64,000 nucleotides of DNA from Microglena sp. YARC. Lineage: Eukaryota; Chlorophyta; Chlorophyceae; Chlamydomonadales; Chlamydomonadaceae. The DNA is taken from contig CM039463.1 of NCBI GenBank assembly GCA_022414725.1, positions 32,877,579 to 32,941,578 on the forward strand, in the 5' to 3' direction. Below are positions 1 through 64,000 of the stretch, piece by piece. The position numbers and the translations under genes are program-made. The notes beneath the pieces were generated by a model. It was not told the origin of the DNA. It ran no database searches and was given only the letters and a program-made list of their open reading frames with translations. Every line of letters starts with the position of its first letter. The stretch's first letter is position 1.

Positions 1-342
1 GCTCGTTGGGTTTGTCAATGCTCCCGATTATGATCGGGAGGACTGTGGGTATTCTGAGTTTGGTTTTTCTCAATCATTCGTTCGTTGGGTTTGACAATGC
101 TCCCGATTATGATCGGGAGGACTATGGGTATGCCGAGTACAAAAAAAAAAAAAAAAAATGCTGAGTACATGTTTTCTGAATCATTCGCTCGTTGGGTTTG
201 TCAATTGTCAATGCTCCCGATTATGTTGGGAGGACTGTGGGTATTCTGAGTTTGGTTTTTCTCAATCATTCGCTTGTTGGGTTTGTCAATGCTCCCGATT
301 ATGATCGGGAGGACTATGGGTATTCTGAGTTTGGTTTCTCTA
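1..342 (+). repeat. Satellite array of 78-79-bp units (sense orientation)
   Basis: Each unit holds a hairpin core CTCCCGATTATGATCGGGAG followed by GGACTGTGGGTATTCTGAG and CAATCATTCGCTCGTTGGG. One unit has a poly-A run (139-159) flanked on both sides by a GAGTAC-ending direct repeat. Long ORFs across the array are a product of unit length and are not treated as genes. Confidence 0.9.
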
Positions 343-384
343 AATCTGAATCTGATTTTGAATCTGAATCTGAATCTGAATCAT
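343..384 (+). repeat. TCTGAA hexamer microsatellite
   Basis: Short imperfect run of TCTGAA/TCTGAT units joining the satellite array to the fold-back module. The same run, complemented, occurs at 1567-1612, and further copies occur at 20,990-21,030 and 22,222-22,260, so it marks every array/module junction. Confidence 0.85.
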
Positions 385-414
385 TTGCTTTACCAACCTA
401 TTTGTCTTCCGCAG

Positions 415-814
415 GGTCTACAATGACAGTACCGTGGAAGTAAAACTCCAATCAGACGGAAAGGATTTGGGATGCGGCGTCATGGACGAATGGACCAAGG
501 AGCGCCAGGTGCCAATGAACATCGAAGTCGTTGTTGATGGACCAGACTTCTATGTTACGGCTACGCACGGTCACTGGTTGAGGTTTCGCGGCGAATGCAG
601 GCATATGTGCGGAGCAGATGCATTCTGGTCGACACTCACCCTTGCGGAAGTCAAGACAGCCCAGTTGCTTGAAGTCACTAGCATTCTGAGGCCAATGTTA
701 GGAGCCCTATCATGGATACCAGTTCACATTCAGGCTCTTGGGTTGGTTGTTGACAATGCGCAGCAATCCTGTCAGGGTCGGCGAGGGCGAATTTATCGCC
801 GACAAAGAGCTTGA
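415..814 (+). pseudogene. Exon-like ORF of the fold-back module, left arm (unknown protein)
   Basis: The reading frame opens just after a good 3' splice-site-like sequence (TTTGTCTTCCGCAG, ending at 414), so it may be an internal exon rather than a gene with its own start; the first ATG is at 434. I do not recognise the protein. It is rich in Trp, His and Cys (for instance HWLRFRGECRHMCG) without a motif I can name. Four copies exist in the window: this one, 1245-1550 minus, 21,083-21,358 plus and 21,789-22,169 minus. Two lack the two codons after the Cys-Gly pair, and the frame degenerates after about 125 codons. Confidence 0.45.
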
Positions 815-1244
815 GGAAACTAGGGCCTGGGTTGAGACAAGCGAAGGAAAGCTCAGGAGCGATTTCGAGGAGTTTGGTCCTAGCGACAGGAGGACGTCAC
901 CTCGATGTACACCAAAAGGGCCTTCACCTGACGCCGGTAAGAGAGCAATCGAACGGACTGTACTGCTGCACCGTGGCTCAGGTTAAATTTTCAAATCTGA
1001 CAGGTACATTTCGAATGTTACGTACGCGGTGGGATGTACACCGTTCGAAACAACCATTGTGTGCTGGCCGCACTTGCCGCTTTCAATTTCGATAGGATAT
1101 TGCGTAACTTCTGCACTCTTTACATTTCCTACAGCCTCCGCAAAGAAGTCAGGAAAGGCGCGACGAGGTCAGCTTCCTACAATCAACGAAGAGGACAGAT
1201 CGCTGACAACTTTGTAAGGTCATCGTATTAAAATTGTTATCTCC

Positions 1245-1550
1245 TTATAGCCCAGCTCCTGACATGGGCCTCCGAATGCTAGTGACTTCAAGCAACTGGG
1301 CTGTCTTGACTTCCGCAAGGGTGAGTGTCGACCAGAATGCTCCGCACATATGCCTGCATTCGCCGCGAAACCTCAACCAGTGAGCGTGCGTAGCCGTAAC
1401 ATAGAAGTCTGGTCCACCAACAACCACTTCGATGTTCATTGGCACTTGGCGCTCCTTGGTCCATTCGTCCATGACGCCGCATCCCAAATCCTTCCCGTCC
1501 GATTGGTGTTTTACTTCCACGGTACTGTCATTGTAGACCCTGCGGAACAC
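1245..1550 (-). pseudogene. Inverted partner of the fold-back exon-like ORF
   Basis: Reads on the minus strand as a near copy of 415-700, again just downstream (on its strand) of a pyrimidine-rich AG. It ends in a different tail at 1245. Together with 415-700 it forms an inverted repeat of about 300 bp around a 0.5-kb spacer. Confidence 0.45.
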
Positions 1551-1564
1551 AAATAGGTTGGAAA

Positions 1565-3425
1565 AGCAAATGATTCAGATTGAGATTCAGATTCAAAATC
1601 AGATTCAGATATAGAGAAAAACTAAACTCAGAATACACAGAGTCCTCCCGATCATAATCGGGAGCATTGTCAAACCCAACGAGCTAATGAATGAGAAAAC
1701 CCAATTCGGAATACACACAGTCCTCCCGATCATAATCGGGAGCATTGACAAACCCAACTAGCGAATGATTGAGAAAACAAAACTCGGAATACACACAGTC
1801 CTCCCGATCATAATCGGGAGCACTGACAAACCCAACGAGCGAATAATTCAGAAAACATGTACTCGGCATACCCATAGTCCTCCCGATTATAATCGGAAGC
1901 ATTGTCAATCCCAACGAGCGAATGATTGAGAAAACCAAATTCGGAATACACACATCCTCCCGATCATAATCGGGAGCTCTGACAAACCCAACGAGCGAAT
2001 GATTCAGAAAACATGTACCCATTTTTTTTTTTTTTTTTTTTTTTTTTTGTACTCGGCATACCCATAGTCCTCCCGATCATAATCGGGAGCATTGTCAAAC
2101 CAAACGAACGAATGATTGAGAAAAACCAAACTCAGAATACCCACAGTCCTCCCGATCATAATTGGGAGCATTGACAAACCCAACGAGCGAATGATTGAGA
2201 AAACCAAATTCGGAATACACACAGTCCTCCCGATCATAATCGGGAGCAATGTCAAACCCAACGAGCGAATGATTGAAAAAACCAAATTCGGAATACTCAC
2301 AGTCCTCCCGATCATAATCGGGAGCATTGACAAACCCAACGAGCGAATGATTCAGAAAACATGTACTCGGCATACCCATAGTCCTCCCGATTATAATCGG
2401 GAGCATTGTCAAACCCAACGAGCGAATGATTGAGAAAACCAAATTCGGAATACAAACATCCTCCCGATCATAATCGGGAGCACTGACAAACCCAACGAGC
2501 GAATGATTCAGAAAACATGTACTCGGCATTTTTTTTTTTTTTTTGTACTCGGCATACCCATAGTCCTCCCGATCATAATCGGGAGCATTATCAAACCAAA
2601 CGAACGAATGATTGAGAAAAACCAAACTCAGAATACCCACAGTCCTCCCGATCATAATTGGGAGCATTGACAAACCCAACGAGCGAATGATTGAGAAAAA
2701 CCAAACTCAGAATACCCATAGTCCTCCCGATCATAATCGGGAGCATTGTCAAACCCAACGAGGGAATGATTGAAAAAACCAAATTCGGAATACACACAGT
2801 CCTCCCGATCATAATCGGGAGCACTGACAAACCTAATGAGCGAATGATTCAGAAAACATGTACTCGGCATTTTTTTTTTTTTTTTTTTTTTGTACTCGGC
2901 ATACCCATAGTCCTCCCTATCATAATCAGGAGCATTGTCAAACCCAACGAATGAATGATTGAGGAAAACCAAACTCAGAATACCCACAGTCCTCCCGATC
3001 ATAATTGGGAGCATTGACAAACCCAACGAGCGAATGATTGAGAAAACCAAATTCGGAATACACACAGTCCTCCCGATAATAATCAGGAGCACTGACAACC
3101 TTACGAGCGAATGATTCAGAAAACATGTACTCGGCATTTTTTTTTTTTTTTTGTACTCGGCATACCCATAGTCCTCCGTATCATAATCGGGAGCATTGTC
3201 AAACCCAACGAACGAATGATTGAGAAAAACCAAACTCAGAATACCCACAGTCCTCTTGATCATAATCGGGAGCATTGTCAAACCCAACGAGCGAATGATT
3301 GAGAAAAACCAAACTCAGAATACCCTCAGTCCTCCCGATCATAATCGGGAGCATTGTCAAACCCAACGAGCGAATGATTGAGAAAACCAAACTCGGAATA
3401 CACACAGTCCTCCCGATCATAAAAA
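1565..3425 (-). repeat. Satellite array of 78-79-bp units (antisense orientation)
   Basis: About two dozen units of the same hairpin satellite, reading on the minus strand. Several units contain T-runs (2022-2048, 2530-2544, 2871-2891, 3138-3152), most of them flanked by a TACTCGGCA-type direct repeat. Units differ by a few bases, so the array is diverged, not freshly amplified. It ends at 3425, where the unit breaks into segment C. Confidence 0.92.
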
Positions 3426-5500
3426 AATCAATCCTAAAACCAGTCAAAGAAAACTTGATCCACCGAATGCCTAGACGGAACAGGCAAAAGGGCTAAATTC
3501 TTCTGGGCTATGACATTTCATCAGTCATGCTATGCAAGTCAAGCAGGCCTCAACTACACATCTTTGCTTTACCTATTGCAGTACTGGGTCACTAAAACAA
3601 ACCTAGTAAATAGGTAGGTGGCCGAGGTGGGCAAGAACACAGTAAAATAGAAGAACTGCAGGTGTACATGATCCATATGTCAGTGTCATGTAAAGTACCA
3701 ATCACAACATAAACACCCAACCACACTCCCGGCAAAGATTAACCAATAAACAAGGCAACCTGTTAGCAAGCAGTAACTTGGTCAACACAGGCACAAGGCA
3801 GCTAAGACTGGGCTACAATTGCAGTCTACCACTACAATGCAATTCATAACCAAACCAGACGCTATGGAAATCTTGGAACGGTAGCTAAGGATGCATGCCA
3901 TATGGGTATGTAGTACTGTCCGCCAGTACTCTGAGGCAGGTGCAGGCGGGTAACCATCATGCAGGTAGGCAGGCCTCAGGAAGGTGCAAGCGGGTGCAGA
4001 GCTGTTCGCCAGTACTCCGGCGCAGGTGCTGGCCCGGCGCGTGTCCTGGTCTGGTCTGGCAGGTGCAGGCGGGTAACCGCCATGCAGGTAGGCAGACCTA
4101 TCCAGTGCTCCGAGCGCCAGTGCTCCTGGCTATCTGCCCAGCATCCACCAGAGAAGGTGCTAGGCAGGACAGTGACAGTGAAATGCATTGCGCAAAGGGT
4201 GCGAGAATTAGAAGCAACTCGGGGTTATTCACAACCACCCGGTGCTAATGCAGATGCGCAGCAAGGCGATGCAGAAAGCGAAAGGCAAAGCAGCAGATCA
4301 TGAGAACAGAGCTGAAGTGAATTCCCATAGCAGTGAAATGCATTGCGCAAAGGGTGCGAGAATTAGGTGCAACTCGGGACCATGCAGGGCCACCCGGTGC
4401 TAATGCAGATGCGCAGCAAAGCAATGCAGGATGCGAAAGGCAATTTGCGCAAGGCATGAAAGGAGGTGAAAGCGCAAGGCATGAAAAGAGGTGAAAGCGC
4501 AAGGCATGAAGCAAACCCTTTCCGACTTATCAAAACAGTCTTTCATGCATGCGCAGCAAGGGGGGGCCCGGCAAGGGGGTCAATCAATGTACATCAAGGG
4601 GTCATGCAAAGGGGTCAAGCTGCCAGAGAAGGTGCTGGGCATGGCAATCAATGCACAGCAAGGAGTCATGCAAAGGGGTCAAGCTGCCAATCCATTGAGA
4701 AGGACACCAAGGCAGAGGCTGTGCAATCGGATGGAGACAATGTAGACATTGCTAAGGAGGAGGAGATGGAGGAGGAGGAAGATGGGGATGGGGGCATGGA
4801 GGAGGAGATTCTAGTGCAGCGATTGTACAGGCGCTGTTGTTACCCAACAAGTTAGCATTGGCCCTCTTTCTACAACGTGATAGCCTGTTCCACAATCGAG
4901 TAGACAGTATTGTGTCAGGTAGCACCATGGCGTCAGTTAGCACATGACCTGTCAGCACCAAGTGCAGAAGTTATCACCAATGGACTTGTTGGCAGCAGTG
5001 CAACATTAGCACCGTGCACAAGTTTGCACGAGTGTACTAGTTTGCCTTATCCAACACACATTTTGAGTGATTTCAGGATTCTAGGATGGCAGTTTGCAGA
5101 TTTAAGGATATAAATTTGTGTTATGTACATAATGAGGCTATGAGGTATGAAATTATGAATAATAAGTCCTGAGTTAGGAGTTATTAGTTCTGACTTGTAT
5201 AAGGTACATATAAGTTCTGAGTTGTGAGTTATACATAAGTGAGGTACACATAAGTACAGATTTCGGAGTCATAAGTACTAAGTTGTAATTTCGAACTGTT
5301 GAGTTGTGAGTTGTGAGATAAATAATTATGAGCAATGCGTTCAAGACTTTGTAAACAGCTTTCACCTTCCTCTTGACTGTCCTCTACAATTGATTTTGTA
5401 TTGGAATACTTCGAAGGAACTTTCTCTCTCTCCAAACGAGCAAATCAATGTTACAACTGAAACTGAAGGGAATAGTCTCTTTCTCCTGAATACAACAAAA
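3426..5500 (-). other. Segment C of the transposon, no convincing gene
   Basis: Non-satellite interior segment, present inverted at 16,150-18,270. It includes two internal duplications: GCAGGTGCAGGCGGGTAACC near 3940 and 4060, and a 75-bp block near 4180 and 4335. It also holds a 120-bp stretch (4685-4810) encoding an acidic Glu/Asp-rich peptide that also occurs at the end of the transposase-like gene at 25,400-25,560. ORFs of 80-130 codons exist on both strands but are not conserved in frame between the two copies' indels. Confidence 0.7.
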
Positions 5501-5687
5501 CAATCTTACAAAATAAATTGTAAGATATTTTCGTAAAATACACCAAAAAAGCAAAATCAATTAATTTGCAAAAACGATCTTACAAAATAAATTGTAAGAT
5601 ATTTTCGTAAAATACACCAAAAAGCAAAATCAATTAATTTGCGAAAACGATCTTACAATATTTATCATAAGATTTCAGTAAAATAAA
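5500..5687 (-). repeat. Subterminal 72-bp direct repeats with CTTAC/GTAAG palindromes
   Basis: Two and a half tandem units, each with a palindrome of the form CTTACAAAATAAATTGTAAG, then TTTTCGTAAAATACACC and AATCAATTAATTTGC. The same units lie inverted at 15,985-16,160. Such subterminal palindromes are plausible transposase-binding sites (inference). Confidence 0.85.
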
Positions 5688-5717
5688 AAATCCGTTCGGA
5701 AGCAGGAACGCCCATTA
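5688..5717. repeat. Terminal inverted repeat of the left transposon copy
   Basis: Thirty bases ending GGAACGCCCATTA, identical to the right end of the complete copy at 25,910-25,939 and the complement of its left end at 15,945-15,974. Confidence 0.92.
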
Positions 5718-6127
5718 ACTGCACAAACCACACACCGCACATAAAACCAAGGAACCCAAACACAACATACATTAAGGTTGCTGTTGAAGACAACTGCAGG
5801 CAAAAAGAGGTCACGAAACTCATATCCAATCTACCATATATTGTTGAGGTGATGCATGGAGTGTCAACTCAAAACAATGTCGTGCTTGTGCATTGTAGGT
5901 TGGGAAGACAACGGTCTGCAACAGTTGTTGCTGCTTATCTGATGTGGGAAAGATGCATTACGATGACAGATGCGATCAAGCACATTCAAAGGTTGAACCC
6001 CACCGCATTCCAACCAGAAGCCAACTTTAAACGGTCCCTTGAAATGTTTGAAGTTCACCTGAGGGGCAAGGTCATCCATGGCGGTGCATCCTTGTCCCAT
6101 CACGATGACAACCATGAACAAGATTAG
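5718..6127 (+). pseudogene. Dual-specificity protein phosphatase, 5'-truncated by transposon
   Basis: The frame is open from the transposon end through to a TAG at 6125. It carries the second half of a DUSP catalytic domain: a Val-Glu-Asp general-acid segment, the signature loop VHCRLGRQRSAT (Cys nucleophile and Arg of the HCx5R motif), then AYLMWER and the C-terminal helices. The family (cysteine-dependent protein phosphatases) removes phosphate from Tyr and Ser/Thr. The N-terminal third, with the substrate-recognition segment, is missing. The break falls where DUSPs usually have their 'LNC(T)' strand, so it was probably split by the transposon, with the first part left of the window. A short acidic/His tail follows the domain. 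Confidence 0.85.
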
Positions 6128-6474
6128 ATTATCGTGAACATGGAGTGAAGATGCTCCTCGTGAATTCCACTGCCCCACTCCTGGGGGGCGAGATTCCCCT
6201 TTCATAACATAAATGCCAACTTGGATGGTACTCCTCATCCGTATGCCATCATCCGGGCATGGTTCACATGAGATGGTTACAAACTTAGGGGATTGCGAAG
6301 TGGCACATCCAATATCTATCTATCTATCTAATGCACCGAGTATGCGACATGTTTCCTCCGTTCCGTTTGCTTCGATCCTGCAATGAGAAAAAATAAATTC
6401 AGGCCAAATTGAACAACTGTATAAAGCTTTGAGCTGTAAAATTATTGACCGCCGGGCTGTGTGTAATTACAATT
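6128..6474. other. Gene-free spacer with repeat fragments
   Basis: Contains a fragment of the GAATTCCACTGCCCCACTCC repeat family (6160-6205) and a short TATC microsatellite (6313-6334) followed by a sequence that recurs near 12,510. No ORF I would call a gene. Confidence 0.6.
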
Positions 6475-6693
6475 ATGGAGACAACAAAACAACTAACCGA
6501 CATAATTGCTGCCTTTTTCGAGCAATGTGAGAAGAAGTCAGGCGCATACATGGATTACAAAATTTTAAAGATTGCTTTTTTGCAGTACATGCATAAGCAT
6601 TGTGTTCCGCTGCCAGATCACTTTGACAATTTTTTATCACTCTGTTGGGAAATTAAGGGGTATCTACATATGGATATGACCCGACAGTTGTAG
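6475..6693 (+). CDS. Hypothetical protein, 72 aa
   Basis: First ATG of the frame is at 6475. The product is mostly helical by composition, with the pattern FFEQCEKKSGAYMDY...FLQYMHKHC. This resembles the 'insert here, long-residue, Phe' spacing of small helical viral domains and, loosely, the paralogous pair at 12,772 and 31,002, but I cannot assign a family. TAG stop. Upstream is AT-rich. Confidence 0.5.
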   Translation: METTKQLTDIIAAFFEQCEKKSGAYMDYKILKIAFLQYMHKHCVPLPDHFDNFLSLCWEIKGYLHMDMTRQL

Positions 6694-6848
6694 TGGGACT
6701 CAGATTGAGATCGTGGATTACAGACTGATCATTGCGCACAATACCCGGCTGCAGTCAATATCTATCGAGTCAGAGCACTCCTTCGCGCTTTCCATGCTGA
6801 TAATTGTTTAGGGTTTATATTGTATATTTCAAAACACGATCTTCAGAC

Positions 6849-7142
6849 ATGGATTACTTACCATACCAGAATCCCACGTACACTGTAGGGTCCATTGTAA
6901 CTGTAGACAACCCAACAACGAACAACGACTTGGATAAGACAACAAGTATCGTGAGGATAGTGTACGAGGCTTACATTCACAAGGGATTTCCGATGTATGG
7001 TGTGCTGATGAGAAAGAACAATGCGTGCTATGACATGAAACATTTCAAGCAATCAACCTCATGCTTGTCAAGTGATATATGTTGCCAACACTTGGATGAG
7101 AACCGTATCACAACACTTGATGTCAACAACAGTCACATCTAA
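6849..7142 (+). CDS. Hypothetical protein, 97 aa, paralogue of 11,620-11,979
   Basis: ATG chosen because homology to the second copy begins exactly here (MDYLPYQNPTYTVGS). The two proteins are about 90% identical to the end of the shared frame; a third, broken copy of their C-terminal part (SSDICRQHLDEN) lies at 9150-9222 on the minus strand. Composition suggests a small beta-rich domain with a run of hydrophobic strands (VYEAYIHKGFPMYGVLM). No family recognised. Conservation of frame between copies, despite nucleotide changes, supports real coding. Confidence 0.65.
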   Translation: MDYLPYQNPTYTVGSIVTVDNPTTNNDLDKTTSIVRIVYEAYIHKGFPMYGVLMRKNNACYDMKHFKQSTSCLSSDICCQHLDENRITTLDVNNSHI

Positions 7143-7570
7143 CCATCAGTCAAAATCGGCCGATGTCGATGTCTTCGTCGCAGAAGTCATTCGGGACAGG
7201 AATTCCCGCGCTCCCCCCTTAATAAAAACAAAAGGGTCCAAGCAGAATCCTGCTTGATACAGCATCTGAATTCCACTGCTACGCTACGCGAGACCCGCGA
7301 TCCCCCCCTTCATAAAACCCATAGTAGTGCCATTTAGTTTTATAAATGGGTATGTATTATTCTCTTTTGTTCTTAAGATGGGTCTTTTTGAATTTGTATA
7401 CGGAACAGCCAAGCCGCAGCTGGGTTGTTCCTTGCTTGATGGTGCCACATGGGATCATTCAGTGAGTCAGCAGCTCAATTCCACTGTCCCGCTCCGCGGG
7501 ACCCGCGTTCCCCCATTAAGAATTCCCATAGTATTCTCAAGCAGGAGCCTGCTTGATACCATACGGTTTC
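7143..7570. repeat. Copies of the GAATTCCACTG / AAGCAGG..CCTGCTT repeat family
   Basis: At 7265-7330 and 7475-7560 the same module occurs: CAATTCCACTGTCCCGCTCC, GGGACCCGCG, a C-rich run, then a short palindrome AAGCAGGAGCCTGCTT. The family recurs at 14,280-14,470, 35,010, 38,715, 38,890, 45,880-45,965, 57,014-57,600 and 60,020. Probably a small non-autonomous element. Confidence 0.7.
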
Positions 7571-8030
7571 TTTGGAGGACCGGACCATAGTGAATGAGGT
7601 TGCGAAAGACGCGACACACATTAATCTGCGGTGGTGTCTTTTGGAGACGAGGACATGTTTCCGCCGTTTGCATGTGGAGTCAGATGTTTTTCGATCGTCG
7701 TCGTCAGTGTTCCTCCGTTTGCGTGTGTTTGTTCGTACGTGTGTGTTGCTTGCATTGATTAATTGATTCATTCATGCATGCGGTCGATGGATGCAAATGT
7801 GCGTGTGTGCATCTTATTCCTGTTCCTGTTCATGAGGGCTCATTTGTACATCGCTTGTTCTGCGCCTACGATCACGTAAATAAGCTCAAGGAAAGCACCG
7901 ACTCCGACGTCTCGCCAAATTGTATAAAGGGTGTCCCACTATTTTAGAACAACACACCGTGCGAGAAAAAAACAAATCAGGCTAAACCTAGCTCGAATAA
8001 CGTCAGAACGTTTTGTAGGAAAAATCAAAT
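7571..8030. other. Gene-free spacer
   Basis: Holds one copy of a sequence also seen near 43,970-44,060 and 51,110-51,240 (CGGCGGAAACATGTCC on the other strand) and ends in an AT-rich stretch before the next gene. No supported ORF. Confidence 0.5.
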
Positions 8031-8411
8031 ATGGACAAATGTCTCATGGTAATTCAAGCATCCACTCAACGTGTTGCTGATGTGGATAGAGTTGTTTCAC
8101 GTGAAGCATGCTATAATATACTTGTGAGTCTGAGCAATGAGATCTGTGAAGACTTCAACGACATAGAAATTTATTTGCCTCACATGCGAACAACTGGAGA
8201 ACCAGGGAGATTGTTGGTAATTAAGGAAAGTTATTTCTTGCAGGCAATTTGTAACATGAGTCACACATATCCACGTGACATCGAAACAGCACACATATAT
8301 AGTGACATCATCGGACTACATCCAGATGAACTACACTTCCTTCAGGTTTGCAATAAACATAAATTGCATTTGAACAAGTATCTATTCACCAGTTACACGA
8401 CGGAATACTAA
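8031..8411 (+). CDS. Hypothetical protein, 126 aa
   Basis: Starts with ATG after an A-rich leader (GAAAAATCAAAT). Balanced composition (Leu, His, Asp, Ile) without low complexity suggests a folded protein, but I do not recognise it. The last codons and stop (GAATACTAA) come from the terminal motif of the CGGAATACTAAAATGAAACC element that follows directly, so the natural C-terminus may have been replaced by the insertion. Confidence 0.6.
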   Translation: MDKCLMVIQASTQRVADVDRVVSREACYNILVSLSNEICEDFNDIEIYLPHMRTTGEPGRLLVIKESYFLQAICNMSHTYPRDIETAHIYSDIIGLHPDELHFLQVCNKHKLHLNKYLFTSYTTEY

Positions 8412-8482
8412 AATGAAACCGCTTTCTGGAGTGTACGGTACACCTTATGGTGTAGCAACCCACGGGGCAGTGGAACACCATC
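8396..8482 (+). repeat. CGGAATACTAAAATGAAACC element end
   Basis: Begins ACGACGGAATACTAAAATG, continues through GTACACCTTATGGTGTAGC and CACGGGGCAGTGGAACACC. The same order recurs at 36,944-37,025 and 56,038-56,128. The outer motif elsewhere reads TACAGTCGACGGAATACT, like Tc1/mariner termini that begin CAGT next to TA. Confidence 0.75.
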
Positions 8483-8611
8483 ATGTTTTTGTGTAGCCCA
8501 TCAACAACACGCATCCCTGCAAAATGGAAGCGGTCTCCCTTGACCCAACAGTTCCATGCAGTGCAGCCTTGCGATTGTGAGAGCAGAGGAGCGGTCCCGG
8601 TCCGACTTGAC

Positions 8612-8997
8612 AGTTACACTCGACGGAATACTAAAATGAAACGGTTTTACAAAATCGGTTTTACAAAATCGGTTTTACAAAATCGAAACGGTTTTACAAA
8701 ATCGGCCTCATACCAAAAAAACGAGCTTGAGCTGCGCATGAAAAGAGAGTGCGAGCAACAATTGCCGTCGGATGCTCAGGCTGAGGAGGCACAGCAGCAG
8801 CTGCCTCGGTTACCTCAGCCCGGCGGCAGAGTTCTTCCATAGCATCATCAGCTTCGATAGCATCATTAGCGAGCATCATCGCCCTAAGCTCCGATACGGT
8901 CTTTGTGTCCATCCTGTATACAACTATTTAAGCTATTACCGTCTTATACCGGTTTTTGGATGTTTCATTTTACTGTTCCGCCGACTGTAGTTACACA
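8612..8997. mobile_element. Small inverted-repeat element (MITE-like) carrying an ORF
   Basis: Left end TTACACTCGACGGAATACT and right end GTTCCGCCGACTGTAGTTAC are imperfect inverted repeats about 385 bp apart. Just inside the left end is a TTTACAAAATCGG tandem run (8642-8702). The ORF 8694-8912 lies inside. Size and ends fit a non-autonomous Tc1/mariner-type element (inference). Confidence 0.6.
8694..8912 (-). CDS. Hypothetical small helical protein, 72 aa
   Basis: ATG at 8912; acidic, Ala-rich N-terminal helix (MDTKTVSELRAMMLANDAIE) with possible coiled coil, then a Pro-containing tail that runs into the TTTACAAAATCGG repeats, so the C-terminus is probably not native. Similar in style to the coiled-coil ORF at 60,646-60,864. 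Lies within a MITE-like element. Confidence 0.4.
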   Translation of the reverse strand: MDTKTVSELRAMMLANDAIEADDAMEELCRRAEVTEAAAAVPPQPEHPTAIVARTLFSCAAQARFFGMRPIL

Positions 8998-9017
8998 GTA
9001 GTGTGTCTAATACTTGA

Positions 9018-9150
9018 TGTGAACTGTGGGCTCCCCTCCGGTCGCCCACCCGCTCGGTTCCTCGCGGACTCCTTTGTGGGGGCTCCCCTCAGGTCGCCCC
9101 CGGTCGCTCCGCTGGGGGGGAGAAGAGGTGAAAGGGGCTCCGCCACTTGT
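9018..9150 (+). repeat. GC-rich repeat of the GGCTCCCCTCCGGTCGCCC family
   Basis: Contains two near-palindromic blocks, GGGCTCCCCTCCGGTCGCCC and GGTCGCCCCCGGTCGCTCCG, with CTCGGTTCCTCGCGGACTCC between, ending GAAAGGGGCTCCGCC. Other copies: 12,622-12,748, 13,558-13,647, 30,932-30,976 (partial), and on the minus strand 43,583-43,655, 51,341-51,473 and 60,378-60,482. Confidence 0.8.
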
Positions 9151-9222
9151 TTAATGTGGTACGGTGGTTCTCATCCAAGTGTTGGCGACATATATCACTT
9201 GACAAGCAGTTTTGAGGTTGGT
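9146..9222 (-). pseudogene. Fragment of the 97-aa family (6849-7142, 11,620-11,979)
   Basis: Minus-strand reading gives CLSSDICRQHLDEN, matching the C-terminal part of that family. No start and no upstream half; directly adjacent to a primase-helicase fragment, so this is a junk junction of two gene pieces. Confidence 0.7.
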
Positions 9223-9235
9223 TGGTTGAGGATGA

Positions 9236-9350
9236 GAACAACCGTGATGTCTTTTTTACGCCCCCCTTGTTCTTCATCTGCCTGTGGAATTACCACTTTA
9301 CTGTCCCCGCTTTCCTCGAGATACATGTGGAACAAGGCAACCTTAAATCT
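9236..9350 (-). pseudogene. Fragment of the D5-like primase-helicase C-terminus
   Basis: Nucleotide match to 63,000-63,115 (CCCCGCTTTCCTCGAGATAC, ACATGTGGAACAAGGCAAC). It has lost the reading frame. One of several scattered pieces of this gene (see 43,845, 50,778, 51,640, 59,610). Confidence 0.75.
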
Positions 9351-9382
9351 TCCTCAAAAAACAAAACTTAAATGATAACACG

Positions 9383-9763
9383 ATGGCCAACAACATTTCA
9401 AGACAAATAGCTTTCTGGATCGGGTGCATAGGAATCAGGACAGCTTTCGTGATTCTTGCCTTTCTCGCAACACCTAGGTATCTAAGGGCTATGGGCGTCT
9501 TGGCCCTTGTGCCAGCAATAGGGTTCTTTGTCATATACTTTGGAGGCCTTCGTAAAACGGGGATAGAGGTGGCGCCAGATGGCGGGAAGATCTGGTGGTC
9601 GAAACTTCGCCCTGTTCATGGCACGTTATACCTATTGTTTGCAATCCTTGCGCTCTCCCGCTGGCAAAGACATGCATGGGTCGCCTTGTCTGTCGATGTA
9701 TTCATCGGTGTCCTCGCTAAACTGTGTTTCGTCAAGTCAAGTCAAGGATGCTTGTTACAATAA
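9383..9763 (+). CDS. Conserved small membrane protein, giant-virus type, 126 aa
   Basis: Four hydrophobic segments at about residues 8-28, 33-53, 75-95 and 98-113. Recognisable pattern: IAFWIGCIG near the start, then PAIGFFVIYFGGLRKTG, then GGKIWWSKLRPVHGTLYLLF. From memory this Ile-Trp-Trp...Leu-Arg-Pro-(V/I)-His-Gly pattern occurs in a small uncharacterised membrane protein family of algal nucleocytoviruses; I have no database check. Presumably in a viral or host membrane. Frame is intact with ATG and TAA stop, which makes this one of the best-preserved genes here. The last ~10 residues (VKSSQGCLLQ) may be a replaced tail. Confidence 0.8.
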   Translation: MANNISRQIAFWIGCIGIRTAFVILAFLATPRYLRAMGVLALVPAIGFFVIYFGGLRKTGIEVAPDGGKIWWSKLRPVHGTLYLLFAILALSRWQRHAWVALSVDVFIGVLAKLCFVKSSQGCLLQ

Positions 9764-9856
9764 TGTTGCAGTTGGCCATGCCAACGTTGTTAGCGAGGAT
9801 CTCTAGTTTGGCGACCAACAAGTTGCACAGAGCGCAATCCTGGACGCAGTACCGAG

Positions 9857-10375
9857 CTATGATCGCTCGGTCCTCGGAACTTCCCTTCTGCAATCTGAAA
9901 ATGTCCTTTGGGGAGACGTCGTCCTTGGCCTCGCCTGTGAAATGTCGACTGTAGTAGCTGAACTCATGGTTTGGGCGACTCGTGATAATTGTTCTTCACA
10001 TCTAGCGAAATGTTTTTCAATCTTCTTCGCACGGATTGTGGGGCGATTGCCCTTTCGCTGCAGCCGTGCATTTGTATGGATGATGTACCTGTCGAAGACT
10101 TCTCCAAACATCTTCATGTTGTTGACCACAGTTTCCCTAATCAAAGCTTGAAAGCGATACATCGTTGTTTCAGGTGCACCCATGACGAAATAATCACATT
10201 CGTGTAACATCTTATCTGTGTAGGTGAATGTTATCATCGAATTCGCGCTCGATATGGAACTGGCAAGTGTATTTCTGACTCCAACACAATACCCAGCTTG
10301 TAATAGTGACCAACAAGCCTCCTTCAATCGCTCCCGTAGTATTGGTATCAAAGTCTCACGACTTGCCAAACTCAT
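9857..10375 (-). CDS. Hypothetical protein, ~172 aa
   Basis: First ATG in frame is at 10,375 (MSLASRETLIPILRERLKEA). Mixed helical/strand composition for about 150 residues, with Lys/Arg-rich stretch RAKKIEKHFARCEEQL, then a Thr/Ser/Arg-rich tail that may be off-frame. No family recognised. Upstream on its strand lies the 29-bp tandem repeat. Confidence 0.5.
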   Translation of the reverse strand: MSLASRETLIPILRERLKEACWSLLQAGYCVGVRNTLASSISSANSMITFTYTDKMLHECDYFVMGAPETTMYRFQALIRETVVNNMKMFGEVFDRYIIHTNARLQRKGNRPTIRAKKIEKHFARCEEQLSRVAQTMSSATTVDISQARPRTTSPQRTFSDCRREVPRTERS

Positions 10376-10439
10376 AATGGAATGGTTAAGAGATTTCGAG
10401 CATGATGCCAACCGGACACTGTCTGCAGGACCCAGTGCA

Positions 10440-10590
10440 CATAATACTCCGACTACGTTTGGTAAGCCCGTAATACTCCGACTACGTTTGGTAAGCCCGT
10501 AATACTCCGACTACGTTTGGTAAGCCCGTAATACTCCGACTACGTTTGGTAAGCCCGTAATACTCCGACTACGTTTGGTAAGCCCCCCCC
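10440..10590 (+). repeat. 29-bp tandem repeat, 5 copies
   Basis: Unit contains ACTCCGACTACGTTTGGTAA followed by GCCCGTAAT; five essentially identical copies, then a C-run and GATATTGGTAAGCG. A degenerate single copy with the same GATATTGGT neighbour occurs at 13,266-13,300. Confidence 0.92.
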
Positions 10591-10679
10591 CGATATTGGT
10601 AAGCGATGACATGTCATACTGAGTGAGGGGCATGAGGATCATAAAGCTGCATCGTGTTGGTTTACATACATAATGGGTG

Positions 10680-11432
10680 ATGGATGTCATGAAAACTGCC
10701 TCGCAAAACCTACACTCCGTCCGGCCCAACGGGCAAACCCTTTGTCGTGTAGATTCCAAGCAGGACATGGCAACCGACGACCAGGAGCCCCCCCCTGCAT
10801 GGGCCACGTCCATGCTGCAACATCGCTATAAACTTGAGCATGCAGTGTCTGACATCAAGTTGGACATTTTGGAGATGAAGTCATCTATCAGGTTGGCATA
10901 CTGTCGTCATCTTGGGATGATAGATATCCTTGTACATAACACTGATGCTTGCACCGCGCTGCTTGCCATGCGCAGGAACATGGGCTCATCCTCCAGCATG
11001 AGCATGGCTGAGATAGTTGCCGATTACGAGGTAAACAAGCGTGGAGAAGGACTATTCGGGTCTTTCATGGGCGACTGCCAGGTTGCTGCTAAGGCTGCTG
11101 TAGCATTCTTCTCAAATATCCATGGGCTGATGCATTCGAGAATGGTCACTGTCGTAATGTACTCTCCGTCGGGCGCCACCCTATCATTGGCTCCAGGCAT
11201 CAACGGCATTGCTCCTGTCAAAGACGGAACCATCCCAGATGGTGCAAAACCGTACAGGCTGACAGAGGGCAGTTGCGTTTGGACTCAGGATGATACGCAA
11301 CACCCGGGCCCTTGCAAGGGAATCATCCACTATGTTGCCAGTGTGGTCACTCTGGATGGCCACAAGATCATGGTTGACTGGGGTATTGCTCAATTTTCAA
11401 AGCCAACGAGCGACATGAGGATGTTTGTCTGA
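10680..11432 (+). CDS. Hypothetical protein, 250 aa
   Basis: ATG at 10,680, or 10,767 (MATDDQEPPP...) which gives the more natural N-terminus. The middle is helical (HAVSDIKLDILEMKSSIRLA), followed by a Gly/Ser-rich turn and a compact beta-rich region with Trp and His (CVWTQDDTQHPGPCKGIIHY ... VDWGIAQF). The final part has the look of a cysteine/histidine hydrolase core (Cys-Lys-Gly then His then Asp-Trp-Gly), but that is only a pattern impression. TGA stop. Frame intact, no repeats. Confidence 0.6.
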   Translation: MDVMKTASQNLHSVRPNGQTLCRVDSKQDMATDDQEPPPAWATSMLQHRYKLEHAVSDIKLDILEMKSSIRLAYCRHLGMIDILVHNTDACTALLAMRRNMGSSSSMSMAEIVADYEVNKRGEGLFGSFMGDCQVAAKAAVAFFSNIHGLMHSRMVTVVMYSPSGATLSLAPGINGIAPVKDGTIPDGAKPYRLTEGSCVWTQDDTQHPGPCKGIIHYVASVVTLDGHKIMVDWGIAQFSKPTSDMRMFV

Positions 11433-11619
11433 TGATCCTTGCAAATCCTTGTTGACCGCATTAATGACTGTACGTCTTACACACACGAATATCGCTATAT
11501 CGAACTGACGTTAAAGCAGGAGTCTGCTTGAAGCCGCCTATTGTTACATCAATCTCAAATCATCATAATCTCCGCGTTTGCCATACTCATAATTGTGTAG
11601 GATTTATATTGTACATTTC

Positions 11620-11979
11620 ATGGATTACTTGCCTTACCAGAATCCCACGTACACTGTAGGGTCCATTGTAATGATAGACAACCCAACAACACACAACGAA
11701 TTGGATAAGACAACAAGTATCATGGGGATAGTGTACGAGGCTTACATTCACAAGGGATTTCCGATGTATGGTGTGCTGATGAGAAAGAACCATGCGTGCT
11801 ATGACATGAAACATTTCAAGCAATCAACCTCATGCTTGTCAAGTGATATATGTTGCCAACACTTGGATGAGAACCGTATCACAACACTTGCAACCAGCAC
11901 CGTTATTGTCGGCCACGTTCCTGTAGTCCCTGGAAACGATGTCTGGCGCTCGCTTAATGGCATCGCACTCGCCGTTTGA
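11620..11979 (+). CDS. Hypothetical protein, ~119 aa, paralogue of 6849-7142
   Basis: ATG aligned with the paralogue's start. Shared for about 93 residues, then the tails diverge (ATSTVIVGHVPVV...). The upstream 40 bases are also shared (TTTATATTGTA.ATTTC), so promoter and gene were duplicated together. Function unknown. Confidence 0.65.
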   Translation: MDYLPYQNPTYTVGSIVMIDNPTTHNELDKTTSIMGIVYEAYIHKGFPMYGVLMRKNHACYDMKHFKQSTSCLSSDICCQHLDENRITTLATSTVIVGHVPVVPGNDVWRSLNGIALAV

Positions 11980-12028
11980 CACCATGGACCTACATCGCGC
12001 ATGGAATTGAATTAGTCACGTGTGTGGG

Positions 12029-12310
12029 TCAGCACAGAGAGATGTTATTGTATTGCATGCATTGTGGGGCACAACGCGCACCGCGTCTATTCATGAGTGC
12101 ACGAGCAAGCAGCACGTACTTGAGGTTCTCTATCTCTTCCTCCTGCTTGGAAACCAAGCTCAGCGCCTGGTTCGGTAGACGATGTTGCTCATGCGTCTGA
12201 TCCAGTAGCGTTTTGTACGCTCGCTGAACAGCGCGCTCTGCAGCCACGGCATCAGCCACGGCAACAGCCACGGCATCATCGAGTTGGGCTTTCGTGTACA
12301 TTTCGGCCAT
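12029..12310 (-). CDS. Small coiled-coil protein, 93 aa
   Basis: ATG at 12,310. Ala/Val/Asp-rich heptad-like N-terminal region (residues 7-35), a second helix with EEEIENLKYVLLARAL, and a Cys-containing tail. No membrane segment. Unknown role; similar short coiled-coil ORFs occur at 8694 and 60,646. Confidence 0.5.
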   Translation of the reverse strand: MAEMYTKAQLDDAVAVAVADAVAAERAVQRAYKTLLDQTHEQHRLPNQALSLVSKQEEEIENLKYVLLARALMNRRGARCAPQCMQYNNISLC

Positions 12311-12621
12311 GCTCAGTCACTGCAACATGCATTACAGTAGTTCTCAAATAAAGTGGGACACACCTTATAATCATCCAGACTACAGATCGTTCGTTGCTTT
12401 TGGGCAACGTTGGGGTGTGCAGCAGGTTGTAGAGGTTCTCGAAGATATTCCGCGTGCGTTATCATATCTCTCTATCTCCTATCCCTCTCCTATCCTATCA
12501 TATCCTATCTATCTAATGCACCGATGCGACATGTTTCCTCCTTTCCGTTCTCCTATCACGTGCGTGCGTTTGTTTGCTTGTGCATCCAGCAGTGGTGTGT
12601 GTGTCTGCTGGTTGATGTGAA
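12311..12621. other. Gene-free spacer with pyrimidine-rich CTATC run
   Basis: Includes a TATCTC/CTATCC-rich stretch (12,464-12,512) and the lead-in that precedes each GC-rich repeat copy (GCGACATGTTTCCTCC, also at 6345 and 13,493). Confidence 0.5.
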
Positions 12622-12748
12622 GTGTGGGCTCCCATCCGGTCGCTCACCCACTCGGTTCCTCGCGGACTCCTGTGTGGGGGCTCCCCTTCGGTCGCCCCCG
12701 GTCGCTCCGCTGGGGGGAAGAGGTGAAAGGGGCTCCGCCGCTTGTTTA
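12622..12748 (+). repeat. GC-rich repeat copy (GGCTCCC family)
   Basis: Full-length copy preceding the 3' end of the 12,772-13,050 gene. The same repeat-gene juxtaposition is seen at 30,932-31,280, so repeat and gene were duplicated as a unit. Confidence 0.8.
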
Positions 12749-12771
12749 TACAGCCCGCAATTCCGCGGCGT

Positions 12772-13050
12772 TTACGGATATGTCAATAGCATAACGCCAG
12801 TTAACATGCGTACGCGTTTAGTTCCTTTTACTTTGCAGTTGAAAAAGCGAATGCACATCGATTCCGTTGAAATAACCTCATATATCACATGTTTATCGAC
12901 CCAACGGATGTCATTTGTTTCAATAATGCAGTGGTCCATGAACGCTGTGTGCAATATGTCCGACTGCACCCAAGCCTTATCCGAAACTTCACAATGTTTT
13001 CCGATAAAGTTTAAAAACAAGTTCTCGATACGCTCTTGCTCGTTCATCAT
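12772..13050 (-). CDS. Hypothetical protein, 92 aa, paralogue of 31,002-31,280
   Basis: ATG at 13,050. N-terminal helical part (QERIENLFLNFIGKHCE...), a middle HTAFMDHCIIETNDIRWVDK, and a basic C-terminal strand. The two copies are about 90% identical with mostly synonymous or conservative changes, so the frame appears to have been under selection. The helix-loop spacing loosely resembles winged-helix DNA-binding tails of viral helicase-primases; unproven. 3' end lies against a GC-rich repeat, 5' side is followed by the shared AACGTGTTCACATGAACAC block. Confidence 0.7.
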   Translation of the reverse strand: MMNEQERIENLFLNFIGKHCEVSDKAWVQSDILHTAFMDHCIIETNDIRWVDKHVIYEVISTESMCIRFFNCKVKGTKRVRMLTGVMLLTYP

Positions 13051-13127
13051 TTGATGACAGATTGGTTGTTGACTTTAAGTTACTTGGCATTGATTGCATC
13101 TGCATGAGAGACTCAGATGTCGTGACC

Positions 13128-13205
13128 CAATCCCTATTTTAAACGTGTTCACATGAACACCTCTGAAAAGACTCTCAATCACGGGAACAACAATTTATTA
13201 TTTCA
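13128..13205 (-). repeat. TTTTAAACGTGTTCACATGA repeat block
   Basis: Block from CAATCCCTATTTTAAACGTG through GAACACCTCTGAAAAGACTC to AACAACAATTTATTATTTC. Other copies: 31,358-31,440, three tandem at 34,740-34,985, and on the opposite strand 45,755-45,808 and 61,074-61,092. The GTGTTCACATGAACAC core is a near-palindrome. Confidence 0.8.
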
Positions 13206-13649
13206 CTCCATCTATTATTCAAGTACGTCATCGAAGTGAGTCCTTCCAGCGGTGATATGTCATCCTCCGATATTGGTCATACTCCGACTACGTTTGGTCG
13301 TTATGTCTCTACACTCGGTTCGGCGCATTGAATGAGTCACAGTTGGACAGAGAGAGAGATTCGCGTGTGTAAGGCTGTGTGAGGATGGATGATGCGTCAT
13401 GCGTCGTGACAATACGAGTGCGAGTGGGTGCGTGGCCATCAACATCAACAGCATCACCTCGACATCCGCCGCCGTGCGTGCGTTATCCGATCATGTTTCC
13501 TCCGTTCGCCTATCACTCTTGCTTGTGCACCCAGTAGTGTGTCTCATGCTTGATATGAACTGTGGGCTCCCCTCCGGTCTCCCACCCACTCGGTTCCTCG
13601 CGGAATTCCCGTGGGGGCTCCCCTGGGGGGGAGGTTAAAGGGGCTTACA
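13206..13649. other. Repeat-rich spacer, no gene
   Basis: Contains a single degenerate copy of the 29-bp ACTCCGACTACGTTTGG repeat (13,275) and a partial GC-rich repeat (13,558-13,647). Confidence 0.5.
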
Positions 13650-13707
13650 CCGTAAGGTGTGCCGTACACGAGGTGGTTTCATTTTAGTATTCCGTCGACT
13701 GTAATAT
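13650..13707 (-). repeat. CGGAATACTAAAATGAAACC element end (inverted)
   Basis: Reads TTTCATTTTAGTATTCCGTC then GACTGTA at its outer edge, with the GTAAGGTGTGCCGTACACG arm inside. It overlaps the 3' end of the HicB-like gene and supplies that ORF's last codons. Confidence 0.75.
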
Positions 13708-14131
13708 CCTTAAAAATTGTATTTGAAGGCGATGGTGGCTCCAAACACGGAACTCGATGGTGTTCACACGTCATGGCACGGCAGCAGTTCACGTGGTTGG
13801 CCTGCCTTGTCACATAAACTTGGCAGGGTGGAAACAATGACGACTCCGACAAAGGTGACCAAGAAGCCGGCAAATTGCTCGTTGTCCTGCTGTCTGCGGT
13901 TGATGATGTCGGCGGGATGGCCTTGCCGCGATACATGAAATCACTGACCATGTCAGTCAGCTTTTCTTTGGCAGCTGCAAAAGCCTCCTCCATTGTACCG
14001 CCTGCACCAATCGCACAGTCAACATCAGGCACGAACACTTCGTGGCATGAATATCCATCCTCAGGTCGGAAACAAGTGTTGTATACACCCCAGAATTCAT
14101 ATGAATCGAGGTATACTTGTGGCGCTGACAT
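13679..14131 (-). pseudogene. HicB-like protein with a probable C-terminal membrane segment, frameshifted
   Basis: From ATG 14,131 the frame gives a HicB-antitoxin-like fold: strand 1 (YEFWGVYNTCF), strand 2 with VFVPDVDCAIGAGGTMEEAF, then a helix and GKAIPP. In the family, the 'Pro-Asp...Gly-x-T-xx-EA' pattern and the final 'G..IP.P' are characteristic. HicB proteins neutralise HicA mRNA interferases in bacteria; stand-alone HicB-like domains also occur. After IPP the frame is out of register: the neighbouring frame on the same strand continues with a hydrophobic segment (GFLVTFVGVVIVSTLP), suggesting a one-base indel near 13,915 and an original HicB-TM protein. No HicA partner is visible. 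The final codons come from a repeat element. Confidence 0.65.
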
Positions 14132-14152
14132 GAAGGGCTCAAGCTCAACCAA

Positions 14153-14590
14153 GGGTTCACGTTTACTTATCTTGTTCGCCGTACGCTCACACTCGACGGA
14201 ATACTAAAATGAAACCGCTTTCTGGACTGAACAAGAGGAAGACGAATTATAATTCATTGTGAATTGCTTTAATCTGAGTAAGCGAGTCTTCAGCTGAATC
14301 CCTATGCACCGCTACACGGTGCCCGCGCTCCTCCCGTTCATAAATCCAACTGAGTTGTCAAGCAGGAGTCTACACGTGGTCTTCAGGAATCAGTTGAATG
14401 TGTTGGCAGAACCCCACTTATTCACTGTGCGAGTCAGCAACTGAATCCCTATGCACCGCGCTCCTCCATTCAGATTGGTGCGCGCTGGTCCTCGAATTCG
14501 TCGTGAATGTGAATGAATGTATGCGCAGCAAAATTTGTTTTTCGAAAACCAGACTAGGATAAAAGGAGAAGCAGAAAAAACACATCATAC
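14153..14590. other. Repeat-rich spacer
   Basis: Holds a CGACGGAATACTAAAATGAA element end at 14,194-14,225 and two pieces of the CCACTG/CAAGCAGGAGTCT repeat family (14,285-14,370, 14,445-14,470), then an A-rich leader before the next gene. Confidence 0.6.
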
Positions 14591-15058
14591 ATGCAGACTT
14601 TTGGGGATTTATATCGGTGCGTCATGGCTCGAGACAAAATAATAAAGCATTCCATTATTATGGCGTGTGCAAATATACAATCAGTACAAACATTTGATGG
14701 TAGGATAATCTTGGCTATATTATGGGTGGATCAAATTCGCCGAGGTGCTTACATGTTTGAAAATACCATACTTCAACTTATTTGCACTGACGAGGAAACG
14801 ACTCCCGCCGTTGCATCTTCAAGAGGAATTGTGCCCTCGTTTCAGATGGTTCGTGAATTACACAAGACATTAAACAACATGCAAGAACCTTCTGACAAAG
14901 ACAAACACAAACTGTATGACGGAGCAAAGGCTTGGCTAGAAAACATCATGGGTCATTGGTTCCGTTGTGGATACGAATTGGAATGGTTGCATTCCATAAG
15001 GTACTCGCAAGTGGGCCCCTTCCCTTCCCTTCCCTCTGTATCTGGACCCCTAGGGTAG
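14591..15058 (+). CDS. Hypothetical protein, 155 aa
   Basis: ATG at 14,591 after an A-rich leader. Mixed alpha/beta composition through about residue 140 (ending YELEWLHSIRYSQ). The last residues come from a CCTTCCCTTCCCT low-complexity stretch, so the natural end may be lost. Unknown function. Confidence 0.55.
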   Translation: MQTFGDLYRCVMARDKIIKHSIIMACANIQSVQTFDGRIILAILWVDQIRRGAYMFENTILQLICTDEETTPAVASSRGIVPSFQMVRELHKTLNNMQEPSDKDKHKLYDGAKAWLENIMGHWFRCGYELEWLHSIRYSQVGPFPSLPSVSGPLG

Positions 15059-15284
15059 GGTAGGTAGGGGTCCCACTTGAATGCCCATTAAAGATACAGA
15101 TACAGGGTAATTGGCCCTAAAGAAAGGTACTTGAATAAAGCTGCCTAATACTCGCGGGTACCTTTATGGCCCCCTTTGGGTGGTGAGCTAGTACGCCTAG
15201 GGTCATTCCATACAGCTAGGGACATTTGATATTGGGACACCTTATATTTTGGGGATTCTGAAAAGTTGACCAATTCAAGATTTG

Positions 15285-15480
15285 TAACCGATCTTGTCAA
15301 TACAGATACTGTCTTCAGGTGATTGACACAAAAAATTCAAGGCATCTAAAGACACTGAATTTACATGTTCAAAGTACCCTGAAAAGTCAAACTGATGGCT
15401 AACATCGTGCGCATCAATAATCCTTTTCAAAGCGTTACTGTAATCAAATATATCTGCTACATCTGGATCAGCATTTTAGT
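15285..15480 (-). pseudogene. Fragment of an orphan family (see 47,456-47,830)
   Basis: Minus-strand reading matches the last ~60 residues of the 47,456 ORF (NALKRIIDAHDVSHQFDFSG... EDSICIDKIGYK) and ends at the same stop position. Flanks downstream of the stop are also similar (GGTGTCCCA, CCCTAGCTGTATG), so a larger segment was copied. The 5' part is missing. Confidence 0.75.
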
Positions 15481-15495
15481 ATTCCGTTGACTGTA
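15473..15495 (-). repeat. CGGAATACTAAAATG element end
   Basis: TTTTAGTATTCCGTTGACTG, inverted. It forms the 3' limit of the interrupted gene fragment that follows. Confidence 0.7.
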
Positions 15496-15634
15496 TCGAG
15501 ATCATGTACACCGTGGCATTCGATCTTCAACCGGCGAGCTCCAACATGGACATCCGGAATATCCCTGTATCGAATTGAATTCTCCAAATGGATGTCTATT
15601 TTTGTCAATGCTGCACCCAGGTAATCGTTTGGAT
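15484..15634 (-). pseudogene. 3' part of the gene interrupted by the IS607-type element
   Basis: Minus-strand frame starting at the insertion point reads as an ordinary protein (for example LTKIDIHLENSIRYRDIPDV) and ends in the small element at 15,473. Its 5' half is 27,665-27,901. Simple removal of the two nested elements leaves the two halves in different frames, so a small indel must have occurred as well. Function unknown. Confidence 0.6.
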
Positions 15635-15636
15635 CC

Positions 15637-15944
15637 GTTGAATTTAAGCTACCCGTATATCCTCGAACCTATGAATTTCTTATTACACATCCGGGGGTCC
15701 GGGGGACATGTAGTAAGAAAGACAATGAATTCTCCATAGGGGTATCATAGGGGTCAACTCCCCCGGGGCTGCTGTCCTTTACGAACAGGGATTTTCTGTT
15801 CGAACTGCCTTCAGGAAGATGCCAGCTGCCCCCACAATGTCTCTGTCGCAGGTGAATTGACAGTTCTTGCAGGTGTATGTCTCTCCACACTTGTTCAAGA
15901 AACCGCACATAGGGCATGTCTGACTTGTGTAATGCTCAAGCACA
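15637..15944 (-). mobile_element. IS607-type element copy 2, distal piece (end of tnpB)
   Basis: Matches 53,338-53,645 of copy 1 base for base with few differences. It contains the last part of TnpB: the zinc-binding CKNC pair, the RuvC-III segment CDRDIVGAAGIFLK, and the stop, plus about 140 bp of conserved 3' non-coding sequence (CCGGGGGTCCGGGGGACATG, probably part of the guide-RNA end). It is cut at 15,944 by the 10-kb transposon; the rest resumes at 25,942. Confidence 0.93.
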
Positions 15945-15974
15945 TAATGGGCGTTCCTGCTTCCGAACGGATTT
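15945..15974. repeat. Left terminal inverted repeat
   Basis: Thirty bases beginning TAATGGGCGTTCCTGCTTCC, perfect complement of 25,910-25,939. Next to it lie a TCTTACGATAAATATTGTAA palindrome and two 72-bp units. Confidence 0.93.
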
Positions 15975-18270
15975 TTTATTTTACTGAAATCTTACGATAA
16001 ATATTGTAAGATCGTTTTCGCAAATTAATTGATTTTGCTTTTTTGGTGTATTTTACGAAAATATCTTACAATTTATTTTGTAAGATCGTTTTCGCAAATT
16101 AATTGATTTTGCTTTTTTGGTGTATTTTACGAAAATATCTTACAATTTATTTTGTAAGATTGTTTTGTTGTATTCAGAAGAAAGAGACTATTCCCTTCAA
16201 TTTCAATTGTAACATTGATTTGCTCGTTTGGAGAGAGAAATTTCCTTCGAAGTGTTCCAATACAAAATCAATTGTAGAGGACAGTCAAGAGGAAGGTGAA
16301 AGCTGTTTACAAAGTCTTGAACGCATTGCTCATAATTATTTATCTCACAACTCACAACTCAACAGTTCGAAAGTACAACTTAGTACTTATGACTCCGAAA
16401 TCTGTACTTATGTGTACCTCACTTATGTATAACTCACAACTCAGAACTTATATGTACCTTATACAAGTCAGAACTAATAACTCCTAACTAAGGACTTATT
16501 ATTCATAATTTCATACCTCATAGCCTCATTATGTACATAACACAAATTTATATCCTTAAATCTGCAAACTGCCATCCTAGAATCCTGAAATCACTCAAAA
16601 TGTGTGTTGGATAAGGCAAACTAGTACACTCGTGCAAACTTGTGCACGGTGCTAATGTTGCACTGCTGCCAACAAGTCCATTGGTGATAACTTCTGCACT
16701 TGGTGCTGACTGGTCATGTGCTAACTGACGCCATGGTGCTACCTGACACAATACTGTCTACTCTAGATTGGCTGTGGGAACAGGCTATCACGTTGTAGAA
16801 AGAGGGCCAATGCTAACTTGTTGGGTAACAACAGCGCCTGTACAATCGCTGCACTAGAATCTCCTCCTCCATGCCCCCATCCCCATCTTCCTCCTCCCCC
16901 ATCTCCTCCTCCTTAGCAATGTCTACATTGTCTCCATCCGATTGCACAGCCTCTGCCTTGGTGTCCTTCTCAATGGATTGGCAGCTTGACCCTTTGCATG
17001 ACTCCTTGCTGTGCATTGATTGCCATGCCCAGCACCTTCTCTGGCAGCTTGACCCCTTTGCATGACCTGGCAGCTTGGCCCCTTTGCATGACCCCTTGAT
17101 GTGCATTGATTGACCCCCCTTGCCGGGCCCCCCCTTGCTGCGCATGCATGAAAGACTGTTTTGATAAGTCGGAATGGGTTTGCTTCATGCCTTGCGCTTT
17201 CACCTCTTTTCAAGCCTTGCGCTTTCACCTCCTTTCATGCCTTGCGCAAATTGCCTTTCGCATCCTGCATTGCTTTGCTGCGCATCTGCATTAGCACCGG
17301 GTGGCCCTGCATGGTCCCGAGTTGCACCTAATTCTCGCACCCTTTGCGCAATGCATTTCACTGCTATGGGAATTCACTTCAGCTCTGTTCTCATGATCTG
17401 CTGCTTTGCCTTTCGCTTTCTGCATCGCCTTGCTGCGCATCTGCATTAGCACCGGGTGGTTGTGAATAACCCCCGAGTTGCTTCTAATTCTCGCACCCTT
17501 TGCGCAATGCATTTCACTGTCACTGTCCTGCCTAGCACCTTCTCTGGTGGATGCTGGGCAGATAGCCAGGAGCACTGGCGCTCGGAGCACTGGATAGGTC
17601 TGCCTACCTGCATGGCGGTTACCCGCCTGCACCTGCCAGACCAGACCAGGACACGCGCCGGGCCAGCACCTGCGCCGGAGTACTGGCGAACAGCTCTGCA
17701 CCCGCCTGCACCTTCCTGAGGCCTGCCTACCTGCATGATGGTTACCCGCCTGCACCTGCGTCAGAGTAATGGCGGACAGTACTGCATACCCATATGGCAT
17801 GCATCCTTAGCTACCGTTCCAAGATTTCCATAGCGTCTGGTTTGGTTTATGAATTGCATTGTAGTGGTAGACTGCAATTGTAGCCCAGACTTAGCTGCCT
17901 TGTGCCTGTGTTGACCAAGTTACTGCTTGCCAACAAGTTGCCTTGTTTATTGGTTAATCTTTGCTGGGAGTGTGGTTGGGTGTTTATGTTGTGATTGGTA
18001 CTTTACATGACACTGACATATGGATCATGTACACCTGCAGTTCTTCTATTTTACTGAGTTCTTGCCCACCTCGGCCACCTACCTATTTACTAGGTTTGTT
18101 TTAGTGGCCCAGTACTGCAATAGGTAAAGCAAAGATGTGAAGTTGAGGCCTGCTTGACTTGCATAGCATGACTGATGAAATGTCATAGCCCAGAAGAATT
18201 TAGCCCTTTTGCCTGTTCCGTCTAGGCATTCGGTGGATCAAGTTTTCTTTGACTGGTTTTAGGATTGATT
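15975..18270 (+). other. Segment C of the complete copy (inverted relative to 3426-5687)
   Basis: Same order and content as the left copy with scattered substitutions and one extra internal duplication near 17,055-17,090 (GCAGCTTGACCCCTTTGCAT). Includes the acidic-peptide stretch at 16,860-16,990 (minus strand). ORFs are present on both strands but none is clearly constrained. Probably a decayed, once-coding interior. Confidence 0.7.
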
Positions 18271-20990
18271 TTTTTATGATCGGGAGGACTCTGTGTATTC
18301 CGAGTTTGGTTTTCTCAATCATTCGCTCGTTGGGTTTGACAATGCTCCCGATTATGATCGGGAGGACTGTGGGTATTCTGAGTTTGGTTTTTCTCAATCA
18401 TTCGCTCGTTGGGTTTGACAATGCTCCCGATTATGATCAAGAGGACTGTGGGTATTCTGAGTTTGGTTTTTTTCAATCATTCGTTCGTTGGGTTTGACAA
18501 TGCTCCCGATTATGAAAGGGGGGACTATGGGTATGCCAAGTAAACAAATAAAAAAAAAAAAAAAATGCCGAGTACATGTTTTCTGAATCATTCGCTCGTT
18601 AGGTTTGTCAGTGCTCCCGATTATGATCGGGAGGACTGTGTGTATTCCGAATTTGGTTTTCTCAATCATTCGCTCGTTGGGTTTGTCAATGCTCCCGATT
18701 ATGATCGGGAGGACTGTGGGTATTCTGAGTTTGGTTTTCTCAATCATTCGTTCGTTGGGTTTTCCATGCTCCCGATTATGATCGGGAGGACTGTGGGTAT
18801 TCTGAGTTTGGTTTTTCTCAATCATTCGCTTGTTGGGTTTGACAATGCACCCGATTATGATCGGGAGGACTGTGGGTATTCTGAGCTTGGTTTTTCTCAA
18901 TCATTCGCTCGTTGGGTTTGACAATGCTCCCGATTATGATCGGGAGGACTGTGGGTATGCCGAGTACAAAAACAAAAACAAAAAAAAAACAAAAAAAAAT
19001 GCCGAGTACATGTTTTCTGAATCATTCGCTCGTTTGGTTTGACAATGCTCCCGATTATGATCGGGAGGACTGTGGGTATTCTGAGTTTGGTTATTCTCAA
19101 TCGTTCGCTCGTTGGGTTTGGACAATGCTCCCGATTATAATCGGGAGGACTATGGGTATGCCGAGTAAAAAAAAAAAAAAAAAAAAAAATGCCGAGTACA
19201 TGTTTTTCTGAATCATTCGCTCGTTGGGTTGTCAGTGCTCCCGATTATGATCGGGAGGACTGTGTGTATTCCGAATTTGGTTTTCTCAATCATTCGCTCG
19301 TTGGGTTTGTCAATGCTCCGATTATGATCGGGAGGACTCTGTGTATTCCGAATTTAGTTTTCTCAATCATTCGCTCGTTGGGTTGACAATGCTCTCGATT
19401 ATGATCGAAGGACTGTGGGTATTCTGAGCTTGGTTTTTCTCAATCATTCGTTCGTTGGGTTGACAATGCTACCGAATATGATCGGGAAGACTATGGTATG
19501 CCGAGTACAAAAAAAAAAAAAAAAAAAAAAAAAATGCCGAGTACATGTTTTCTGAATCATTCGCTCGTTGGGTTTGTCAGTGCTCCCGATTATGATCGGG
19601 AGGACTGTGTGTATTCCGAATTTGGTTTTCTCAATCATTCGCTCGTTGGGTTTGTCAATGCTCCTGATTATGATCGGGAGGACTCTGTGTATTCCGAATT
19701 TGGTTTTCACAATCATTCGCTCGTTGGGTTTGACAATGCTCCCGATAATGATCGGGAGGACTGTGGGTATTCTGAGCTTGGTTTTTCTCAATCATTCGTT
19801 CGTTGGGTTTGACAATGCTCCCGATTATGATCGGGAGGACTGTGGGTATTCTGAGCTTGGTTTTTCTCAATCATTCGTTCGTTGGGTTTGACAATGCTCC
19901 CGATTATGATCAGGAGGACTATGGGTATTCTGAGTTTGGTTATTCTCAATCATTCGCTCGATGGGTTTGACTATGCTCCCGATTATGATCTGGAGGACTA
20001 TGGGTATGCCGAGTACAAAAAAAAAAAAAAAAAAAAAAGCCGATTAATGTTTTCTGAATCATTCGCTCGTTGGGTTTGTCAGTGCTCCGATTATGATCGG
20101 GAGAACTGTGTGTATTCCGAATTTGTTATTCTCAATCATTCGCTCGTTGGTTTGTCAATGCTCCCGATTATGATCGGGAGGACTCTGTGTATTCGAATTT
20201 TGGTTTTCACAATCATTCGCTTGTTGGGTTTGACAATGCTCCCGATTATGATCGGGAGGACTGTGGGTATTCTGAGCTTGGTTTTTCTCAATCATTCGTT
20301 CGTTGGGTTTGACAATGCTCCCGATTTATGATCGGGAGGACTATGGGTATGCCGAGTACAAAAAAACAAAAAAAAAAAACAAAAAAAAATGCCGAGTACA
20401 TGTTTTCTGAATCATTCGCTCGTTGGGTTTGACAATGCTCCCGATTATGATCGGGAGGACTGTGGGTATTCTGAGTTTGGTTGTTCTCAATCATTCGCTC
20501 GTTGGGTTTGACAATGCTCCCGATTATGATCGGGAGGACTATGGGTATGCCGAGTACAAAAAAATAAAAAAAATAAAAATGCCAAATACATGTTTTCTTA
20601 ATCATTCGCTCGTTGGGTTTGTAAGTGCTCCCGATTATGATCGGGAGGACTGTGTGTATTCCGAATTTGGTTTTCTCAATCATTCGCTCGTTGGGTTTGA
20701 CAATGCTCCCGATTATGATCGGGAGGACTATGGGTATGCCGAGTACATGTTTTCTGAATCATTCGCTCGTTGGGTTTGTCAGTGCTCCCGATTATGATCG
20801 GGAGGACTGTGTGTATTCCGAGTTTTGTTTTCTCAATCATTCGTAGTTGGGTTTGTCAATGCTCCCGATTATGATCGGGAGGACTGTATATATTCCGAAT
20901 TCGGTTTTCTCAATCATTCGGTCGTTGGGTTTGACAATGCTCCCGATTATGATCGGGAGGACTATTGGTATTCTGAGTTTGGTTTTCTCT
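18271..20990 (+). repeat. Main satellite array, ~30 units
   Basis: Sense-oriented 78-79-bp units. Two types alternate: plain units, and units ending TATGCCGAGTAC followed by an A-rich run (18,547-18,564, 18,967-19,001, 19,168-19,189, 19,509-19,534, 20,019-20,038, 20,361-20,389, 20,560-20,579) and a second GCCGAGTAC-like sequence. A-runs are interrupted by C or T in several places, so they are old. Confidence 0.93.
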
Positions 20991-21082
20991 ATATCTGAAT
21001 CTGATTTTGAATCTGAATCTGAATCTGAATTATTTGCTTTACCAACCTATTTGTCTTCCGCAGGGTCTACAATGACAGTACC

Positions 21083-21358
21083 GTGGAAGTAAAACTCCAA
21101 TCGGACGGGAAGGATTTGGGATGCGGCGTCATGGACGAATGGACCAAGGAGCGCCAAGTGCCAATGAACATCGAAGTCGTTGTTGGTGGACCAGACTTCT
21201 ATGTTACGGCTACGCACGCTCACTGGTTGAGGTTTCGCGGCGAATGCAGGCATATGTGCGGAGCATTCTGGTCGACACTCACCCTTGCGGAAGTCAAGAC
21301 AGCCCAGTTGCTTGAAGCCACTAGCATTCGGAGGCCCATGTCAGGAGCTGGGCTATAA
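21083..21358 (+). pseudogene. Exon-like ORF, fold-back plus arm (copy 3)
   Basis: ATG at 21,083, open to TAA at 21,356. Same unknown protein as 415-814 up to residue ~85, two codons shorter in the middle (CGAFWSTL). Confidence 0.4.
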
Positions 21359-21788
21359 GGAGATAACAATTTGAATACGATGACCTTACAAAGTTGTCGG
21401 CGATCTGTCCTCTTCGTTGATTGTAGGAAGCTGACCTCGTCGCGCCTTTCCTGACTTCTTCGCGGAGGCCGTAGGAAATGTAAATAGTGCAGAAGTTACG
21501 CAATATCCTATCGAAATTGAAAGCGGCAAGTGCGGTCAGCACACAATGGTTGTTTCGAACGGTGTACATCCCACCGCGTGCGTAACATTCGAAATGTACC
21601 TGTCAGATTTGAAAATTTAACCTGAGCCACGGTGCAGCAGTACAGTCCGTTCGATTGCTCTCATACCGGCGTCAGGTGAAGGCCCTTTTGGTGTACATCG
21701 AGGTGACGTCCTCCTGTCGCTAGGACCAAACTCCTCGAAATCGCTCCTGAGCTTTCCTTCGCATGTCTCAGCCCACGCCCTAGTTTCC

Positions 21789-22169
21789 TCAAGCTCTTTG
21801 TCGGCGATAAATTTGCCCTCGCCGACCCTGACAGGATTGCTGCGCATTGTCAACCTCCATCCCAAGAGCCTGAATGTGAACTGGTATCCATGATAGGGCT
21901 CCTAACATGGGCCTCCGAATGCTAGTGGCTTCAAGCAACTGGGCTGTCTTGACTTCCGCAAGGGTGAGTGTCGACCAGAATGCATCTGCTCCGCACATAT
22001 GCCTGCATTCGCCGCGAAACCTCAACCAGTGAGCGTGCGTAGCCGTAACATAGAAGTCTGGTCCACCAACAACGACTTCGATGTTCATTGGCACTTGGCG
22101 CTCCTTGGTCCATTCGTCCATGACGCCGCATCCCAAATCCTTCCCGTCCGATTGGAGTTTTACTTCCAC
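21789..22169 (-). pseudogene. Exon-like ORF, fold-back minus arm (copy 4)
   Basis: 126 codons, the counterpart of 434-814. The tail frame (WIPVHIQALG...) competes with another open frame on the same strand (FIADKELEETRAW... at 21,617-21,865), consistent with a frameshifted longer coding region or with two exons in different phases. Unknown protein. Confidence 0.45.
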
Positions 22170-22239
22170 GGTATTGTCATTGTAGACCCTGCGGAAGACA
22201 AATAGGTTGGTAAAGCAAATGATTCAGATTCAGATTCAA

Positions 22240-22855
22240 AATCAGATTCAGATTTAGAGAAAAACCAAACTCAGAATACCCATAGTCCTCCCGATCATAA
22301 TGGGAAGCATTTTCAAACCCAACAAGCGAATGATTGAGAAAACCAAATTCGGAATACACACAGTCCTCCCGATCATAATCGGGAGCACTGACAAACCCAA
22401 CAAGCGAATGATTCAGAAAACATGTACTCGGCATTTTTTTTTTTTTTTTTTGAACTCGGCATACCGATAGTCCTCCCGATCATAATCGGGAGCATTGTCA
22501 AACCCAACGAACGAATGATTGAGAAAAAACAAACTCAGAATACCCACAGACCTCCCGATCATAATCGGGAGCACTGACAAACCCAACGAGCGAATGATTC
22601 AGAAAACATGTACTCGGCATTTTTTTTTTTTTTTTTGTACTCGGCATACCCATAGTCCTCCCGATCATAATTGGGAGCATTGTCAAACCCAACGAACGAA
22701 TGATTGAGAAAAACCAAACTCAGAATACCCACAGTCCTCTTGATCATAATCGGGAGCATTGTCAAACCCAACGAGCGAATGATTGAGAAAACCAAACTCG
22801 GAATACACACAGTCCTCCCGATCATAATCGGGAGCATTGACAAACCCAACGACCC
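22240..22855 (-). repeat. Satellite array, antisense, right of the fold-back module
   Basis: Seven to eight units in the minus orientation, with T-runs at 22,434-22,451 and 22,620-22,636. It breaks off at 22,855 into unique sequence containing a GCTGCCAGGCAGATGCC / CACCAGCTGCTAG hairpin. Confidence 0.9.
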
Positions 22856-23277
22856 TATTCGCATGAAGTCACCTACTAAACTGCTAGCTGCCAGGCAGAT
22901 GCCTGGTCACCAGCTGCTAGAGTGGGTGTCGGACCTAAGCCCGGCACCGTTACTGATACAGCTATAGGCTGTATCATTACATTCCCCCCAATCCCTGGTA
23001 TTCTGTACCCAGAATTCCTGGGATTCCACAACAAAGTCATAAGGAGTAAGCCAGACAAATATTCCCGTGGAGAAGAAAAGTAGGGGGAAAGCAATCCTAA
23101 AACCAGTCAAGGCGTAGGTATGACATCCGTGAAAAACTGTCTGAACAGTATCCAAAGCTCTTCTTGCATGCATCCGCTGATGCAATGGACAACAAGAAGA
23201 CTAATCTTCCTCAGTCACGCCACTTCTCACATACAAAGAAGACCGCAGGAGGTGAACTTTCTAAAGACACGCATCAT

Positions 23278-23433
23278 GTGTGAGTACAAATACAGCGCAT
23301 GTAGGACATGTCCTCCCGATCATAATCGGGAGCATACACAGTATTTAAAACTTGAAATGATTACTTAACAAAAATAATGCTAATATTCTGACTTCATGTT
23401 TCCTTCTATGTTAACTCAGGATTATTCTCCCAG
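23278..23433 (+). other. Candidate intron in the transposon gene, containing a satellite core
   Basis: GTGTGAGTAC at the 5' end and TTCTCCCAG at the 3' end; removal joins two conserved pieces in frame at a His-Gly pair typical of the family. A single hairpin core (TCCTCCCGATCATAATCGGG) lies inside at 23,310-23,332. Confidence 0.65.
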
Positions 23434-23959
23434 GGAAGAGGCTTCATTGGTTATTGGGCTTTGCCATTCTACTCGCAGTCCATCAATCTGACTGTATCAT
23501 GCTTCCAACATTTCTTCAACCGGGTCCTTGAAGAAGAGGGGCAGCTTCCACCGTATTGCTTCTTGCAAATGGACAACGCGGCAAAGGACAACAAGAACGC
23601 TTTCATGTTCGCATACTTGTCCTTGTTGGTTGAGATGAACTGGTTTGAGGAAGTGTACGTCCATTTCCTCCCTCCCGGACACACACATAGCAATCTTGAC
23701 CAAAAGTACTCTGTGATCTCGCAAGTGTTAAAGAACATGGAAGTGTACACCCTGGCCCATCTGATGGGCATTGTTGGTAACTTATTCAAGAGAATGGGCC
23801 CTTACACAAGGCAAGACGTCGTGACCTCTATAGGGGACTTCTCCGCTGTCCTCCTAGACAACGTTTACAAGTTGTTCGGTCATGCCACTAGCACCGTCAA
23901 AGGAGTCAATCGCCGTTTACAAGCATTCAAGATAACGAAAGGTCCCAACGGGAGAGTCG

Positions 23960-24242
23960 GTAAGAATACTTGATATACTGATATTTACAAATTAAATGCT
24001 ACCGTGCGTGTATGTACTGTCTGGACAATGCTCCCGATTATGCTCGGGAGGAATATGGGTGTGCCATGTCCTCATTGATTTACATGTACAGTCTTCAATA
24101 GAAATTAAATGATACAAAGGAAGTTGTACCTAGGACCTAGGATGTATTATCCAAGGGATGCTCCGAGTATAGTCGGGAGGAATATGGGTGTCCTAAATGA
24201 TTCACTAATATACAATACATGTTTGCACACCAACAATTGCAG
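23960..24242 (+). other. Intron in the transposon gene, with two degenerate satellite units
   Basis: Donor GGTAAGAATACT, acceptor CACCAACAATTGCAG. Splicing keeps the frame (GRVG then VYYKEYDE). Hairpin-type units with GGGAGGAATATGGGTGT lie at 24,028-24,070 and 24,160-24,200. Confidence 0.8.
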
Positions 24243-25599
24243 GGGTCTATTACAAGGAGTATGACGAGTCAGGATCTTGGAGAGGACAGTGGGACAATGA
24301 CGCTGAACCTATTTACGTCCTCCAAGGCTTTCCCACTGGTGGACACCAGAACAGTATTTAAGGAAGCCCCCGAGATCAAGATTGAAGAGCTCGAGAATAT
24401 CGAGGCAAACTGGGCGGCTGTCTGGAAGACTATTCATAACGAGAAGCCCGGAGTTGACGTCCTTTGCAGGCCACATGGCGATGGTCCTGTACAAACCGCC
24501 GGTGACGACCGTGCAGGACCCGTAGCTGATGTCTGTGTACGACACGCAGCGGAGGACCTTCTAGAACCAGAAGCCGATGACCAGCAGCAGATGGATGAAC
24601 CAGCAGCCCGATGGCCCATCCCCATGCCCAGACCTTCAAACATATTGCCGAGAAGCTTCGTGAAACTTGGGAAGCCAGCAATAAGTGGTGGACTGATTTC
24701 TTCAACGTTGAGAAGAGTTATTGGAGCACTCAAACCAGATGATGCTGTGACTGGGGAGTACCGAAAGACCAACATTTTGTCGACTTCCCATCGGAGTTGT
24801 CAGCAACCAGTCGTGTTCTGACAGTCTGAGAAATCAATGGCCAAGCGCTTGATAGCAGCATTGGATGACTTGTCCATGGATGTGTCAGACCTTTTTACCT
24901 GCAAGTAACGAGATTGCCAAGACTATGAAGGTCGCACACACTTTGGAGACTAATATGGAAAGGCCAGAGGAGGAGGATGTGTTGTACTTATATTCTTCAC
25001 AAGGGACGAAGCCGGATAGAAGAATAGCCTACGAGCCCACTACTGATTTGGTTGTTGGTCATGTCGCTGTGGTCAAGGTACAAATGGATGACTCTAGCGG
25101 ATTGAGAGGATGGGACGTGGTGGAGGTCAAATCACTACCAGTGAATGGAGAAGTGGAATGTGTGTATTAAAGCCCTTGTACTCTGGGGCTCAGAAGTTGG
25201 TGTACACTGAAACACAATACCCAACTTGGCCAGAAGATTGGATGGACCACAAGCTTGTGCCTATTACCGTGGGGGTTAGGAGAAAAGCAACATGGCACGG
25301 GCGATATTCCCATTGACGCATTTTCAATTTAGCTGCGAACCCACCAAGGGTATGAAGATCCAGAGAAAGTACCACACAAGCATGCTCCTAGCTTGTCAAT
25401 CCATTGAGAAGGACACCAGGGCAGAGGCTGTGCAATCGGATGGAGACAATGCAGACATTGCTGAGGAGGAGGAGATGGAGGAGGAGGAAGATGGGGATGG
25501 GGACATGGAGGAGGAGAAGGAGGAGGAAGAGGAGGACGAGGAGGGGGGGGAGGAGGAGAGTAAGAGTTGGACACATAGCGTTTTTTTACTAAATTAGGA

Positions 25600-25909
25600 A
25601 AATTAAATGAATTATACTTACGATTTTTATTGTAAGATGTAAAAGCTGAATTCTGCCTGCCGACTTATAACCGTCCGCTTTCCCTTTATTTCTTACAATT
25701 ATAATTGTAAGACACGAATTGATGTTAACACCTTTTGTTACAAAATATGGCATTTCAACGTTGTAACATTCGCAATCTGTACGTTTCTCCGTCTTTCAAG
25801 CTCATTTTAAGCATATTTTGTCAAAATTGACTACAATCTTACGATTTTTATCGTAAGATTGCATTTGGAAAGCATCAAAAGACCCTTAAAAAAGTGATTG
25901 TAAGATTGG
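25600..25909 (-). repeat. Right subterminal region with CTTAC...GTAAG palindromes
   Basis: At least three palindromes: CTTACGATTTTTATTGTAAG (25,618), CTTACAATTATAATTGTAAG (25,693) and CTTACGATTTTTATCGTAAG (25,838). The same motif type with other spacing is at the left end. Candidates for binding sites of the element's protein. Confidence 0.85.
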
Positions 25910-25939
25910 AAATCCGTTCGGAAGCAGGAACGCCCATTA
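25910..25939. repeat. Right terminal inverted repeat
   Basis: Perfect 30-bp complement of the left end, followed by the CA target duplication (25,940-25,941). Confidence 0.93.
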
Positions 25940-25941
25940 CA

Positions 25942-27110
25942 TGCAAGAACACTGTCCCGTACTCTGCACACTTCTCCTTCAGCCGATTGAACAGCACAGA
26001 GTGGTTCAAAGTCAGCATCTGACGGGCAACCTTGGTTGTCAGCTCCCATTCAGCACTGATTGTCATCTTCGCCGTCTCCAATTGAGGTACCAACAACACA
26101 TCGTAGCGAGCGGCCAAGAAATTTGTTGTCTGGTCCCTAAACTCTTTCTTGAGGTAAAAAATTATCTTCCGAATGCGAATCATATGCTCTTTTATCTTCA
26201 TCCTCTCTTTTGATCGTAAGGTTTTTCTCAGTATCCAACCTTGACTGCAGCTTGTCATGAACCAGCAGGAGTTTGACAAGGTCGGATGCCTGTCCCTGAC
26301 CAAGCATGAAGGATTCCTCATTCTCTGGTGAGTACGTGACCATTGTTTTGCGGACGCCTGGGTCGATGGATGCAGTTGCAACCTTGACTGGATGGACAGG
26401 CTTCCGCTCTGCCCTCCTGTCCGTGGCAGCGACAGACAAGACGAGGAAATATTCGCCGAAGCGGATTTGTGGACCTTTGGATCGTGGGTCGGTTTTCCTC
26501 AGGCATCAACTTATGGAGTTGTTTGCTACCGAAGTAGCGCATGTGCCCAATATGTCTTTTAAGATGAAGAGTTTGTCGCCATCCTTGGAAACGTTCTTCT
26601 GATCCATCTCAATGGCCCAACCCCTCTCAAGCTCTGTCTTCTTCCGTCTGAACGGAGCTGAAAACTGCTTGATGTTACCTGCTTTCAGATTCGAAAAGCA
26701 AGCCTTGATGTTTGCCAAGGCAGCCTTGATTGCGCTTTGGCGTACGCTTTTGGGGCACTGAAGCAACCATTGGCGATTCTTGAAGTACGGTTTGGCATCT
26801 TCCCCTCCCCCCTCACCTTGTTCGTCACATACCTGTCTCGAATTCGGAAGACAGACTTGTGAGTGCTCCGACGCCCAACCGTGCTGCCACCGCCTTGTTG
26901 TACATGAACCGGCTGCACCCCGCAAACTCTGACAGCATCGATTTCTGAGCCTTGGTTGGGTTCAGCTTCAGCTTTAAGGTCCTCAACTTGGGTTTGGCAT
27001 TTGACTTTGTAGCGTCTTCGACCGTTCCATCGGTAACTATATACTTGAACGATGGACATGAGGTCTTTTCCAAGCTCGTCTTCAGGGCTCCGTCTTGGTG
27101 ATCGAGAACG
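25942..27110 (-). pseudogene. tnpB: TnpB/Fanzor-like nuclease, copy 2, interrupted and frameshifted
   Basis: Carries the RuvC-I segment (ASIDPGVRKTMVTY near 26,350) and the RuvC-II region (LLVPQLETAKM near 26,090) but no continuous frame: shifts near 26,205-26,235, 26,500, 26,780 and 26,860 relative to copy 1. At the position where copy 1 has a TAG (54,464) this copy has CAG (26,759 region). The last part of the gene is at 15,774-15,944, behind the 10-kb insertion. TnpB proteins are RNA-guided DNA nucleases; this copy cannot make one. Confidence 0.9.
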
Positions 27111-27142
27111 ATGATCGAGTAGGAGTGCTGTGAGCAAATCCA

Positions 27143-27615
27143 TTAAATGAGCCCGAAACCAAACCTTGCGTGCCTGTCTTTGGAAGCCACAACAATTGAC
27201 GATACAAGTCCTGCAGTGACGAGTCCCAATACTCGTAAAAGTCCTGGGCGCTTGAAGTTGAGCCCTGATCCGACGTCCTTGACTTGCTCGCATCCGGAAT
27301 GTTTGTCAGAAATATGGGTTTGCAAGAACAATTGCTGTCTGAGCAGGTCGGGTTGTTGTTTGTGTGAGGACACACGTGCGTAGAGAATGACTTGACGACT
27401 GCTGGTTTTTTTTTCTGCTCGATGAGGTAGCCTTGGATGCTGCTTGGGTCAAAGAGACGTTGGTTGCCTGGAGTCCGGATCGTGCCATTATCTGCCCATC
27501 GACGGAGGACGGTCCTGGAGACACCACGGGCATCGGAGGCCTTGCCAATTTTACAGAAGCGTTGGTTGCCATACATGGCATTCTGATATCTAGTACATGC
27601 AAATTCCTTATACAC
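27143..27615 (-). pseudogene. tnpA: IS607-type serine recombinase, copy 2, frameshifted
   Basis: The N-terminal MerR-like helix-turn-helix is readable (FCKIGKASDARGVSRTVLRR, WADNGTIRTPGNQRLFD). The frame then slips in an A9 run; copy 1 has GGA8 in frame at the same place. The catalytic region continues in the other frame from 27,373. As in copy 1, a TAA interrupts the recombinase domain after RFGFGLI. Confidence 0.9.
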
Positions 27616-27664
27616 TGTTAGGTTTACTTATTTTCGGAAAGCAAACGAGTCAACTGTTGCAACC

Positions 27665-27901
27665 TTCCAGCCACAAACGGACTCCTTCATCTGAAGGATC
27701 CAGTTCCACCTTGTAATAATGCTCGGCTCCTGGCAAATATGCAAAACCTGTTGGCACGTGTCCAACCACACGAGCATATCTACCAAGACCAAGACCAAGA
27801 CCAGAGCTTGCAATTGAAAAAACAGTTGGCATCTCAATGACTTCAAGGGGGTGACCGTCATTCAACAACCGCGCATAGACAAATAATGAATCCGACTTCA
27901 T
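27665..27901 (-). pseudogene. 5' part of the gene interrupted by IS607-type copy 2
   Basis: ATG near 27,901 (MKSDSLFVYARLLNDGHPLE). A compact beta-rich sequence with SIASSGLGLGLGRYARVVGH and AYLPGAEHYYKVELDPSDEG follows, ending at the element edge (LWLEG). Looks like the start of a small globular enzyme or adaptor; no family recognised. The 3' part is at 15,484-15,634. Confidence 0.7.
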
Positions 27902-27947
27902 AATTTATCTGAGAAGCATTTATTTTATAGGGAAACGCTACAGTCGG

Positions 27948-27980
27948 CGGAACAGTAAAACGAAACATCCCAATAAACGG
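27948..27980 (+). repeat. CGGAACAGTAAAACGAAAC element end
   Basis: CTACAGTCGGCGGAACAGTA followed by AAACGAAACATCCC; variant terminal motif of the same family as 8960-8997 and 60,555. Confidence 0.7.
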
Positions 27981-28115
27981 TATAAAAATGATCCGGAGGT
28001 TGGAACAGGTTAGGGTCAAGCAGGAACAGAAACAATGCACTGTCGAGTCAGTCACACTCTCATCAAGGACGGCAGCGGCACCCGTCGAGTCGAGCCACTC
28101 ACAGGGCGACCTCTC

Positions 28116-28281
28116 TCATCTCATCAAGTCATGTGGCTTACATTCGCAAGTATAGCCACTCTCCTCAAACTTTGAAGCAATGTGTACATGTGTACAACAA
28201 TCGACCGTATGTCCAAGTTGTACATAGAGAATTGTAATTGATTCAATATACTGTAACATTATTGACCGGTCTGACTGTAAC
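28116..28281 (-). pseudogene. Fragment of a Tc1/mariner-type transposase N-terminus with element end
   Basis: Inverted copy of 30,360-30,530 and 33,765-33,935, covering the terminal sequence CAGACCGGTCAATAATGTTA and the first helix-turn-helix region. Only nucleotide similarity is left; the protease gene's ATG follows directly at 28,282. Confidence 0.75.
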
Positions 28282-28906
28282 ATGGCCAGGTTGCGGATAA
28301 ACTTGGATGATGGTGTTGTCGACCAGGCAGTGTATGCCAAGGTGTCACCATTGGTAGTGAAGCTGCTTGGATTCAGTCAGGACGGAAGCCTAGTTGGTCA
28401 GTTCAGCGGCTTCATGCATGGGGAAGTCATCGTGGCAGCAGGACACATGCAGGGGTTCTGCGGCAAGCCCCTAGGTAGTACATCACCGGCTGTGGCCTTT
28501 AAGGCAAGGTACCCAACCGACGGCTTTGAGGAGGATTTGGAGGTCGTGGCCCCTCACCTCCAGCAATGTGCCTGACCTCATTCTGTTGAAGGGTTCCCGC
28601 TCTGCCACGAGCCTTTGGTCCACTGATCTTGAAATCATGGCGTCAGTGTACGCACTGGGGTACACAGGCACAGAGAACAAGCCCAGTTGCTCCAAGGGCT
28701 CACTATCCAGCACCATGCCTGGCTCAGTGGCCATCACTGCACACGCAGATGACGGGTTTTCAGGCGGACCAGTGGTCGACAAGCATGGCCGTCTGCTGGG
28801 GGTCGTGAAGGGCGCACTTGGCACCACAATCATGCTCATCGGCATCACCCCCAACTACGACCTTCACACCTACCTGCTTCAAGCAGGATATCCAGGCTTG
28901 ATCTAA
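28282..28906 (+). pseudogene. Trypsin-like serine protease, frameshifted
   Basis: Chymotrypsin-fold protease of about 200 residues. The first frame (28,282-28,575) has the His motif VIVAAGHMQGF; the second frame (to 28,906) has the Asp segment NVPDLILLKGS and the nucleophile loop DGFSGGPVVDKHGRLLGVVKG, where Gly-x-Ser-Gly-Gly-Pro holds the catalytic Ser. The shift falls in a C-run near 28,547. The catalytic triad is otherwise complete, so the gene is young as a pseudogene, or the shift is a sequencing error. Resembles viral and DegP-type trypsin-2 proteases in length. No signal peptide. Confidence 0.85.
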
Positions 28907-29018
28907 GTTCTGCGAAATCACCACAATCTTTTAAAATCAGGTACAAATCGGAGCATAAAGATACTTGTGGATATATTACTATCTATTACCATCTATTATT
29001 TAGTTATTACTATTAATA

Positions 29019-30342
29019 ATGATTTCAGTGGAAATAAATAACCACATCTTGATACGGGTCAAATGTATGGAACACAAGTGGTATTGGAGTTTATTGAGCT
29101 CAAACCCCAATATCACATGGGATATCATCGAATCCAATCCCAACAAACCATGGGATTGGTACTGGATCAGCAGAAACCCCAACATCACACTAGATATTAT
29201 ACAAGCCAACCCAGATAAACCATGGGACTGGTTCTGGATTAGCAGAAACCCTACAATAACGATTGATATTGTCATTACAACCCCCAGTAAACCTTGGGAT
29301 TGGGGTGGGTTGAGCATAAACCCCAACATCACATGGGAGATTATACAAGCCAACCCAGATAAACCATGGGACTGGTATTATATCAGCAGAAAACCCTACA
29401 TCACGTGGGAAATGATCGAAGCCAACCCCGACAAACCGTGGAATTGGTATTGGATCAGCAGAAACCCATGCATTAAATGGGATATTGTCATTACAAACCC
29501 AGACAAACCGTGGGGACTGGGTGGATTGAGTTCACACCCGAACATCACCACTAGATATTATACAAACCAGCCCTGACAAACCATGGGATTGGTTTAATAT
29601 CAGCATAAACCCCAACATCACATGGGAGATTATACAAGCCAACCCAGATAAACCATGGGACTGGTTTTTGATCAGTAAAAACCCCAACATCACATGGGAG
29701 ATTATACAAGCCAACCCAGATAAACCATGGGACTGGTTTTTGATCAGTAAAAACCCCAGTATCACATGGGATATTATACAAGCCAATCCAGATAAACCAT
29801 GGAACTGGAACTGGATCAGCAAAAACCCTGTCATAACGATGGATATTATCGAAACCAACCCAGACAAACCGTGGAATTGGGGTGGAATGAGCGCAAACCC
29901 CAATATCACGTGGGAAATTATACAAGCCAACCCAGATAAACCATGGGACTGGTTTTTGATCAGTAAAAACCCCAGTATCACATGGGATATTATACAAGCC
30001 AATCCAAATAAACCATGGAACTGGAATTGGATCAGCAAAAACCCTGTCATAACGATGGATATTATCGAAACCAACCCAGACAAACCGTGGAATTGGGGTG
30101 GAATGAGCGCAAACCCCAATATCACGTGGGAGATTATACAAACCAACCCAGATAAACCATGGGGCTGGTATGAGTTGAGCAGAAACCCCAATATGTTGCT
30201 ATCTTCCCAAGACATATGTGATATCATTCGTAGATACAGATCAGCAAGAACTATACAAAAAATATGGCGCCATGTCAATACTAACCCAAGTTATAATGCA
30301 TGTCAACACAGACTCTATAGGGAATATAATGAAATGGTTTAA
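29019..30342 (+). pseudogene. NPDKPW tandem-repeat protein, giant-virus type, frameshifted
   Basis: About 22-residue repeats of the form NPDKPWDWYWISRNPNIT followed by W(D/E)II(Q/E)A; roughly 17-18 units. ATG 29,019, first frame ends at 29,576, the second continues from about 29,580 to 30,342 after a one-base slip in ATCACCACTAGA. Ends in a basic segment (RRYRSARTIQKIWRHVN) resembling an IQ-like helix. From memory such repeats are abundant in mimivirus-related genomes; function unknown. Within 29,640-30,150 two blocks of about 240 bp are almost identical, so recent repeat-array duplication is clear. Confidence 0.88.
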
Positions 30343-30349
30343 AATTAAC

Positions 30350-30590
30350 CCCGTTACACTCAGACCGGTCAATAATGTTACAGTATATTGAATCAATTAC
30401 AATTCTCTATGTACAACTTGGACAGACGGTCGATTGTTGTACACATGTACACATTGCTGAAAAGTTTGAGGAGAGTGGCTATACTTGCGAATGTAAGCCA
30501 CATGACAGTCTCGAGGTGGATCTCAAACCCCACTAAAAAAGTGTACAACCGGAATAAACCTAAATTTAATACAGATGAATGGATCTAATG
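30350..30590 (+). pseudogene. Truncated Tc1/mariner-type transposase (N-terminal HTH) with element end
   Basis: Begins with the terminal sequence CAGACCGGTCAATAATGTTA. The ORF from 30,388 gives a helix-turn-helix (RRVAILANVSHMTVSRWI), then stops after 66 codons. Near-identical to the start of 33,791-34,264. Confidence 0.75.
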
Positions 30591-31001
30591 ATCTCCATGC
30601 GCATCCCGCCGTCGTCTGCCTTATCCCCTTCTCTTCCATGCATGATGGACGCGTCCTCCTCCATTTTGCGTGTGCCATGCGTTCTGTCTCATGCTTCATG
30701 TGAACTGTGGGCTCCCCTTCGTACGTCGCTTGTTCCGCGAGGCTACATTAACGTGTTTTGTGCATTTGTGCCGATGAGAAAGAAGCTCAAGCGTTACAGT
30801 GATAATAAGCCCAAGTGTTACAGTGAATCTTTTACAAACAACGTACACATAATCATTGTGTAAGACTTATTACGCAGTAGTGGACTTGTTATGCAGTAGT
30901 GTGTGTGTCTAATGCTTGATGTTAAGTGTGGGCTCCCCTCCGGTCGCCCACCCGGAAAGGGGCTCCGCCGCTTGTTTATACAGCCCGCAATTCTGCGGCG
31001 T
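30591..31001. other. Repeat-rich spacer
   Basis: 30,713-30,915 is an inverted copy of 43,650-43,860 (AACGTGTTTTGTGCATTTGT, CAAGCGTTACAGTGATAATA). A partial GC-rich repeat follows at 30,932-30,976. No gene. Confidence 0.65.
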
Positions 31002-31280
31002 TTACGGATATGTCACTAGCATAACGCCCGCTAAGATGCGTACGCGTTTAGTTCCTTTTACTTTGCAGTTGAAAAAGCGCATGCACATCGATTCCGTTGA
31101 CAAAATCTCATAAATAACATGTTTATCGACCCAACGGATGTCATTTGTTTCAATAATGCAATGGTCCATGAACGCTGTGTGCAATATGTCCGACTGCACC
31201 CAAGCCTTATCCGAAACATCACAATGTTTTCCGATAAAGTTTGAAAACAAGTTCTCGATACGCTCTTGCTCGTTCATCAT
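31002..31280 (-). CDS. Hypothetical protein, 92 aa, paralogue of 12,772-13,050
   Basis: Same length, same ATG and stop, about ten residue differences from the other copy, mostly conservative (L/S, E/D, V/L, M/I). Upstream 80 bp (to the AACGTGTTCACATGAACAC block) and downstream GC-rich repeat are duplicated too. Unknown function. Confidence 0.7.
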   Translation of the reverse strand: MMNEQERIENLFSNFIGKHCDVSDKAWVQSDILHTAFMDHCIIETNDIRWVDKHVIYEILSTESMCMRFFNCKVKGTKRVRILAGVMLVTYP

Positions 31281-31368
31281 TTGATGACAGATTGGTTGTT
31301 GACTTTAAGTTACTTGGCATTGATTGCATCTGCATGAGAGACTCAGATGTCGTGACCCAATCCCTATT

Positions 31369-32439
31369 TTAAACGTGTTCACATGAACACCTCTGAAAAG
31401 ACTCTCCATCTCGGGAACAACAATTTATTATTTCACTCCATCCATTTTTCAAGTACGTCAACGAAGTGAGTCCTTCCAGCGGTGATATGTCGTCCACGTC
31501 GGTGCCCTCCATGTTCAGATGAACCAACGAAGTGAGTCCGGCAAGCGGTGATATGTCGAGCACCTTGATCCGGCGACAAGACGAAATGGAGCCGGACATC
31601 GGTGAGATGTCTTCGAGCTTGTATTTGAGATGCGAAATGTCGAGGTGAATCAACGAATTGATACCGGACAGAGATGATAGGTATTCCACGTCGGTGCCCT
31701 CCATGTTCAGGTGAATCAACAAAGTGAGTCCTGCCAGCGGTGATAATAGGTGTTCGCCCACCCGTGTGTACGCCATGTTCAGATGAACCAACGCGGTGAG
31801 TCCGGACAGCTTTGATATGTCTGCGAGTTTGTTTCCGATATGCGAAATGTTGAGGTGAACCAACGCATTGAGTCCTGAAATCGCTGATAATGGGTGTTTG
31901 TCCACGTACGTGAGGTGCGAAATATCTAGGTGAATCAACGAATTGAGACCGGACAGCGGTGATATGTCGGCCACACGTGTGTGCGACATGTTCATGTGCG
32001 TCAACGAATTGAGTCCGGACAGTTGTGATATGTCGGTCACGTAGGTGTGCGACATGTTAATGTGCGTCAACGAAGTGAGTCCGTACAGTGGCGATATGTC
32101 GGTCACGTAGGTGTTCGACATGTCCAGGTGAACCAACGCAGTGAGTCCGGACAGCGACGATATGTCTTGGATATTGTCTTCGATAGCCGACATTGATTGG
32201 TAGGGTACGTATTCCACCCGATTGACACCGATTTTCAACTCTTTGAGCCTGCAAATGCGTGATAATGCGTATTCCAAACTGTTTTAATGTCTTAAGTGGA
32301 TCCTTGTGACACACCGGGGTGCGGCGCATCTCCACTGTTTGCAAACGAGAGGCACTTGTTTGAGGTGGGATTCGTTCGAAATCGCATTAGATAGAATGAT
32401 CTCCAATACATCTTCATTGATTTCTTCAAACGAACTCAT
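31369..32439 (-). pseudogene. F-box / leucine-rich repeat protein with an in-frame TAA
   Basis: From ATG 32,439 the first 51 codons form an F-box-like motif (INEDVLEIILSNAISNE then VCKQWRC). Codon 52 is TAA; the same frame then runs 302 codons through about twelve 23-residue LRRs of the form SGLTALVHLDMSNTYVTDIS. F-box proteins link substrates to SCF ubiquitin ligases, and LRRs bind the substrate; giant viruses often carry such adaptors (general knowledge). Either the TAA is a nonsense mutation, or the LRR part is separately initiated. The stop lies inside a shared repeat block, so the C-terminus may be replaced. The ATG overlaps the stop of the upstream gene as ATGA. Confidence 0.85.
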
Positions 32440-32948
32440 TCGTTTGTGAAGTGTTCTGTGCTGTGCTGATGGTTGTTTACACTGAAGAATGGTTGTTTAC
32501 ACTTAATTCGAGGACTACGATACGAGGCAAGGCGATGAGGGACGAGAATCCGCCACCGCATCCGTGCACTGAATATTAATGAATGGCCCCGACAATGAAT
32601 TCGACATAGAGAGATTCGAGTTTGTATGGCTGTATTAATCTGTAGCTTCTCAAGCGCTTCTGCGCGCTCAGTCTCAAGCTCAAGCTCAATCTCCATACTA
32701 TTCACTCGAGCAGCATCTGCCTTCTTTCGAGCGCGCTCAGTCTCAAGCTCAATCTTCAGTCGAGCATTCTCAAGCTCAATCTCCATACTATTCACTCGAG
32801 CATTCTCAAGCTCAATCTCCATACTATTCACTCGAGCAGCATCTGCCTTCTTTCGAGCGCGCTCAGTCTCAAGCTCAATCTTCAGTCGAGCCATGTAAAG
32901 AAGAGCGAAGGTAGAGATGCAGATAAGTAGTTGAGAATTGTCAATCAT
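32436..32948 (-). CDS. Membrane-anchored coiled-coil repeat protein, ~170 aa
   Basis: ATG 32,948. Hydrophobic N-terminal anchor (QLLICISTFALLYMA, residues 5-20), then charged helical repeats: two ~30-residue blocks ARLKIELETERARKKADAAR and short NSMEIELENAR repeats to residue ~105, and a basic, less regular tail. Same architecture as 39,399 and 46,894 (short TM, then Glu/Arg/Ala repeats), but different repeat sequence. Likely a membrane-tethered coiled coil; role unknown. Confidence 0.65.
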   Translation of the reverse strand: MIDNSQLLICISTFALLYMARLKIELETERARKKADAARVNSMEIELENARVNSMEIELENARLKIELETERARKKADAARVNSMEIELELETERAEALEKLQINTAIQTRISLCRIHCRGHSLIFSARMRWRILVPHRLASYRSPRIKCKQPFFSVNNHQHSTEHFTNE

Positions 32949-33238
32949 TGTTTATAAATTCTGATGATTGTTTCTTAAGTCGTGTGTTTCGCAATCTCAA
33001 TCTCTGGGCCATGTACTGTAGTGTACCACCACTCCGGCAAAAGATTGTAGGCGTCATCAGCCACGCGTGTCTCTTCTTGTGTCCTCCTCCGATGATGAGC
33101 AATTCGTCACTCAACCCTGCTTGTGTTTACACTACATTTCCAATGTCGCGTCTCGGTGTTGTGCATGCACCGTTAGGTGTGCCGTACACGAAGCTGCTTG
33201 AGTGAATAAGCTTGAGACTGAGTTCGGTAGGAACAAGC

Positions 33239-33724
33239 TCACTGTAAATAACCAACAGCAATTGCATCGTCTGCAGTAACAGCAATGGCAAGTGCTGCTA
33301 CGTGTGCAGCAGCAGCGGCAGCCGCAGCAGCTAATGCCCTTGCCTTGGTGAGCGAACCTGCTGGCGAGGGCTTGACATAGCTCTGCATCTGCGGCACAAT
33401 ATTGTAAAGGTCCTCGTTGCCAAGCTTGATTGTGTAGGACTCTTGAATGGACACGTCGTAACACCTGGTATCAAAATCAGTGTCAATGATCTGCTGAACT
33501 AGTACCTGCCCACCCCTTTGTACAGCAAGGCCAGCTGGAGGATTGCACCGAGCTCCATCCGAATACTTGAATGACATCCTGACTATGCCAAGTGCGACAG
33601 CTTCAAACACGGCCCTTATGTCGTCGGTGATGTACATGTCATCAGGTCCAGTCGACCCCGTAGCCTTTTGAAAGCTGATAGAAGCATGCATGATGTCCGG
33701 ATCCTGCATGTTGTTTTTTGACAT
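33239..33724 (-). CDS. Hypothetical protein, ~161 aa, Ala-rich C-terminus
   Basis: ATG 33,724 (MSKNNMQDPDIMHAS); 33,745 is possible. A folded-looking middle (DDIRAVFEAVALGIVRMSFK, QVLVQQIIDTDFDTRCYDVS) is followed by an Ala-rich helix of about 30 residues. No family recognised. TGA stop. A Tc1-like fragment lies just upstream. Confidence 0.6.
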   Translation of the reverse strand: MSKNNMQDPDIMHASISFQKATGSTGPDDMYITDDIRAVFEAVALGIVRMSFKYSDGARCNPPAGLAVQRGGQVLVQQIIDTDFDTRCYDVSIQESYTIKLGNEDLYNIVPQMQSYVKPSPAGSLTKARALAAAAAAAAAHVAALAIAVTADDAIAVGYLQ

Positions 33725-33756
33725 TAAGTGATAAATTAAAACCATGTCAACACAAG

Positions 33757-34260
33757 TTACAGTCAGACCGGTCAATAATGTTACAGTATATTGAATCAAT
33801 TACAATTCTCTATGTACAACTTGGACAGACGGTCGATTGTTGTACACATGTACACATTGCTGCAAAGTTTGAGGAGAGTGGCTATACTTGCGAATGTAAA
33901 CCACATGACAGTCTCGAGGTGGATCTCAAACCCCACTAAAAAAGTGTACAAACGGAATAAACCTACAAAATCGGATGTGGTCATAGAGTTCTTAAAGGCG
34001 TCATTAAAAATAGATCCATTCGCATCTCTTTCTGGTCTTCGTCATAAGGTAAAGGATGCTTTCGGATTTGAGGTATCAAAAGAGTTGATTCGCGTTGTGA
34101 TAAAAAGGCTTGGGCTTACAAAGAAAAAAGCAAAGTTCTTCTCCAGGCCTGATAACTTATATGAAAATCTTTCTCTTTATTCCCTTGTCCGAGTGTACTC
34201 TGACTCAGTCCATAAAACATTATGCTACCTCATCAAGTACAGTCGACGGAATACTACGAG
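33757..34260 (+). pseudogene. Tc1/mariner or IS630-like transposase, N-terminal half
   Basis: Element end TCAGACCGGTCAATAATGTT at 33,763, then an ORF (33,791-34,264) with two helix-turn-helix regions: RRVAILANVNHMTVSRWI and, after a linker, LRHKVKDAFGFEVSKELIRV with RLGLTKKKAKFF. This matches the paired HTH of IS630/Tc1/mariner transposases. The DDE catalytic part is missing; the ORF is cut at 34,240 by an end of the CAGTCGACGGAATACTA family. Confidence 0.8.
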
Positions 34261-34574
34261 TTAGGCCCGCCTTTGAGTAGGACAATGTGCTTCACGAACT
34301 CCAATCGCTCAAGCACACACGCCACCATGTTGCTCGCAGTAGATGGCTTGATGTTAGGCAAGAAGATGTTGTTGGTTAGCACCATGTGCTCTATGTCATG
34401 TCCAGTCAACATTGATGTCACATAGGATGCAATAAACCGCTCCGAACCATTGCCCCACACACACACACCCTGTGACCCAGTAATCGAGTATTCACCTGAC
34501 TCGCACTTTGTGATGCGGAGCAGTTCTCCTTCATCCAGCATGATAGACAGCCTACACGCACGCCCGGTATTCAT
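34254..34574 (-). CDS. Hypothetical protein, ~106 aa
   Basis: ATG 34,574. Contains GEYSITGSQGVCVWGNGSER and helices (STASNMVACVLERLEFVKHI). No recognised family. Stop TAG lies at the edge of the element end at 34,240-34,257. Confidence 0.55.
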   Translation of the reverse strand: MNTGRACRLSIMLDEGELLRITKCESGEYSITGSQGVCVWGNGSERFIASYVTSMLTGHDIEHMVLTNNIFLPNIKPSTASNMVACVLERLEFVKHIVLLKGGPNS

Positions 34575-34696
34575 CACTCTAGATATGCAGCTTGTACGAG
34601 TGGGTTGCCAGTGGTGGCTTTTATTGTAAATATCGACAGTAACCTTTAAACCTGGATAGCCGCGCGCGAATTCAGATTGATTTCCGTTCGTACTCC

Positions 34697-35000
34697 AATT
34701 ATTTCAACAAAAAATAAATACTGAAGAATGCCGGAGGCTAACATCAATCCCTATTTTAAACGTGTTCACATGAACACCTCTGAAAAGACTCTCCATCTCT
34801 GTAACAACAATTATTTCAACAAAAAATAAATACTGAAGAATGCCGGAGGCTCACATCAATCCCTATTTTAAACGTGTTCACATGAACACCTCTGAAAAGA
34901 CTCTCCATCTCTGTAACAACAATTATTTCAACAAAAAATAAATACCGAAGAATGCCGGAGGCTCACATCAATCCCTATTTTAAACGCGTTCACATGAACA
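34697..35000 (-). repeat. 112-bp tandem repeat, 2.7 copies
   Basis: Units start at 34,697, 34,809 and 34,921: TTTCAACAAAAAATAAATAC, TGCCGGAGGCT.ACATCAATC, then the TTTTAAACGTGTTCACATGA block. Tandem amplification of the block otherwise seen singly at 13,128 and 31,358. Sits just 3' of the 34,980-35,228 ORF. Confidence 0.9.
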
Positions 35001-35228
35001 CCTCTCTGAGTCCGCAGCTGAATTCCACTGCCCCACTCCGTATAAAATGTTTATCAAACGGCGCAAGCAATGTTCAACTTTGTTATGCCAGAAAATGGTG
35101 AACGAGATGTCAAAGGCCTGATAAATAGCTAATGCATCTCGTTGTGATTTCGGGGTGATTGTATGCGCAAACAAGGTATTGGGGTCATGGTTCAAGTTCA
35201 ATTGTTTTAAGTAAACACGCTCCCCCAT
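34980..35228 (-). CDS. Hypothetical protein, C-terminus replaced by repeats
   Basis: ATG 35,228 (MGERVYLKQLNLNHDPNT). About 65 residues of ordinary composition, then a tail translated from the CCACTGCCCCACTCC and TGTTCACATGAACAC repeats. Overlaps the ankyrin gene's end by 22 bases on the same strand. Confidence 0.45.
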   Translation of the reverse strand: MGERVYLKQLNLNHDPNTLFAHTITPKSQRDALAIYQAFDISFTIFWHNKVEHCLRRLINILYGVGQWNSAADSERCSCERV

Positions 35229-36928
35229 CCAATCACGGATGACGATGCACGGTTCTCCTCGCCCGCGAACTCAGGATTCATCAAAACCTTGCAGACATCG
35301 AGATGGCCTCTAATAAAGGCTAATCTCAATGCCTGGCTTTCGTTGTCATCTGCCTTGGCACGGTGCTCCTTGCCCGCGAACTCAGGATTCATCAGAACCT
35401 TGCAGACATCCACATGTCCTTCAATAGCACCTTCCCTCAGTGCCTGGCTGTTGTTGTCATCTGCCTTGGCACGGTGCTTCTCGCCCGCGAACTCAGGATT
35501 CATCAGAACCTTGCAGACATCCACATGTCCTTCATTAGCGGCGGCACACAGTGCCTCGCTGTTGTCGTCATCTGCCTTGGCACGGTGCTTCTCGCCCGCG
35601 AACTCAGGATTCATCAGAACCTTGCAGACGTCCACATGTCCTTCATTAGCGGCTAATCTCAATGCACGATTGTCGTATGCATCTGCCTTGGCGCTATGCT
35701 CCTCGCTCGCGAACTCAGGATCCATCAGAACCTTGCAGACATCCACATGTCCTTCCATAGCGGCGTTAGTCAGTGCATAGCTTAAGTCTGCATCAGCTTT
35801 GGCACGGTGCTCCTCGCCCGCGAATTCCGGATTCATCAGAACCTTGCAGACATCCAGATAGCCTCCATTAGCGGCGGCACTCAGTGCAAGACTGTCGTTG
35901 TCATCTGCCTTGGCACTGTGCTCCTCGCTCGCGAACTCAGGATCCATCAGAACCTTGCAGACATCCACATGTCCTTCCATAGCGGCGTTAGTCAGTGCAT
36001 AGCTTAAGTCTACATCAGCTTTGGCACGGTGCTCCTCGCCCGCGAATTCCGGATTCATCAGAACCTTGCAGACATCCACATGTCCTTCCTTAGCGGCGGC
36101 ACTCAGTGCCTGGCTTTCGTTGTCATCTGCCTTGGCACTGTGCTCCTCGCCCGCTAACTCAGGATTCATCAGAACCATGCATACATCGAGATAGCCTCCT
36201 TTAGCGGCGTACCTCAGTGCATAGCTGAAGACTGCATTAGATTTGGCACGGTACTCCTCACCCGCGAATTCCGGATTCATCAGAACCTTGCAGACATCTA
36301 GATAGCCTCCACTAGCGGCTAACCTCAGTGCCTGGCTTTCGTTGGCATCTGCCTTGGCACGGTGCTCCTCGCCTGTGAACTCAGGATCCATCAGAACCTT
36401 GCATACATCCAGATAGCCTCCCCGAGCGGCGTACCTCAGTGCCTGGCTGGTGTTGACATCTGCCTTTGCGCAGTGCTCGCCTGCAAACTCCGGATCCATA
36501 AGAAGCTTGCAGAGATCCACATGACCTCCCTTAGCGGCGTACTCCAATGCCCGGATGTCGTTGTGATCTTTTAGCAATATGCTGACGACGTCGGCTCGCC
36601 TGGCCTTACACGCTAACCTCATGGGGTTCTGATTGAGATGATCACATCTGTCCACGAGCGCCTGTGCTTCACATGCAGCGTCAGCAGCGAAAGCAGTACG
36701 CATGGCTCGACTGATGAGGCCGGCGTGCATCCAGTTCCCGTCCTTCTTCCAACTGCCTGCTCGGCGCATGATCAAAACCACGGTTTCCATCTGAAGCGCG
36801 TCCATACCGGTCCGATTGTACATCAAAATCTCCTCCTTCAAGCTTCGACGTGACCTGAGGATGAAAGAGAGATCTTCGGTACACTGCCACAGAACATTTC
36901 TACATTTTCTGAGCGCTAAACCGACCAA
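35207..36928 (-). CDS. Ankyrin-repeat protein, up to 573 codons
   Basis: First in-frame ATG at 36,823; the frame is open back to 36,930 where an inserted element begins, so the N-terminus is probably truncated. A ~100-residue N-terminal region (METVVLIMRRAGSWKKDGNW) precedes about twelve repeats of 39 residues with the consensus GHVDVCKVLMNPEFAGEEHR then AKADxxxSQALRxAAxx. These are ankyrin helices (A..GH.DVCK.LM). Repeats are nearly identical at DNA level, with two classes (N-P-E-F and D-P-E-F), so the array is homogenised or recently expanded. Ankyrin proteins are typical of giant viruses and bind protein partners. Confidence 0.88.
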   Translation of the reverse strand: MVGLALRKCRNVLWQCTEDLSFILRSRRSLKEEILMYNRTGMDALQMETVVLIMRRAGSWKKDGNWMHAGLISRAMRTAFAADAACEAQALVDRCDHLNQNPMRLACKARRADVVSILLKDHNDIRALEYAAKGGHVDLCKLLMDPEFAGEHCAKADVNTSQALRYAARGGYLDVCKVLMDPEFTGEEHRAKADANESQALRLAASGGYLDVCKVLMNPEFAGEEYRAKSNAVFSYALRYAAKGGYLDVCMVLMNPELAGEEHSAKADDNESQALSAAAKEGHVDVCKVLMNPEFAGEEHRAKADVDLSYALTNAAMEGHVDVCKVLMDPEFASEEHSAKADDNDSLALSAAANGGYLDVCKVLMNPEFAGEEHRAKADADLSYALTNAAMEGHVDVCKVLMDPEFASEEHSAKADAYDNRALRLAANEGHVDVCKVLMNPEFAGEKHRAKADDDNSEALCAAANEGHVDVCKVLMNPEFAGEKHRAKADDNNSQALREGAIEGHVDVCKVLMNPEFAGKEHRAKADDNESQALRLAFIRGHLDVCKVLMNPEFAGEENRASSSVIGWGSVFT

Positions 36929-36939
36929 TTCCTCATACA

Positions 36940-37028
36940 GCTACAGTCAACGGAATACTATAATGAAACCGCTTCGTGTACGGCACACCAAATGGTGTAG
37001 CAACCCACGGGGCAGTGGAACACCAATA
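36940..37028 (+). repeat. CGGAATACTATAATGAAACC element copy
   Basis: ACAGTCAACGGAATACTATA at the outer edge, then CTTCGTGTACGGCACACC, GGTGTAGCAACCCACGGGG, GTGGAACACC. Cuts the 5' side of the ankyrin gene. Confidence 0.8.
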
Positions 37029-37046
37029 CGATTTTGAATCAACAAA

Positions 37047-37345
37047 ATGCCAAGGTATCATCCATTAATTGATTCAGTATGACCATACACAAGTGCTTGA
37101 CATGACAGTAACAGTAACATTACAATCAAGAACAACCTATGATTTTGACAAGGCACAACCCTGTTTGAAGACACATCTCACTGCACCAGTCATCCTACAA
37201 GTAGGGCTGACAATTGCCAATGAATTCGTCAATTCAAACATAAGTTTATGCCAAGGCATCATCCATTAATTGATTCAGTATGGCCATACACAAGTGCTTG
37301 ACATGACAGTAACATTACAATCAAGAAACAACCTATGAATTGGAC
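37047..37345 (+). repeat. ~95-bp direct duplication
   Basis: GCCAAGG.ATCATCCATTAA, GATTCAGTATG.CCATACAC and ACAAGTGCTTGACATGACAG occur at 37,050-37,150 and 37,252-37,345. An inverted partial copy is at 60,195-60,242. Confidence 0.85.
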
Positions 37346-38050
37346 AAGGAAACCCTAAACAAACTCACTAGGGGTTGTGTGAAGAAATCTGCTGCTGGGT
37401 AGCGTTCAGGATTCCTTTGATGTTAACCTCAATGAAGTCTGCTCCCATGAGAATCGAGATGGTCAGTATGCACATCAACAACTCTCCTCTTCGAGGGGAC
37501 TTCAGGATGGACTGCAATGGGGAATGCAGTGTGTGTCAGGTATATGCCAGTGTAAGGACAACAACAAGTAAAAATTTATTAGTAGCTGTGGATGTTACAC
37601 TCAGACCGGTGAATAATGTTACATTGTGCAAAATAGAATAGTTGTACATTGAAAGTACAGAGGACGGCAAATTCAATATGATTCGAATGGTGTTGTTCCG
37701 CCATGGATAATAGCAAGTTGGTGAACCGTGACCATTACTGAGGTACGTAGCGCATAATTACAAGCTGGCAGGAACGCAGTGTCGAGCGTAGTGAGAAGAC
37801 AAAACACATACAGTCGGACTACTTTGGGGACTCGGGATAAACTCACCAAGATTGGATGTCATCAACTACCAAGGCTGCTCCAAACAATGAAGTACCACGC
37901 ACTCGAGGGATACAGCCTTTATAGCTTTTCAGCTTTCCTCCCACCTCGAGACTTATTAGAGTCCCTGAGTATTCTGGGTTGACTTGGGCATGTTTCCTGT
38001 GTTACGAAAAAATGGAGCATAAATCAGTCAGTCAGTGCATCAGCAGCATT
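37346..38050. other. Gene-free stretch
   Basis: Includes a CAGACCGGTGAATAATGTTA sequence at 37,601-37,622 (degenerate element end). Short ORFs (88 and 67 codons) look non-coding. Confidence 0.5.
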
Positions 38051-38052
38051 TG

Positions 38053-38400
38053 ACTATCCTGTAAGCTAGATCCGACCAGCTCAACTCGATATAGCATCCT
38101 GTAAGCTATCGAACACTCGCGACAGTGCAGGAAGGCAGTGCAGCAGCAGCATCTAACAACTATCCTGTAAGCTAGATCCGACCAGCTCAACTCGATATAG
38201 CATCCTGTAAGCTATCGAACACTCGCGACAGTGCAGGAAGGCAGTGCAGCAGCAGCATCTAACAACTATCCTGTAAGCTAGATCCGACCAGCTCAACTCG
38301 ATATAGCATCCTGTAAGCTATCGAACACTCGCGACAGTGCAGGAAGGCAGTGCAGCAGCAGCATCTAACAACTATCCCGTAAGCTAGATCCGACCAACTT
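38053..38400 (+). repeat. 106-bp tandem repeat, about 3.3 copies
   Basis: Units start at 38,053, 38,159, 38,265 and (partial) 38,371; each includes ACTATCCTGTAAGCTAGATC, CAACTCGATATAGCATCC and GGCAGTGCAGCAGCAGCATC. Copies are virtually identical. The partial unit runs into the 3' end of the following minus-strand ORF. Confidence 0.93.
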
Positions 38401-38649
38401 CACCTGGTTGGTTGAACAAACGCGATTGATTGAGCGAGCAAAAGCACTTCCTGAGCAATTAGCGAACAGGTGATGCAACTCGTCGCGAAATCCTGGAAGC
38501 TTCCGAATTTCCAAGAATTGAGTGGTAACCAGCGAAAGATGTGGTGCTTCCTCGCTGCACCGAGCATATAAACCAACCAAACCCTTATCATGTTTCAGCT
38601 GAAAATCGCGACGTTCGACATGTCTATCCTGTGACAGGTCACCTTTCAC
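38365..38649 (-). CDS. Possible small protein, 94 codons
   Basis: ATG 38,649. Reasonable composition (LEIRKLPGFRDELHHLFANC) but the last ~10 codons lie in the 106-bp repeat. Unknown; may be non-coding. Confidence 0.3.
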   Translation of the reverse strand: MKGDLSQDRHVERRDFQLKHDKGLVGLYARCSEEAPHLSLVTTQFLEIRKLPGFRDELHHLFANCSGSAFARSINRVCSTNQVKLVGSSLRDSC

Positions 38650-38704
38650 CGATGCGAGCGTTTGCGGTCAGCCAGCTCGACCAGCTGTAACCAGGTCAGA
38701 TCCG

Positions 38705-38965
38705 ACACGTGTTTCTGCGAGTCCGCAGCTGAATTCCCCTGCCCCACACCGTGTGTCCCTACATATATTGTCAAGCAGAGGTCTGCTTGAGACGACGCGA
38801 CACGTGTCCCCCATGATGCGCCCATGAAAATACGAGTGTAAACATGTCATCAGATCTGCCACGTGTTTTTCGCGCGCCTCGCATCTTCACACGATTCCGC
38901 AGCTGAATTCCAGTGCCCCACTCCCGACATAGTTGTCAAACAGAAGTCTGCTTGAGAAGACACGT
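38705..38965. repeat. Two copies of the GAATTCC-CTGCCCCAC / CAAGCAGAGGTCTGCTTG family
   Basis: At 38,713-38,795 and 38,898-38,960: TCCGCAGCTGAATTCC, CTGCCCCAC and a short palindrome ending CTGCTTGAGA, then CGACACGTG. Same module as 7475, 45,060 and 57,014. Confidence 0.75.
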
Positions 38966-39026
38966 GTTCATCGCGCGCCCTACTTGACGCACCCAGGCCA
39001 AGCCAATTCCAACACACACCCCAGCC

Positions 39027-39731
39027 ATGTCAAACAATCTTACCCAAGTACCGACTCCAATCAATCGACAAGTACATCGAGTACAACCGGTTGCGCATCG
39101 AGTAAAATCATTTGTAACATTTTACGATAGGTTGTCGTCTCCTATCTTGGCTGTGCCTCTGTCTCGTTCCTTGGGTGGGTCTCTGACATACAAAGGGGCG
39201 ACATGTGTAGGGGATACCTCAGTTACATCTGCTGGCATTGTATTGTCCAGTCGAGCGGGTTCAACACTTCAAACATTTGTTGATCGGTAAAGACATTGAT
39301 AAAGGAAGTGCATTTGCGCGTTCACTGTGCCACATAATTTCCCCACATACATGGAAATCGATTGATTGCCTTTCTTTTCCTCGCAGGAGGTCAACAACAT
39401 GTACCCAACCCTTATTATAGCGGGTGCAACAACCATTGCGCTTTTCATACACTTCCACCGTCGTGCTGAAAATGAAGCTACTGCCCGGCGTGAGGCTGAG
39501 GACGGTGCCGACAATGAAGCTACTGCCCGGCGTGAGGCTGAGGACCGTGCCGACAATGAAACTGCTGCCCGGCGTGAGGCTGAGGACCGTGCCGACAATG
39601 AAGCTACTGCCCGGCGTGAGGCTGAGGACCGTGCCGACAATGAAGCTACTGCCCGTCATGCGTCTGAGGACCGTCTCAGGCAAGAGTTGTTGTCGTTCTC
39701 GCCTGATGACGTTGTTGCTATGACTCCTTAA
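39027..39731 (+). pseudogene. Spliced TM / Glu-Ala-Arg coiled-coil gene, with a premature TAA
   Basis: Two coding pieces: 39,027-39,286 (ending [18 protein letters not shown]) and 39,399-39,729, separated by a candidate intron with donor GATCGGTAAAGAC at 39,287 and acceptor TTTTCCTCGCAG at 39,386. Piece two has an N-terminal membrane anchor ([19 protein letters not shown]) and four copies of a 16-residue repeat [18 protein letters not shown]. It ends at TAA (39,729) where the paralogue at 46,894-47,317 has GAA and continues ~28 codons ([13 protein letters not shown]); the matching codons remain readable here past the stop. Confidence 0.7.
39287..39386 (+). other. Candidate 100-bp intron
   Basis: GTAAAGACATTG at the start, pyrimidine-rich GCCTTTCTTTTCCTCGCAG at the end. 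The paralogous intron is 46,789-46,893 with the same ends. In the second copy splicing preserves the frame; here the exon joint has lost bases and does not. Confidence 0.65.
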
Positions 39732-39827
39732 CATATTGCGGAGTATAGGACGGCGTGTGCTTCGGTTGGGGTAGCATCTCATTTGGATCAGCATGTATTG
39801 TGATGATTGTTTTCTTTAAATAAACAT

Positions 39828-40412
39828 ATGTCACCCGCCCCCGCAGGACCTCTACGTGTTGGCAAGCCCCCAAGAGAGGAGCGAATGCTGACGCCATGTT
39901 CAGGTTCCATGGGGCGTACGTCCAAGAAGAACAAAAATGTGCAGCTACAAGAAGCACACACGCATTTCGCCATGCAACTATCTGGTGGGCAGCTTGTGAA
40001 GGTGACATGCAACCGGGTACTGGACTACCCTCATGATGGCATCGTAAGCCGTTCTTACAGCAAGGAGTACACAGCGCGCGATGCGTCTGACGTGCTGAAC
40101 AGTGTGCATGTGATCCACTTCTGCCGCGGTGACCCTCAGTCTCTATTTGACGATGGTAGTGGTAAGGCGCCGTTGGACGAGCTACGGGTGCGTGAGACGT
40201 CCCTGTCGTGGTTTGTGGCACAGGGTCGAGATCCACGCATCGAGTCCGGCCCGCCATCGCCGTTCTCACCTGATGAAGTAGTGAAACGTGCTAGGGCGTG
40301 TTTGGGCGCTGCGGAATTAAGGGGGAAATTCTACGACCCGCTGCGTCGGATCTCTGGAGCGCCTCCCATGTACCGGCAATGCTCATCTTTCTCCAATGCA
40401 CTCGTGAAATAA
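39828..40412 (+). CDS. LRAT-domain-like protein, ~194 aa
   Basis: ATG 39,828. Shows the first LRAT/NlpC-P60-type motif (YPHDGIVSRSY, with the catalytic His) and the later SPDEVVKRARACLG helix shared with the better LRAT gene at 45,155. The usual Asn-Cys-x-His-Phe block is divergent; a Cys occurs in MYRQCSSFSNALVK near the end. LRAT-fold enzymes are thiol acyltransferases or phospholipases; activity here is doubtful. The first ~20 codons are also present after the paralogous coiled-coil gene (47,340-47,415), so the two genes were duplicated together. Confidence 0.65.
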   Translation: MSPAPAGPLRVGKPPREERMLTPCSGSMGRTSKKNKNVQLQEAHTHFAMQLSGGQLVKVTCNRVLDYPHDGIVSRSYSKEYTARDASDVLNSVHVIHFCRGDPQSLFDDGSGKAPLDELRVRETSLSWFVAQGRDPRIESGPPSPFSPDEVVKRARACLGAAELRGKFYDPLRRISGAPPMYRQCSSFSNALVK

Positions 40413-40801
40413 ATAAATGCCAAGCTCAAGGACGATGATGGTTATGAGTGCATTGTGGCATCGGGGAGGTGGATGGCGAAGCCGTTGTCATGGTTCACGG
40501 ATACAGTTGCCAAGGACGAGGAGGTCAACGATCGCGAGAAGGAGGATGTATGCCTACACGACTGGGTTGCAGTGCTCCCTGGTCGGAAAGTCACCGACAT
40601 CAAGACGCTCGCTGAGTTTGAAGCGCTGTACGGGCAGGAGGACAAGATCCTCTTCGACCCAACGTTTTACCAGTTCTCAAAGGAACCAAACACTGACATG
40701 ACAACAACGTGGAACTTTGACGAGTGCTTGGATCAAGGCAGCAACCTGTGTCTCTCTCCCCGAAAGACATTTATTTGGGATCCTACGCATCTTGAGGTCA
40801 G
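40413..40801 (+). CDS. Hypothetical protein directly after the LRAT-like gene
   Basis: The frame is open from about 40,413 (DDDGYECIVASGRWMAKPLS) to beyond 40,800, with ordinary soluble-protein composition (VCLHDWVAVLPGRKVTDIKT, EALYGQEDKILFDPTFYQFS). It has no good ATG before 40,473. It may be the continuation of the LRAT-like gene through a lost intron or frameshift, or a separate gene. After 40,800 the frame runs antisense into the F-box gene and is not credible. Confidence 0.5.
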
Positions 40802-41710
40802 TCACCAAATGGACCACCCACCGAGAAGCCCATGCGACTGCATTGTTTTAAACCATTTATGCGTAGCCGGGTTCCGATACCCATTTCCATACACCAAATA
40901 CATGAGACGCGGCATACATTCCAAACTTGCACGTGTGATTTTGGAGCACGGTTCGATGTCAAGGCGTTCGCAACATGTCAGCTCTCGCATGCATGCATCT
41001 GTGATGTCGCAATCCTCTCCCATATTCCTTATGAACACCACACGAGCGCGTCGCGCACACTCAATGAGCATGCCATCTGTCAACCGCTTTGAATTAAATA
41101 TGATTTTGTGTGGCACATGGCACACACGCGCAATGTAGTTGCACACCCGTTCCATACTTCCATCCCCGGTATCCTGGCAATCATCGTCGTGTATCTCGAT
41201 GTTCACATGTATGTAAGGGTTCACGAGCCAGGAGGGGGGAGATGGGGGTGGGGGCGCGAGAGGAGTGAACCAGGACGCATGTACATGTAGGCATTTCTGC
41301 AACAGAGGGTTCCACCCCACACTCTTTACGCTGCACCGCCACCGCGACACGTTTTCTGTCACTATTGGTTGCAGCAAGTCGTGCACTTCGCGACATGTGG
41401 CGGCCAATCGGACCTCAGATTGAGGCGACAATAAGTCGCCTCGCAACACAAGCAACTGAAACACGCGTGGCATGTGCACCCGCCGAGACACGTTTTCTGT
41501 CACTCTTGGTTGCAGCAAGTCGTGCACTTCGCGACATGTGGCGGCCAATTGGACCTCAGATTGAGGCGACAAGTCGCCTCGCAACACAAGCAAATGAAAC
41601 ACGTGCGCCATGTGCCGACACCCCCTTACTGTTTGCCACGTTTTATTGTTTATGCACGCAGGCCGTGCGTAAGAAAGACGACGCTCAGATTGGCCTGGGC
41701 GCGCCGCCAC
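40802..41710 (-). CDS. F-box-like / LRR-like protein with an internal duplication
   Basis: The region with FHLLVLRGDLSPQSEVQLAA then TCREVHDLLQPRVTENVSRR is present twice in tandem (41,340-41,470 and 41,480-41,610), resembling an F-box helix set (L...S...L..TC+...). After a Pro-rich linker (APPPPSPPSWL) comes an LRR-CC-like part (KRLTDGMLIECARRARVVFI, CERLDIEPCSKITRASLECM). Start uncertain: no convincing ATG before residue ~34 (MAHVFHLLVLRG). Likely an SCF-type adaptor by analogy. C-terminal end GLLGGWSIW. Confidence 0.6.
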   Translation of the reverse strand: MAARPGQSERRLSYARPACINNKTWQTVRGCRHMAHVFHLLVLRGDLSPQSEVQLAATCREVHDLLQPRVTENVSRRVHMPRVFQLLVLRGDLLSPQSEVRLAATCREVHDLLQPIVTENVSRWRCSVKSVGWNPLLQKCLHVHASWFTPLAPPPPSPPSWLVNPYIHVNIEIHDDDCQDTGDGSMERVCNYIARVCHVPHKIIFNSKRLTDGMLIECARRARVVFIRNMGEDCDITDACMRELTCCERLDIEPCSKITRASLECMPRLMYLVYGNGYRNPATHKWFKTMQSHGLLGGWSIW

Positions 41711-41798
41711 TGAGCGACGAGGAGACGGCGAAGGTAATGGCCGCCCTCACAGGAGGACACTGTGAAAGTGTTGCAGGAAGGCACCCACTCCAACTAAT

Positions 41799-42140
41799 GT
41801 GAACGTGGAGGAAGCTTTGACACAGCTCGACATCCTTCGAACTGAAGCTCGCAGGGTTGCAGTTTTCAACATGGCCGGCACTCCAAGCTACGTAGCAACC
41901 AACGCTGTCTACAACTTCTATGGTCGGCTCACCACAGCCCTGGACACCAGCGTGAGGGTTCTTTTTCCAGAACGGGACTGGATAAACTTCTACCACTTTG
42001 AAAAGGGGGGGGCAGCGCTCCTCAGTGGCTTAAATCAAAGGCGACACTTAGTGTTCCGTGTACGCCTCGAAAAACGAGCATCTGACCAAGCGATGATGTT
42101 CCAAATGTTGTTCGTCAGTATAAACATTATGTATGAATGA
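41799..42140 (+). CDS. Hypothetical protein, ~90-113 aa
   Basis: The frame is open from 41,766; first ATG at 41,871 (MAGTPSYVATNAVYNFYGRL). Aromatic-rich, includes LFPERDWINFYHFEKGGAAL. Frame intact. Unknown function. Confidence 0.5.
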   Translation: MNVEEALTQLDILRTEARRVAVFNMAGTPSYVATNAVYNFYGRLTTALDTSVRVLFPERDWINFYHFEKGGAALLSGLNQRRHLVFRVRLEKRASDQAMMFQMLFVSINIMYE

Positions 42141-42158
42141 ATACCAGAAACATCATTA

Positions 42159-42662
42159 ATGATACTATTAGCGGGTAAGCGGCCACACCTATTGGTGTCC
42201 TACCAGGTATGCTTGAGCTGCAACAAATTTCTCCGAAGGGAAAGCAATGGGGAGTCATATCTACAATACGAACTGCCTAGAGAGGGTGATGTGGTGCGCA
42301 ACATCACATTGGCTGGCATGGGGATCCAACATATAAAGTGGGTGCGGATCAATATAGGAGATGTTGATGCATGGACATGGAAAGCTAGCTTGTCAGTTGT
42401 AGGAAAAATCCGACCGATAACAATTCCTATAGCAATCAATATGATGGCGATTGGATACCACACTTGTGCACTACAGATTTGTATGCATCAAACCACAGAC
42501 GTGTTGTGGATGCAACTACAGTATGAACTGTACAATGACGAGGAACGGTACCACCTGGCTATAAGTCGATGGTACGAGACGGTTACAGTTCGTACGAAGA
42601 ATGATACCGTAGTGGCGAATCTGGGTCACTTGGTGGCAGACAAATCACCAGTTCCAACATAG
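42159..42662 (+). CDS. Hypothetical beta-rich protein, 167 aa
   Basis: ATG 42,159, or a start further in. Beta-rich pattern with YELPREGDVVRNITLAGM and WVRINIGDVDAWTW. The 'Pro-Arg-x-Gly-Asp...Ile...Leu' followed by '+I.IG..D' order recalls the N-terminal jelly-roll strands of nucleocytovirus capsid proteins, but length and rest do not fit a capsid; treat as weak. Overlaps the tail of the next gene by 80 bases, end to end. Confidence 0.6.
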   Translation: MILLAGKRPHLLVSYQVCLSCNKFLRRESNGESYLQYELPREGDVVRNITLAGMGIQHIKWVRINIGDVDAWTWKASLSVVGKIRPITIPIAINMMAIGYHTCALQICMHQTTDVLWMQLQYELYNDEERYHLAISRWYETVTVRTKNDTVVANLGHLVADKSPVPT

Positions 42663-43113
42663 ATGTTCTTGTATCCATTCTGGATAACATACCATCCAAT
42701 CTAGCAGATGTAAGTGCATTCACTACATCCATCATGCTCACGTCTAGACAGGAGCTAGGCATCACACCCATGCACGCTGCACTAAGGCTGTATTTAAGAG
42801 GAGGATCATCAGGAATGGACAGATCTTCAATGATGGAGAGGTTGCGCGAGCAGGAGTAGACAGACACACGGACTCCACGGTCCGTGAAAGTGGATGTAGG
42901 AGGCTCCAGTGTGTAGAACAATGACCAACTGGATGCTGGGTCGAAATCGGATCCAAATGCGTCCTTACGGTACAATTTTTGTTCATGTGGCAGGGACACA
43001 GCTTTGTGTGGGCCGATTGCATCCGGTAAAGGCTGGTAGTGAATGGCTTGGTGCAACGTGACGGATGGACCTACGATAACAAACAGTATGTTCAAATACA
43101 TAGTATATAGCAA
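42583..43113 (-). CDS. Hypothetical protein, up to 176 aa
   Basis: Convergent to 42,159-42,662. Includes KLYRKDAFGSDFDPASSWSL, FTDRGVRVSVYSCSRNLSII and a helix-rich C-terminus with MMDVVNALTSARLDGMLSRM. Start near 43,113 (MLYTMYLNILFVIVG, possibly a signal or anchor). No family recognised. Confidence 0.5.
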   Translation of the reverse strand: MLYTMYLNILFVIVGPSVTLHQAIHYQPLPDAIGPHKAVSLPHEQKLYRKDAFGSDFDPASSWSLFYTLEPPTSTFTDRGVRVSVYSCSRNLSIIEDLSIPDDPPLKYSLSAACMGVMPSSCLDVSMMDVVNALTSARLDGMLSRMDTRTSMLELVICLPPSDPDSPLRYHSSYEL

Positions 43114-43582
43114 ACAATATGTTCAAATGAGCTACACAGCGAGAGCGCTAAGCAACAAACAACCAAATACACGATGCATTCTCAGTCCCGCAACCCCACC
43201 CACCTCAGCACCCTTGTCCCACCGTGCCCCAGACTTATAATGCCCAACAAAGCTTGTGCACCTCTGAAGCAAACGAGCAGTAGACTGTCAGCCCCCATGC
43301 CCACAAACAACGTGTTACACGTAGCACCAGATCTCTCTCACCTCTCTCAGCTCCTCGATCAAAGCAGCATGGCAGCCGGTATCTACATATGGACCGTGAC
43401 AAACAGGCGGAAAGCGTGGTGTGTGTAATGAATGGGCGTTCCTTCCTCCCAGAGGATTTTTTGAAATCTGATCCAAGGCAAGAACAAAAAAAGTGGGAGT
43501 CTCGAGACATGGTGAGGACTGCGGCGGCGGCTTATCATCCCATCCCATCCAATCACATCACATTCCATCCCATCCATGCACA
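43114..43582. other. Gene-poor stretch
   Basis: No ORF conserved elsewhere. Contains GAATGGGCGTTCCTTCCTCC at 43,430, which resembles the transposon end but has extra bases and no partner. Confidence 0.4.
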
Positions 43583-43860
43583 AGCGGCGGAGCCCCTTTC
43601 ACCTCTTCCCCCCAGCAGAGCGACCGGGGGCGACCGGAGGGGAGCCCACACTTAACATCAAGCATTAGACACACACACTACTGCGTAACAACTGTCAAGT
43701 CTTCTTACACAATGATGATGTGTACGTTGTTTGTAAAAGATTCACTGTAACACTTGGGCTTATTATCACTGTAACGCTTGAGCTTCTTTCTCATCTGCAC
43801 AAATGCACAAAACACGTTAAATACGCCTCGCGGAACAAGCGACGTACGAAGGGATACATG
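43583..43860 (-). repeat. GC-rich repeat plus inverted copy of 30,713-30,915
   Basis: 43,583-43,655 is the GGAGCCCCTTTCACCTCTTC form of the GC-rich family; 43,660-43,860 matches the 30.7-30.9 kb block on the opposite strand. Both sit together in both places. Confidence 0.8.
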
Positions 43861-43900
43861 GGATTGCGGCTACGACATGATGATGATAATGGTGATAATG
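43845..43900 (+). pseudogene. Last codons of the D5-like primase-helicase
   Basis: GGATACATGGGATTGCGGCT, then ACGACATGATGATGATAATG, equal to the final codons and 3' flank of the primase-helicase (62,945-62,975) and of the fragment at 50,985-51,020. Confidence 0.6.
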
Positions 43901-43959
43901 GTGCACTCACGACTCACGCATGCATGAATGAATGAATGCAAGCAAACACACGTCGTACG

Positions 43960-44175
43960 TACGAACACACGCAAAGGAATGAACACTGTCATCATCGTCC
44001 ATCAATCAGACTCCACATGCAAACAGCGAAAACATGTCCTCGTCTCCAAAAGACACCAACCACGGAGGGTTGCGCGTCGGTCCTCATTGTCTAGTCCATC
44101 TGTCTCCAAAAGACACCACGGCGGCTTGCGCACCCTCATTGTCTCGTCCATCTGTCTCCACAAGACACCACGGAG
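43960..44175 (+). repeat. GTCCATC / AAAAGACACC repeat cluster
   Basis: CATCTGTCTCCAAAAGACAC-type units occur three times; the lead-in (CACACGTCGTACGTACGAAC, AAACAGCGAAAACATGTCC) recurs at 51,070-51,230 and, inverted, at 7625-7745. Confidence 0.7.
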
Positions 44176-44429
44176 GCAATGACTAAGGCGGTTTCAAGGA
44201 ACCCTCAAGGATCGTACAGAGTGCCCAGGAGACTTTCACAGCTTGCAAGGAGAGAACAAAACAAAACAAAAGGAAATTATACAGTTTCGGGGATCGTCGG
44301 GCCTTTTATCATGTCCGGCGATCGATTGATTGTACCGCCGCCAGCACTACACAGGATTTGGGTGAGGGGGATTAGGCCACTACGTTTACACTCGTTTTTA
44401 GAGGAACGGCGACCTCTCGTATCAGGCGG

Positions 44430-44610
44430 CGGCACCTGTGTCGAGTCACATCACGGCGGAACCTGTCGAGTCACATCACATGGCGACCGACCTCTCGCAT
44501 CACGGCGGAACCTGTCAAGTCACATCACATGGCGACCGACCTCTCGCATCACGGCGGAACCTGTCGAGTCACATCACATGGCGACCGACCTCTCGCATCA
44601 CAGCGGAACC
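44430..44610 (+). repeat. 47-bp tandem repeat, ~3.5 copies
   Basis: Unit: CGGCGGAACCTGTCGAGTCA, CATCACATGGCGACCGACC, TCTCGCAT. Leads into the GAGTC microsatellite. A related degenerate stretch is at 52,125-52,200. Confidence 0.9.
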
Positions 44611-44693
44611 TGTCGATTCGAGTCGAGTCGAGTCGAGTCACATCACATCACACGGCGACCACTACACGCTCTCATCAAGGCGGATCCTGTCGT

Positions 44694-44822
44694 GACGAGT
44701 CGAGTCGAGTCGAGTCGAGTCGAGTCGAGTCGAGTCGAGTCGAGTCGAGTCGAGTCGAGTCGAGTCGAGTCGAGTCGAGTCGAGTCGAGTCGAGTCGAGT
44801 CGAGTCGAGTCGAGTCGAGTCA
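44694..44822. repeat. GAGTC pentanucleotide microsatellite, ~25 units
   Basis: Uninterrupted GTCGA/GAGTC repeats; shorter runs precede at 44,615-44,640. Open in several frames on both strands; the encoded Arg-Val-Glu-Ser-Ser type repeats are not taken as protein. Confidence 0.97.
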
Positions 44823-45154
44823 CAGCACACTGTGATTTCGCCCCGTCCCCACGTTCGTCCATCATCGTTGTCAACTCATCCTCACACACACCAAGGCGGC
44901 TTTCGTTGACTTCGAGGCGCGCGAAACACGTGGCAGATCTGCTGACCTGTTGAAAATGAAAATGAAAATGTTGTACACTCGTATTTTCATGGGCGCGCGA
45001 ACACACGTGTCAGATATGCTGACATGTTTACTACTGGGAAACACATGTGTAGTCAGTCTCAAGCAGACGTCTGATTGACAAATTATGGCGGGAGTATGAA
45101 AGATATATAGAGGGACACACTCACGGGGGAAGCGGGGAATTCAGATGCGGACTC

Positions 45155-45715
45155 GTGAGCATCTTTACCAGGCCACGACACGCCACGCCAGGCCAGGCCC
45201 GGACCCTTGAGTACTGCTGCCACTCTGCACGACCTCTCCATCGGAGGATCAGATCTTGCTGTTCGGTGGTTTATCTTGGTGTTCACCCCTCGCAGAAAAA
45301 GTCTGCCATCGGCATCAAGTTCGAGCACGATGGCATTGTGAGCGCCGTCACAGAAGGGTATTCCTCTGCAGCAGACATCAAGGTCATCCACTATGCGGGG
45401 TCAGAGCCCCATGGAAAGCGATTGATCAGCGAGACTACTCTGGAAGAGTTCCTGGTAGTTGGCAGCTCTGCACGGGTTGTGAATGCGAGGTGTCGTTTCT
45501 CACCGTTGGAGGTGGTCAAAAGGGCACGCTCGCAGCTCGGAAGGGCGTATTACAATGTGTTGGGAAGGAACTGTCAGCACTTCGGTAGCTGGTGCTATGA
45601 GGGGCGGCTTTTTTCTAGAGAGGTGTTCAAGTACGGCGTCATAGGCACCAGTTTCGGCCTGGTGGTCAGTATTGTAGGGATCATTGCAATTGGGATGGCG
45701 CGGGCATCTTGGTAG
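45155..45715 (+). CDS. LRAT-domain protein with C-terminal membrane segment
   Basis: Contains the complete LRAT-family core: His motif KFEHDGIVSAV, strand IKVIHYAG, helix SPLEVVKRARSQLG, and the thiol block GRNCQHFGSWCYEG with the catalytic Cys. A hydrophobic segment (IGTSFGLVVSIVGIIAIGMA) follows near the end, as in the membrane-anchored LRAT/HRASLS acyltransferases, which act on lipids at membranes. No ATG precedes the His motif in this frame; a 3' splice-like CACCCCTCGCAG at 45,295 suggests coding begins in an upstream exon. The TAG stop is followed by a repeat block. Confidence 0.78.
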   Translation: MSIFTRPRHATPGQARTLEYCCHSARPLHRRIRSCCSVVYLGVHPSQKKSAIGIKFEHDGIVSAVTEGYSSAADIKVIHYAGSEPHGKRLISETTLEEFLVVGSSARVVNARCRFSPLEVVKRARSQLGRAYYNVLGRNCQHFGSWCYEGRLFSREVFKYGVIGTSFGLVVSIVGIIAIGMARASW

Positions 45716-46229
45716 AAGCCGCCAGCCATGTGCGTACTAAAATAAATGTTCCCGAGATGGAGAGTCTTTTCAGAGGTGTTCATGTGAACATGTTTAAAAT
45801 AGGGATTGATGTGAGACATTCTCCGGCTTCTTCATACAATTTTTTGGTCAATTCCATGGCGACCCGTTGTGACAAGGTTTCAAGCAGACTTCTGCTAGAC
45901 AATCGCTCTCGTATATCGATAGGGAAATCGCGGGACCCACGGAGTGGGGCAGTGGAATTAATTCAGATGCGGACTCGCACAATGAGAATACATGGGATTG
46001 ATATTGATGTCACCAACATAAAGATTCAAATGAACACGTGGCGGATCTGACCTGCCTGCTTTCACTCGTATTTTCATGGGTGCATGCATGGGGGGCACGT
46101 GTCATCCCGGATTCCCTACACTCGACACTACACACTACACAAGAGACATTCGACTGACTGACGACGCCTCCTCTAAGGACAGCAGAAGCCAACATATATA
46201 TGCCTTCTAATGGAAGCTTCGAGAGCAGA
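45716..46229. other. Repeat-rich spacer
   Basis: 45,752-45,808 is the CATGTGAACA block inverted; 45,878-45,965 holds the palindromic AAGCAGACTTCTGCT / GCAGTGGAATTAATTCAG family. No gene. Confidence 0.6.
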
Positions 46230-46535
46230 CCTACTTGGCTTGCGAGTTTCAGTCGGGGCACTCGCGATTCTGATCCCGGAGATCGCGGAAACGGATTCAA
46301 TACGTGAGTTTGCATGGGAGACGCTTTTTTGAATCGTTCAATTCTGACACCAACCAAGAAAGTTAGGGGATCTCAAAGTTTGTTTGGTGTGACTTTCTTT
46401 CCATTTGCTGCGCAGATTCGCATTCGCATTCACGACGAATTCGACTGATTGCCCGGTATGTTCTCTTCTCCTCGCAGGGTTCGTGAAGGCAGCGCTGAAT
46501 ACTCGGAGGAGCCCTGTGGGTTACTGTAACTGAAG
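46230..46535 (+). other. Recurrent multi-exon leader-like repeat, copy 1
   Basis: CTTGCGAGTTTCAGTC, TCGCGATTCTGATCCCGGAG, then donor-like TACGTGAGTTTGCATG (46,304), branch-like TTCTGACACC, acceptor-like CATTTGCTGCGCAG (46,415), second acceptor TCTCCTCGCAG (46,477), exon-like GGAGGAGCCCTGTGGGTTAC and a donor GAAGGTGAGTG (46,536). Copies at 48,220-48,800, 52,580-52,823 and 61,560-61,866. Confidence 0.65.
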
Positions 46536-46679
46536 GTGAGTGGGCTTGCTTGTCACACTTTTGTTCATGCAACAGCAAGGAGAGCTAATCGGCTAATACA
46601 CTCAAGACCGTCATGGAATGGCGTATCTACCCGACGTTGGGAGGGCATGTATGCACTATTCTCAAGCACATGGAAGAGG

Positions 46680-47317
46680 CTGTGACTCTGCCCCATTCCT
46701 TGGGACTCTGGTATACAAAGGGCGACACATCTTCTGGCATTTTATTGTCCAGTCGAGCGGGGTCAACACTTCAAACATTTGATGATCGGTAAAGACATTG
46801 ATTGATAAAGGAAGTGCATTTGCGCGGTCCCTGTGCCACAGAATTTACCCCACATACATGGAAAGCGATTGATTGCCTTTCTTTTCCTCGCAGGATGATG
46901 GTCAACAACATGTACCCAACCCTTATTATAGCGGTTGCAACAAACATTGCTCTTTTCATATACTTCCACCGTCGTGCCGAGGCCTATCGTGATAAGACCT
47001 ATCGTGCTGAGGCCCGTGCTGACAATGAAGCTACTGCCCGTCGTGAGGCTGAGGCCCGTGCTGACAATGAAGCTACTGCCCGTCGTGAGGCTGAGGCCCG
47101 TGCTGACAATGAAGCTACTGCCCGTTGTGCGGAAGCTACTGCCCGTCGTGAGGCTGAGGCCCGTGCTGCGGAGGCTAAGGCCAGTCTCAGGCAAGAGTTG
47201 TTGTCGTTATCGCCTGATGACGTCGCTGCTATGACTCCTGAACACGTTGCGGAGTATATGACGGCGTGTGCCTCGGTTGGGGTAGCAGCATTTCATTTGG
47301 ATCAGCCGGTATTGTGA
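46680..47317 (+). CDS. Spliced TM / Glu-Ala-Arg coiled-coil gene, full-length copy
   Basis: Exon piece to 46,788 ([18 protein letters not shown]), intron 46,789-46,893, then 46,894-47,317; the joint keeps the frame. The second exon has [19 protein letters not shown] (membrane anchor), then [14 protein letters not shown] repeats (about four, 16 residues each), then a conserved C-terminal domain of ~45 residues: [20 protein letters not shown] and [17 protein letters not shown], resembling a small helical bundle. TGA stop. Likely a single-pass membrane protein with a cytosolic coiled coil. The upstream exon start is not defined; the leader-like repeat lies 150 bp upstream. Confidence 0.68.
46789..46893 (+). 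other. Intron in the coiled-coil gene (105 bp)
   Basis: GATCGGTAAAGAC donor and TTTCTTTTCCTCGCAG acceptor, conserved with 39,287-39,386. In-frame joint. Confidence 0.7.
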
Positions 47318-47455
47318 TAATTGCTTTTTTAAATACATACATGTCACACAATCACCCACCCCCGCAGCACATCTACGCGTTGGCCTGCCCCCAAGAGTGG
47401 AGCGAATGCTGATGTGAATGACAAGTTCCTCTCCCGCATGGGATAGGGATAGTTT

Positions 47456-47830
47456 TTGAAGGCTGTCTGGGCGGTCTTTGAGATTCCCTGTAATCCAAGT
47501 TCATCGACTTCATCCTGGAAATGCCTTACATCTACCATAAATTTAGGCCCAGACAACAGAGCGAGAGGTCAAAAAAAAGCCCCTATAGAGAATGTGTCCG
47601 GTTTGCAGCGAAAATATCGATGTGCGTGCCCAATAATTCCAGATGTAGCAGAATTGTTTTATTACTGGAACGCTTTGAAAATAATTATTGATGCGCACGA
47701 TGTGAGCCAGCATGTTGACTTTTCAGGCTACTTTGAACATGTAACTTCTGTGTCTTTACAGGCCTTGAATGTTTTGTGTCAATCTCCGGAAGACAGTATC
47801 TGTATTGACAAGATCGGTTACAAAGTTTGA
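47456..47830 (+). CDS. Orphan protein, 124 codons
   Basis: The C-terminal half (NALKIIIDAHDVSQHVDFSG, LNVLCQSPEDSICIDKIGYK) recurs at 15,285-15,480 (minus) and 50,605-50,697 (plus), with the same stop position. The first 55 codons may not belong; the frame seems to join through the KKAPIENVSGLQRKY region. Function unknown. Confidence 0.5.
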   Translation: MKAVWAVFEIPCNPSSSTSSWKCLTSTINLGPDNRARGQKKAPIENVSGLQRKYRCACPIIPDVAELFYYWNALKIIIDAHDVSQHVDFSGYFEHVTSVSLQALNVLCQSPEDSICIDKIGYKV

Positions 47831-48012
47831 ATCAACTTTTCAGAATCCCCCAAATACAAGGTGTCCCACTTTCAAATGCCCCTAGCTGTATGTAGATGTA
47901 TGTATGTAGGTGTATGTAGATGTATGTAGATGTATGTAGCTGTATGTAGCTGTATGTCTGTTTACACTCGTATTTTCATGGGCGCTGTAACACACACTGA
48001 GCACGTACTTTC

Positions 48013-48040
48013 GGGGGGGGGGGGGGGGGGGGGGGGGGGG
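48013..48040 (+). repeat. Poly-G run, 28 bases
   Basis: Uninterrupted G run within a spacer that also holds AGATGTATGTA repeats (47,885-47,960). Length should be treated as approximate. Confidence 0.9.
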
Positions 48041-48169
48041 CTTCTCTTGCATCCTCCCTTAGAGGGGCAGCGGCTTCTCGTCCACGTCACCCCTCGTTTT
48101 TTTGGGTGGGGGGGCGGACCTGCGGACCCGGATTCACTACACTCTATGAGACATTCGACTGACCACTAC

Positions 48170-48800
48170 GCCTACCCTAAGGACAGCAGAAGCCCAGAAG
48201 CTTCGAGAGCAGATCTACTACTTAGCTTGCGAGTTTCACACAGTTCACTCGCGATTCTGAGACCGGAGATCGCGGAAACGCATTCATTAGGTGAGTTTGC
48301 ATCGGAGACGCTTTTTGAATCGTTCCATTCTGACACCAGCCAAGAAAGTTAGGGGATCTCAAAGTTTGTTTGGTGTGACTTTCTTTCCATTTGCTGCGCA
48401 GGTTCGCATTCATTCGCACGCACCCCCCTCTCGCGACAAAATCGAGGACCAGATCGTCGAAGGAGGTGAGTCTCGTAAGATTGGAAGGCGATCGACTTGA
48501 GGAGATGTTGAGGGGGGTGGGGACCTGCAAGCAAGCTATCAGGGTGCAATTTGTGGTCTTGGGCTGCATGCGGGTTCCAGTTTGCATGTGAAACGCTTCT
48601 TTAAATTTTCCTTTCTGACACCGACCAATAAAGTTAGGGATCTCAAAGTTGACAACATCTGACTTACCTTCGCTGCGCAGACCCCCCCCCCTCTCGCGAC
48701 GAAATCTACTGATTGATCATCGGTCTGTTTGTTCTCTTCTCCTCGCAGGGTTTGTCAAGGCAGCACTGAATCCTCGGAGGAGCCCTGTGGGTTACTGAAG
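48170..48800 (+). other. Recurrent multi-exon leader-like repeat, copy 2 (most complete)
   Basis: Exon-like 1 ends at 48,290 (CATTCATTAG then GTGAGTTTGC); acceptor CATTTGCTGCGCAG ends 48,401; exon-like 2 ends 48,465 (GAAGGAG then GTGAGTCTCG). An internal partial duplication of the first intron follows (48,575-48,690). Acceptor CTCTTCTCCTCGCAG ends 48,748; exon-like 3, 48,749-48,800, ends TTACTGAAG before GTGAGAGGGG. An acceptor CACTTGCTTTAG at 48,973 then leads to the ATG of the next protein. Confidence 0.68.
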
Positions 48801-48979
48801 GTGAGAGGGGGTGTGGGCTTGCTTGTCACGTTTTTCAGCCCCCCTGCACGAGAGTTCATGCAACAGCAAGAAGAGCTAATCGGTGTCATGAATATGTATG
48901 AGGGTGGGGTTGCCTGTGAATTTGCTTGAGACAGTCCCATGTCATTCCTGTACAATGCGATCACTTGCTTTAGGAACTG

Positions 48980-49336
48980 ATGGGGGACGTGGAGGTTGCA
49001 ACACGATTTGAGGAGCGGCACCTCCAAGATGAAGAGTCCAGAAGAAGGCCTGCAGCTAAGGGAGTAGCGATGCTTATCTACCAGCTAGGGATTTGCAAAT
49101 ACATCGAGCTGGTTTCTCATTTGCCATTACCGGATAGATACATCCGCTTCTTGGCACTGTTGATTGCATTATGTGCTCTTGTTCTAGCGGTGTCGGGATT
49201 GTTTCAGAGCGCAACATCTCTTACTGGATGGGCAACATTGGGTATTTCATTGCTTGGTTTTGCACAAGCACTTCTTGAGAAGCTTCCGATATCAGAGGAA
49301 GACACAACTCTACCACAACCTTTCTCGCATACATGA
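48980..49336 (+). CDS. Two-TM membrane protein, 118 aa
   Basis: ATG 48,980, seven bases after a splice-acceptor-like TTGCTTTAG. Charged N-terminus (FEERHLQDEESRRRPAAKGV), then two hydrophobic helices (FLALLIALCALVLAVSGLF, residues ~58-76, and WATLGISLLGFAQALLEKL, ~83-101), acidic C-terminus. Hairpin topology likely. It appears to be the coding exon downstream of the leader-like repeat. No family recognised. Confidence 0.6.
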   Translation: MGDVEVATRFEERHLQDEESRRRPAAKGVAMLIYQLGICKYIELVSHLPLPDRYIRFLALLIALCALVLAVSGLFQSATSLTGWATLGISLLGFAQALLEKLPISEEDTTLPQPFSHT

Positions 49337-50604
49337 ATGATTTGGACTTCATAACCAATAATTTTGAGAACTTTCCATTTCCAGCAAAACCATGTCACAG
49401 TTAAGTCATTGGTGATGGCATCTAGTAGGCTCAGGCTTCGGACGGGTTTCGTGTTTTTTTCCATCAACACACGTAATTCTCGTTCATATTCTTCTTGTAA
49501 CATTTTGACCTTTCAATATCAAGGAAGATATTCCTTTATATTCCAACTCGGGATCATGTCTCCACCAAGACCAGCAGGAATGATGATGTCACCATGAGGA
49601 ATATTATTTCAGTGATCAGCAAGAAGTGCCGCCGTGTGAGAATGGACAAGGATGATGCTGACTGTGTAATAATGTAATTCGTCACTGTTTCGGCATGACA
49701 ACTCTCAGATTGGTTTATGAATGGGGAGCGCGGGCAGATTGGATTGGATTGGATTGGATTCATTTGATGACTCGCGTACACCATGCATTGTAACGCTTGG
49801 GCTTATCACTGGAACACTTGGGTGGTGAAGCGAAGTAACCCTCATCGTCCAGCAGGAAGACTACACTTTACTTATATCAAATCAAACGGCGGAACGATGT
49901 CGATACTCTTGGGGGAGCACTCATACATGATTGCCGGAAACACGGTAAAGTAGTCGAAAACGCAGGGGTATGCTAAACAACTGTATTGGTTTTAAAGCAG
50001 GACAGATGGATTAAAAAGCCGCGGAGAACGCGGTAGGTGCACTCGTCCATGCACTGTCAGTCCTGGGCTTCTCTCTGTAACGCTTGGGACATTCACTGAA
50101 ACGCTTGGGAGGGGAAGCGAAGACACACGTACACGAAAACGGTATTTAGACCCTTCTTTTCAATTCCGAGAAGCTTGGGTGTGCAGGGTTGGGAGGGGGG
50201 ATGTTCCATCATCATGCGCTTCAATGTGTGCGATATGAGAAGCGAGGTGTGCGGGGGAGATCGCAAGATCACAAAAGCACGCACGTGAACAAGAGTGATA
50301 GGAGGGGTATCCAACTAATTGTTACAACGGTAACAACGGTAACAACGGTAACAACGGTACATTCCTACTCAGGGTCTTCTTTGACGCATGACGTCTACTC
50401 TCTTCGCTTGTTGATTCATCATCTGAATTATCTTCCTCACTTCATAAACCATGTCACCAACGATACCAACGATACCAACGTTACCACAGATTTAATAGGT
50501 TTATGAGAATATTGCATTTTTCATTTTTCATATTGTAAAGTGAAAAGTGACATTTTTATATACTTACTTTTTATTGGTATCATTGGTAACATGGTAATAT
50601 TAAA
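49337..50604. other. Long gene-poor stretch
   Basis: Contains GGATT microsatellite (49,738-49,760), two CTTGGG...AACGCTTGGG fragments (49,788-49,830, 50,072-50,112) and a GTAACAACG tandem run (50,325-50,360). No ORF I can support. Confidence 0.5.
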
Positions 50605-50697
50605 CATGTAACATCTGTGTCTTTACAGGCCTTGAATGTTTTGTGTCAATCTCCGGAAGACAGTATCTGTATTGACAAGATCGGTTACAAAGTTTGA
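50605..50697 (+). pseudogene. Fragment of the orphan family (47,456-47,830)
   Basis: ACATCTGTGTCTTTACAGGC through to GTTACAAAGTTTGA plus 70 bp of 3' flank are identical to 47,745-47,900; the break to unrelated sequence is at 50,604. Confidence 0.8.
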
Positions 50698-50759
50698 ATC
50701 AACTTTTCAGAATCCCCCAAATACAAGGTGTCCCACTTTCAAATGCCCCTAGCTGTATG

Positions 50760-51005
50760 TAGATACCGGCTGCATCTATGGATACATACATGGGGAGTCG
50801 CCTCATACAAAAAGCGTTCCTCGCCGAGAACTGCGAGTTTGCGGAAGAGTTCAGGGATTCGAGCGTTGCATTGTTCAACATGTATATCGACGCAAGCGGG
50901 GACAGTAAAGATCGAGAAAAGTGGTTCCACAGGCAGATGAAGAACAATGGGGTCGTAAAAAAAGTGCTTCAAATCAAAGGGAACTCGACACGCAGGTATA
51001 TGGGA
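50760..51005 (+). pseudogene. C-terminal fragment of the D5-like primase-helicase
   Basis: The frame reads FLAENCEFAEEFRDSSVALF and EKWFHRQMKNNGVVKKVLQI, about 80% identical to the 62,949-63,200 gene, and ends in GYMGLRIRHDDN-like codons. No start or catalytic part. Confidence 0.85.
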
Positions 51006-51059
51006 TTGCGGATACGACATGATGATAATGAATGCTGCACTCACGACTCACGCATGAAT

Positions 51060-51250
51060 TAATGAATGAATGCAAGCAAACACACGTACGTACGAACGAA
51101 CACACGCAAAACGGATGAAGAACAAACACTGTTGTCATCGTCCATCAAGCAGACTCCACAATCATGCAAACGGCGGAAACATGTCCATATGTATGTATCC
51201 AAAAGACACCAAACAAACACGGAGGCTTGCGCGTCGGTGGTCATCATTGG
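51060..51250 (+). repeat. CGTACGAAC / AAAAGACACC repeat copy
   Basis: Same lead-in as 43,935-44,060. It follows the primase-helicase 3' fragment in both places, so the two are linked in one larger duplicated unit. Confidence 0.65.
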
Positions 51251-51340
51251 CTCGTCCATCGATCTACCAAGACACCACATGGCAGCACACGTCTCCAGAG
51301 ACATGGTGCGTCATCACATCCATGCACACACACACACCAC

Positions 51341-51473
51341 ACAAGCGGCGGAGCCCCTTTCACATATTCCCCACAGCGGAGCGACCGGGGGCGACCGGAG
51401 GGGAGCCCCCACGGGAAGTCCGCGAGGAACCGAGCGGGTGGGCGACCGGAGGGGAGCCCACAGTACACAGTAC
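51341..51473 (-). repeat. GC-rich repeat copy (minus orientation)
   Basis: GGCGGAGCCCCTTTCAC, GCGACCGGGGGCGACCGGAG and CGAGCGGGTGGGCGACCGG. Near full length. Confidence 0.8.
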
Positions 51474-51639
51474 ACAGTTCACATCAAGCAGCATGAGACA
51501 ATAATGGATTGATTCAGTGATTCACATCCTCATTGATTCGCATTCTCATTGTCCATTATCACACATGACACGGTGGATTTCGCATCCTCCTCGATGGTGG
51601 TGGTGCCCATCCTCCATTCTCGCACACGCCACGGCGGCT

Positions 51640-51899
51640 TTTGCATCCTCCTTGTCCACTTGTCTACATAGGTTGTTCGATCGGATACAGATGACAATCC
51701 GGTCGAGCAAAATGCCCCAGTCGGAATGAAGGGGGTTTTCCTTCACGAACACGTCGAAAGTGGACCAGTCCCACTGACCAGGCAATTTGTGGGAAACAAG
51801 CGGCTGCTTCTTGCCAGGGCGTAGGGGGATCAAAACGCTGTTGCCGACATGCAGAGGATGCGAGCGCAACCAAGCGGACGTCGCATTAAGCACACTCAT
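51640..51899 (-). pseudogene. N-terminal primase (Prim-Pol) fragment of the D5-like gene
   Basis: ATG 51,899. MSVLNATSAWLRSHPLHVGN, VLIPLRPGKKQPLVSHKLPG and DWGILLDRIVI match the start of AEP/Prim-Pol domains (glycine turn, Pro-Leu..Lys..Pro, then the strand before the catalytic Asp-x-Asp). The frame then leaves homology (IRSNNLCRQ) just before the catalytic acidic pair; the continuation (RIVVIDCDDE) is found at 59,610-59,663. So the gene is broken within its active site. Confidence 0.75.
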
Positions 51900-51903
51900 T
51901 TTC

Positions 51904-52110
51904 GCAGAAGCAGAAGCAGAAGCAGAAGCAGAAGCAGAAGATGAAACAGAAACATAAACAGAAACAGAAGATGAAGCACACTGGTTTTTTCTGAAAAAGT
52001 TGTTTGCACTCGGTTTTTGGGAAAAAGTTGTTTACACTCGGTTTTCTGGAAAAAGTTGTTTACACTCCGTTTTCCTGGAAAAAGTTGTTACACTCGGTTT
52101 TTTGGGGACA
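51904..52110 (+). repeat. GCAGAA run and ACTCGGTTTT..AAAAAGTTGTTT tandem repeat
   Basis: GCAGAA/ACAGAA hexamers (51,904-51,975), then five ~34-bp units of CACTCGGTTTTCTGG / AAAAAGTTGTTTA (51,975-52,105). Confidence 0.88.
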
Positions 52111-52295
52111 GACGGCGGAACCTATCTAGTCGAGTCACACACAGGGCGACCGCTCGCATCACGGCGGAACATGTCGAGCATCACGGTGGAACATGTCGAG
52201 CAGCTAGCATTGATGCATGCAGCAGTATGCTATTGAGGCTCACGCCCGAACACACGAACAAAAGAGGGAAAAACACCCCACCACACAAAAAGAAG

Positions 52296-52383
52296 TGTTC
52301 CACGCGCGAATCGAACTTGCGCCACTATTTCAACTATGCCAGCTCTAGTCCTGCAACCCAACCACTTGACCATCAAGCGGAGT
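52296..52383 (-). tRNA. tRNA-like sequence, copy 1 (decayed)
   Basis: Minus strand: D-arm-like TGGTCAAGTGGTTGG and T-arm-like GTTCGATTC in proper spacing over 87 bases. Acceptor stem 5 of 7 pairs. No clear anticodon stem. A T-rich run follows after a short gap. Not a normal tRNA; a tRNA-derived element or pseudogene. Confidence 0.45.
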
Positions 52384-52439
52384 TAACATCAGACCGGTGA
52401 TATTACGGAGATACTATAGGTTAAGAAGTGTTTTAAAGC

Positions 52440-52823
52440 AGGGCCCAGCTTCACACCCTATTGGCTTTTTGAGGGGGGATGGAGGGCACCACGGACCCGG
52501 ATTCCCTACACGAAACATTCGACTCTAAGGAAGCTTCGAGAGCAGACCTACTAATACCACTACTACTACCACTACTACGACTTGGCTTGCTTGCGAGTTT
52601 CACACAGTTCGTTCACTCGCGATTCTGAGACCGGAGATCGCGGAAACGCATTCATTAGGTGAGTTTGCATCGGAGACGCTTTTTGAATCGTTCCATTCTG
52701 ACACCAACAAAGAAAGCTAGGGCCTCTCAAAGTTGACAACAACAACTGAATTCCCTTCGCTGCGCAGATCCGCATTCGCATTCACGACGAATTCGAGGAT
52801 CAAAACGCATCATCGTGAACAGA
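52440..52823 (+). other. Recurrent multi-exon leader-like repeat, copy 3
   Basis: Donor TTCATTAGGTGAGTTTGC at 52,659, acceptor TTCGCTGCGCAG ending 52,767. The upstream block GGGCCCAGCTTCACACCC, AAACATTCGACTCTAAGGAA and TACTACTACCACTAC-type repeats is shared with 61,393-61,560. The downstream exon 3 sequence is missing here. Confidence 0.65.
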
Positions 52824-53335
52824 GGCGAGTATCGAGAGTCTAGAGATATTGGGGCTCAAGCTGGATGTGGGATGAATACTCTTGGGGGGTGCAAGGGCAC
52901 ACATGTTAGCTGCTGCTTTGCCCCTTTCTTGCGTTCAAGATGAGATGTTGAGGGTCTGGGAATGCATGGTGGGGAAGGGCATGGGCTGCAGTTGGTTGTC
53001 TTGAACCTGCATGAGGGTTCTTACGGGCTGCTGGTGTTCATGAGCATGTATCACACGAGGGCTCTCCCCTTGTACAATCTACATACCTATCCATTGGGGG
53101 CTGCTTTGATAGGATGCATAGGTTTCATGGAGCAGACTGCACATGGGATGGTATTTGCATGTACACCGTACACCGTGTATCTGCATGTACAATTCATCCC
53201 ACAATTTATAAAATGGTCAACGTGTCCAATGGATGATTCTCCTTCTGCTACTACATGAATGAAGTTACCAAGGACTATGTAGAGATCGCGGTATGGAAAA
53301 GCTTTTCGAATCGTTCCATTCTGCAACATTTCAAA
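52824..53335. other. Spacer between leader-like copy and IS607-type element
   Basis: An ORF of 98 codons (52,962-53,258) is Met/His-rich and not convincing. The last 50 bases (TTTTCGAATCGTTCCATTCT) resemble the first intron of the leader-like repeat, so IS607 copy 1 sits in such a copy. Confidence 0.45.
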
Positions 53336-53479
53336 CCGTTGAATTTAAGCTACCCGTATATCCTCGAACCTATGAATTTCTTATTACACATCCGGGGGTC
53401 CGGGGGACATGTAGTAAGAAAGACAATGAATTCTCCATAGGGGTATCATAGGGGTCAACTCCCCTGGGGATGCTGTCCT

Positions 53480-54760
53480 TTACGAACAGGGATTTTCTGT
53501 TCGAACTGCCTTAAGGAAGATGCCAGCTGCCCCCACAATGTCTCTGTCGCAGGTGAATTGACAGTTCTTGCAGGTGTATGTCTCTCCACACTTGTTTAAG
53601 AAACTGCACATAGGGCATGTCTGACTTGTGTAATGCTCAAGCACATGCAAGAACACTGTCCCGTACTCTTCACACTTCTCCTTCAGCCGATTGAACAGCA
53701 CAGAGTGGCTCAAAGTCAGCATCTGACGGGCAACCTTGGTTGTCAGCTCCCGTTCAGCACTGATTGTCATCTTCGCCGTCTCCAATTGAGGTACCAACAA
53801 CACATCGTAGCGAGCGGCCAAGAAATTTGTTGTCTGGTCCCTAAACTCTTTCTTGAGGTAAAAAATTATCTTCCGAATGCGAATCATCTGCATTATTATC
53901 TTCATCCTCTCTTTTGATCGTAAGGTTTTCTCAGTATCCAACCTTGACAGCAGCTTGTCATGAACCAGCAGAAGTTTGACAAGGTCGGATGCCTGTCCCT
54001 GACCAAGCATGAAGGATTCCTCATTCTCTGGTGAGTACGTGACCATTGTTTTGCGGACGCCTGGGTCGATGGATGCAGTTGCAACCTTGTCTGGATGGAC
54101 AGGCTTCCGCTCTGCCCTCCTGTCCCTGGCGGCTACAGACAAGACGAGGAAATATTCGCCGAAGCGGGATTTGTGGACCTTTGGATCGTGGGTCGGGTTT
54201 TCCTCAGGCATCAACTTATGGAGTTGTTTGCTACCAAAGTAGCGCATGTTGCCCAATATGTCTTTGAAGATGAAGAGTTTGTCGCCATCCTTGGAAACGT
54301 TCTTCTGATCCATCTCAATGGCCCAACCCCTCTCAAGCTCTGTCTTCTTCCGTCTGAACGGAGCTGAAAACTGCTTGATGTTACCTGCTTTCAGATTCGA
54401 AAAGCAAGCCTTGATGTTTGCCAAGGCAGCCTTGATTGCGCTTTGGCGTACGCTTTTGGGGCACTAAAGCAACCATTGGCGATTCTTGAAGTACAGGTTT
54501 GGCATCTTCCCCTCCCCCCTCACCTTGTTCGTCACATACCTGTCTCGAATTCGGAAGACAGACTTGTGAGTGCTCCCGACGCCCAACCGTGCTGCCACCG
54601 CCTTGTTGTACATGAACCGGCTGCACCCCGCAAACTCTGCCAGCATCGATTTCTGAGCCTTGGTTGGGTTCAGCTTCAGCTTTAAGGTCCTCAACTTGGG
54701 TTTGGCATTTGACTTTGTAGCGTCTTCGACCGTTCCATCGGTAACTATATACTTGAACGA
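53480..54760 (-). pseudogene. tnpB: TnpB/Fanzor-like RNA-guided nuclease, one nonsense codon
   Basis: Two in-frame parts separated by a single TAG at 54,464. N-terminal part: LRTLKLKLNPTKAQKSMLAE and GCSRFMYNKAVAARLG, the usual TnpB start. C-terminal part of 314 codons (residues counted from 54,424): RuvC-I ASIDPGVRKTMVTY with Asp120; RuvC-II VPQLETAKM with Glu215; zinc site Cys270/Cys273 (TCPMCSF) and Cys285/Cys288 (CKNC); RuvC-III CDRDIVGAAGIF with Asp293. All catalytic residues are present. Copy 2 has CAG at the TAG position, so this is one substitution from open. The N-terminal start is unclear: no ATG between the tnpA overlap and MLAEF. TnpB/Fanzor use an RNA from the element's 3' end to cut DNA. 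Confidence 0.93.
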
Positions 54761-55325
54761 TGGACATGAGGTCTTTTCCAAGCTCGTCTTCAGGGGCTCC
54801 GTGTTGGTGATCGAGAACGATGATCGAGTAGGAGTGCTGTGAGCAAATCCATTAAATGAGCTCGAAACCAAACCTTGCGTGCCTGTCTTTGGAAGCCACA
54901 ACAATTGACGATACAAGTCCTGCAGTGACGAGTCCCAATACTCGTAAAAGTCCTGGGCGCTTGAAGTTGAGCCCTGATCCGACGTCCTTGACTTGCTCGC
55001 ATCCGGAATGTTTGTCTGAAATATGGGTTTGCAAGAACAATTGCTGTCTGAGCAGGTCGGGTTGTTGTTTGTGTGAGGACACACGTGCGTAGAGAATGAC
55101 TTGACGACTGCTGGGTTTTTTTTCCTGCTCGATGAGGTAGCCTTGGATGCTGTTTGGGTCAAAGAGACGTTGGTTGCCTGGAGTCCGGATCGTGCCATTA
55201 TCCGCCCATCGACGGAGGACGGTCCTGGAGTCACCAAGGGCATCGGAGGCCTTGCCAATTTTACAGAAGCTTTGGTTGCCATACATGGCATTCTGATATT
55301 TAGTACATGCAAATTCCTTATACAC
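54650..55325 (-). pseudogene. tnpA: IS607-type serine recombinase (TnpA), interrupted by TAA
   Basis: ATG 55,325. MerR-like HTH (FCKIGKASDALGDSRTVLRR, WADNGTIRTPGNQRLFD), linker, then the catalytic segment VILYARVSSHKQQPDLLRQ with the nucleophilic Ser, and SIVVASKDRHARFGFELI. A TAA at 54,852 interrupts just there; the same frame then continues with WICSQHSYSIIVLDHQ and ELGKDLMSIVQVYSYRWNG, the normal end of the family. The identical TAA is in copy 2. The upstream frame is intact. Confidence 0.92.
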
Positions 55326-55400
55326 TGTTAGGTTTACTTATTTTCGGAAAGCAAACGAGTCAACTGTTGCAACCTTTTACGATAAACATGTCCCTGCAGA

Positions 55401-55685
55401 ATGTCGAGTCTCAATTTTCGACAACCCCCTTCTCCACAAGAAACTGGCGTTCCCTTTGAGATGCAAGAGTACCACTCTCGCAAAGCAACTTATGGTGTTG
55501 GAGAAGAGGATTTCATCTGCATGTCGAGGATTGAAGAAGCTGAACGCGAAATGGGAGAGAGGCGAAAGAACGAAGAGGATGCCCAGGTTAAAATATTGAT
55601 CAACTTGGTCGATAAGGGAAAAGATGTGCTTAGTTGCATTTGGTGGGTTCGCCGAATGTTTGGGTGGTGCCTATGCTTTTGTTGA
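55401..55685 (+). CDS. Hypothetical protein, 94 aa
   Basis: ATG 55,401, TGA stop. Charged helical middle (SRIEEAEREMGERRKNEEDA) and a Trp/Cys-rich end (CIWWVRRMFGWCLCFC), perhaps a membrane-associated tail. Overlaps convergently with 55,630-55,998. Confidence 0.45.
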   Translation: MSSLNFRQPPSPQETGVPFEMQEYHSRKATYGVGEEDFICMSRIEEAEREMGERRKNEEDAQVKILINLVDKGKDVLSCIWWVRRMFGWCLCFC

Positions 55686-55998
55686 TGCACAATTCTAGTT
55701 GTGCACACATCTGAATAAAAGCTTTGACTTCATGGTTGCACGGAAGATTTGATGCAGCAGCGGCTTTAGCAGTTCTATGTCGCACAGTGGACATGTTGCA
55801 AATTAGAACACGCGTAGAGCCTTCTAAAAGTACTTGAGTAGGTATGTGCATTAGATATGACAGATGTTTGTGTACACCTGGAACACTACTGAACAATGAT
55901 ACTTCTTGGGATGTAAGATTTGTAGGTTGATCCAACAAATCATGCAGAAGGACAATTCCTTGGTTTGAATGGCTTGCATACATGTACAGTTCTGTCAT
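55630..55998 (-). CDS. Hypothetical protein, 122 aa
   Basis: ATG 55,998 after an AT-rich leader (on its strand). Balanced composition, GIVLLHDLLDQPTNLTSQEV, LSYLMHIPTQVLLEGSTRVL; helical. No family recognised. An element end (CGGAATACTAAAACGACACC) starts 40 bp upstream. Confidence 0.6.
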   Translation of the reverse strand: MTELYMYASHSNQGIVLLHDLLDQPTNLTSQEVSLFSSVPGVHKHLSYLMHIPTQVLLEGSTRVLICNMSTVRHRTAKAAAASNLPCNHEVKAFIQMCAQLELCINKSIGTTQTFGEPTKCN

Positions 55999-56037
55999 GC
56001 TGAAGTTTTTTTATTTATTGAGTTATTGTTTTCTTAT

Positions 56038-56127
56038 AGAACGGAATACTAAAACGACACCGCTTCGTGTACGGCACACACCTTACGGTGTAAATGGTGT
56101 AGCAACCGACGGGGCAGTGGAACACCA
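56038..56127 (+). repeat. CGGAATACTAAAACGACACC element copy
   Basis: Same layout as 36,944-37,025: CTTCGTGTACGGCACACACC, TTACGGTGTA, GTAGCAACCGACGGGGCAG, TGGAACACCAATG. Its last bases abut the ATG of the next small ORF. Confidence 0.78.
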
Positions 56128-56292
56128 ATGGCGAAATTGAATAAGAATAACAAAAATGCCATGAGCTCGTTCGATAAACACGCAATTACCGGGAGATGCG
56201 GTGCCGTCCATTGCTCGAAGGAAGGCGTGAAATATGTCAAGAAGACCAAAGCATGGGACGAAATATCGAAGCGATGCGAAAGAATCCGCTAA
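56128..56292 (+). CDS. Small basic protein, 54 aa
   Basis: MAKLNKNNKNAMSSFDKHAI ... VHCSKEGVKYVKKTKAWDEI and an Arg-rich end. Lys/Arg-rich with single Cys pair; could be a short nucleic-acid-binding protein. At 8478 and 37,025 the same element is also followed directly by coding-like or unique DNA, so the ATG may use the element's edge. Low certainty. Confidence 0.4.
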   Translation: MAKLNKNNKNAMSSFDKHAITGRCGAVHCSKEGVKYVKKTKAWDEISKRCERIR

Positions 56293-57013
56293 GCGAATGC
56301 TATTTTACTCTGAAGACAGACGTGTCTCAAGCAGGATTCTGCTTGACAACACTATGAATGCTGCACTCACGACTCACGAATGAATGAATGTTGTATTGGC
56401 TGCATTCTGAGAGAGTTGGACAATGATTTTGATTTTCATAATAGGTGTATGTAGTGATGCTCGGAATTCTGAAACACCGCATATGGGTGTGACTGTGTTT
56501 GCCAACATCATTTTCAATGTAGCAGTGACAAGTTTGCAGACTGACTAGCGATCTTGAACATCCATATTGGCGAGGATTGGGGATGCACGCATAGACCACT
56601 CTGTAAATGCCACGTTGATTTCTTCATCGCTTGGGACACTTGTTTGTAATACGACGACGGGAAGCTGAATTTGCATGTTTAATTTACGCAAGCTGCTATA
56701 TTAAATATATACGGACATTCATTTACACGATGAACGCATCAACCACATTGCATCACAGAGGGGAGGGACGGCGATACCATTCTCAAAAAGACGAGCAATG
56801 TGGAAATTTGCGAAAATATAACTCGTAAGGGTATTTTTTATCAAACGGAGATGTGCGTATTTACAGCTCCACATGTGTAATCAGTGCCATGATGATATAT
56901 ATCCTGATGGGCAGCAAAAACAGCGAGAGCCTCCAACTACCTTGATTGACGTTCAAATGGAACGATTGAAAAAGCGTTTCCAATGAAAAAACACCTACTG
57001 AATGATCCCCTTC
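56293..57013. other. Gene-poor stretch
   Basis: Contains a AAGCAGGATTCTGCTT palindrome (56,330-56,346) and the CTGCACTCACGACTCACG piece that otherwise follows primase-helicase fragments. No convincing gene. Confidence 0.5.
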
Positions 57014-57600
57014 AGAATTCCCATAGTGTTGTCAAGCAGAATCCTGCTTGAGACACGTCTGTCTTCAGAGTCCCTTTATTACTTTTTGAGCCATGCGGCA
57101 CCCCATCTGATCACGTTGCGAGTCAGCAGCTCAGAATCCTGCTTGAGACACGTCTGTCTTCAGAGTCCCTTTATTACTTTTTGAGCCATGCGGCACCCCA
57201 TCTGATCACGTTGCGAGTCAGCAGCTCAATTTCACTGTCCCGTTCCGCGGGACCCGCGAATTCCCATAGTGTTGTCAAGCAGAATCCTGCTTGAGACACG
57301 TCTGTCTTCAGAGTCCCTTTATTACTTTTTGAGCCATGCGACATCCCATCTGATCACGTTGCGAGTCAGCAGCTCAATTTCACTGTCCCGTTCCACGGGA
57401 CCCGCGAATTCCCATAGTGTTGTCAAGCAGAATCCTGCTTGAGACACGTCTGTCTTCAGAGTCCCTTTATTACTTTTTGAGCCATGCGGCACCCCATCTG
57501 ATCACGTTGCGAGTCAGCAGCTCAATTTCACTGTCCCGTTCCACGGGACCCGCGAATTCCCATAGTGTTGTCAAGCAGAATCCTGCTTAAGACCATGCGG
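57014..57600 (+). repeat. 148-bp tandem repeat, ~4 copies
   Basis: Unit: GAATTCCCATAGTGTTGTCA, AGCAGAATCCTGCTTGAGAC, ACGTCTGTCTTCAGAGTCCC, TTTATTACTTTTTGAGCCAT, TCTGATCACGTTGCGAGTCA, ATTTCACTGTCCCGTTCC. Starts at 57,014, then a shortened unit (57,130), 57,258, 57,406 and 57,554. Tandem amplification of the family seen singly elsewhere. Confidence 0.92.
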
Positions 57601-58000
57601 TTTCTTTGGATGACCGGACCATAGTGAATGAGGTTGCGAAAACCGCGACACAATGCGGCTTCAATCAATCGAAGACAAGTGGTCCGAGTGAGACTCGAAA
57701 AACGAGTGTAAACAAAGCAGATTACAGACTTACACACACGAATCTCTCTCTATCGAACTGCGACTCATTCGATGCGCCGAACGAAAAACCAGAATTCGCC
57801 CCCGTACAGACAGTTTTAGGATATATCAGAATTAGATTTTGTTAGATGTACATAGGATTTGTGTTAGATACGCGTCGGTATCACACCGTGCTCGACACCC
57901 GACGCGGTGAGATGACATTTTAGAAATCAAGATCTTCGTAGGCATGCGAATAAAGCCCATGGCGGGCTCGCAGCATTTGAGCGCAAGGCAAGTGTGGTTA
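57601..58000. other. Gene-free spacer
   Basis: First 90 bases match 7565-7650 (TTTCTTTGGA.GACCGGACCA, ATAGTGAATGAGGTTGCGAA). Nothing else supported. Confidence 0.5.
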
Positions 58001-58426
58001 TCATCTAAAGTTTTCGGTGTTCTCGGGCCTGCCTCTGTATTTTATGTAATTGCCGCGAGGACAGTACAAGGGCGCCCAGGCCCCACCTGAGTCGTCCAAG
58101 TGCACCTCTAGGTAGCCTTCGGAATACTGCATGTATTCGCAAATGGTCGCCCAGCGTCGTTCCGCCTGCCAGTACTTGTCGCGCCTACCCAGGCAGTATA
58201 TATTGCCGTTGGGTCCGTCGATGTGAACCCTAACATCATAAAGCGGCATGCAACACTGACTGTAGCTTGCGTGTACGCCGACATGGCAACGTGCCTTTGC
58301 TCTCTCGAGCAGTTCCTCCAAGGACCGACACCTCTCCTCGAACACGAGTTTGCGATAGATACCCCAAACGACGGCGCGCAAGTCCGGTGGCAAGGAGAAA
58401 AACGTGGTTGTCATTGGTGCATCCAT
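58001..58426 (-). CDS. F-box-like protein, ~141 aa
   Basis: First ATG 58,426 (MDAPMTTTFFSLPPDLRAVV). The start FFSLPPDLRAVVWGIYRKLV resembles an F-box helix 1-2 (LP.dl...i...L). Middle: RCRSLEELLERAKARCHVGV; then a Trp/Tyr-rich beta region (NGNIYCLGRRDKYWQAERRW, YLEVHLDDSGGAWAPLYCPR). TGA stop, frame intact. Possible ubiquitin-ligase adaptor, tentative. On the upstream side the frame remains open to 58,492 without ATG. Confidence 0.6.
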   Translation of the reverse strand: MDAPMTTTFFSLPPDLRAVVWGIYRKLVFEERCRSLEELLERAKARCHVGVHASYSQCCMPLYDVRVHIDGPNGNIYCLGRRDKYWQAERRWATICEYMQYSEGYLEVHLDDSGGAWAPLYCPRGNYIKYRGRPENTENFR

Positions 58427-58518
58427 GCTCTTGTTGGCTGAGTGCCCTATAAACAACAGGTTGCTATTAAGTTGAATATACTTACCATGCACAATTACGC
58501 TTCTTCATGCTCTGCAGA

Positions 58519-58829
58519 ACCGCCTCGTCAGTTTCGACAGCTGGTATACCACCAAGGTCAAAGAGATTAAGGAGTTCACCCCATCATCAGTCAAGGTGTT
58601 GCAGGAGGCAGTGATGCAACACACGACTGGCCGGGTCGACAGACTGACCATGGACGAGCTCGCAGGTGTTGTGGGCCTCGTTCCACCGGCTGATGTGCCG
58701 CTGAACCTGGTTCACAGCCGGGAGGGCTTGCTTGACAAAGTCGGCGGCTTGCGGTCGATGTTCTTCTTTGCGGGCTCTGAGCCGAAATTGACCGGCAAAA
58801 GGTACGCTGGCCGCATACTGAAAGTCTAA
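58519..58829 (+). CDS. Hypothetical protein, part 1
   Basis: The frame is open from a splice-acceptor-like CTTCATGCTCTGCAG (ending 58,518) with coding-like sequence before the first ATG (FDSWYTTKVKEIKEFTPSSV, then VLQEAVMQHTTGRVDRLTMD). Continues PADVPLNLVHSREGLLDKVG and ends at TAA 58,829. Suggests an upstream exon not identified. Unknown function. Confidence 0.5.
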
Positions 58830-58831
58830 GT

Positions 58832-59155
58832 TTGAGTCAACAGTACGTTGACAAGATCAGTCGGCGCCTGATCCTGATCGATCTTGGAGACGGCGTTCAC
58901 GAGCAGGAGTCCATGTGTGTCGATGACGCATTGTCCAAAGACATTGCAGGAGTAGATGCTTTCATCAGGTTCTTGTGGGGCGATAAACCACCCACCAGAG
59001 CCCTGGCGCTACTTGAGACTTTGAGGAGGCAGCGCACGCAGGGGAGCGGTCGCCATGCGTTTAGGTTGGCTCTGCAACAAGCTAATTTTGCGTTTCCTGC
59101 TGGATTCGGTGGCATGCTCCATGTGCTGAAGCATGCGCCATATCCGATCCATTAA
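58832..59155 (+). CDS. Hypothetical protein, part 2 (possibly one gene with 58,519-58,829)
   Basis: Starts just three bases after the previous stop in another frame with no ATG before residue ~28; sequence is protein-like (KISRRLILIDLGDGVHEQES, DAFIRFLWGDKPPTRALALL, GSGRHAFRLALQQANFAFPA). A single frameshift near 58,830 would join the two into one ~210-residue protein. Confidence 0.5.
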   Translation: MSQQYVDKISRRLILIDLGDGVHEQESMCVDDALSKDIAGVDAFIRFLWGDKPPTRALALLETLRRQRTQGSGRHAFRLALQQANFAFPAGFGGMLHVLKHAPYPIH

Positions 59156-59181
59156 ATATATGTGATGTGTTTAGAAACGAG

Positions 59182-59715
59182 ATGTCCTTGATACTTCCTG
59201 GATTGATTGTTGGCGGGTTCCATGAATCTTTTGACCGTGATCTTCTCACCACCCACAACGTCACACATATTTTGAACGTTGCTACGGAATGCAATGTAAC
59301 GGAACGCGTGGGGCTAATATATGCTAAAGTTGATATGCCGGATGATTGCCCATCAACTGATATTTCTGTTGCGTTTAGCAAATGCATGGATTTCATAATT
59401 GCAGCTCATAAAAAAAAAAGTTGTGTGTTTGTGCACTGCCTTGAGGGGGTTAGTCGCTATGTTTGTGTGACGCTGTGTTATATGGTCCAACATGTTGGAT
59501 GGAAGTTTGAGCATGCATTGATGCATATACGTTCCCGAAGACTGCATGTCGATCCTTTCCCAAAATACCTTGCTCAGACGCGCAATTACCTCGTGCAAAA
59601 GCGCGAGGAGAGCAACAGAAGCCTCATCATCACAATCGATCACGACAATCCGGTCGAGCAAAATGCTCTCTCTCAGGATGCAACAAAAACAAAAGACTAT
59701 TGGATATGTATATGA
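59182..59715 (+). CDS. Dual-specificity protein phosphatase, 177 aa
   Basis: ATG 59,182 (the frame opens after an acceptor-like GTGTTTAG). Typical DUSP order: MSLILPGLIVGGFHESFDRD, THNVTHILNVATECN, YAKVDMPDDCPSTD with the likely general-acid Asp (54/55), and the active-site loop VHCLEGVSRYVCVTLCYMV, Cys86 and Arg92 in HCx5R. The final ~35 residues (IITIDHDNPVEQNALSQ...) are translated antisense through a primase fragment, so the native C-terminus is replaced. TGA stop. Likely active as a protein phosphatase in the host cytoplasm or nucleus; its truncated relative is at 5718-6127. Confidence 0.85.
   Translation: MSLILPGLIVGGFHESFDRDLLTTHNVTHILNVATECNVTERVGLIYAKVDMPDDCPSTDISVAFSKCMDFIIAAHKKKSCVFVHCLEGVSRYVCVTLCYMVQHVGWKFEHALMHIRSRRLHVDPFPKYLAQTRNYLVQKREESNRSLIITIDHDNPVEQNALSQDATKTKDYWICI
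59610..59663 (-). pseudogene. Active-site fragment of the primase domain
   Basis: Antisense to the phosphatase tail: ILLDRIVVIDCDDEASVALL, i.e. the strand plus Asp-x-Asp of AEP/Prim-Pol. It overlaps 51,680-51,710 in sequence (ATCCGGTCGAGCAAAATGC) and supplies the part missing there. Confidence 0.7.
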
Positions 59716-60377
59716 TGGATTGTGAGGTATGTCTTAAAGTATGCGTGAACAGCTGTGGCAATCATGAATGACATACCTGGCCTCCACAGTTGTCAAGCGA
59801 GAATATATGCTGTCGACGCGCAGATCTTAACATTTTTAACATTTTAACATTTCTCCTCGTTGTCCATCTGACTCCACATGAAAACGGCGGAAAGCTGTCG
59901 CCTCCTCCTCGTTGTCCATCTGACTCCAAACCCAAACGGCAGAAACCTGTCGCCTCCTTCTCATTGTCCATCTGACTCCACATGCTTCTGCTTGACTTGA
60001 CAACCCTGATGGATTTCTGAATGGGGAGCGCGGGCACCGCGGAGCGGGGCAGTGGAATTGAGCTGCTGACTCGCACCGTGAATAGATGGGATTGTTGATT
60101 AAATGGGGTCATCCAAAAGATAACAAAGATAACAAATATCAAATTATTGATATATAATTCATAGGTTGTTTCTTGATTGTTATGTGACTGTCATTTCAAG
60201 CACTTGTGTATGGTCATACTGAATCAATTAATGGATGATGCCTTCAAATAATTCAAATAATTCATAATTTTGATAACAAATATCAAATAATTTGATAACA
60301 GATATCAAATATAACAAACATCAGGGAAACACGATAAGGATCAATATCGGAACGGTTGTTATCAAAACCCTCAAAAC
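59716..60377. other. Gene-free spacer
   Basis: Three short repeats of GTTGTCCATCTGACTCCA with AACGGC-GAAA-CTGTCGCCT (59,858-59,985); a CCACTG/GAGCTGCTGACTCGCACC fragment (60,020-60,075); an inverted piece of the 37,050 repeat; AT-rich ATATCAAAT repeats (60,275-60,315). Confidence 0.55.
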
Positions 60378-60482
60378 CAAGCGGCGGAGCCCCTTTCACC
60401 TCTTCCCCCCAGCGGAGCGACTGGGGGCGACCTGAGGGGAGCCCCCACGTGTATTCCGCGAGGAACCGAGCGGGTGGGCGAC
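60378..60482 (-). repeat. GC-rich repeat copy (minus orientation)
   Basis: GGCGGAGCCCCTTTCACCTC, GGGGCGACCTGAGGGGAGCC, GAGGAACCGAGCGGGTGGGC. Confidence 0.8.
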
Positions 60483-60552
60483 AGTTCACATGCATGAGCC
60501 ACTCTTAAATGAGGTAATTGCGCCGTACAACACCACACGGTTTAATTCTATT

Positions 60553-60605
60553 CTACAGTCAGCGGAACAGTAAAATGAAACCGCTTCGTGTATGGCACAC
60601 CTTCA
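60553..60605 (+). repeat. CGGAACAGTAAAATGAAACC element end
   Basis: CTACAGTCAGCGGAACAGTA, AATGAAACCGCTTCGTGTAT, GGCACACC. Confidence 0.75.
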
Positions 60606-60645
60606 TCCAGATCAGAACATAGGACTGTCCGGCCAGCGAACCTCA

Positions 60646-60864
60646 TCAAGACTCTAAGCTCCGGGCTGTGAACATGTGTTGAGAGGAACATGATGAGTAT
60701 TGTGCCCTACCTACAATCACTCGACGTAGAATATATATTTCGCACCTCACTTCATTCAGCTGGCTCTCCAGATTGCCCACTTTCTTACGCAACCTACGGA
60801 CAAGTTCTACCAAAGCCTCTTTGGTACCCGCGCTCTCTAGCTCATCATCTTGCATGTTCTCCAT
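60646..60864 (-). CDS. Small coiled-coil protein, 72 aa
   Basis: ATG 60,864. Leucine-heptad pattern in KEALVELVRRLRKKVGNLES and QLNEVRCEIYILRRVIV (residues 15-52). TGA stop. Similar size and style to 8694-8912. Likely oligomerising; function unknown. Confidence 0.55.
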   Translation of the reverse strand: MENMQDDELESAGTKEALVELVRRLRKKVGNLESQLNEVRCEIYILRRVIVGRAQYSSCSSQHMFTARSLES

Positions 60865-60905
60865 CCTGTAATACGATCACAAATAAATTTATTGGAAATC
60901 TTTAA

Positions 60906-61261
60906 ACATGAGAAGCCTCATTCCACATTCAGTACCATGCAGTTACCATTCCCAGTGCAGTCTTTTCCATGAAGACCATGCGGTCAGTGCAGATCTGTGC
61001 AGCCCCATGCATCCTATCAAGTAGCCCTCGTGTGATACATGCTCTTGAACACAAAGCTACTCTCTACCTTTTCAGAGGTGTTCATGTGAACACGTGTCGT
61101 CTCAAGCATACCTCTGCTTGACAATATGTCGGGAGTATGAGCAGATGATGATGATCAGCAGCAGCAGCTAGCATTGATGCATGCAGCAATATGCTATTGC
61201 GGATCACGCCCGAACACACGAACAAAAGAGGGAAAAAAACACCCCCCCCCCAAAAAAAAAG
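60906..61261. other. Spacer
   Basis: Contains the AGAGGTGTTCATGTGAACAC block (61,073-61,093), a CAAGCATACCTCTGCTTG palindrome, and the GCTAGCATTGATGCATGCAG segment shared with 52,200-52,235. A C-run and A-run precede the tRNA-like unit. Confidence 0.55.
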
Positions 61262-61349
61262 TGCTCCACACGCGAATCGAACATGCACCACCATTCCAGC
61301 TAGACCAGCTCCAGTCCTTCAACCCTACCACTAGACCATCAAGCGGAGT
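61262..61349 (-). tRNA. tRNA-like sequence, copy 2 (better preserved)
   Basis: Minus strand, 87-88 bases: acceptor halves ACTCCGC / GTGGAGC pair at 6 of 7 positions (one G-U); A-box-like TGGTCTAGTGGTA and B-box GTTCGATTC; T-stem 4 of 5. A run of nine T follows directly (A-run at 61,251-61,259), as at RNA polymerase III terminators. The anticodon arm is not canonical (GAGCTGGTCTAGCTG with no U33), and four extra bases separate acceptor and D arm. Probably a tRNA-derived element. Confidence 0.5.
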
Positions 61350-61392
61350 TAACATCAGACCGGTGACCATTATAGATTAAGAAGTGTTTTAA

Positions 61393-61866
61393 AGCAGGGC
61401 CCAGCTTCACACCCTATTGGCTTTTTGAGGGGGGATGGCGGGCACCGCGGACCCGGATTCCCTACACGAAACATTCGACTCTAAGGAAGCTTCGAGAGCA
61501 GACCTACTACTACTACCACTACTACCACTACTACCACTACTACTACCACTACTACGACTTGGCTTGCTTGCGAGTTTCACACAGTTCACTCGCGATTCTG
61601 AGACCGGAGATCGCAGAAACGCATTCAATAGGTGAGTTTGCATGTGAAACGCCCCGTGAATCGTTCGATTCTGACACCAACCAAGAAAGTTAGGGGGGAT
61701 CTCAAAGTTGACAACAACTGACTTACCTTCGTTGCGCAGATTTGCATTCGCACGCCTCCCCCTCTCGCGACGAAATTGACTGATTGCTCGGTTGTTCTCT
61801 TCTCCTCGCAGGGTTTGTCAAGGCAGCACTAAATCCTCGGAGGAGCCCTGTGGGTTACTACTGAAG
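61393..61866 (+). other. Recurrent multi-exon leader-like repeat, copy 4
   Basis: CTACTACTACCACTACTACC run (61,505-61,556); donor ATTCAATAGGTGAGTTTGC at 61,632, acceptor CTTCGTTGCGCAG ending 61,739, acceptor CTCTTCTCCTCGCAG ending 61,811, exon-like 61,812-61,866, donor CTGAAGGTGAGAG. A following acceptor (TTCTCCATGCAG, 62,284) leads to the ATG of a small ORF. Confidence 0.66.
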
Positions 61867-62292
61867 GTGAGAGGGGGGGTGTGTGGGCTTGCTTGTCACG
61901 GATGTAGCAACTGATTTTTCAGCCCCTGTTGGTTGTCTTGGGCTACATGAGGGTGTTATGGGTCTTGACCTGCATGAGGGTGTTCTAGGCTGCAGCTGGA
62001 TGTCTTGTTGTTGGATTATTGAGGCCCAAAAGAGGTGTCATCATGGGGCTGCATGGACTGCATGAGGCATGGGGTTGCATGGCATGGGGTTGCATGAGGC
62101 ATGGGGTTGCATGAGGCATGGGGCTGCGCTGCACTGCATGAGCTGCGTCGACCATCAGTATTTTTGTATTGCATCATTCCATGCAACTGGATCATCAGCC
62201 TCCGCAAGACCCTCTTCTTGCAGTCTTAGGGATTACAAGATGATTCACTTTGGACGACCACCTTGACATAATTTCTCCATGCAGACTCAAAC

Positions 62293-62406
62293 ATGGATGT
62301 TATTGAAGGCCTCAATGCTCATGTGCAATTCCTGTCACAAGAGCAGAAGCGGTTGATGCAAGAAATTGCAATTTGTCTACATCTCCAGACATCGAATACG
62401 AAGTGA
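62293..62406 (+). CDS. Short ORF after the leader-like repeat (exon start?)
   Basis: MDVIEGLNAHVQFLSQEQKR with a helical continuation, 37 codons, TGA. It begins nine bases after a good splice acceptor and is followed by a donor-like GAGCAGGTATTGG (62,417), so it may be only the first coding exon of a longer gene. Unknown. Confidence 0.35.
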   Translation: MDVIEGLNAHVQFLSQEQKRLMQEIAICLHLQTSNTK

Positions 62407-62948
62407 AAAGAGAGCAGGTATTGGTTTTGGCCCGGGATCTATGCGCTGCTTCCTCTGAGCATGCCCTCGTCTTTGCCGCTCTGCAAGCTGCAGTCCGCAG
62501 GCAAGTTGGATGATAAGAGGTTCACTATATCATGATACCCGTTGTGTTGTGCGACATAACATGCAGTACTTGTATCATATTGTGCACCTGGGAGGGCAAG
62601 TAATGTTTTTACTAAATCATAATGACCGTTTCAAGAAGCCGCAGAAAGAACGCAATTAGTTGGATGCGATCCTGCAGAAATCAGTTTGAGGACACTCTCT
62701 CGTTGGTTTAGTGAGCATGACAAAGTTAGTGCTTGTTGTATGCAGGTCTTGTAATCACTCATCTGCATACACAAGCCGATATTCAGCATTTTCATGTCAC
62801 CTGTGCCAGCACCAACTAGAACAACCGTCTCAGGATCCATTTGTACTAATCATCACAATTTTTTTCGTGTTCATTGTACGCAGGGTGTGTGTGTGAGTAT
62901 GCGATGCGTGCGGGCGCTCTTTCCACATCTCACCCGTGCGTGAGTTCA
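62407..62948. other. Gene-poor stretch
   Basis: No ORF I can support. Includes CATGCAGTACTTGTATCATA and a GTGTGTGTG run (62,884-62,896). Confidence 0.45.
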
Positions 62949-64000
62949 TCATCGTAGCCGCAATCCCATATATCCGTGTGTCGACTTCCCTTTGATTTGA
63001 AGCACTTTTTTTACGACCCCCTTGTTCTTCATCTGCCCGTGGAACCACTTTTCTCGATCGTTACTGTCCCCGCTTTCCTCGAGATACATGTGGAACAAGG
63101 CAACGCTCGACTCCCTGAAATCTTCCGCAAACTCGCAGTTCTCGGCGAGGAACGCTTGCACGCCGTTCTCCTCCGCCAAGTATTTTCTTGTAAATTCTGT
63201 GACCTTCTTTGGCGCCACGGCCTTCAGGCCCTCCGCCCCCCCGTACCACGCCACCGCGCCCTCGACCAGCCAGGCAAACAGAGAAGACTGACCCTCTGGA
63301 GACTTCAGTTTATCCTTCATGGTTCTGTCGCACTGCCGCAGCGTCGCGGTCTCGCTCTCCCCAGGTATGAGATCCCTGAAAGTCACTGGAAAGTGTACCA
63401 CGAAAATTCTTTCGACCATTGCAACGATCACATCGGACATCTCTGGCATGTAGTTGGTTACTAAGATTGCGAGATGTCGAGGCATCACCGTCACCGGGTC
63501 CTTGTAAAGCGCCTTTGCCGGGAAACCGTCTCCTCCTGTCAGCAGTTGGACCTCGTTCGTCTTCAGCTTCTCCCAGACTTGAGCTCGTTGAAGACCGCGA
63601 CTCTCGCTCCTATCAACTTTGCACGCTCTGCGTCGAGGTTACTGCACACCCTTGATTCGCTTATGATCGCACAATTCATCTCCTTGTAGTATGCCCCTAG
63701 CAGCTGCTGCATCGCCTGTGTCAACAGGCCCTTTCCGTTCCGCCCTGTCCCTGTCCATATAGGAAAAACCTCCTCTCTTACTTCGCCCGTTGTGGCGTAC
63801 CCAAGAAGACGTTGAAGAAACCGCGCCATGTCCTCGTCCCCGCCCATGATCTTCTCGACGATCCTGTGCATCCACTCTGCGCGTGCGGCATTGGTCCTCT
63901 CATGTTTTTTGTCATTGTCGTCGTCATTATTATCGTACTCCACGTCCAGTTCGTTGTGCACCATATCTTCTGCCACCCTCTGTCTCTTCTGACCTGTCCT
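62949..64000 (-). pseudogene. D5-like primase-helicase, C-terminal half, frameshifted and cut by window edge
   Basis: First part (64,000 to 63,563): acidic linker, then a superfamily-3 helicase core with Walker A PIWTGTGRNGKGLLTQAMQQ and Walker B ARVAVFNELKSG. After FNELKSG the frame shifts by one base near 63,567; the continuation (to 62,949) has the GGDGF turn, sensor-1 segment RHLAILVTNYMPEM, Arg-finger-like VERIFVVHFPVTF, and a helical C-terminus ending GYMGLRLR, TGA. This protein opens and primes viral DNA in nucleocytoviruses and related mobile elements. Whether the first half (primase) is intact lies outside the window; five scattered pieces of the same gene are elsewhere in it. Confidence 0.9.

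Follow-up and report, generated by a model that had tools for sequence, protein, structure and literature searches.

A DUF7869-containing family of cut-and-paste DNA transposons with 4-bp target site duplications, probably of the Sola type

The locus analyzed here is a 64,000-nucleotide stretch of DNA (hereafter, the window) from contig C2 of a 568-Mb genome, eukaryotic as judged by its size, introns and gene content. It contains a 9,993-bp element that interrupts a tnpB-like gene, an element-free paralog of the interrupted site, and a second, truncated copy of the same family. The features are as follows:

1..5717, minus strand: second family copy, in inverse orientation, cut by the window start
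15942..15945, strand not applicable: left target site duplication (TSD), ACAT
15946..25938, plus strand: the element as a whole, 9,993 bp, with internal rearrangement, interpreted as non-autonomous
15946..15974, plus strand: left terminal inverted repeat (TIR), 29 bp, AATGGGCGTTCCTGCTTCCGAACGGATTT
15991-16012, 16065-16086 and 16139-16160: three left-end palindromic repeats, candidate transposase binding sites
18274..20993: minisatellite array with a 78-79-bp unit
21083..21358, plus strand: ORF fragment, function not assigned
21789..22169, minus strand: second, inverted copy of the ORF fragment (126 aa), without a Pfam match
22257-22852: second minisatellite array, inverted
23107..23265, plus strand: putative transposase exon, matched part, with the first Asp codon at 23179-23181 (ADAMDNKKT)
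23434..23961, plus strand: putative transposase exon with DUF7869, second Asp codon at 23572-23574 (QMDN), exon ends approximate
23698-23700, plus strand: third Asp codon, in the same DUF7869 exon (GHTHSNLDQ)
24200..25459, plus strand: C-terminal putative transposase exon(s), from tblastn with relatives P0001 and P0002, with a stop and frame changes, ends approximate
25617-25638, 25692-25713 and 25838-25859: three right-end palindromic repeats
25910..25938, minus strand: right TIR, 29 bp
25939..25942, strand not applicable: right TSD, ACAT
53336..54145: uninterrupted paralog of the insertion site, with the tnpB/Fanzor-like gene on the minus strand

The inverted ends of the element (AATGGGCG...) are perfect over 29 bp, counting from AATGGG, as expected of a DDE/D transposon, and are flanked by ACAT on both sides. 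The paralog contains the corresponding empty site, AAGCACATGCAAG, at position 53,639, and when the flanks of the element are joined with a single TSD, they align with the paralog at 97.7% identity over 811 bp with one gap opening, so that the clean insertion reported in the initial annotation is borne out. A Cas12f1-like_TNB domain is encoded in the paralog, and the adjoining open frame specifies an HTH_OrfB_IS605 domain. Beyond this site, we compared the flanks of all neighbouring plus and minus ends located within 16 kb of each other among the first 100 of the 671 end matches listed (27 pairs, delimiting copies of 2.1-14.5 kb). The duplication is exactly 4 bp in 21 of these pairs, against a chance expectation of about 1 in 256 for a 4-bp flank match; one more pair shows a 9-bp duplication within a CTTAC tandem array, that is, at least 4 bp. 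The full 4-bp TSD is missing in five pairs, with 3 bp in one, 1 bp in two and 0 bp in two (ATGC/ATGT in one of the latter); some of these pairs may join ends from different copies. A TSD of constant length together with an empty site is characteristic of TIR cut-and-paste transposons, and the window element is a real TIR DNA transposon. The duplicated sequences differ among copies (AAAT, TGTT, CCAG, GAAG, ACAC and others).

Taken alone, the window site can also be parsed as a 2-bp duplication flanking an element with TAATGGGCG ends, and the initial annotation read it this way, inferring an unknown superfamily with perfect 30-bp ends and suggesting that flanks elsewhere be checked for consistent 2-bp duplications. 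That reading, to which we give practically no credence, is refuted by the 27 further pairs and by the base preceding AATGGG, which is T in 15, G in 8, A in 5 and C in 2 of 30 loci (a tally that excludes 8 loci whose query already contained the T). Duplications of a different length in other copies had been named in the initial annotation as refuting its reading, and this is what the pairs show. Because the base before AATGGG varies, the T belongs to the target sequence and not to the element; the ends are indeed perfect inverted repeats, of 29 rather than 30 bp.

The search of the genome for the end sequence, proposed in the same annotation, gave 671 matches to its first 25 bases. Within the window, the 30-mer end has a third match at 5,688-5,717 (none is expected in shuffled sequence), which marks the second copy; in long alignments, the two copies share about 90% identity. 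The fuller copies are approximately 7-10 kb long. Among these, L080 (C1:21,966,189-21,975,295, 9.1 kb) matches the right part of the window copy with 98.6% identity over 968 bp and 97.0% over 1,883 bp; its transposase gene contains at least one in-frame stop, and for this reason we do not call it active. A second subfamily is exemplified by a copy at C1:445,150, in which the 29-bp ends, AATGGGCGTTCCTGCTTCCCGGCCGATTT, are flanked by CATT on either side.

In addition to the TIRs, the element termini contain palindromic repeats, three at each end of the window element, with an extra single motif about 41 bp from its right end. Each of the 15 elements with both ends covered contains 9-11 instances of the motif CTTAC(A/G)AT or its complement; all are confined to the terminal 400 bp, and the element interiors have no matches (three further elements were covered at a single end). 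This confinement suggests that the subterminal palindromes are likely transposase binding sites.

The interior of the window copy is shaped by rearrangement. L080 also has a minisatellite array, shorter than that in the window copy. Of the 19 loci compared, 14 have the 126-aa ORF fragment, 11 of them with both orientations represented; L080 lacks it. The Pfam domain DUF7869 (PF25273) was detected in the frame 23,461-23,970 (E=2.7e-34; bit score 118.9, cut-off 26), in agreement with the original reading of a DUF7869-like gene. In tblastn comparisons with relatives, the gene spans 23,107 to 25,459, and its 3' part is interrupted by in-frame stops and shifts of frame. Residues 1-125 of relative P0022 and 1-294 of relative P0030, segments that include a WQPFAKC motif, have no tblastn match within the window. 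Among the 18 elements compared, three of them covered only in part, only L080 aligns with P0022 starting at residue 37. The window element had been described as complete, which holds for its two ends and not for its transposase gene; with the upstream exons missing and the frame broken downstream, we interpret the window copy as a non-autonomous derivative.

DUF7869 is widespread in this genome, with at least 150 loci, all scoring above the Pfam cut-off (150 scored of 518 candidates), and the same search produced no match in 14 control genomes. Of the 21 DUF7869 matches listed on C1:1-73.4 Mb, 10 sit between two oriented element ends within 15 kb (0.3% for random positions) and 16 are accompanied by one or more such ends within that distance (1.6% for random positions); the remaining five lack an exact end over the same distance, and for one of these (449975) we found variant ends, those of the second-subfamily copy at C1:445,150. 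DUF7869 and the element ends belong together. Pattern-based scans, which may miss distant relatives and may omit records of the host genome itself, confirmed no relatives of the transposase or the 29-bp end in viral contigs and none of the transposase in prokaryote genomes.

The structure check suggested at the outset, namely, a search for an RNase-H fold with three acidic residues, gave a supportive result: the AlphaFold2 model of a relative of the window protein shows a predicted RNase-H topology with three conserved Asp residues, in the motifs (I/A)D.MD, QMDN and GHTH...DQ, the combination that defines DDE/D transposases. The third acid is Asp in all 34 proteins with the GHTH motif; this motif is absent from 10 of the 44 proteins, mostly EukProt gene models that apparently skip the respective exon. 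In P0009, Gly replaces the first Asp, and P0006 is without the second motif. The model of P0022 is weak (pLDDT 59.0); Foldseek gave no match at E 0.001, and for the better model, the top row was an Argonaute at E 0.085, with unrelated proteins interspersed and DDE enzymes ranked low. VIA-align Z-scores stayed below 8, the range for which the tool issues a warning about common arrangements; no sequence match to solved structures was better than E 0.66, and no fold match to viral structure models reached E 0.001. Taken together, the modelled topology, the Asp triad and the location between oriented ends make DUF7869 very likely the transposase core, as the initial annotation had proposed.

The fuller copies encode a second protein on the opposite strand. 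This gene is common to L080, L086 and the second-subfamily copy L094, and L082 has its last exon; the other 15 of the 19 loci compared gave no match. The last exons of L080 and L094 are 38% identical in the aligned part, and in the same segment of both, there are weak matches to DNA methyltransferase models: NCBIfam at E=3.5e-4 for L080 (under the curated cut-off), PHROGs at 2.2e-4 for L094, and PADLOC at 0.018-0.052 for the two. The exon has no Pfam match, the accessory exons gave nothing usable against the PDB, and a pattern-based scan that may miss distant relatives confirmed none in viral contigs. Its motifs may be those of an amino-methyltransferase. In the host genome, 110 of 443 candidate matches to the methyltransferase-like exon were scored; on C1:1-73.4 Mb, 14 of 20 have a correctly oriented left-type end no more than 3 kb away (chance, about 0.2% per match), and nine of these 14 are located 686-687 bp from it. 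The exon, like DUF7869, lies within the elements. A 1,184-aa open frame around one such exon was rejected because it passes through a stretch of N.

The existence of this second gene, along with the broken DUF7869 gene of the window copy, could be taken to indicate that DUF7869 is a passenger and that another protein moves the element. We consider this very unlikely, given the predicted RNase-H topology with its conserved Asp triad, the retention of DUF7869 in two subfamilies, and the methyltransferase-like matches in the last exon of the second gene.

The mechanism that we favor is that the DUF7869 protein, as a DDD transposase with a predicted RNase-H core, would bind the subterminal palindromes and the 29-bp inverted ends, excise the element and join it to a 4-bp staggered cut, the repair of which would yield a 4-bp duplication without a fixed sequence. 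In the fuller copies, the opposite strand would contribute the protein with the methyltransferase-like segment. The window copy, which retains the ends and appears to have lost the upstream transposase exons together with the second gene, was presumably moved in trans.

The initial annotation knew of no established superfamily that would fit the element. With the 4-bp TSD and a named superfamily that probably fits, the main reason for surprise in that reading disappears. Judged by the published descriptions of Sola, in the portions available, the combination of a DDD triad, a 4-bp TSD of variable sequence and an opposite-strand methyltransferase-like gene suggests a Sola-type, Sola1-like family; overall, the best explanation, and a probable one, is a cut-and-paste family with a DUF7869 DDD core that belongs to Sola, with Sola1 as the nearest group. 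Alternatively, the DUF7869 elements could form their own DDD superfamily with a 4-bp TSD, sharing only the RNase-H fold with Sola. The name DUF7869 was not found in the open-licence literature searched, nor was the AATGGGCG terminus in the available parts of the literature compared, where the family is set beside Sola by description; still, all three traits have published Sola parallels in those same parts, and we regard a separate superfamily as rather unlikely. A more elaborate version, which we consider doubtful, posits a two-gene DUF7869 superfamily distinct from Sola, whose own methyltransferase would mark the palindromes (CTTACRAT/ATYGTAAG) and so control transposase access or hide the element from host silencing.

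These results have several implications. A Pfam domain of unknown function acquires a testable role, that of a transposase catalytic core; tied to a named superfamily through the probable Sola link, DUF7869 annotations could be masked as transposons; and transposon self-methylation becomes a question open to experiment, given that such a transposase is coupled with a methyltransferase-like gene on the opposite strand.

Among the other transposons with 4-bp TSDs, Kolobok (PMC9587614) and piggyBac (PMC7351741), in the available descriptions, share this length but insert at TTAA, whereas the targets here vary, and both were rejected. Ginger1 and Ginger2 (PMC2836005, available in part) resemble the present family in the 4-bp TSD (in most), the TIRs and the integrase-like RNase-H core; they differ in the TGTNR ends and, for Ginger1, the CCGG/CCGT target, compared with AATGGG ends and varied targets here, and Ginger was likewise rejected. 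As described in the portions of the literature available, Sola elements have a DDD transposase and 4-bp TSDs (PMC10741241), and both traits are found here, including Asp rather than Glu as the third acid. Sola2 of Dictyostelium and Polysphondylium (PMC3627910, partial text) similarly has 4-bp A/T-rich TSDs, short TIRs and, in some families, a mostly deleted transposase; there, Fanzor1 is cargo, whereas the window copy has inserted into a tnpB/Fanzor-like gene. The closest parallel in the accessible part of PMC12477816 is Sola1-1_Ec32 of Ectocarpus, a 21.5-kb element, compared with the shorter fuller copies here, with an accessory protein that contains a ParB-like domain, for which Pfam gave no match in the L080 accessory exons, scanned separately. 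Beyond the 4-bp TSD general to Sola, the two share a DDD-type transposase and an opposite-strand gene, which encodes a DNA methyltransferase domain in Sola1-1_Ec32 and has weak matches to DNA methyltransferase models here; in the Ectocarpus giant families, the same source describes transposase genes that are often broken, implying movement in trans.

The insertion target of the element (window 15,946-25,938) is a second copy of part of a tnpB/Fanzor-like gene; the other copy of this gene is split over two open frames, the first with an HTH_OrfB_IS605 domain and the second with a Cas12f1-like_TNB domain. The features considered here are (window coordinates; strand where assigned):

1-3420, 18274-20993, 22257-22852: minisatellite, 78-79-bp unit
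434-772 and 1254-1520: 126-aa ORF, inverted duplicate, in the element copy at the window start
15635-15945 and 25943-26442: second, partial copy of the tnpB/Fanzor-like gene, disrupted
21083-21358 and 21789-22169: 126-aa ORF, inverted duplicate, in the element copy at 15,946-25,938
29668-30342, 31369-32277, 35207-36928: repeat proteins
43431-43470: solitary end, AATGGGCGTTCCTTCCTCCCAGAGGATTTTTTG, similar to the end of the element
53483-55312 (-): tnpB/Fanzor-like gene

The inverted duplication of the 126-aa ORF, for which Pfam gave no match, is common to both window copies; among the 19 compared loci, this ORF is present in 14, in both orientations at 11. The minisatellite sequence CCCGATTATGATCGGGAGGACT produced 60 matches within the window (≤2 mismatches allowed); they occur also between the transposase exons, at 23309 and 24033.

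A 12-mer search of the window with 2 mismatches permitted detected no partner for the solitary end. This end may belong to a copy that was truncated, or it may mark a third subfamily.

The repeat proteins contain ISKNP-type, leucine-rich and ankyrin repeats; proteins of this kind are frequent in giant-virus-derived DNA.

The open frame at 4482-6317 of L094, a genome copy of the second element subfamily, shows 98.1% identity over 569 residues to P0003, which comes from a metagenome; for the EukProt protein P0001 the identity is 84.8%, over 572 residues. Given these identities, both proteins probably come from the same species as the L094 genome or a close one.
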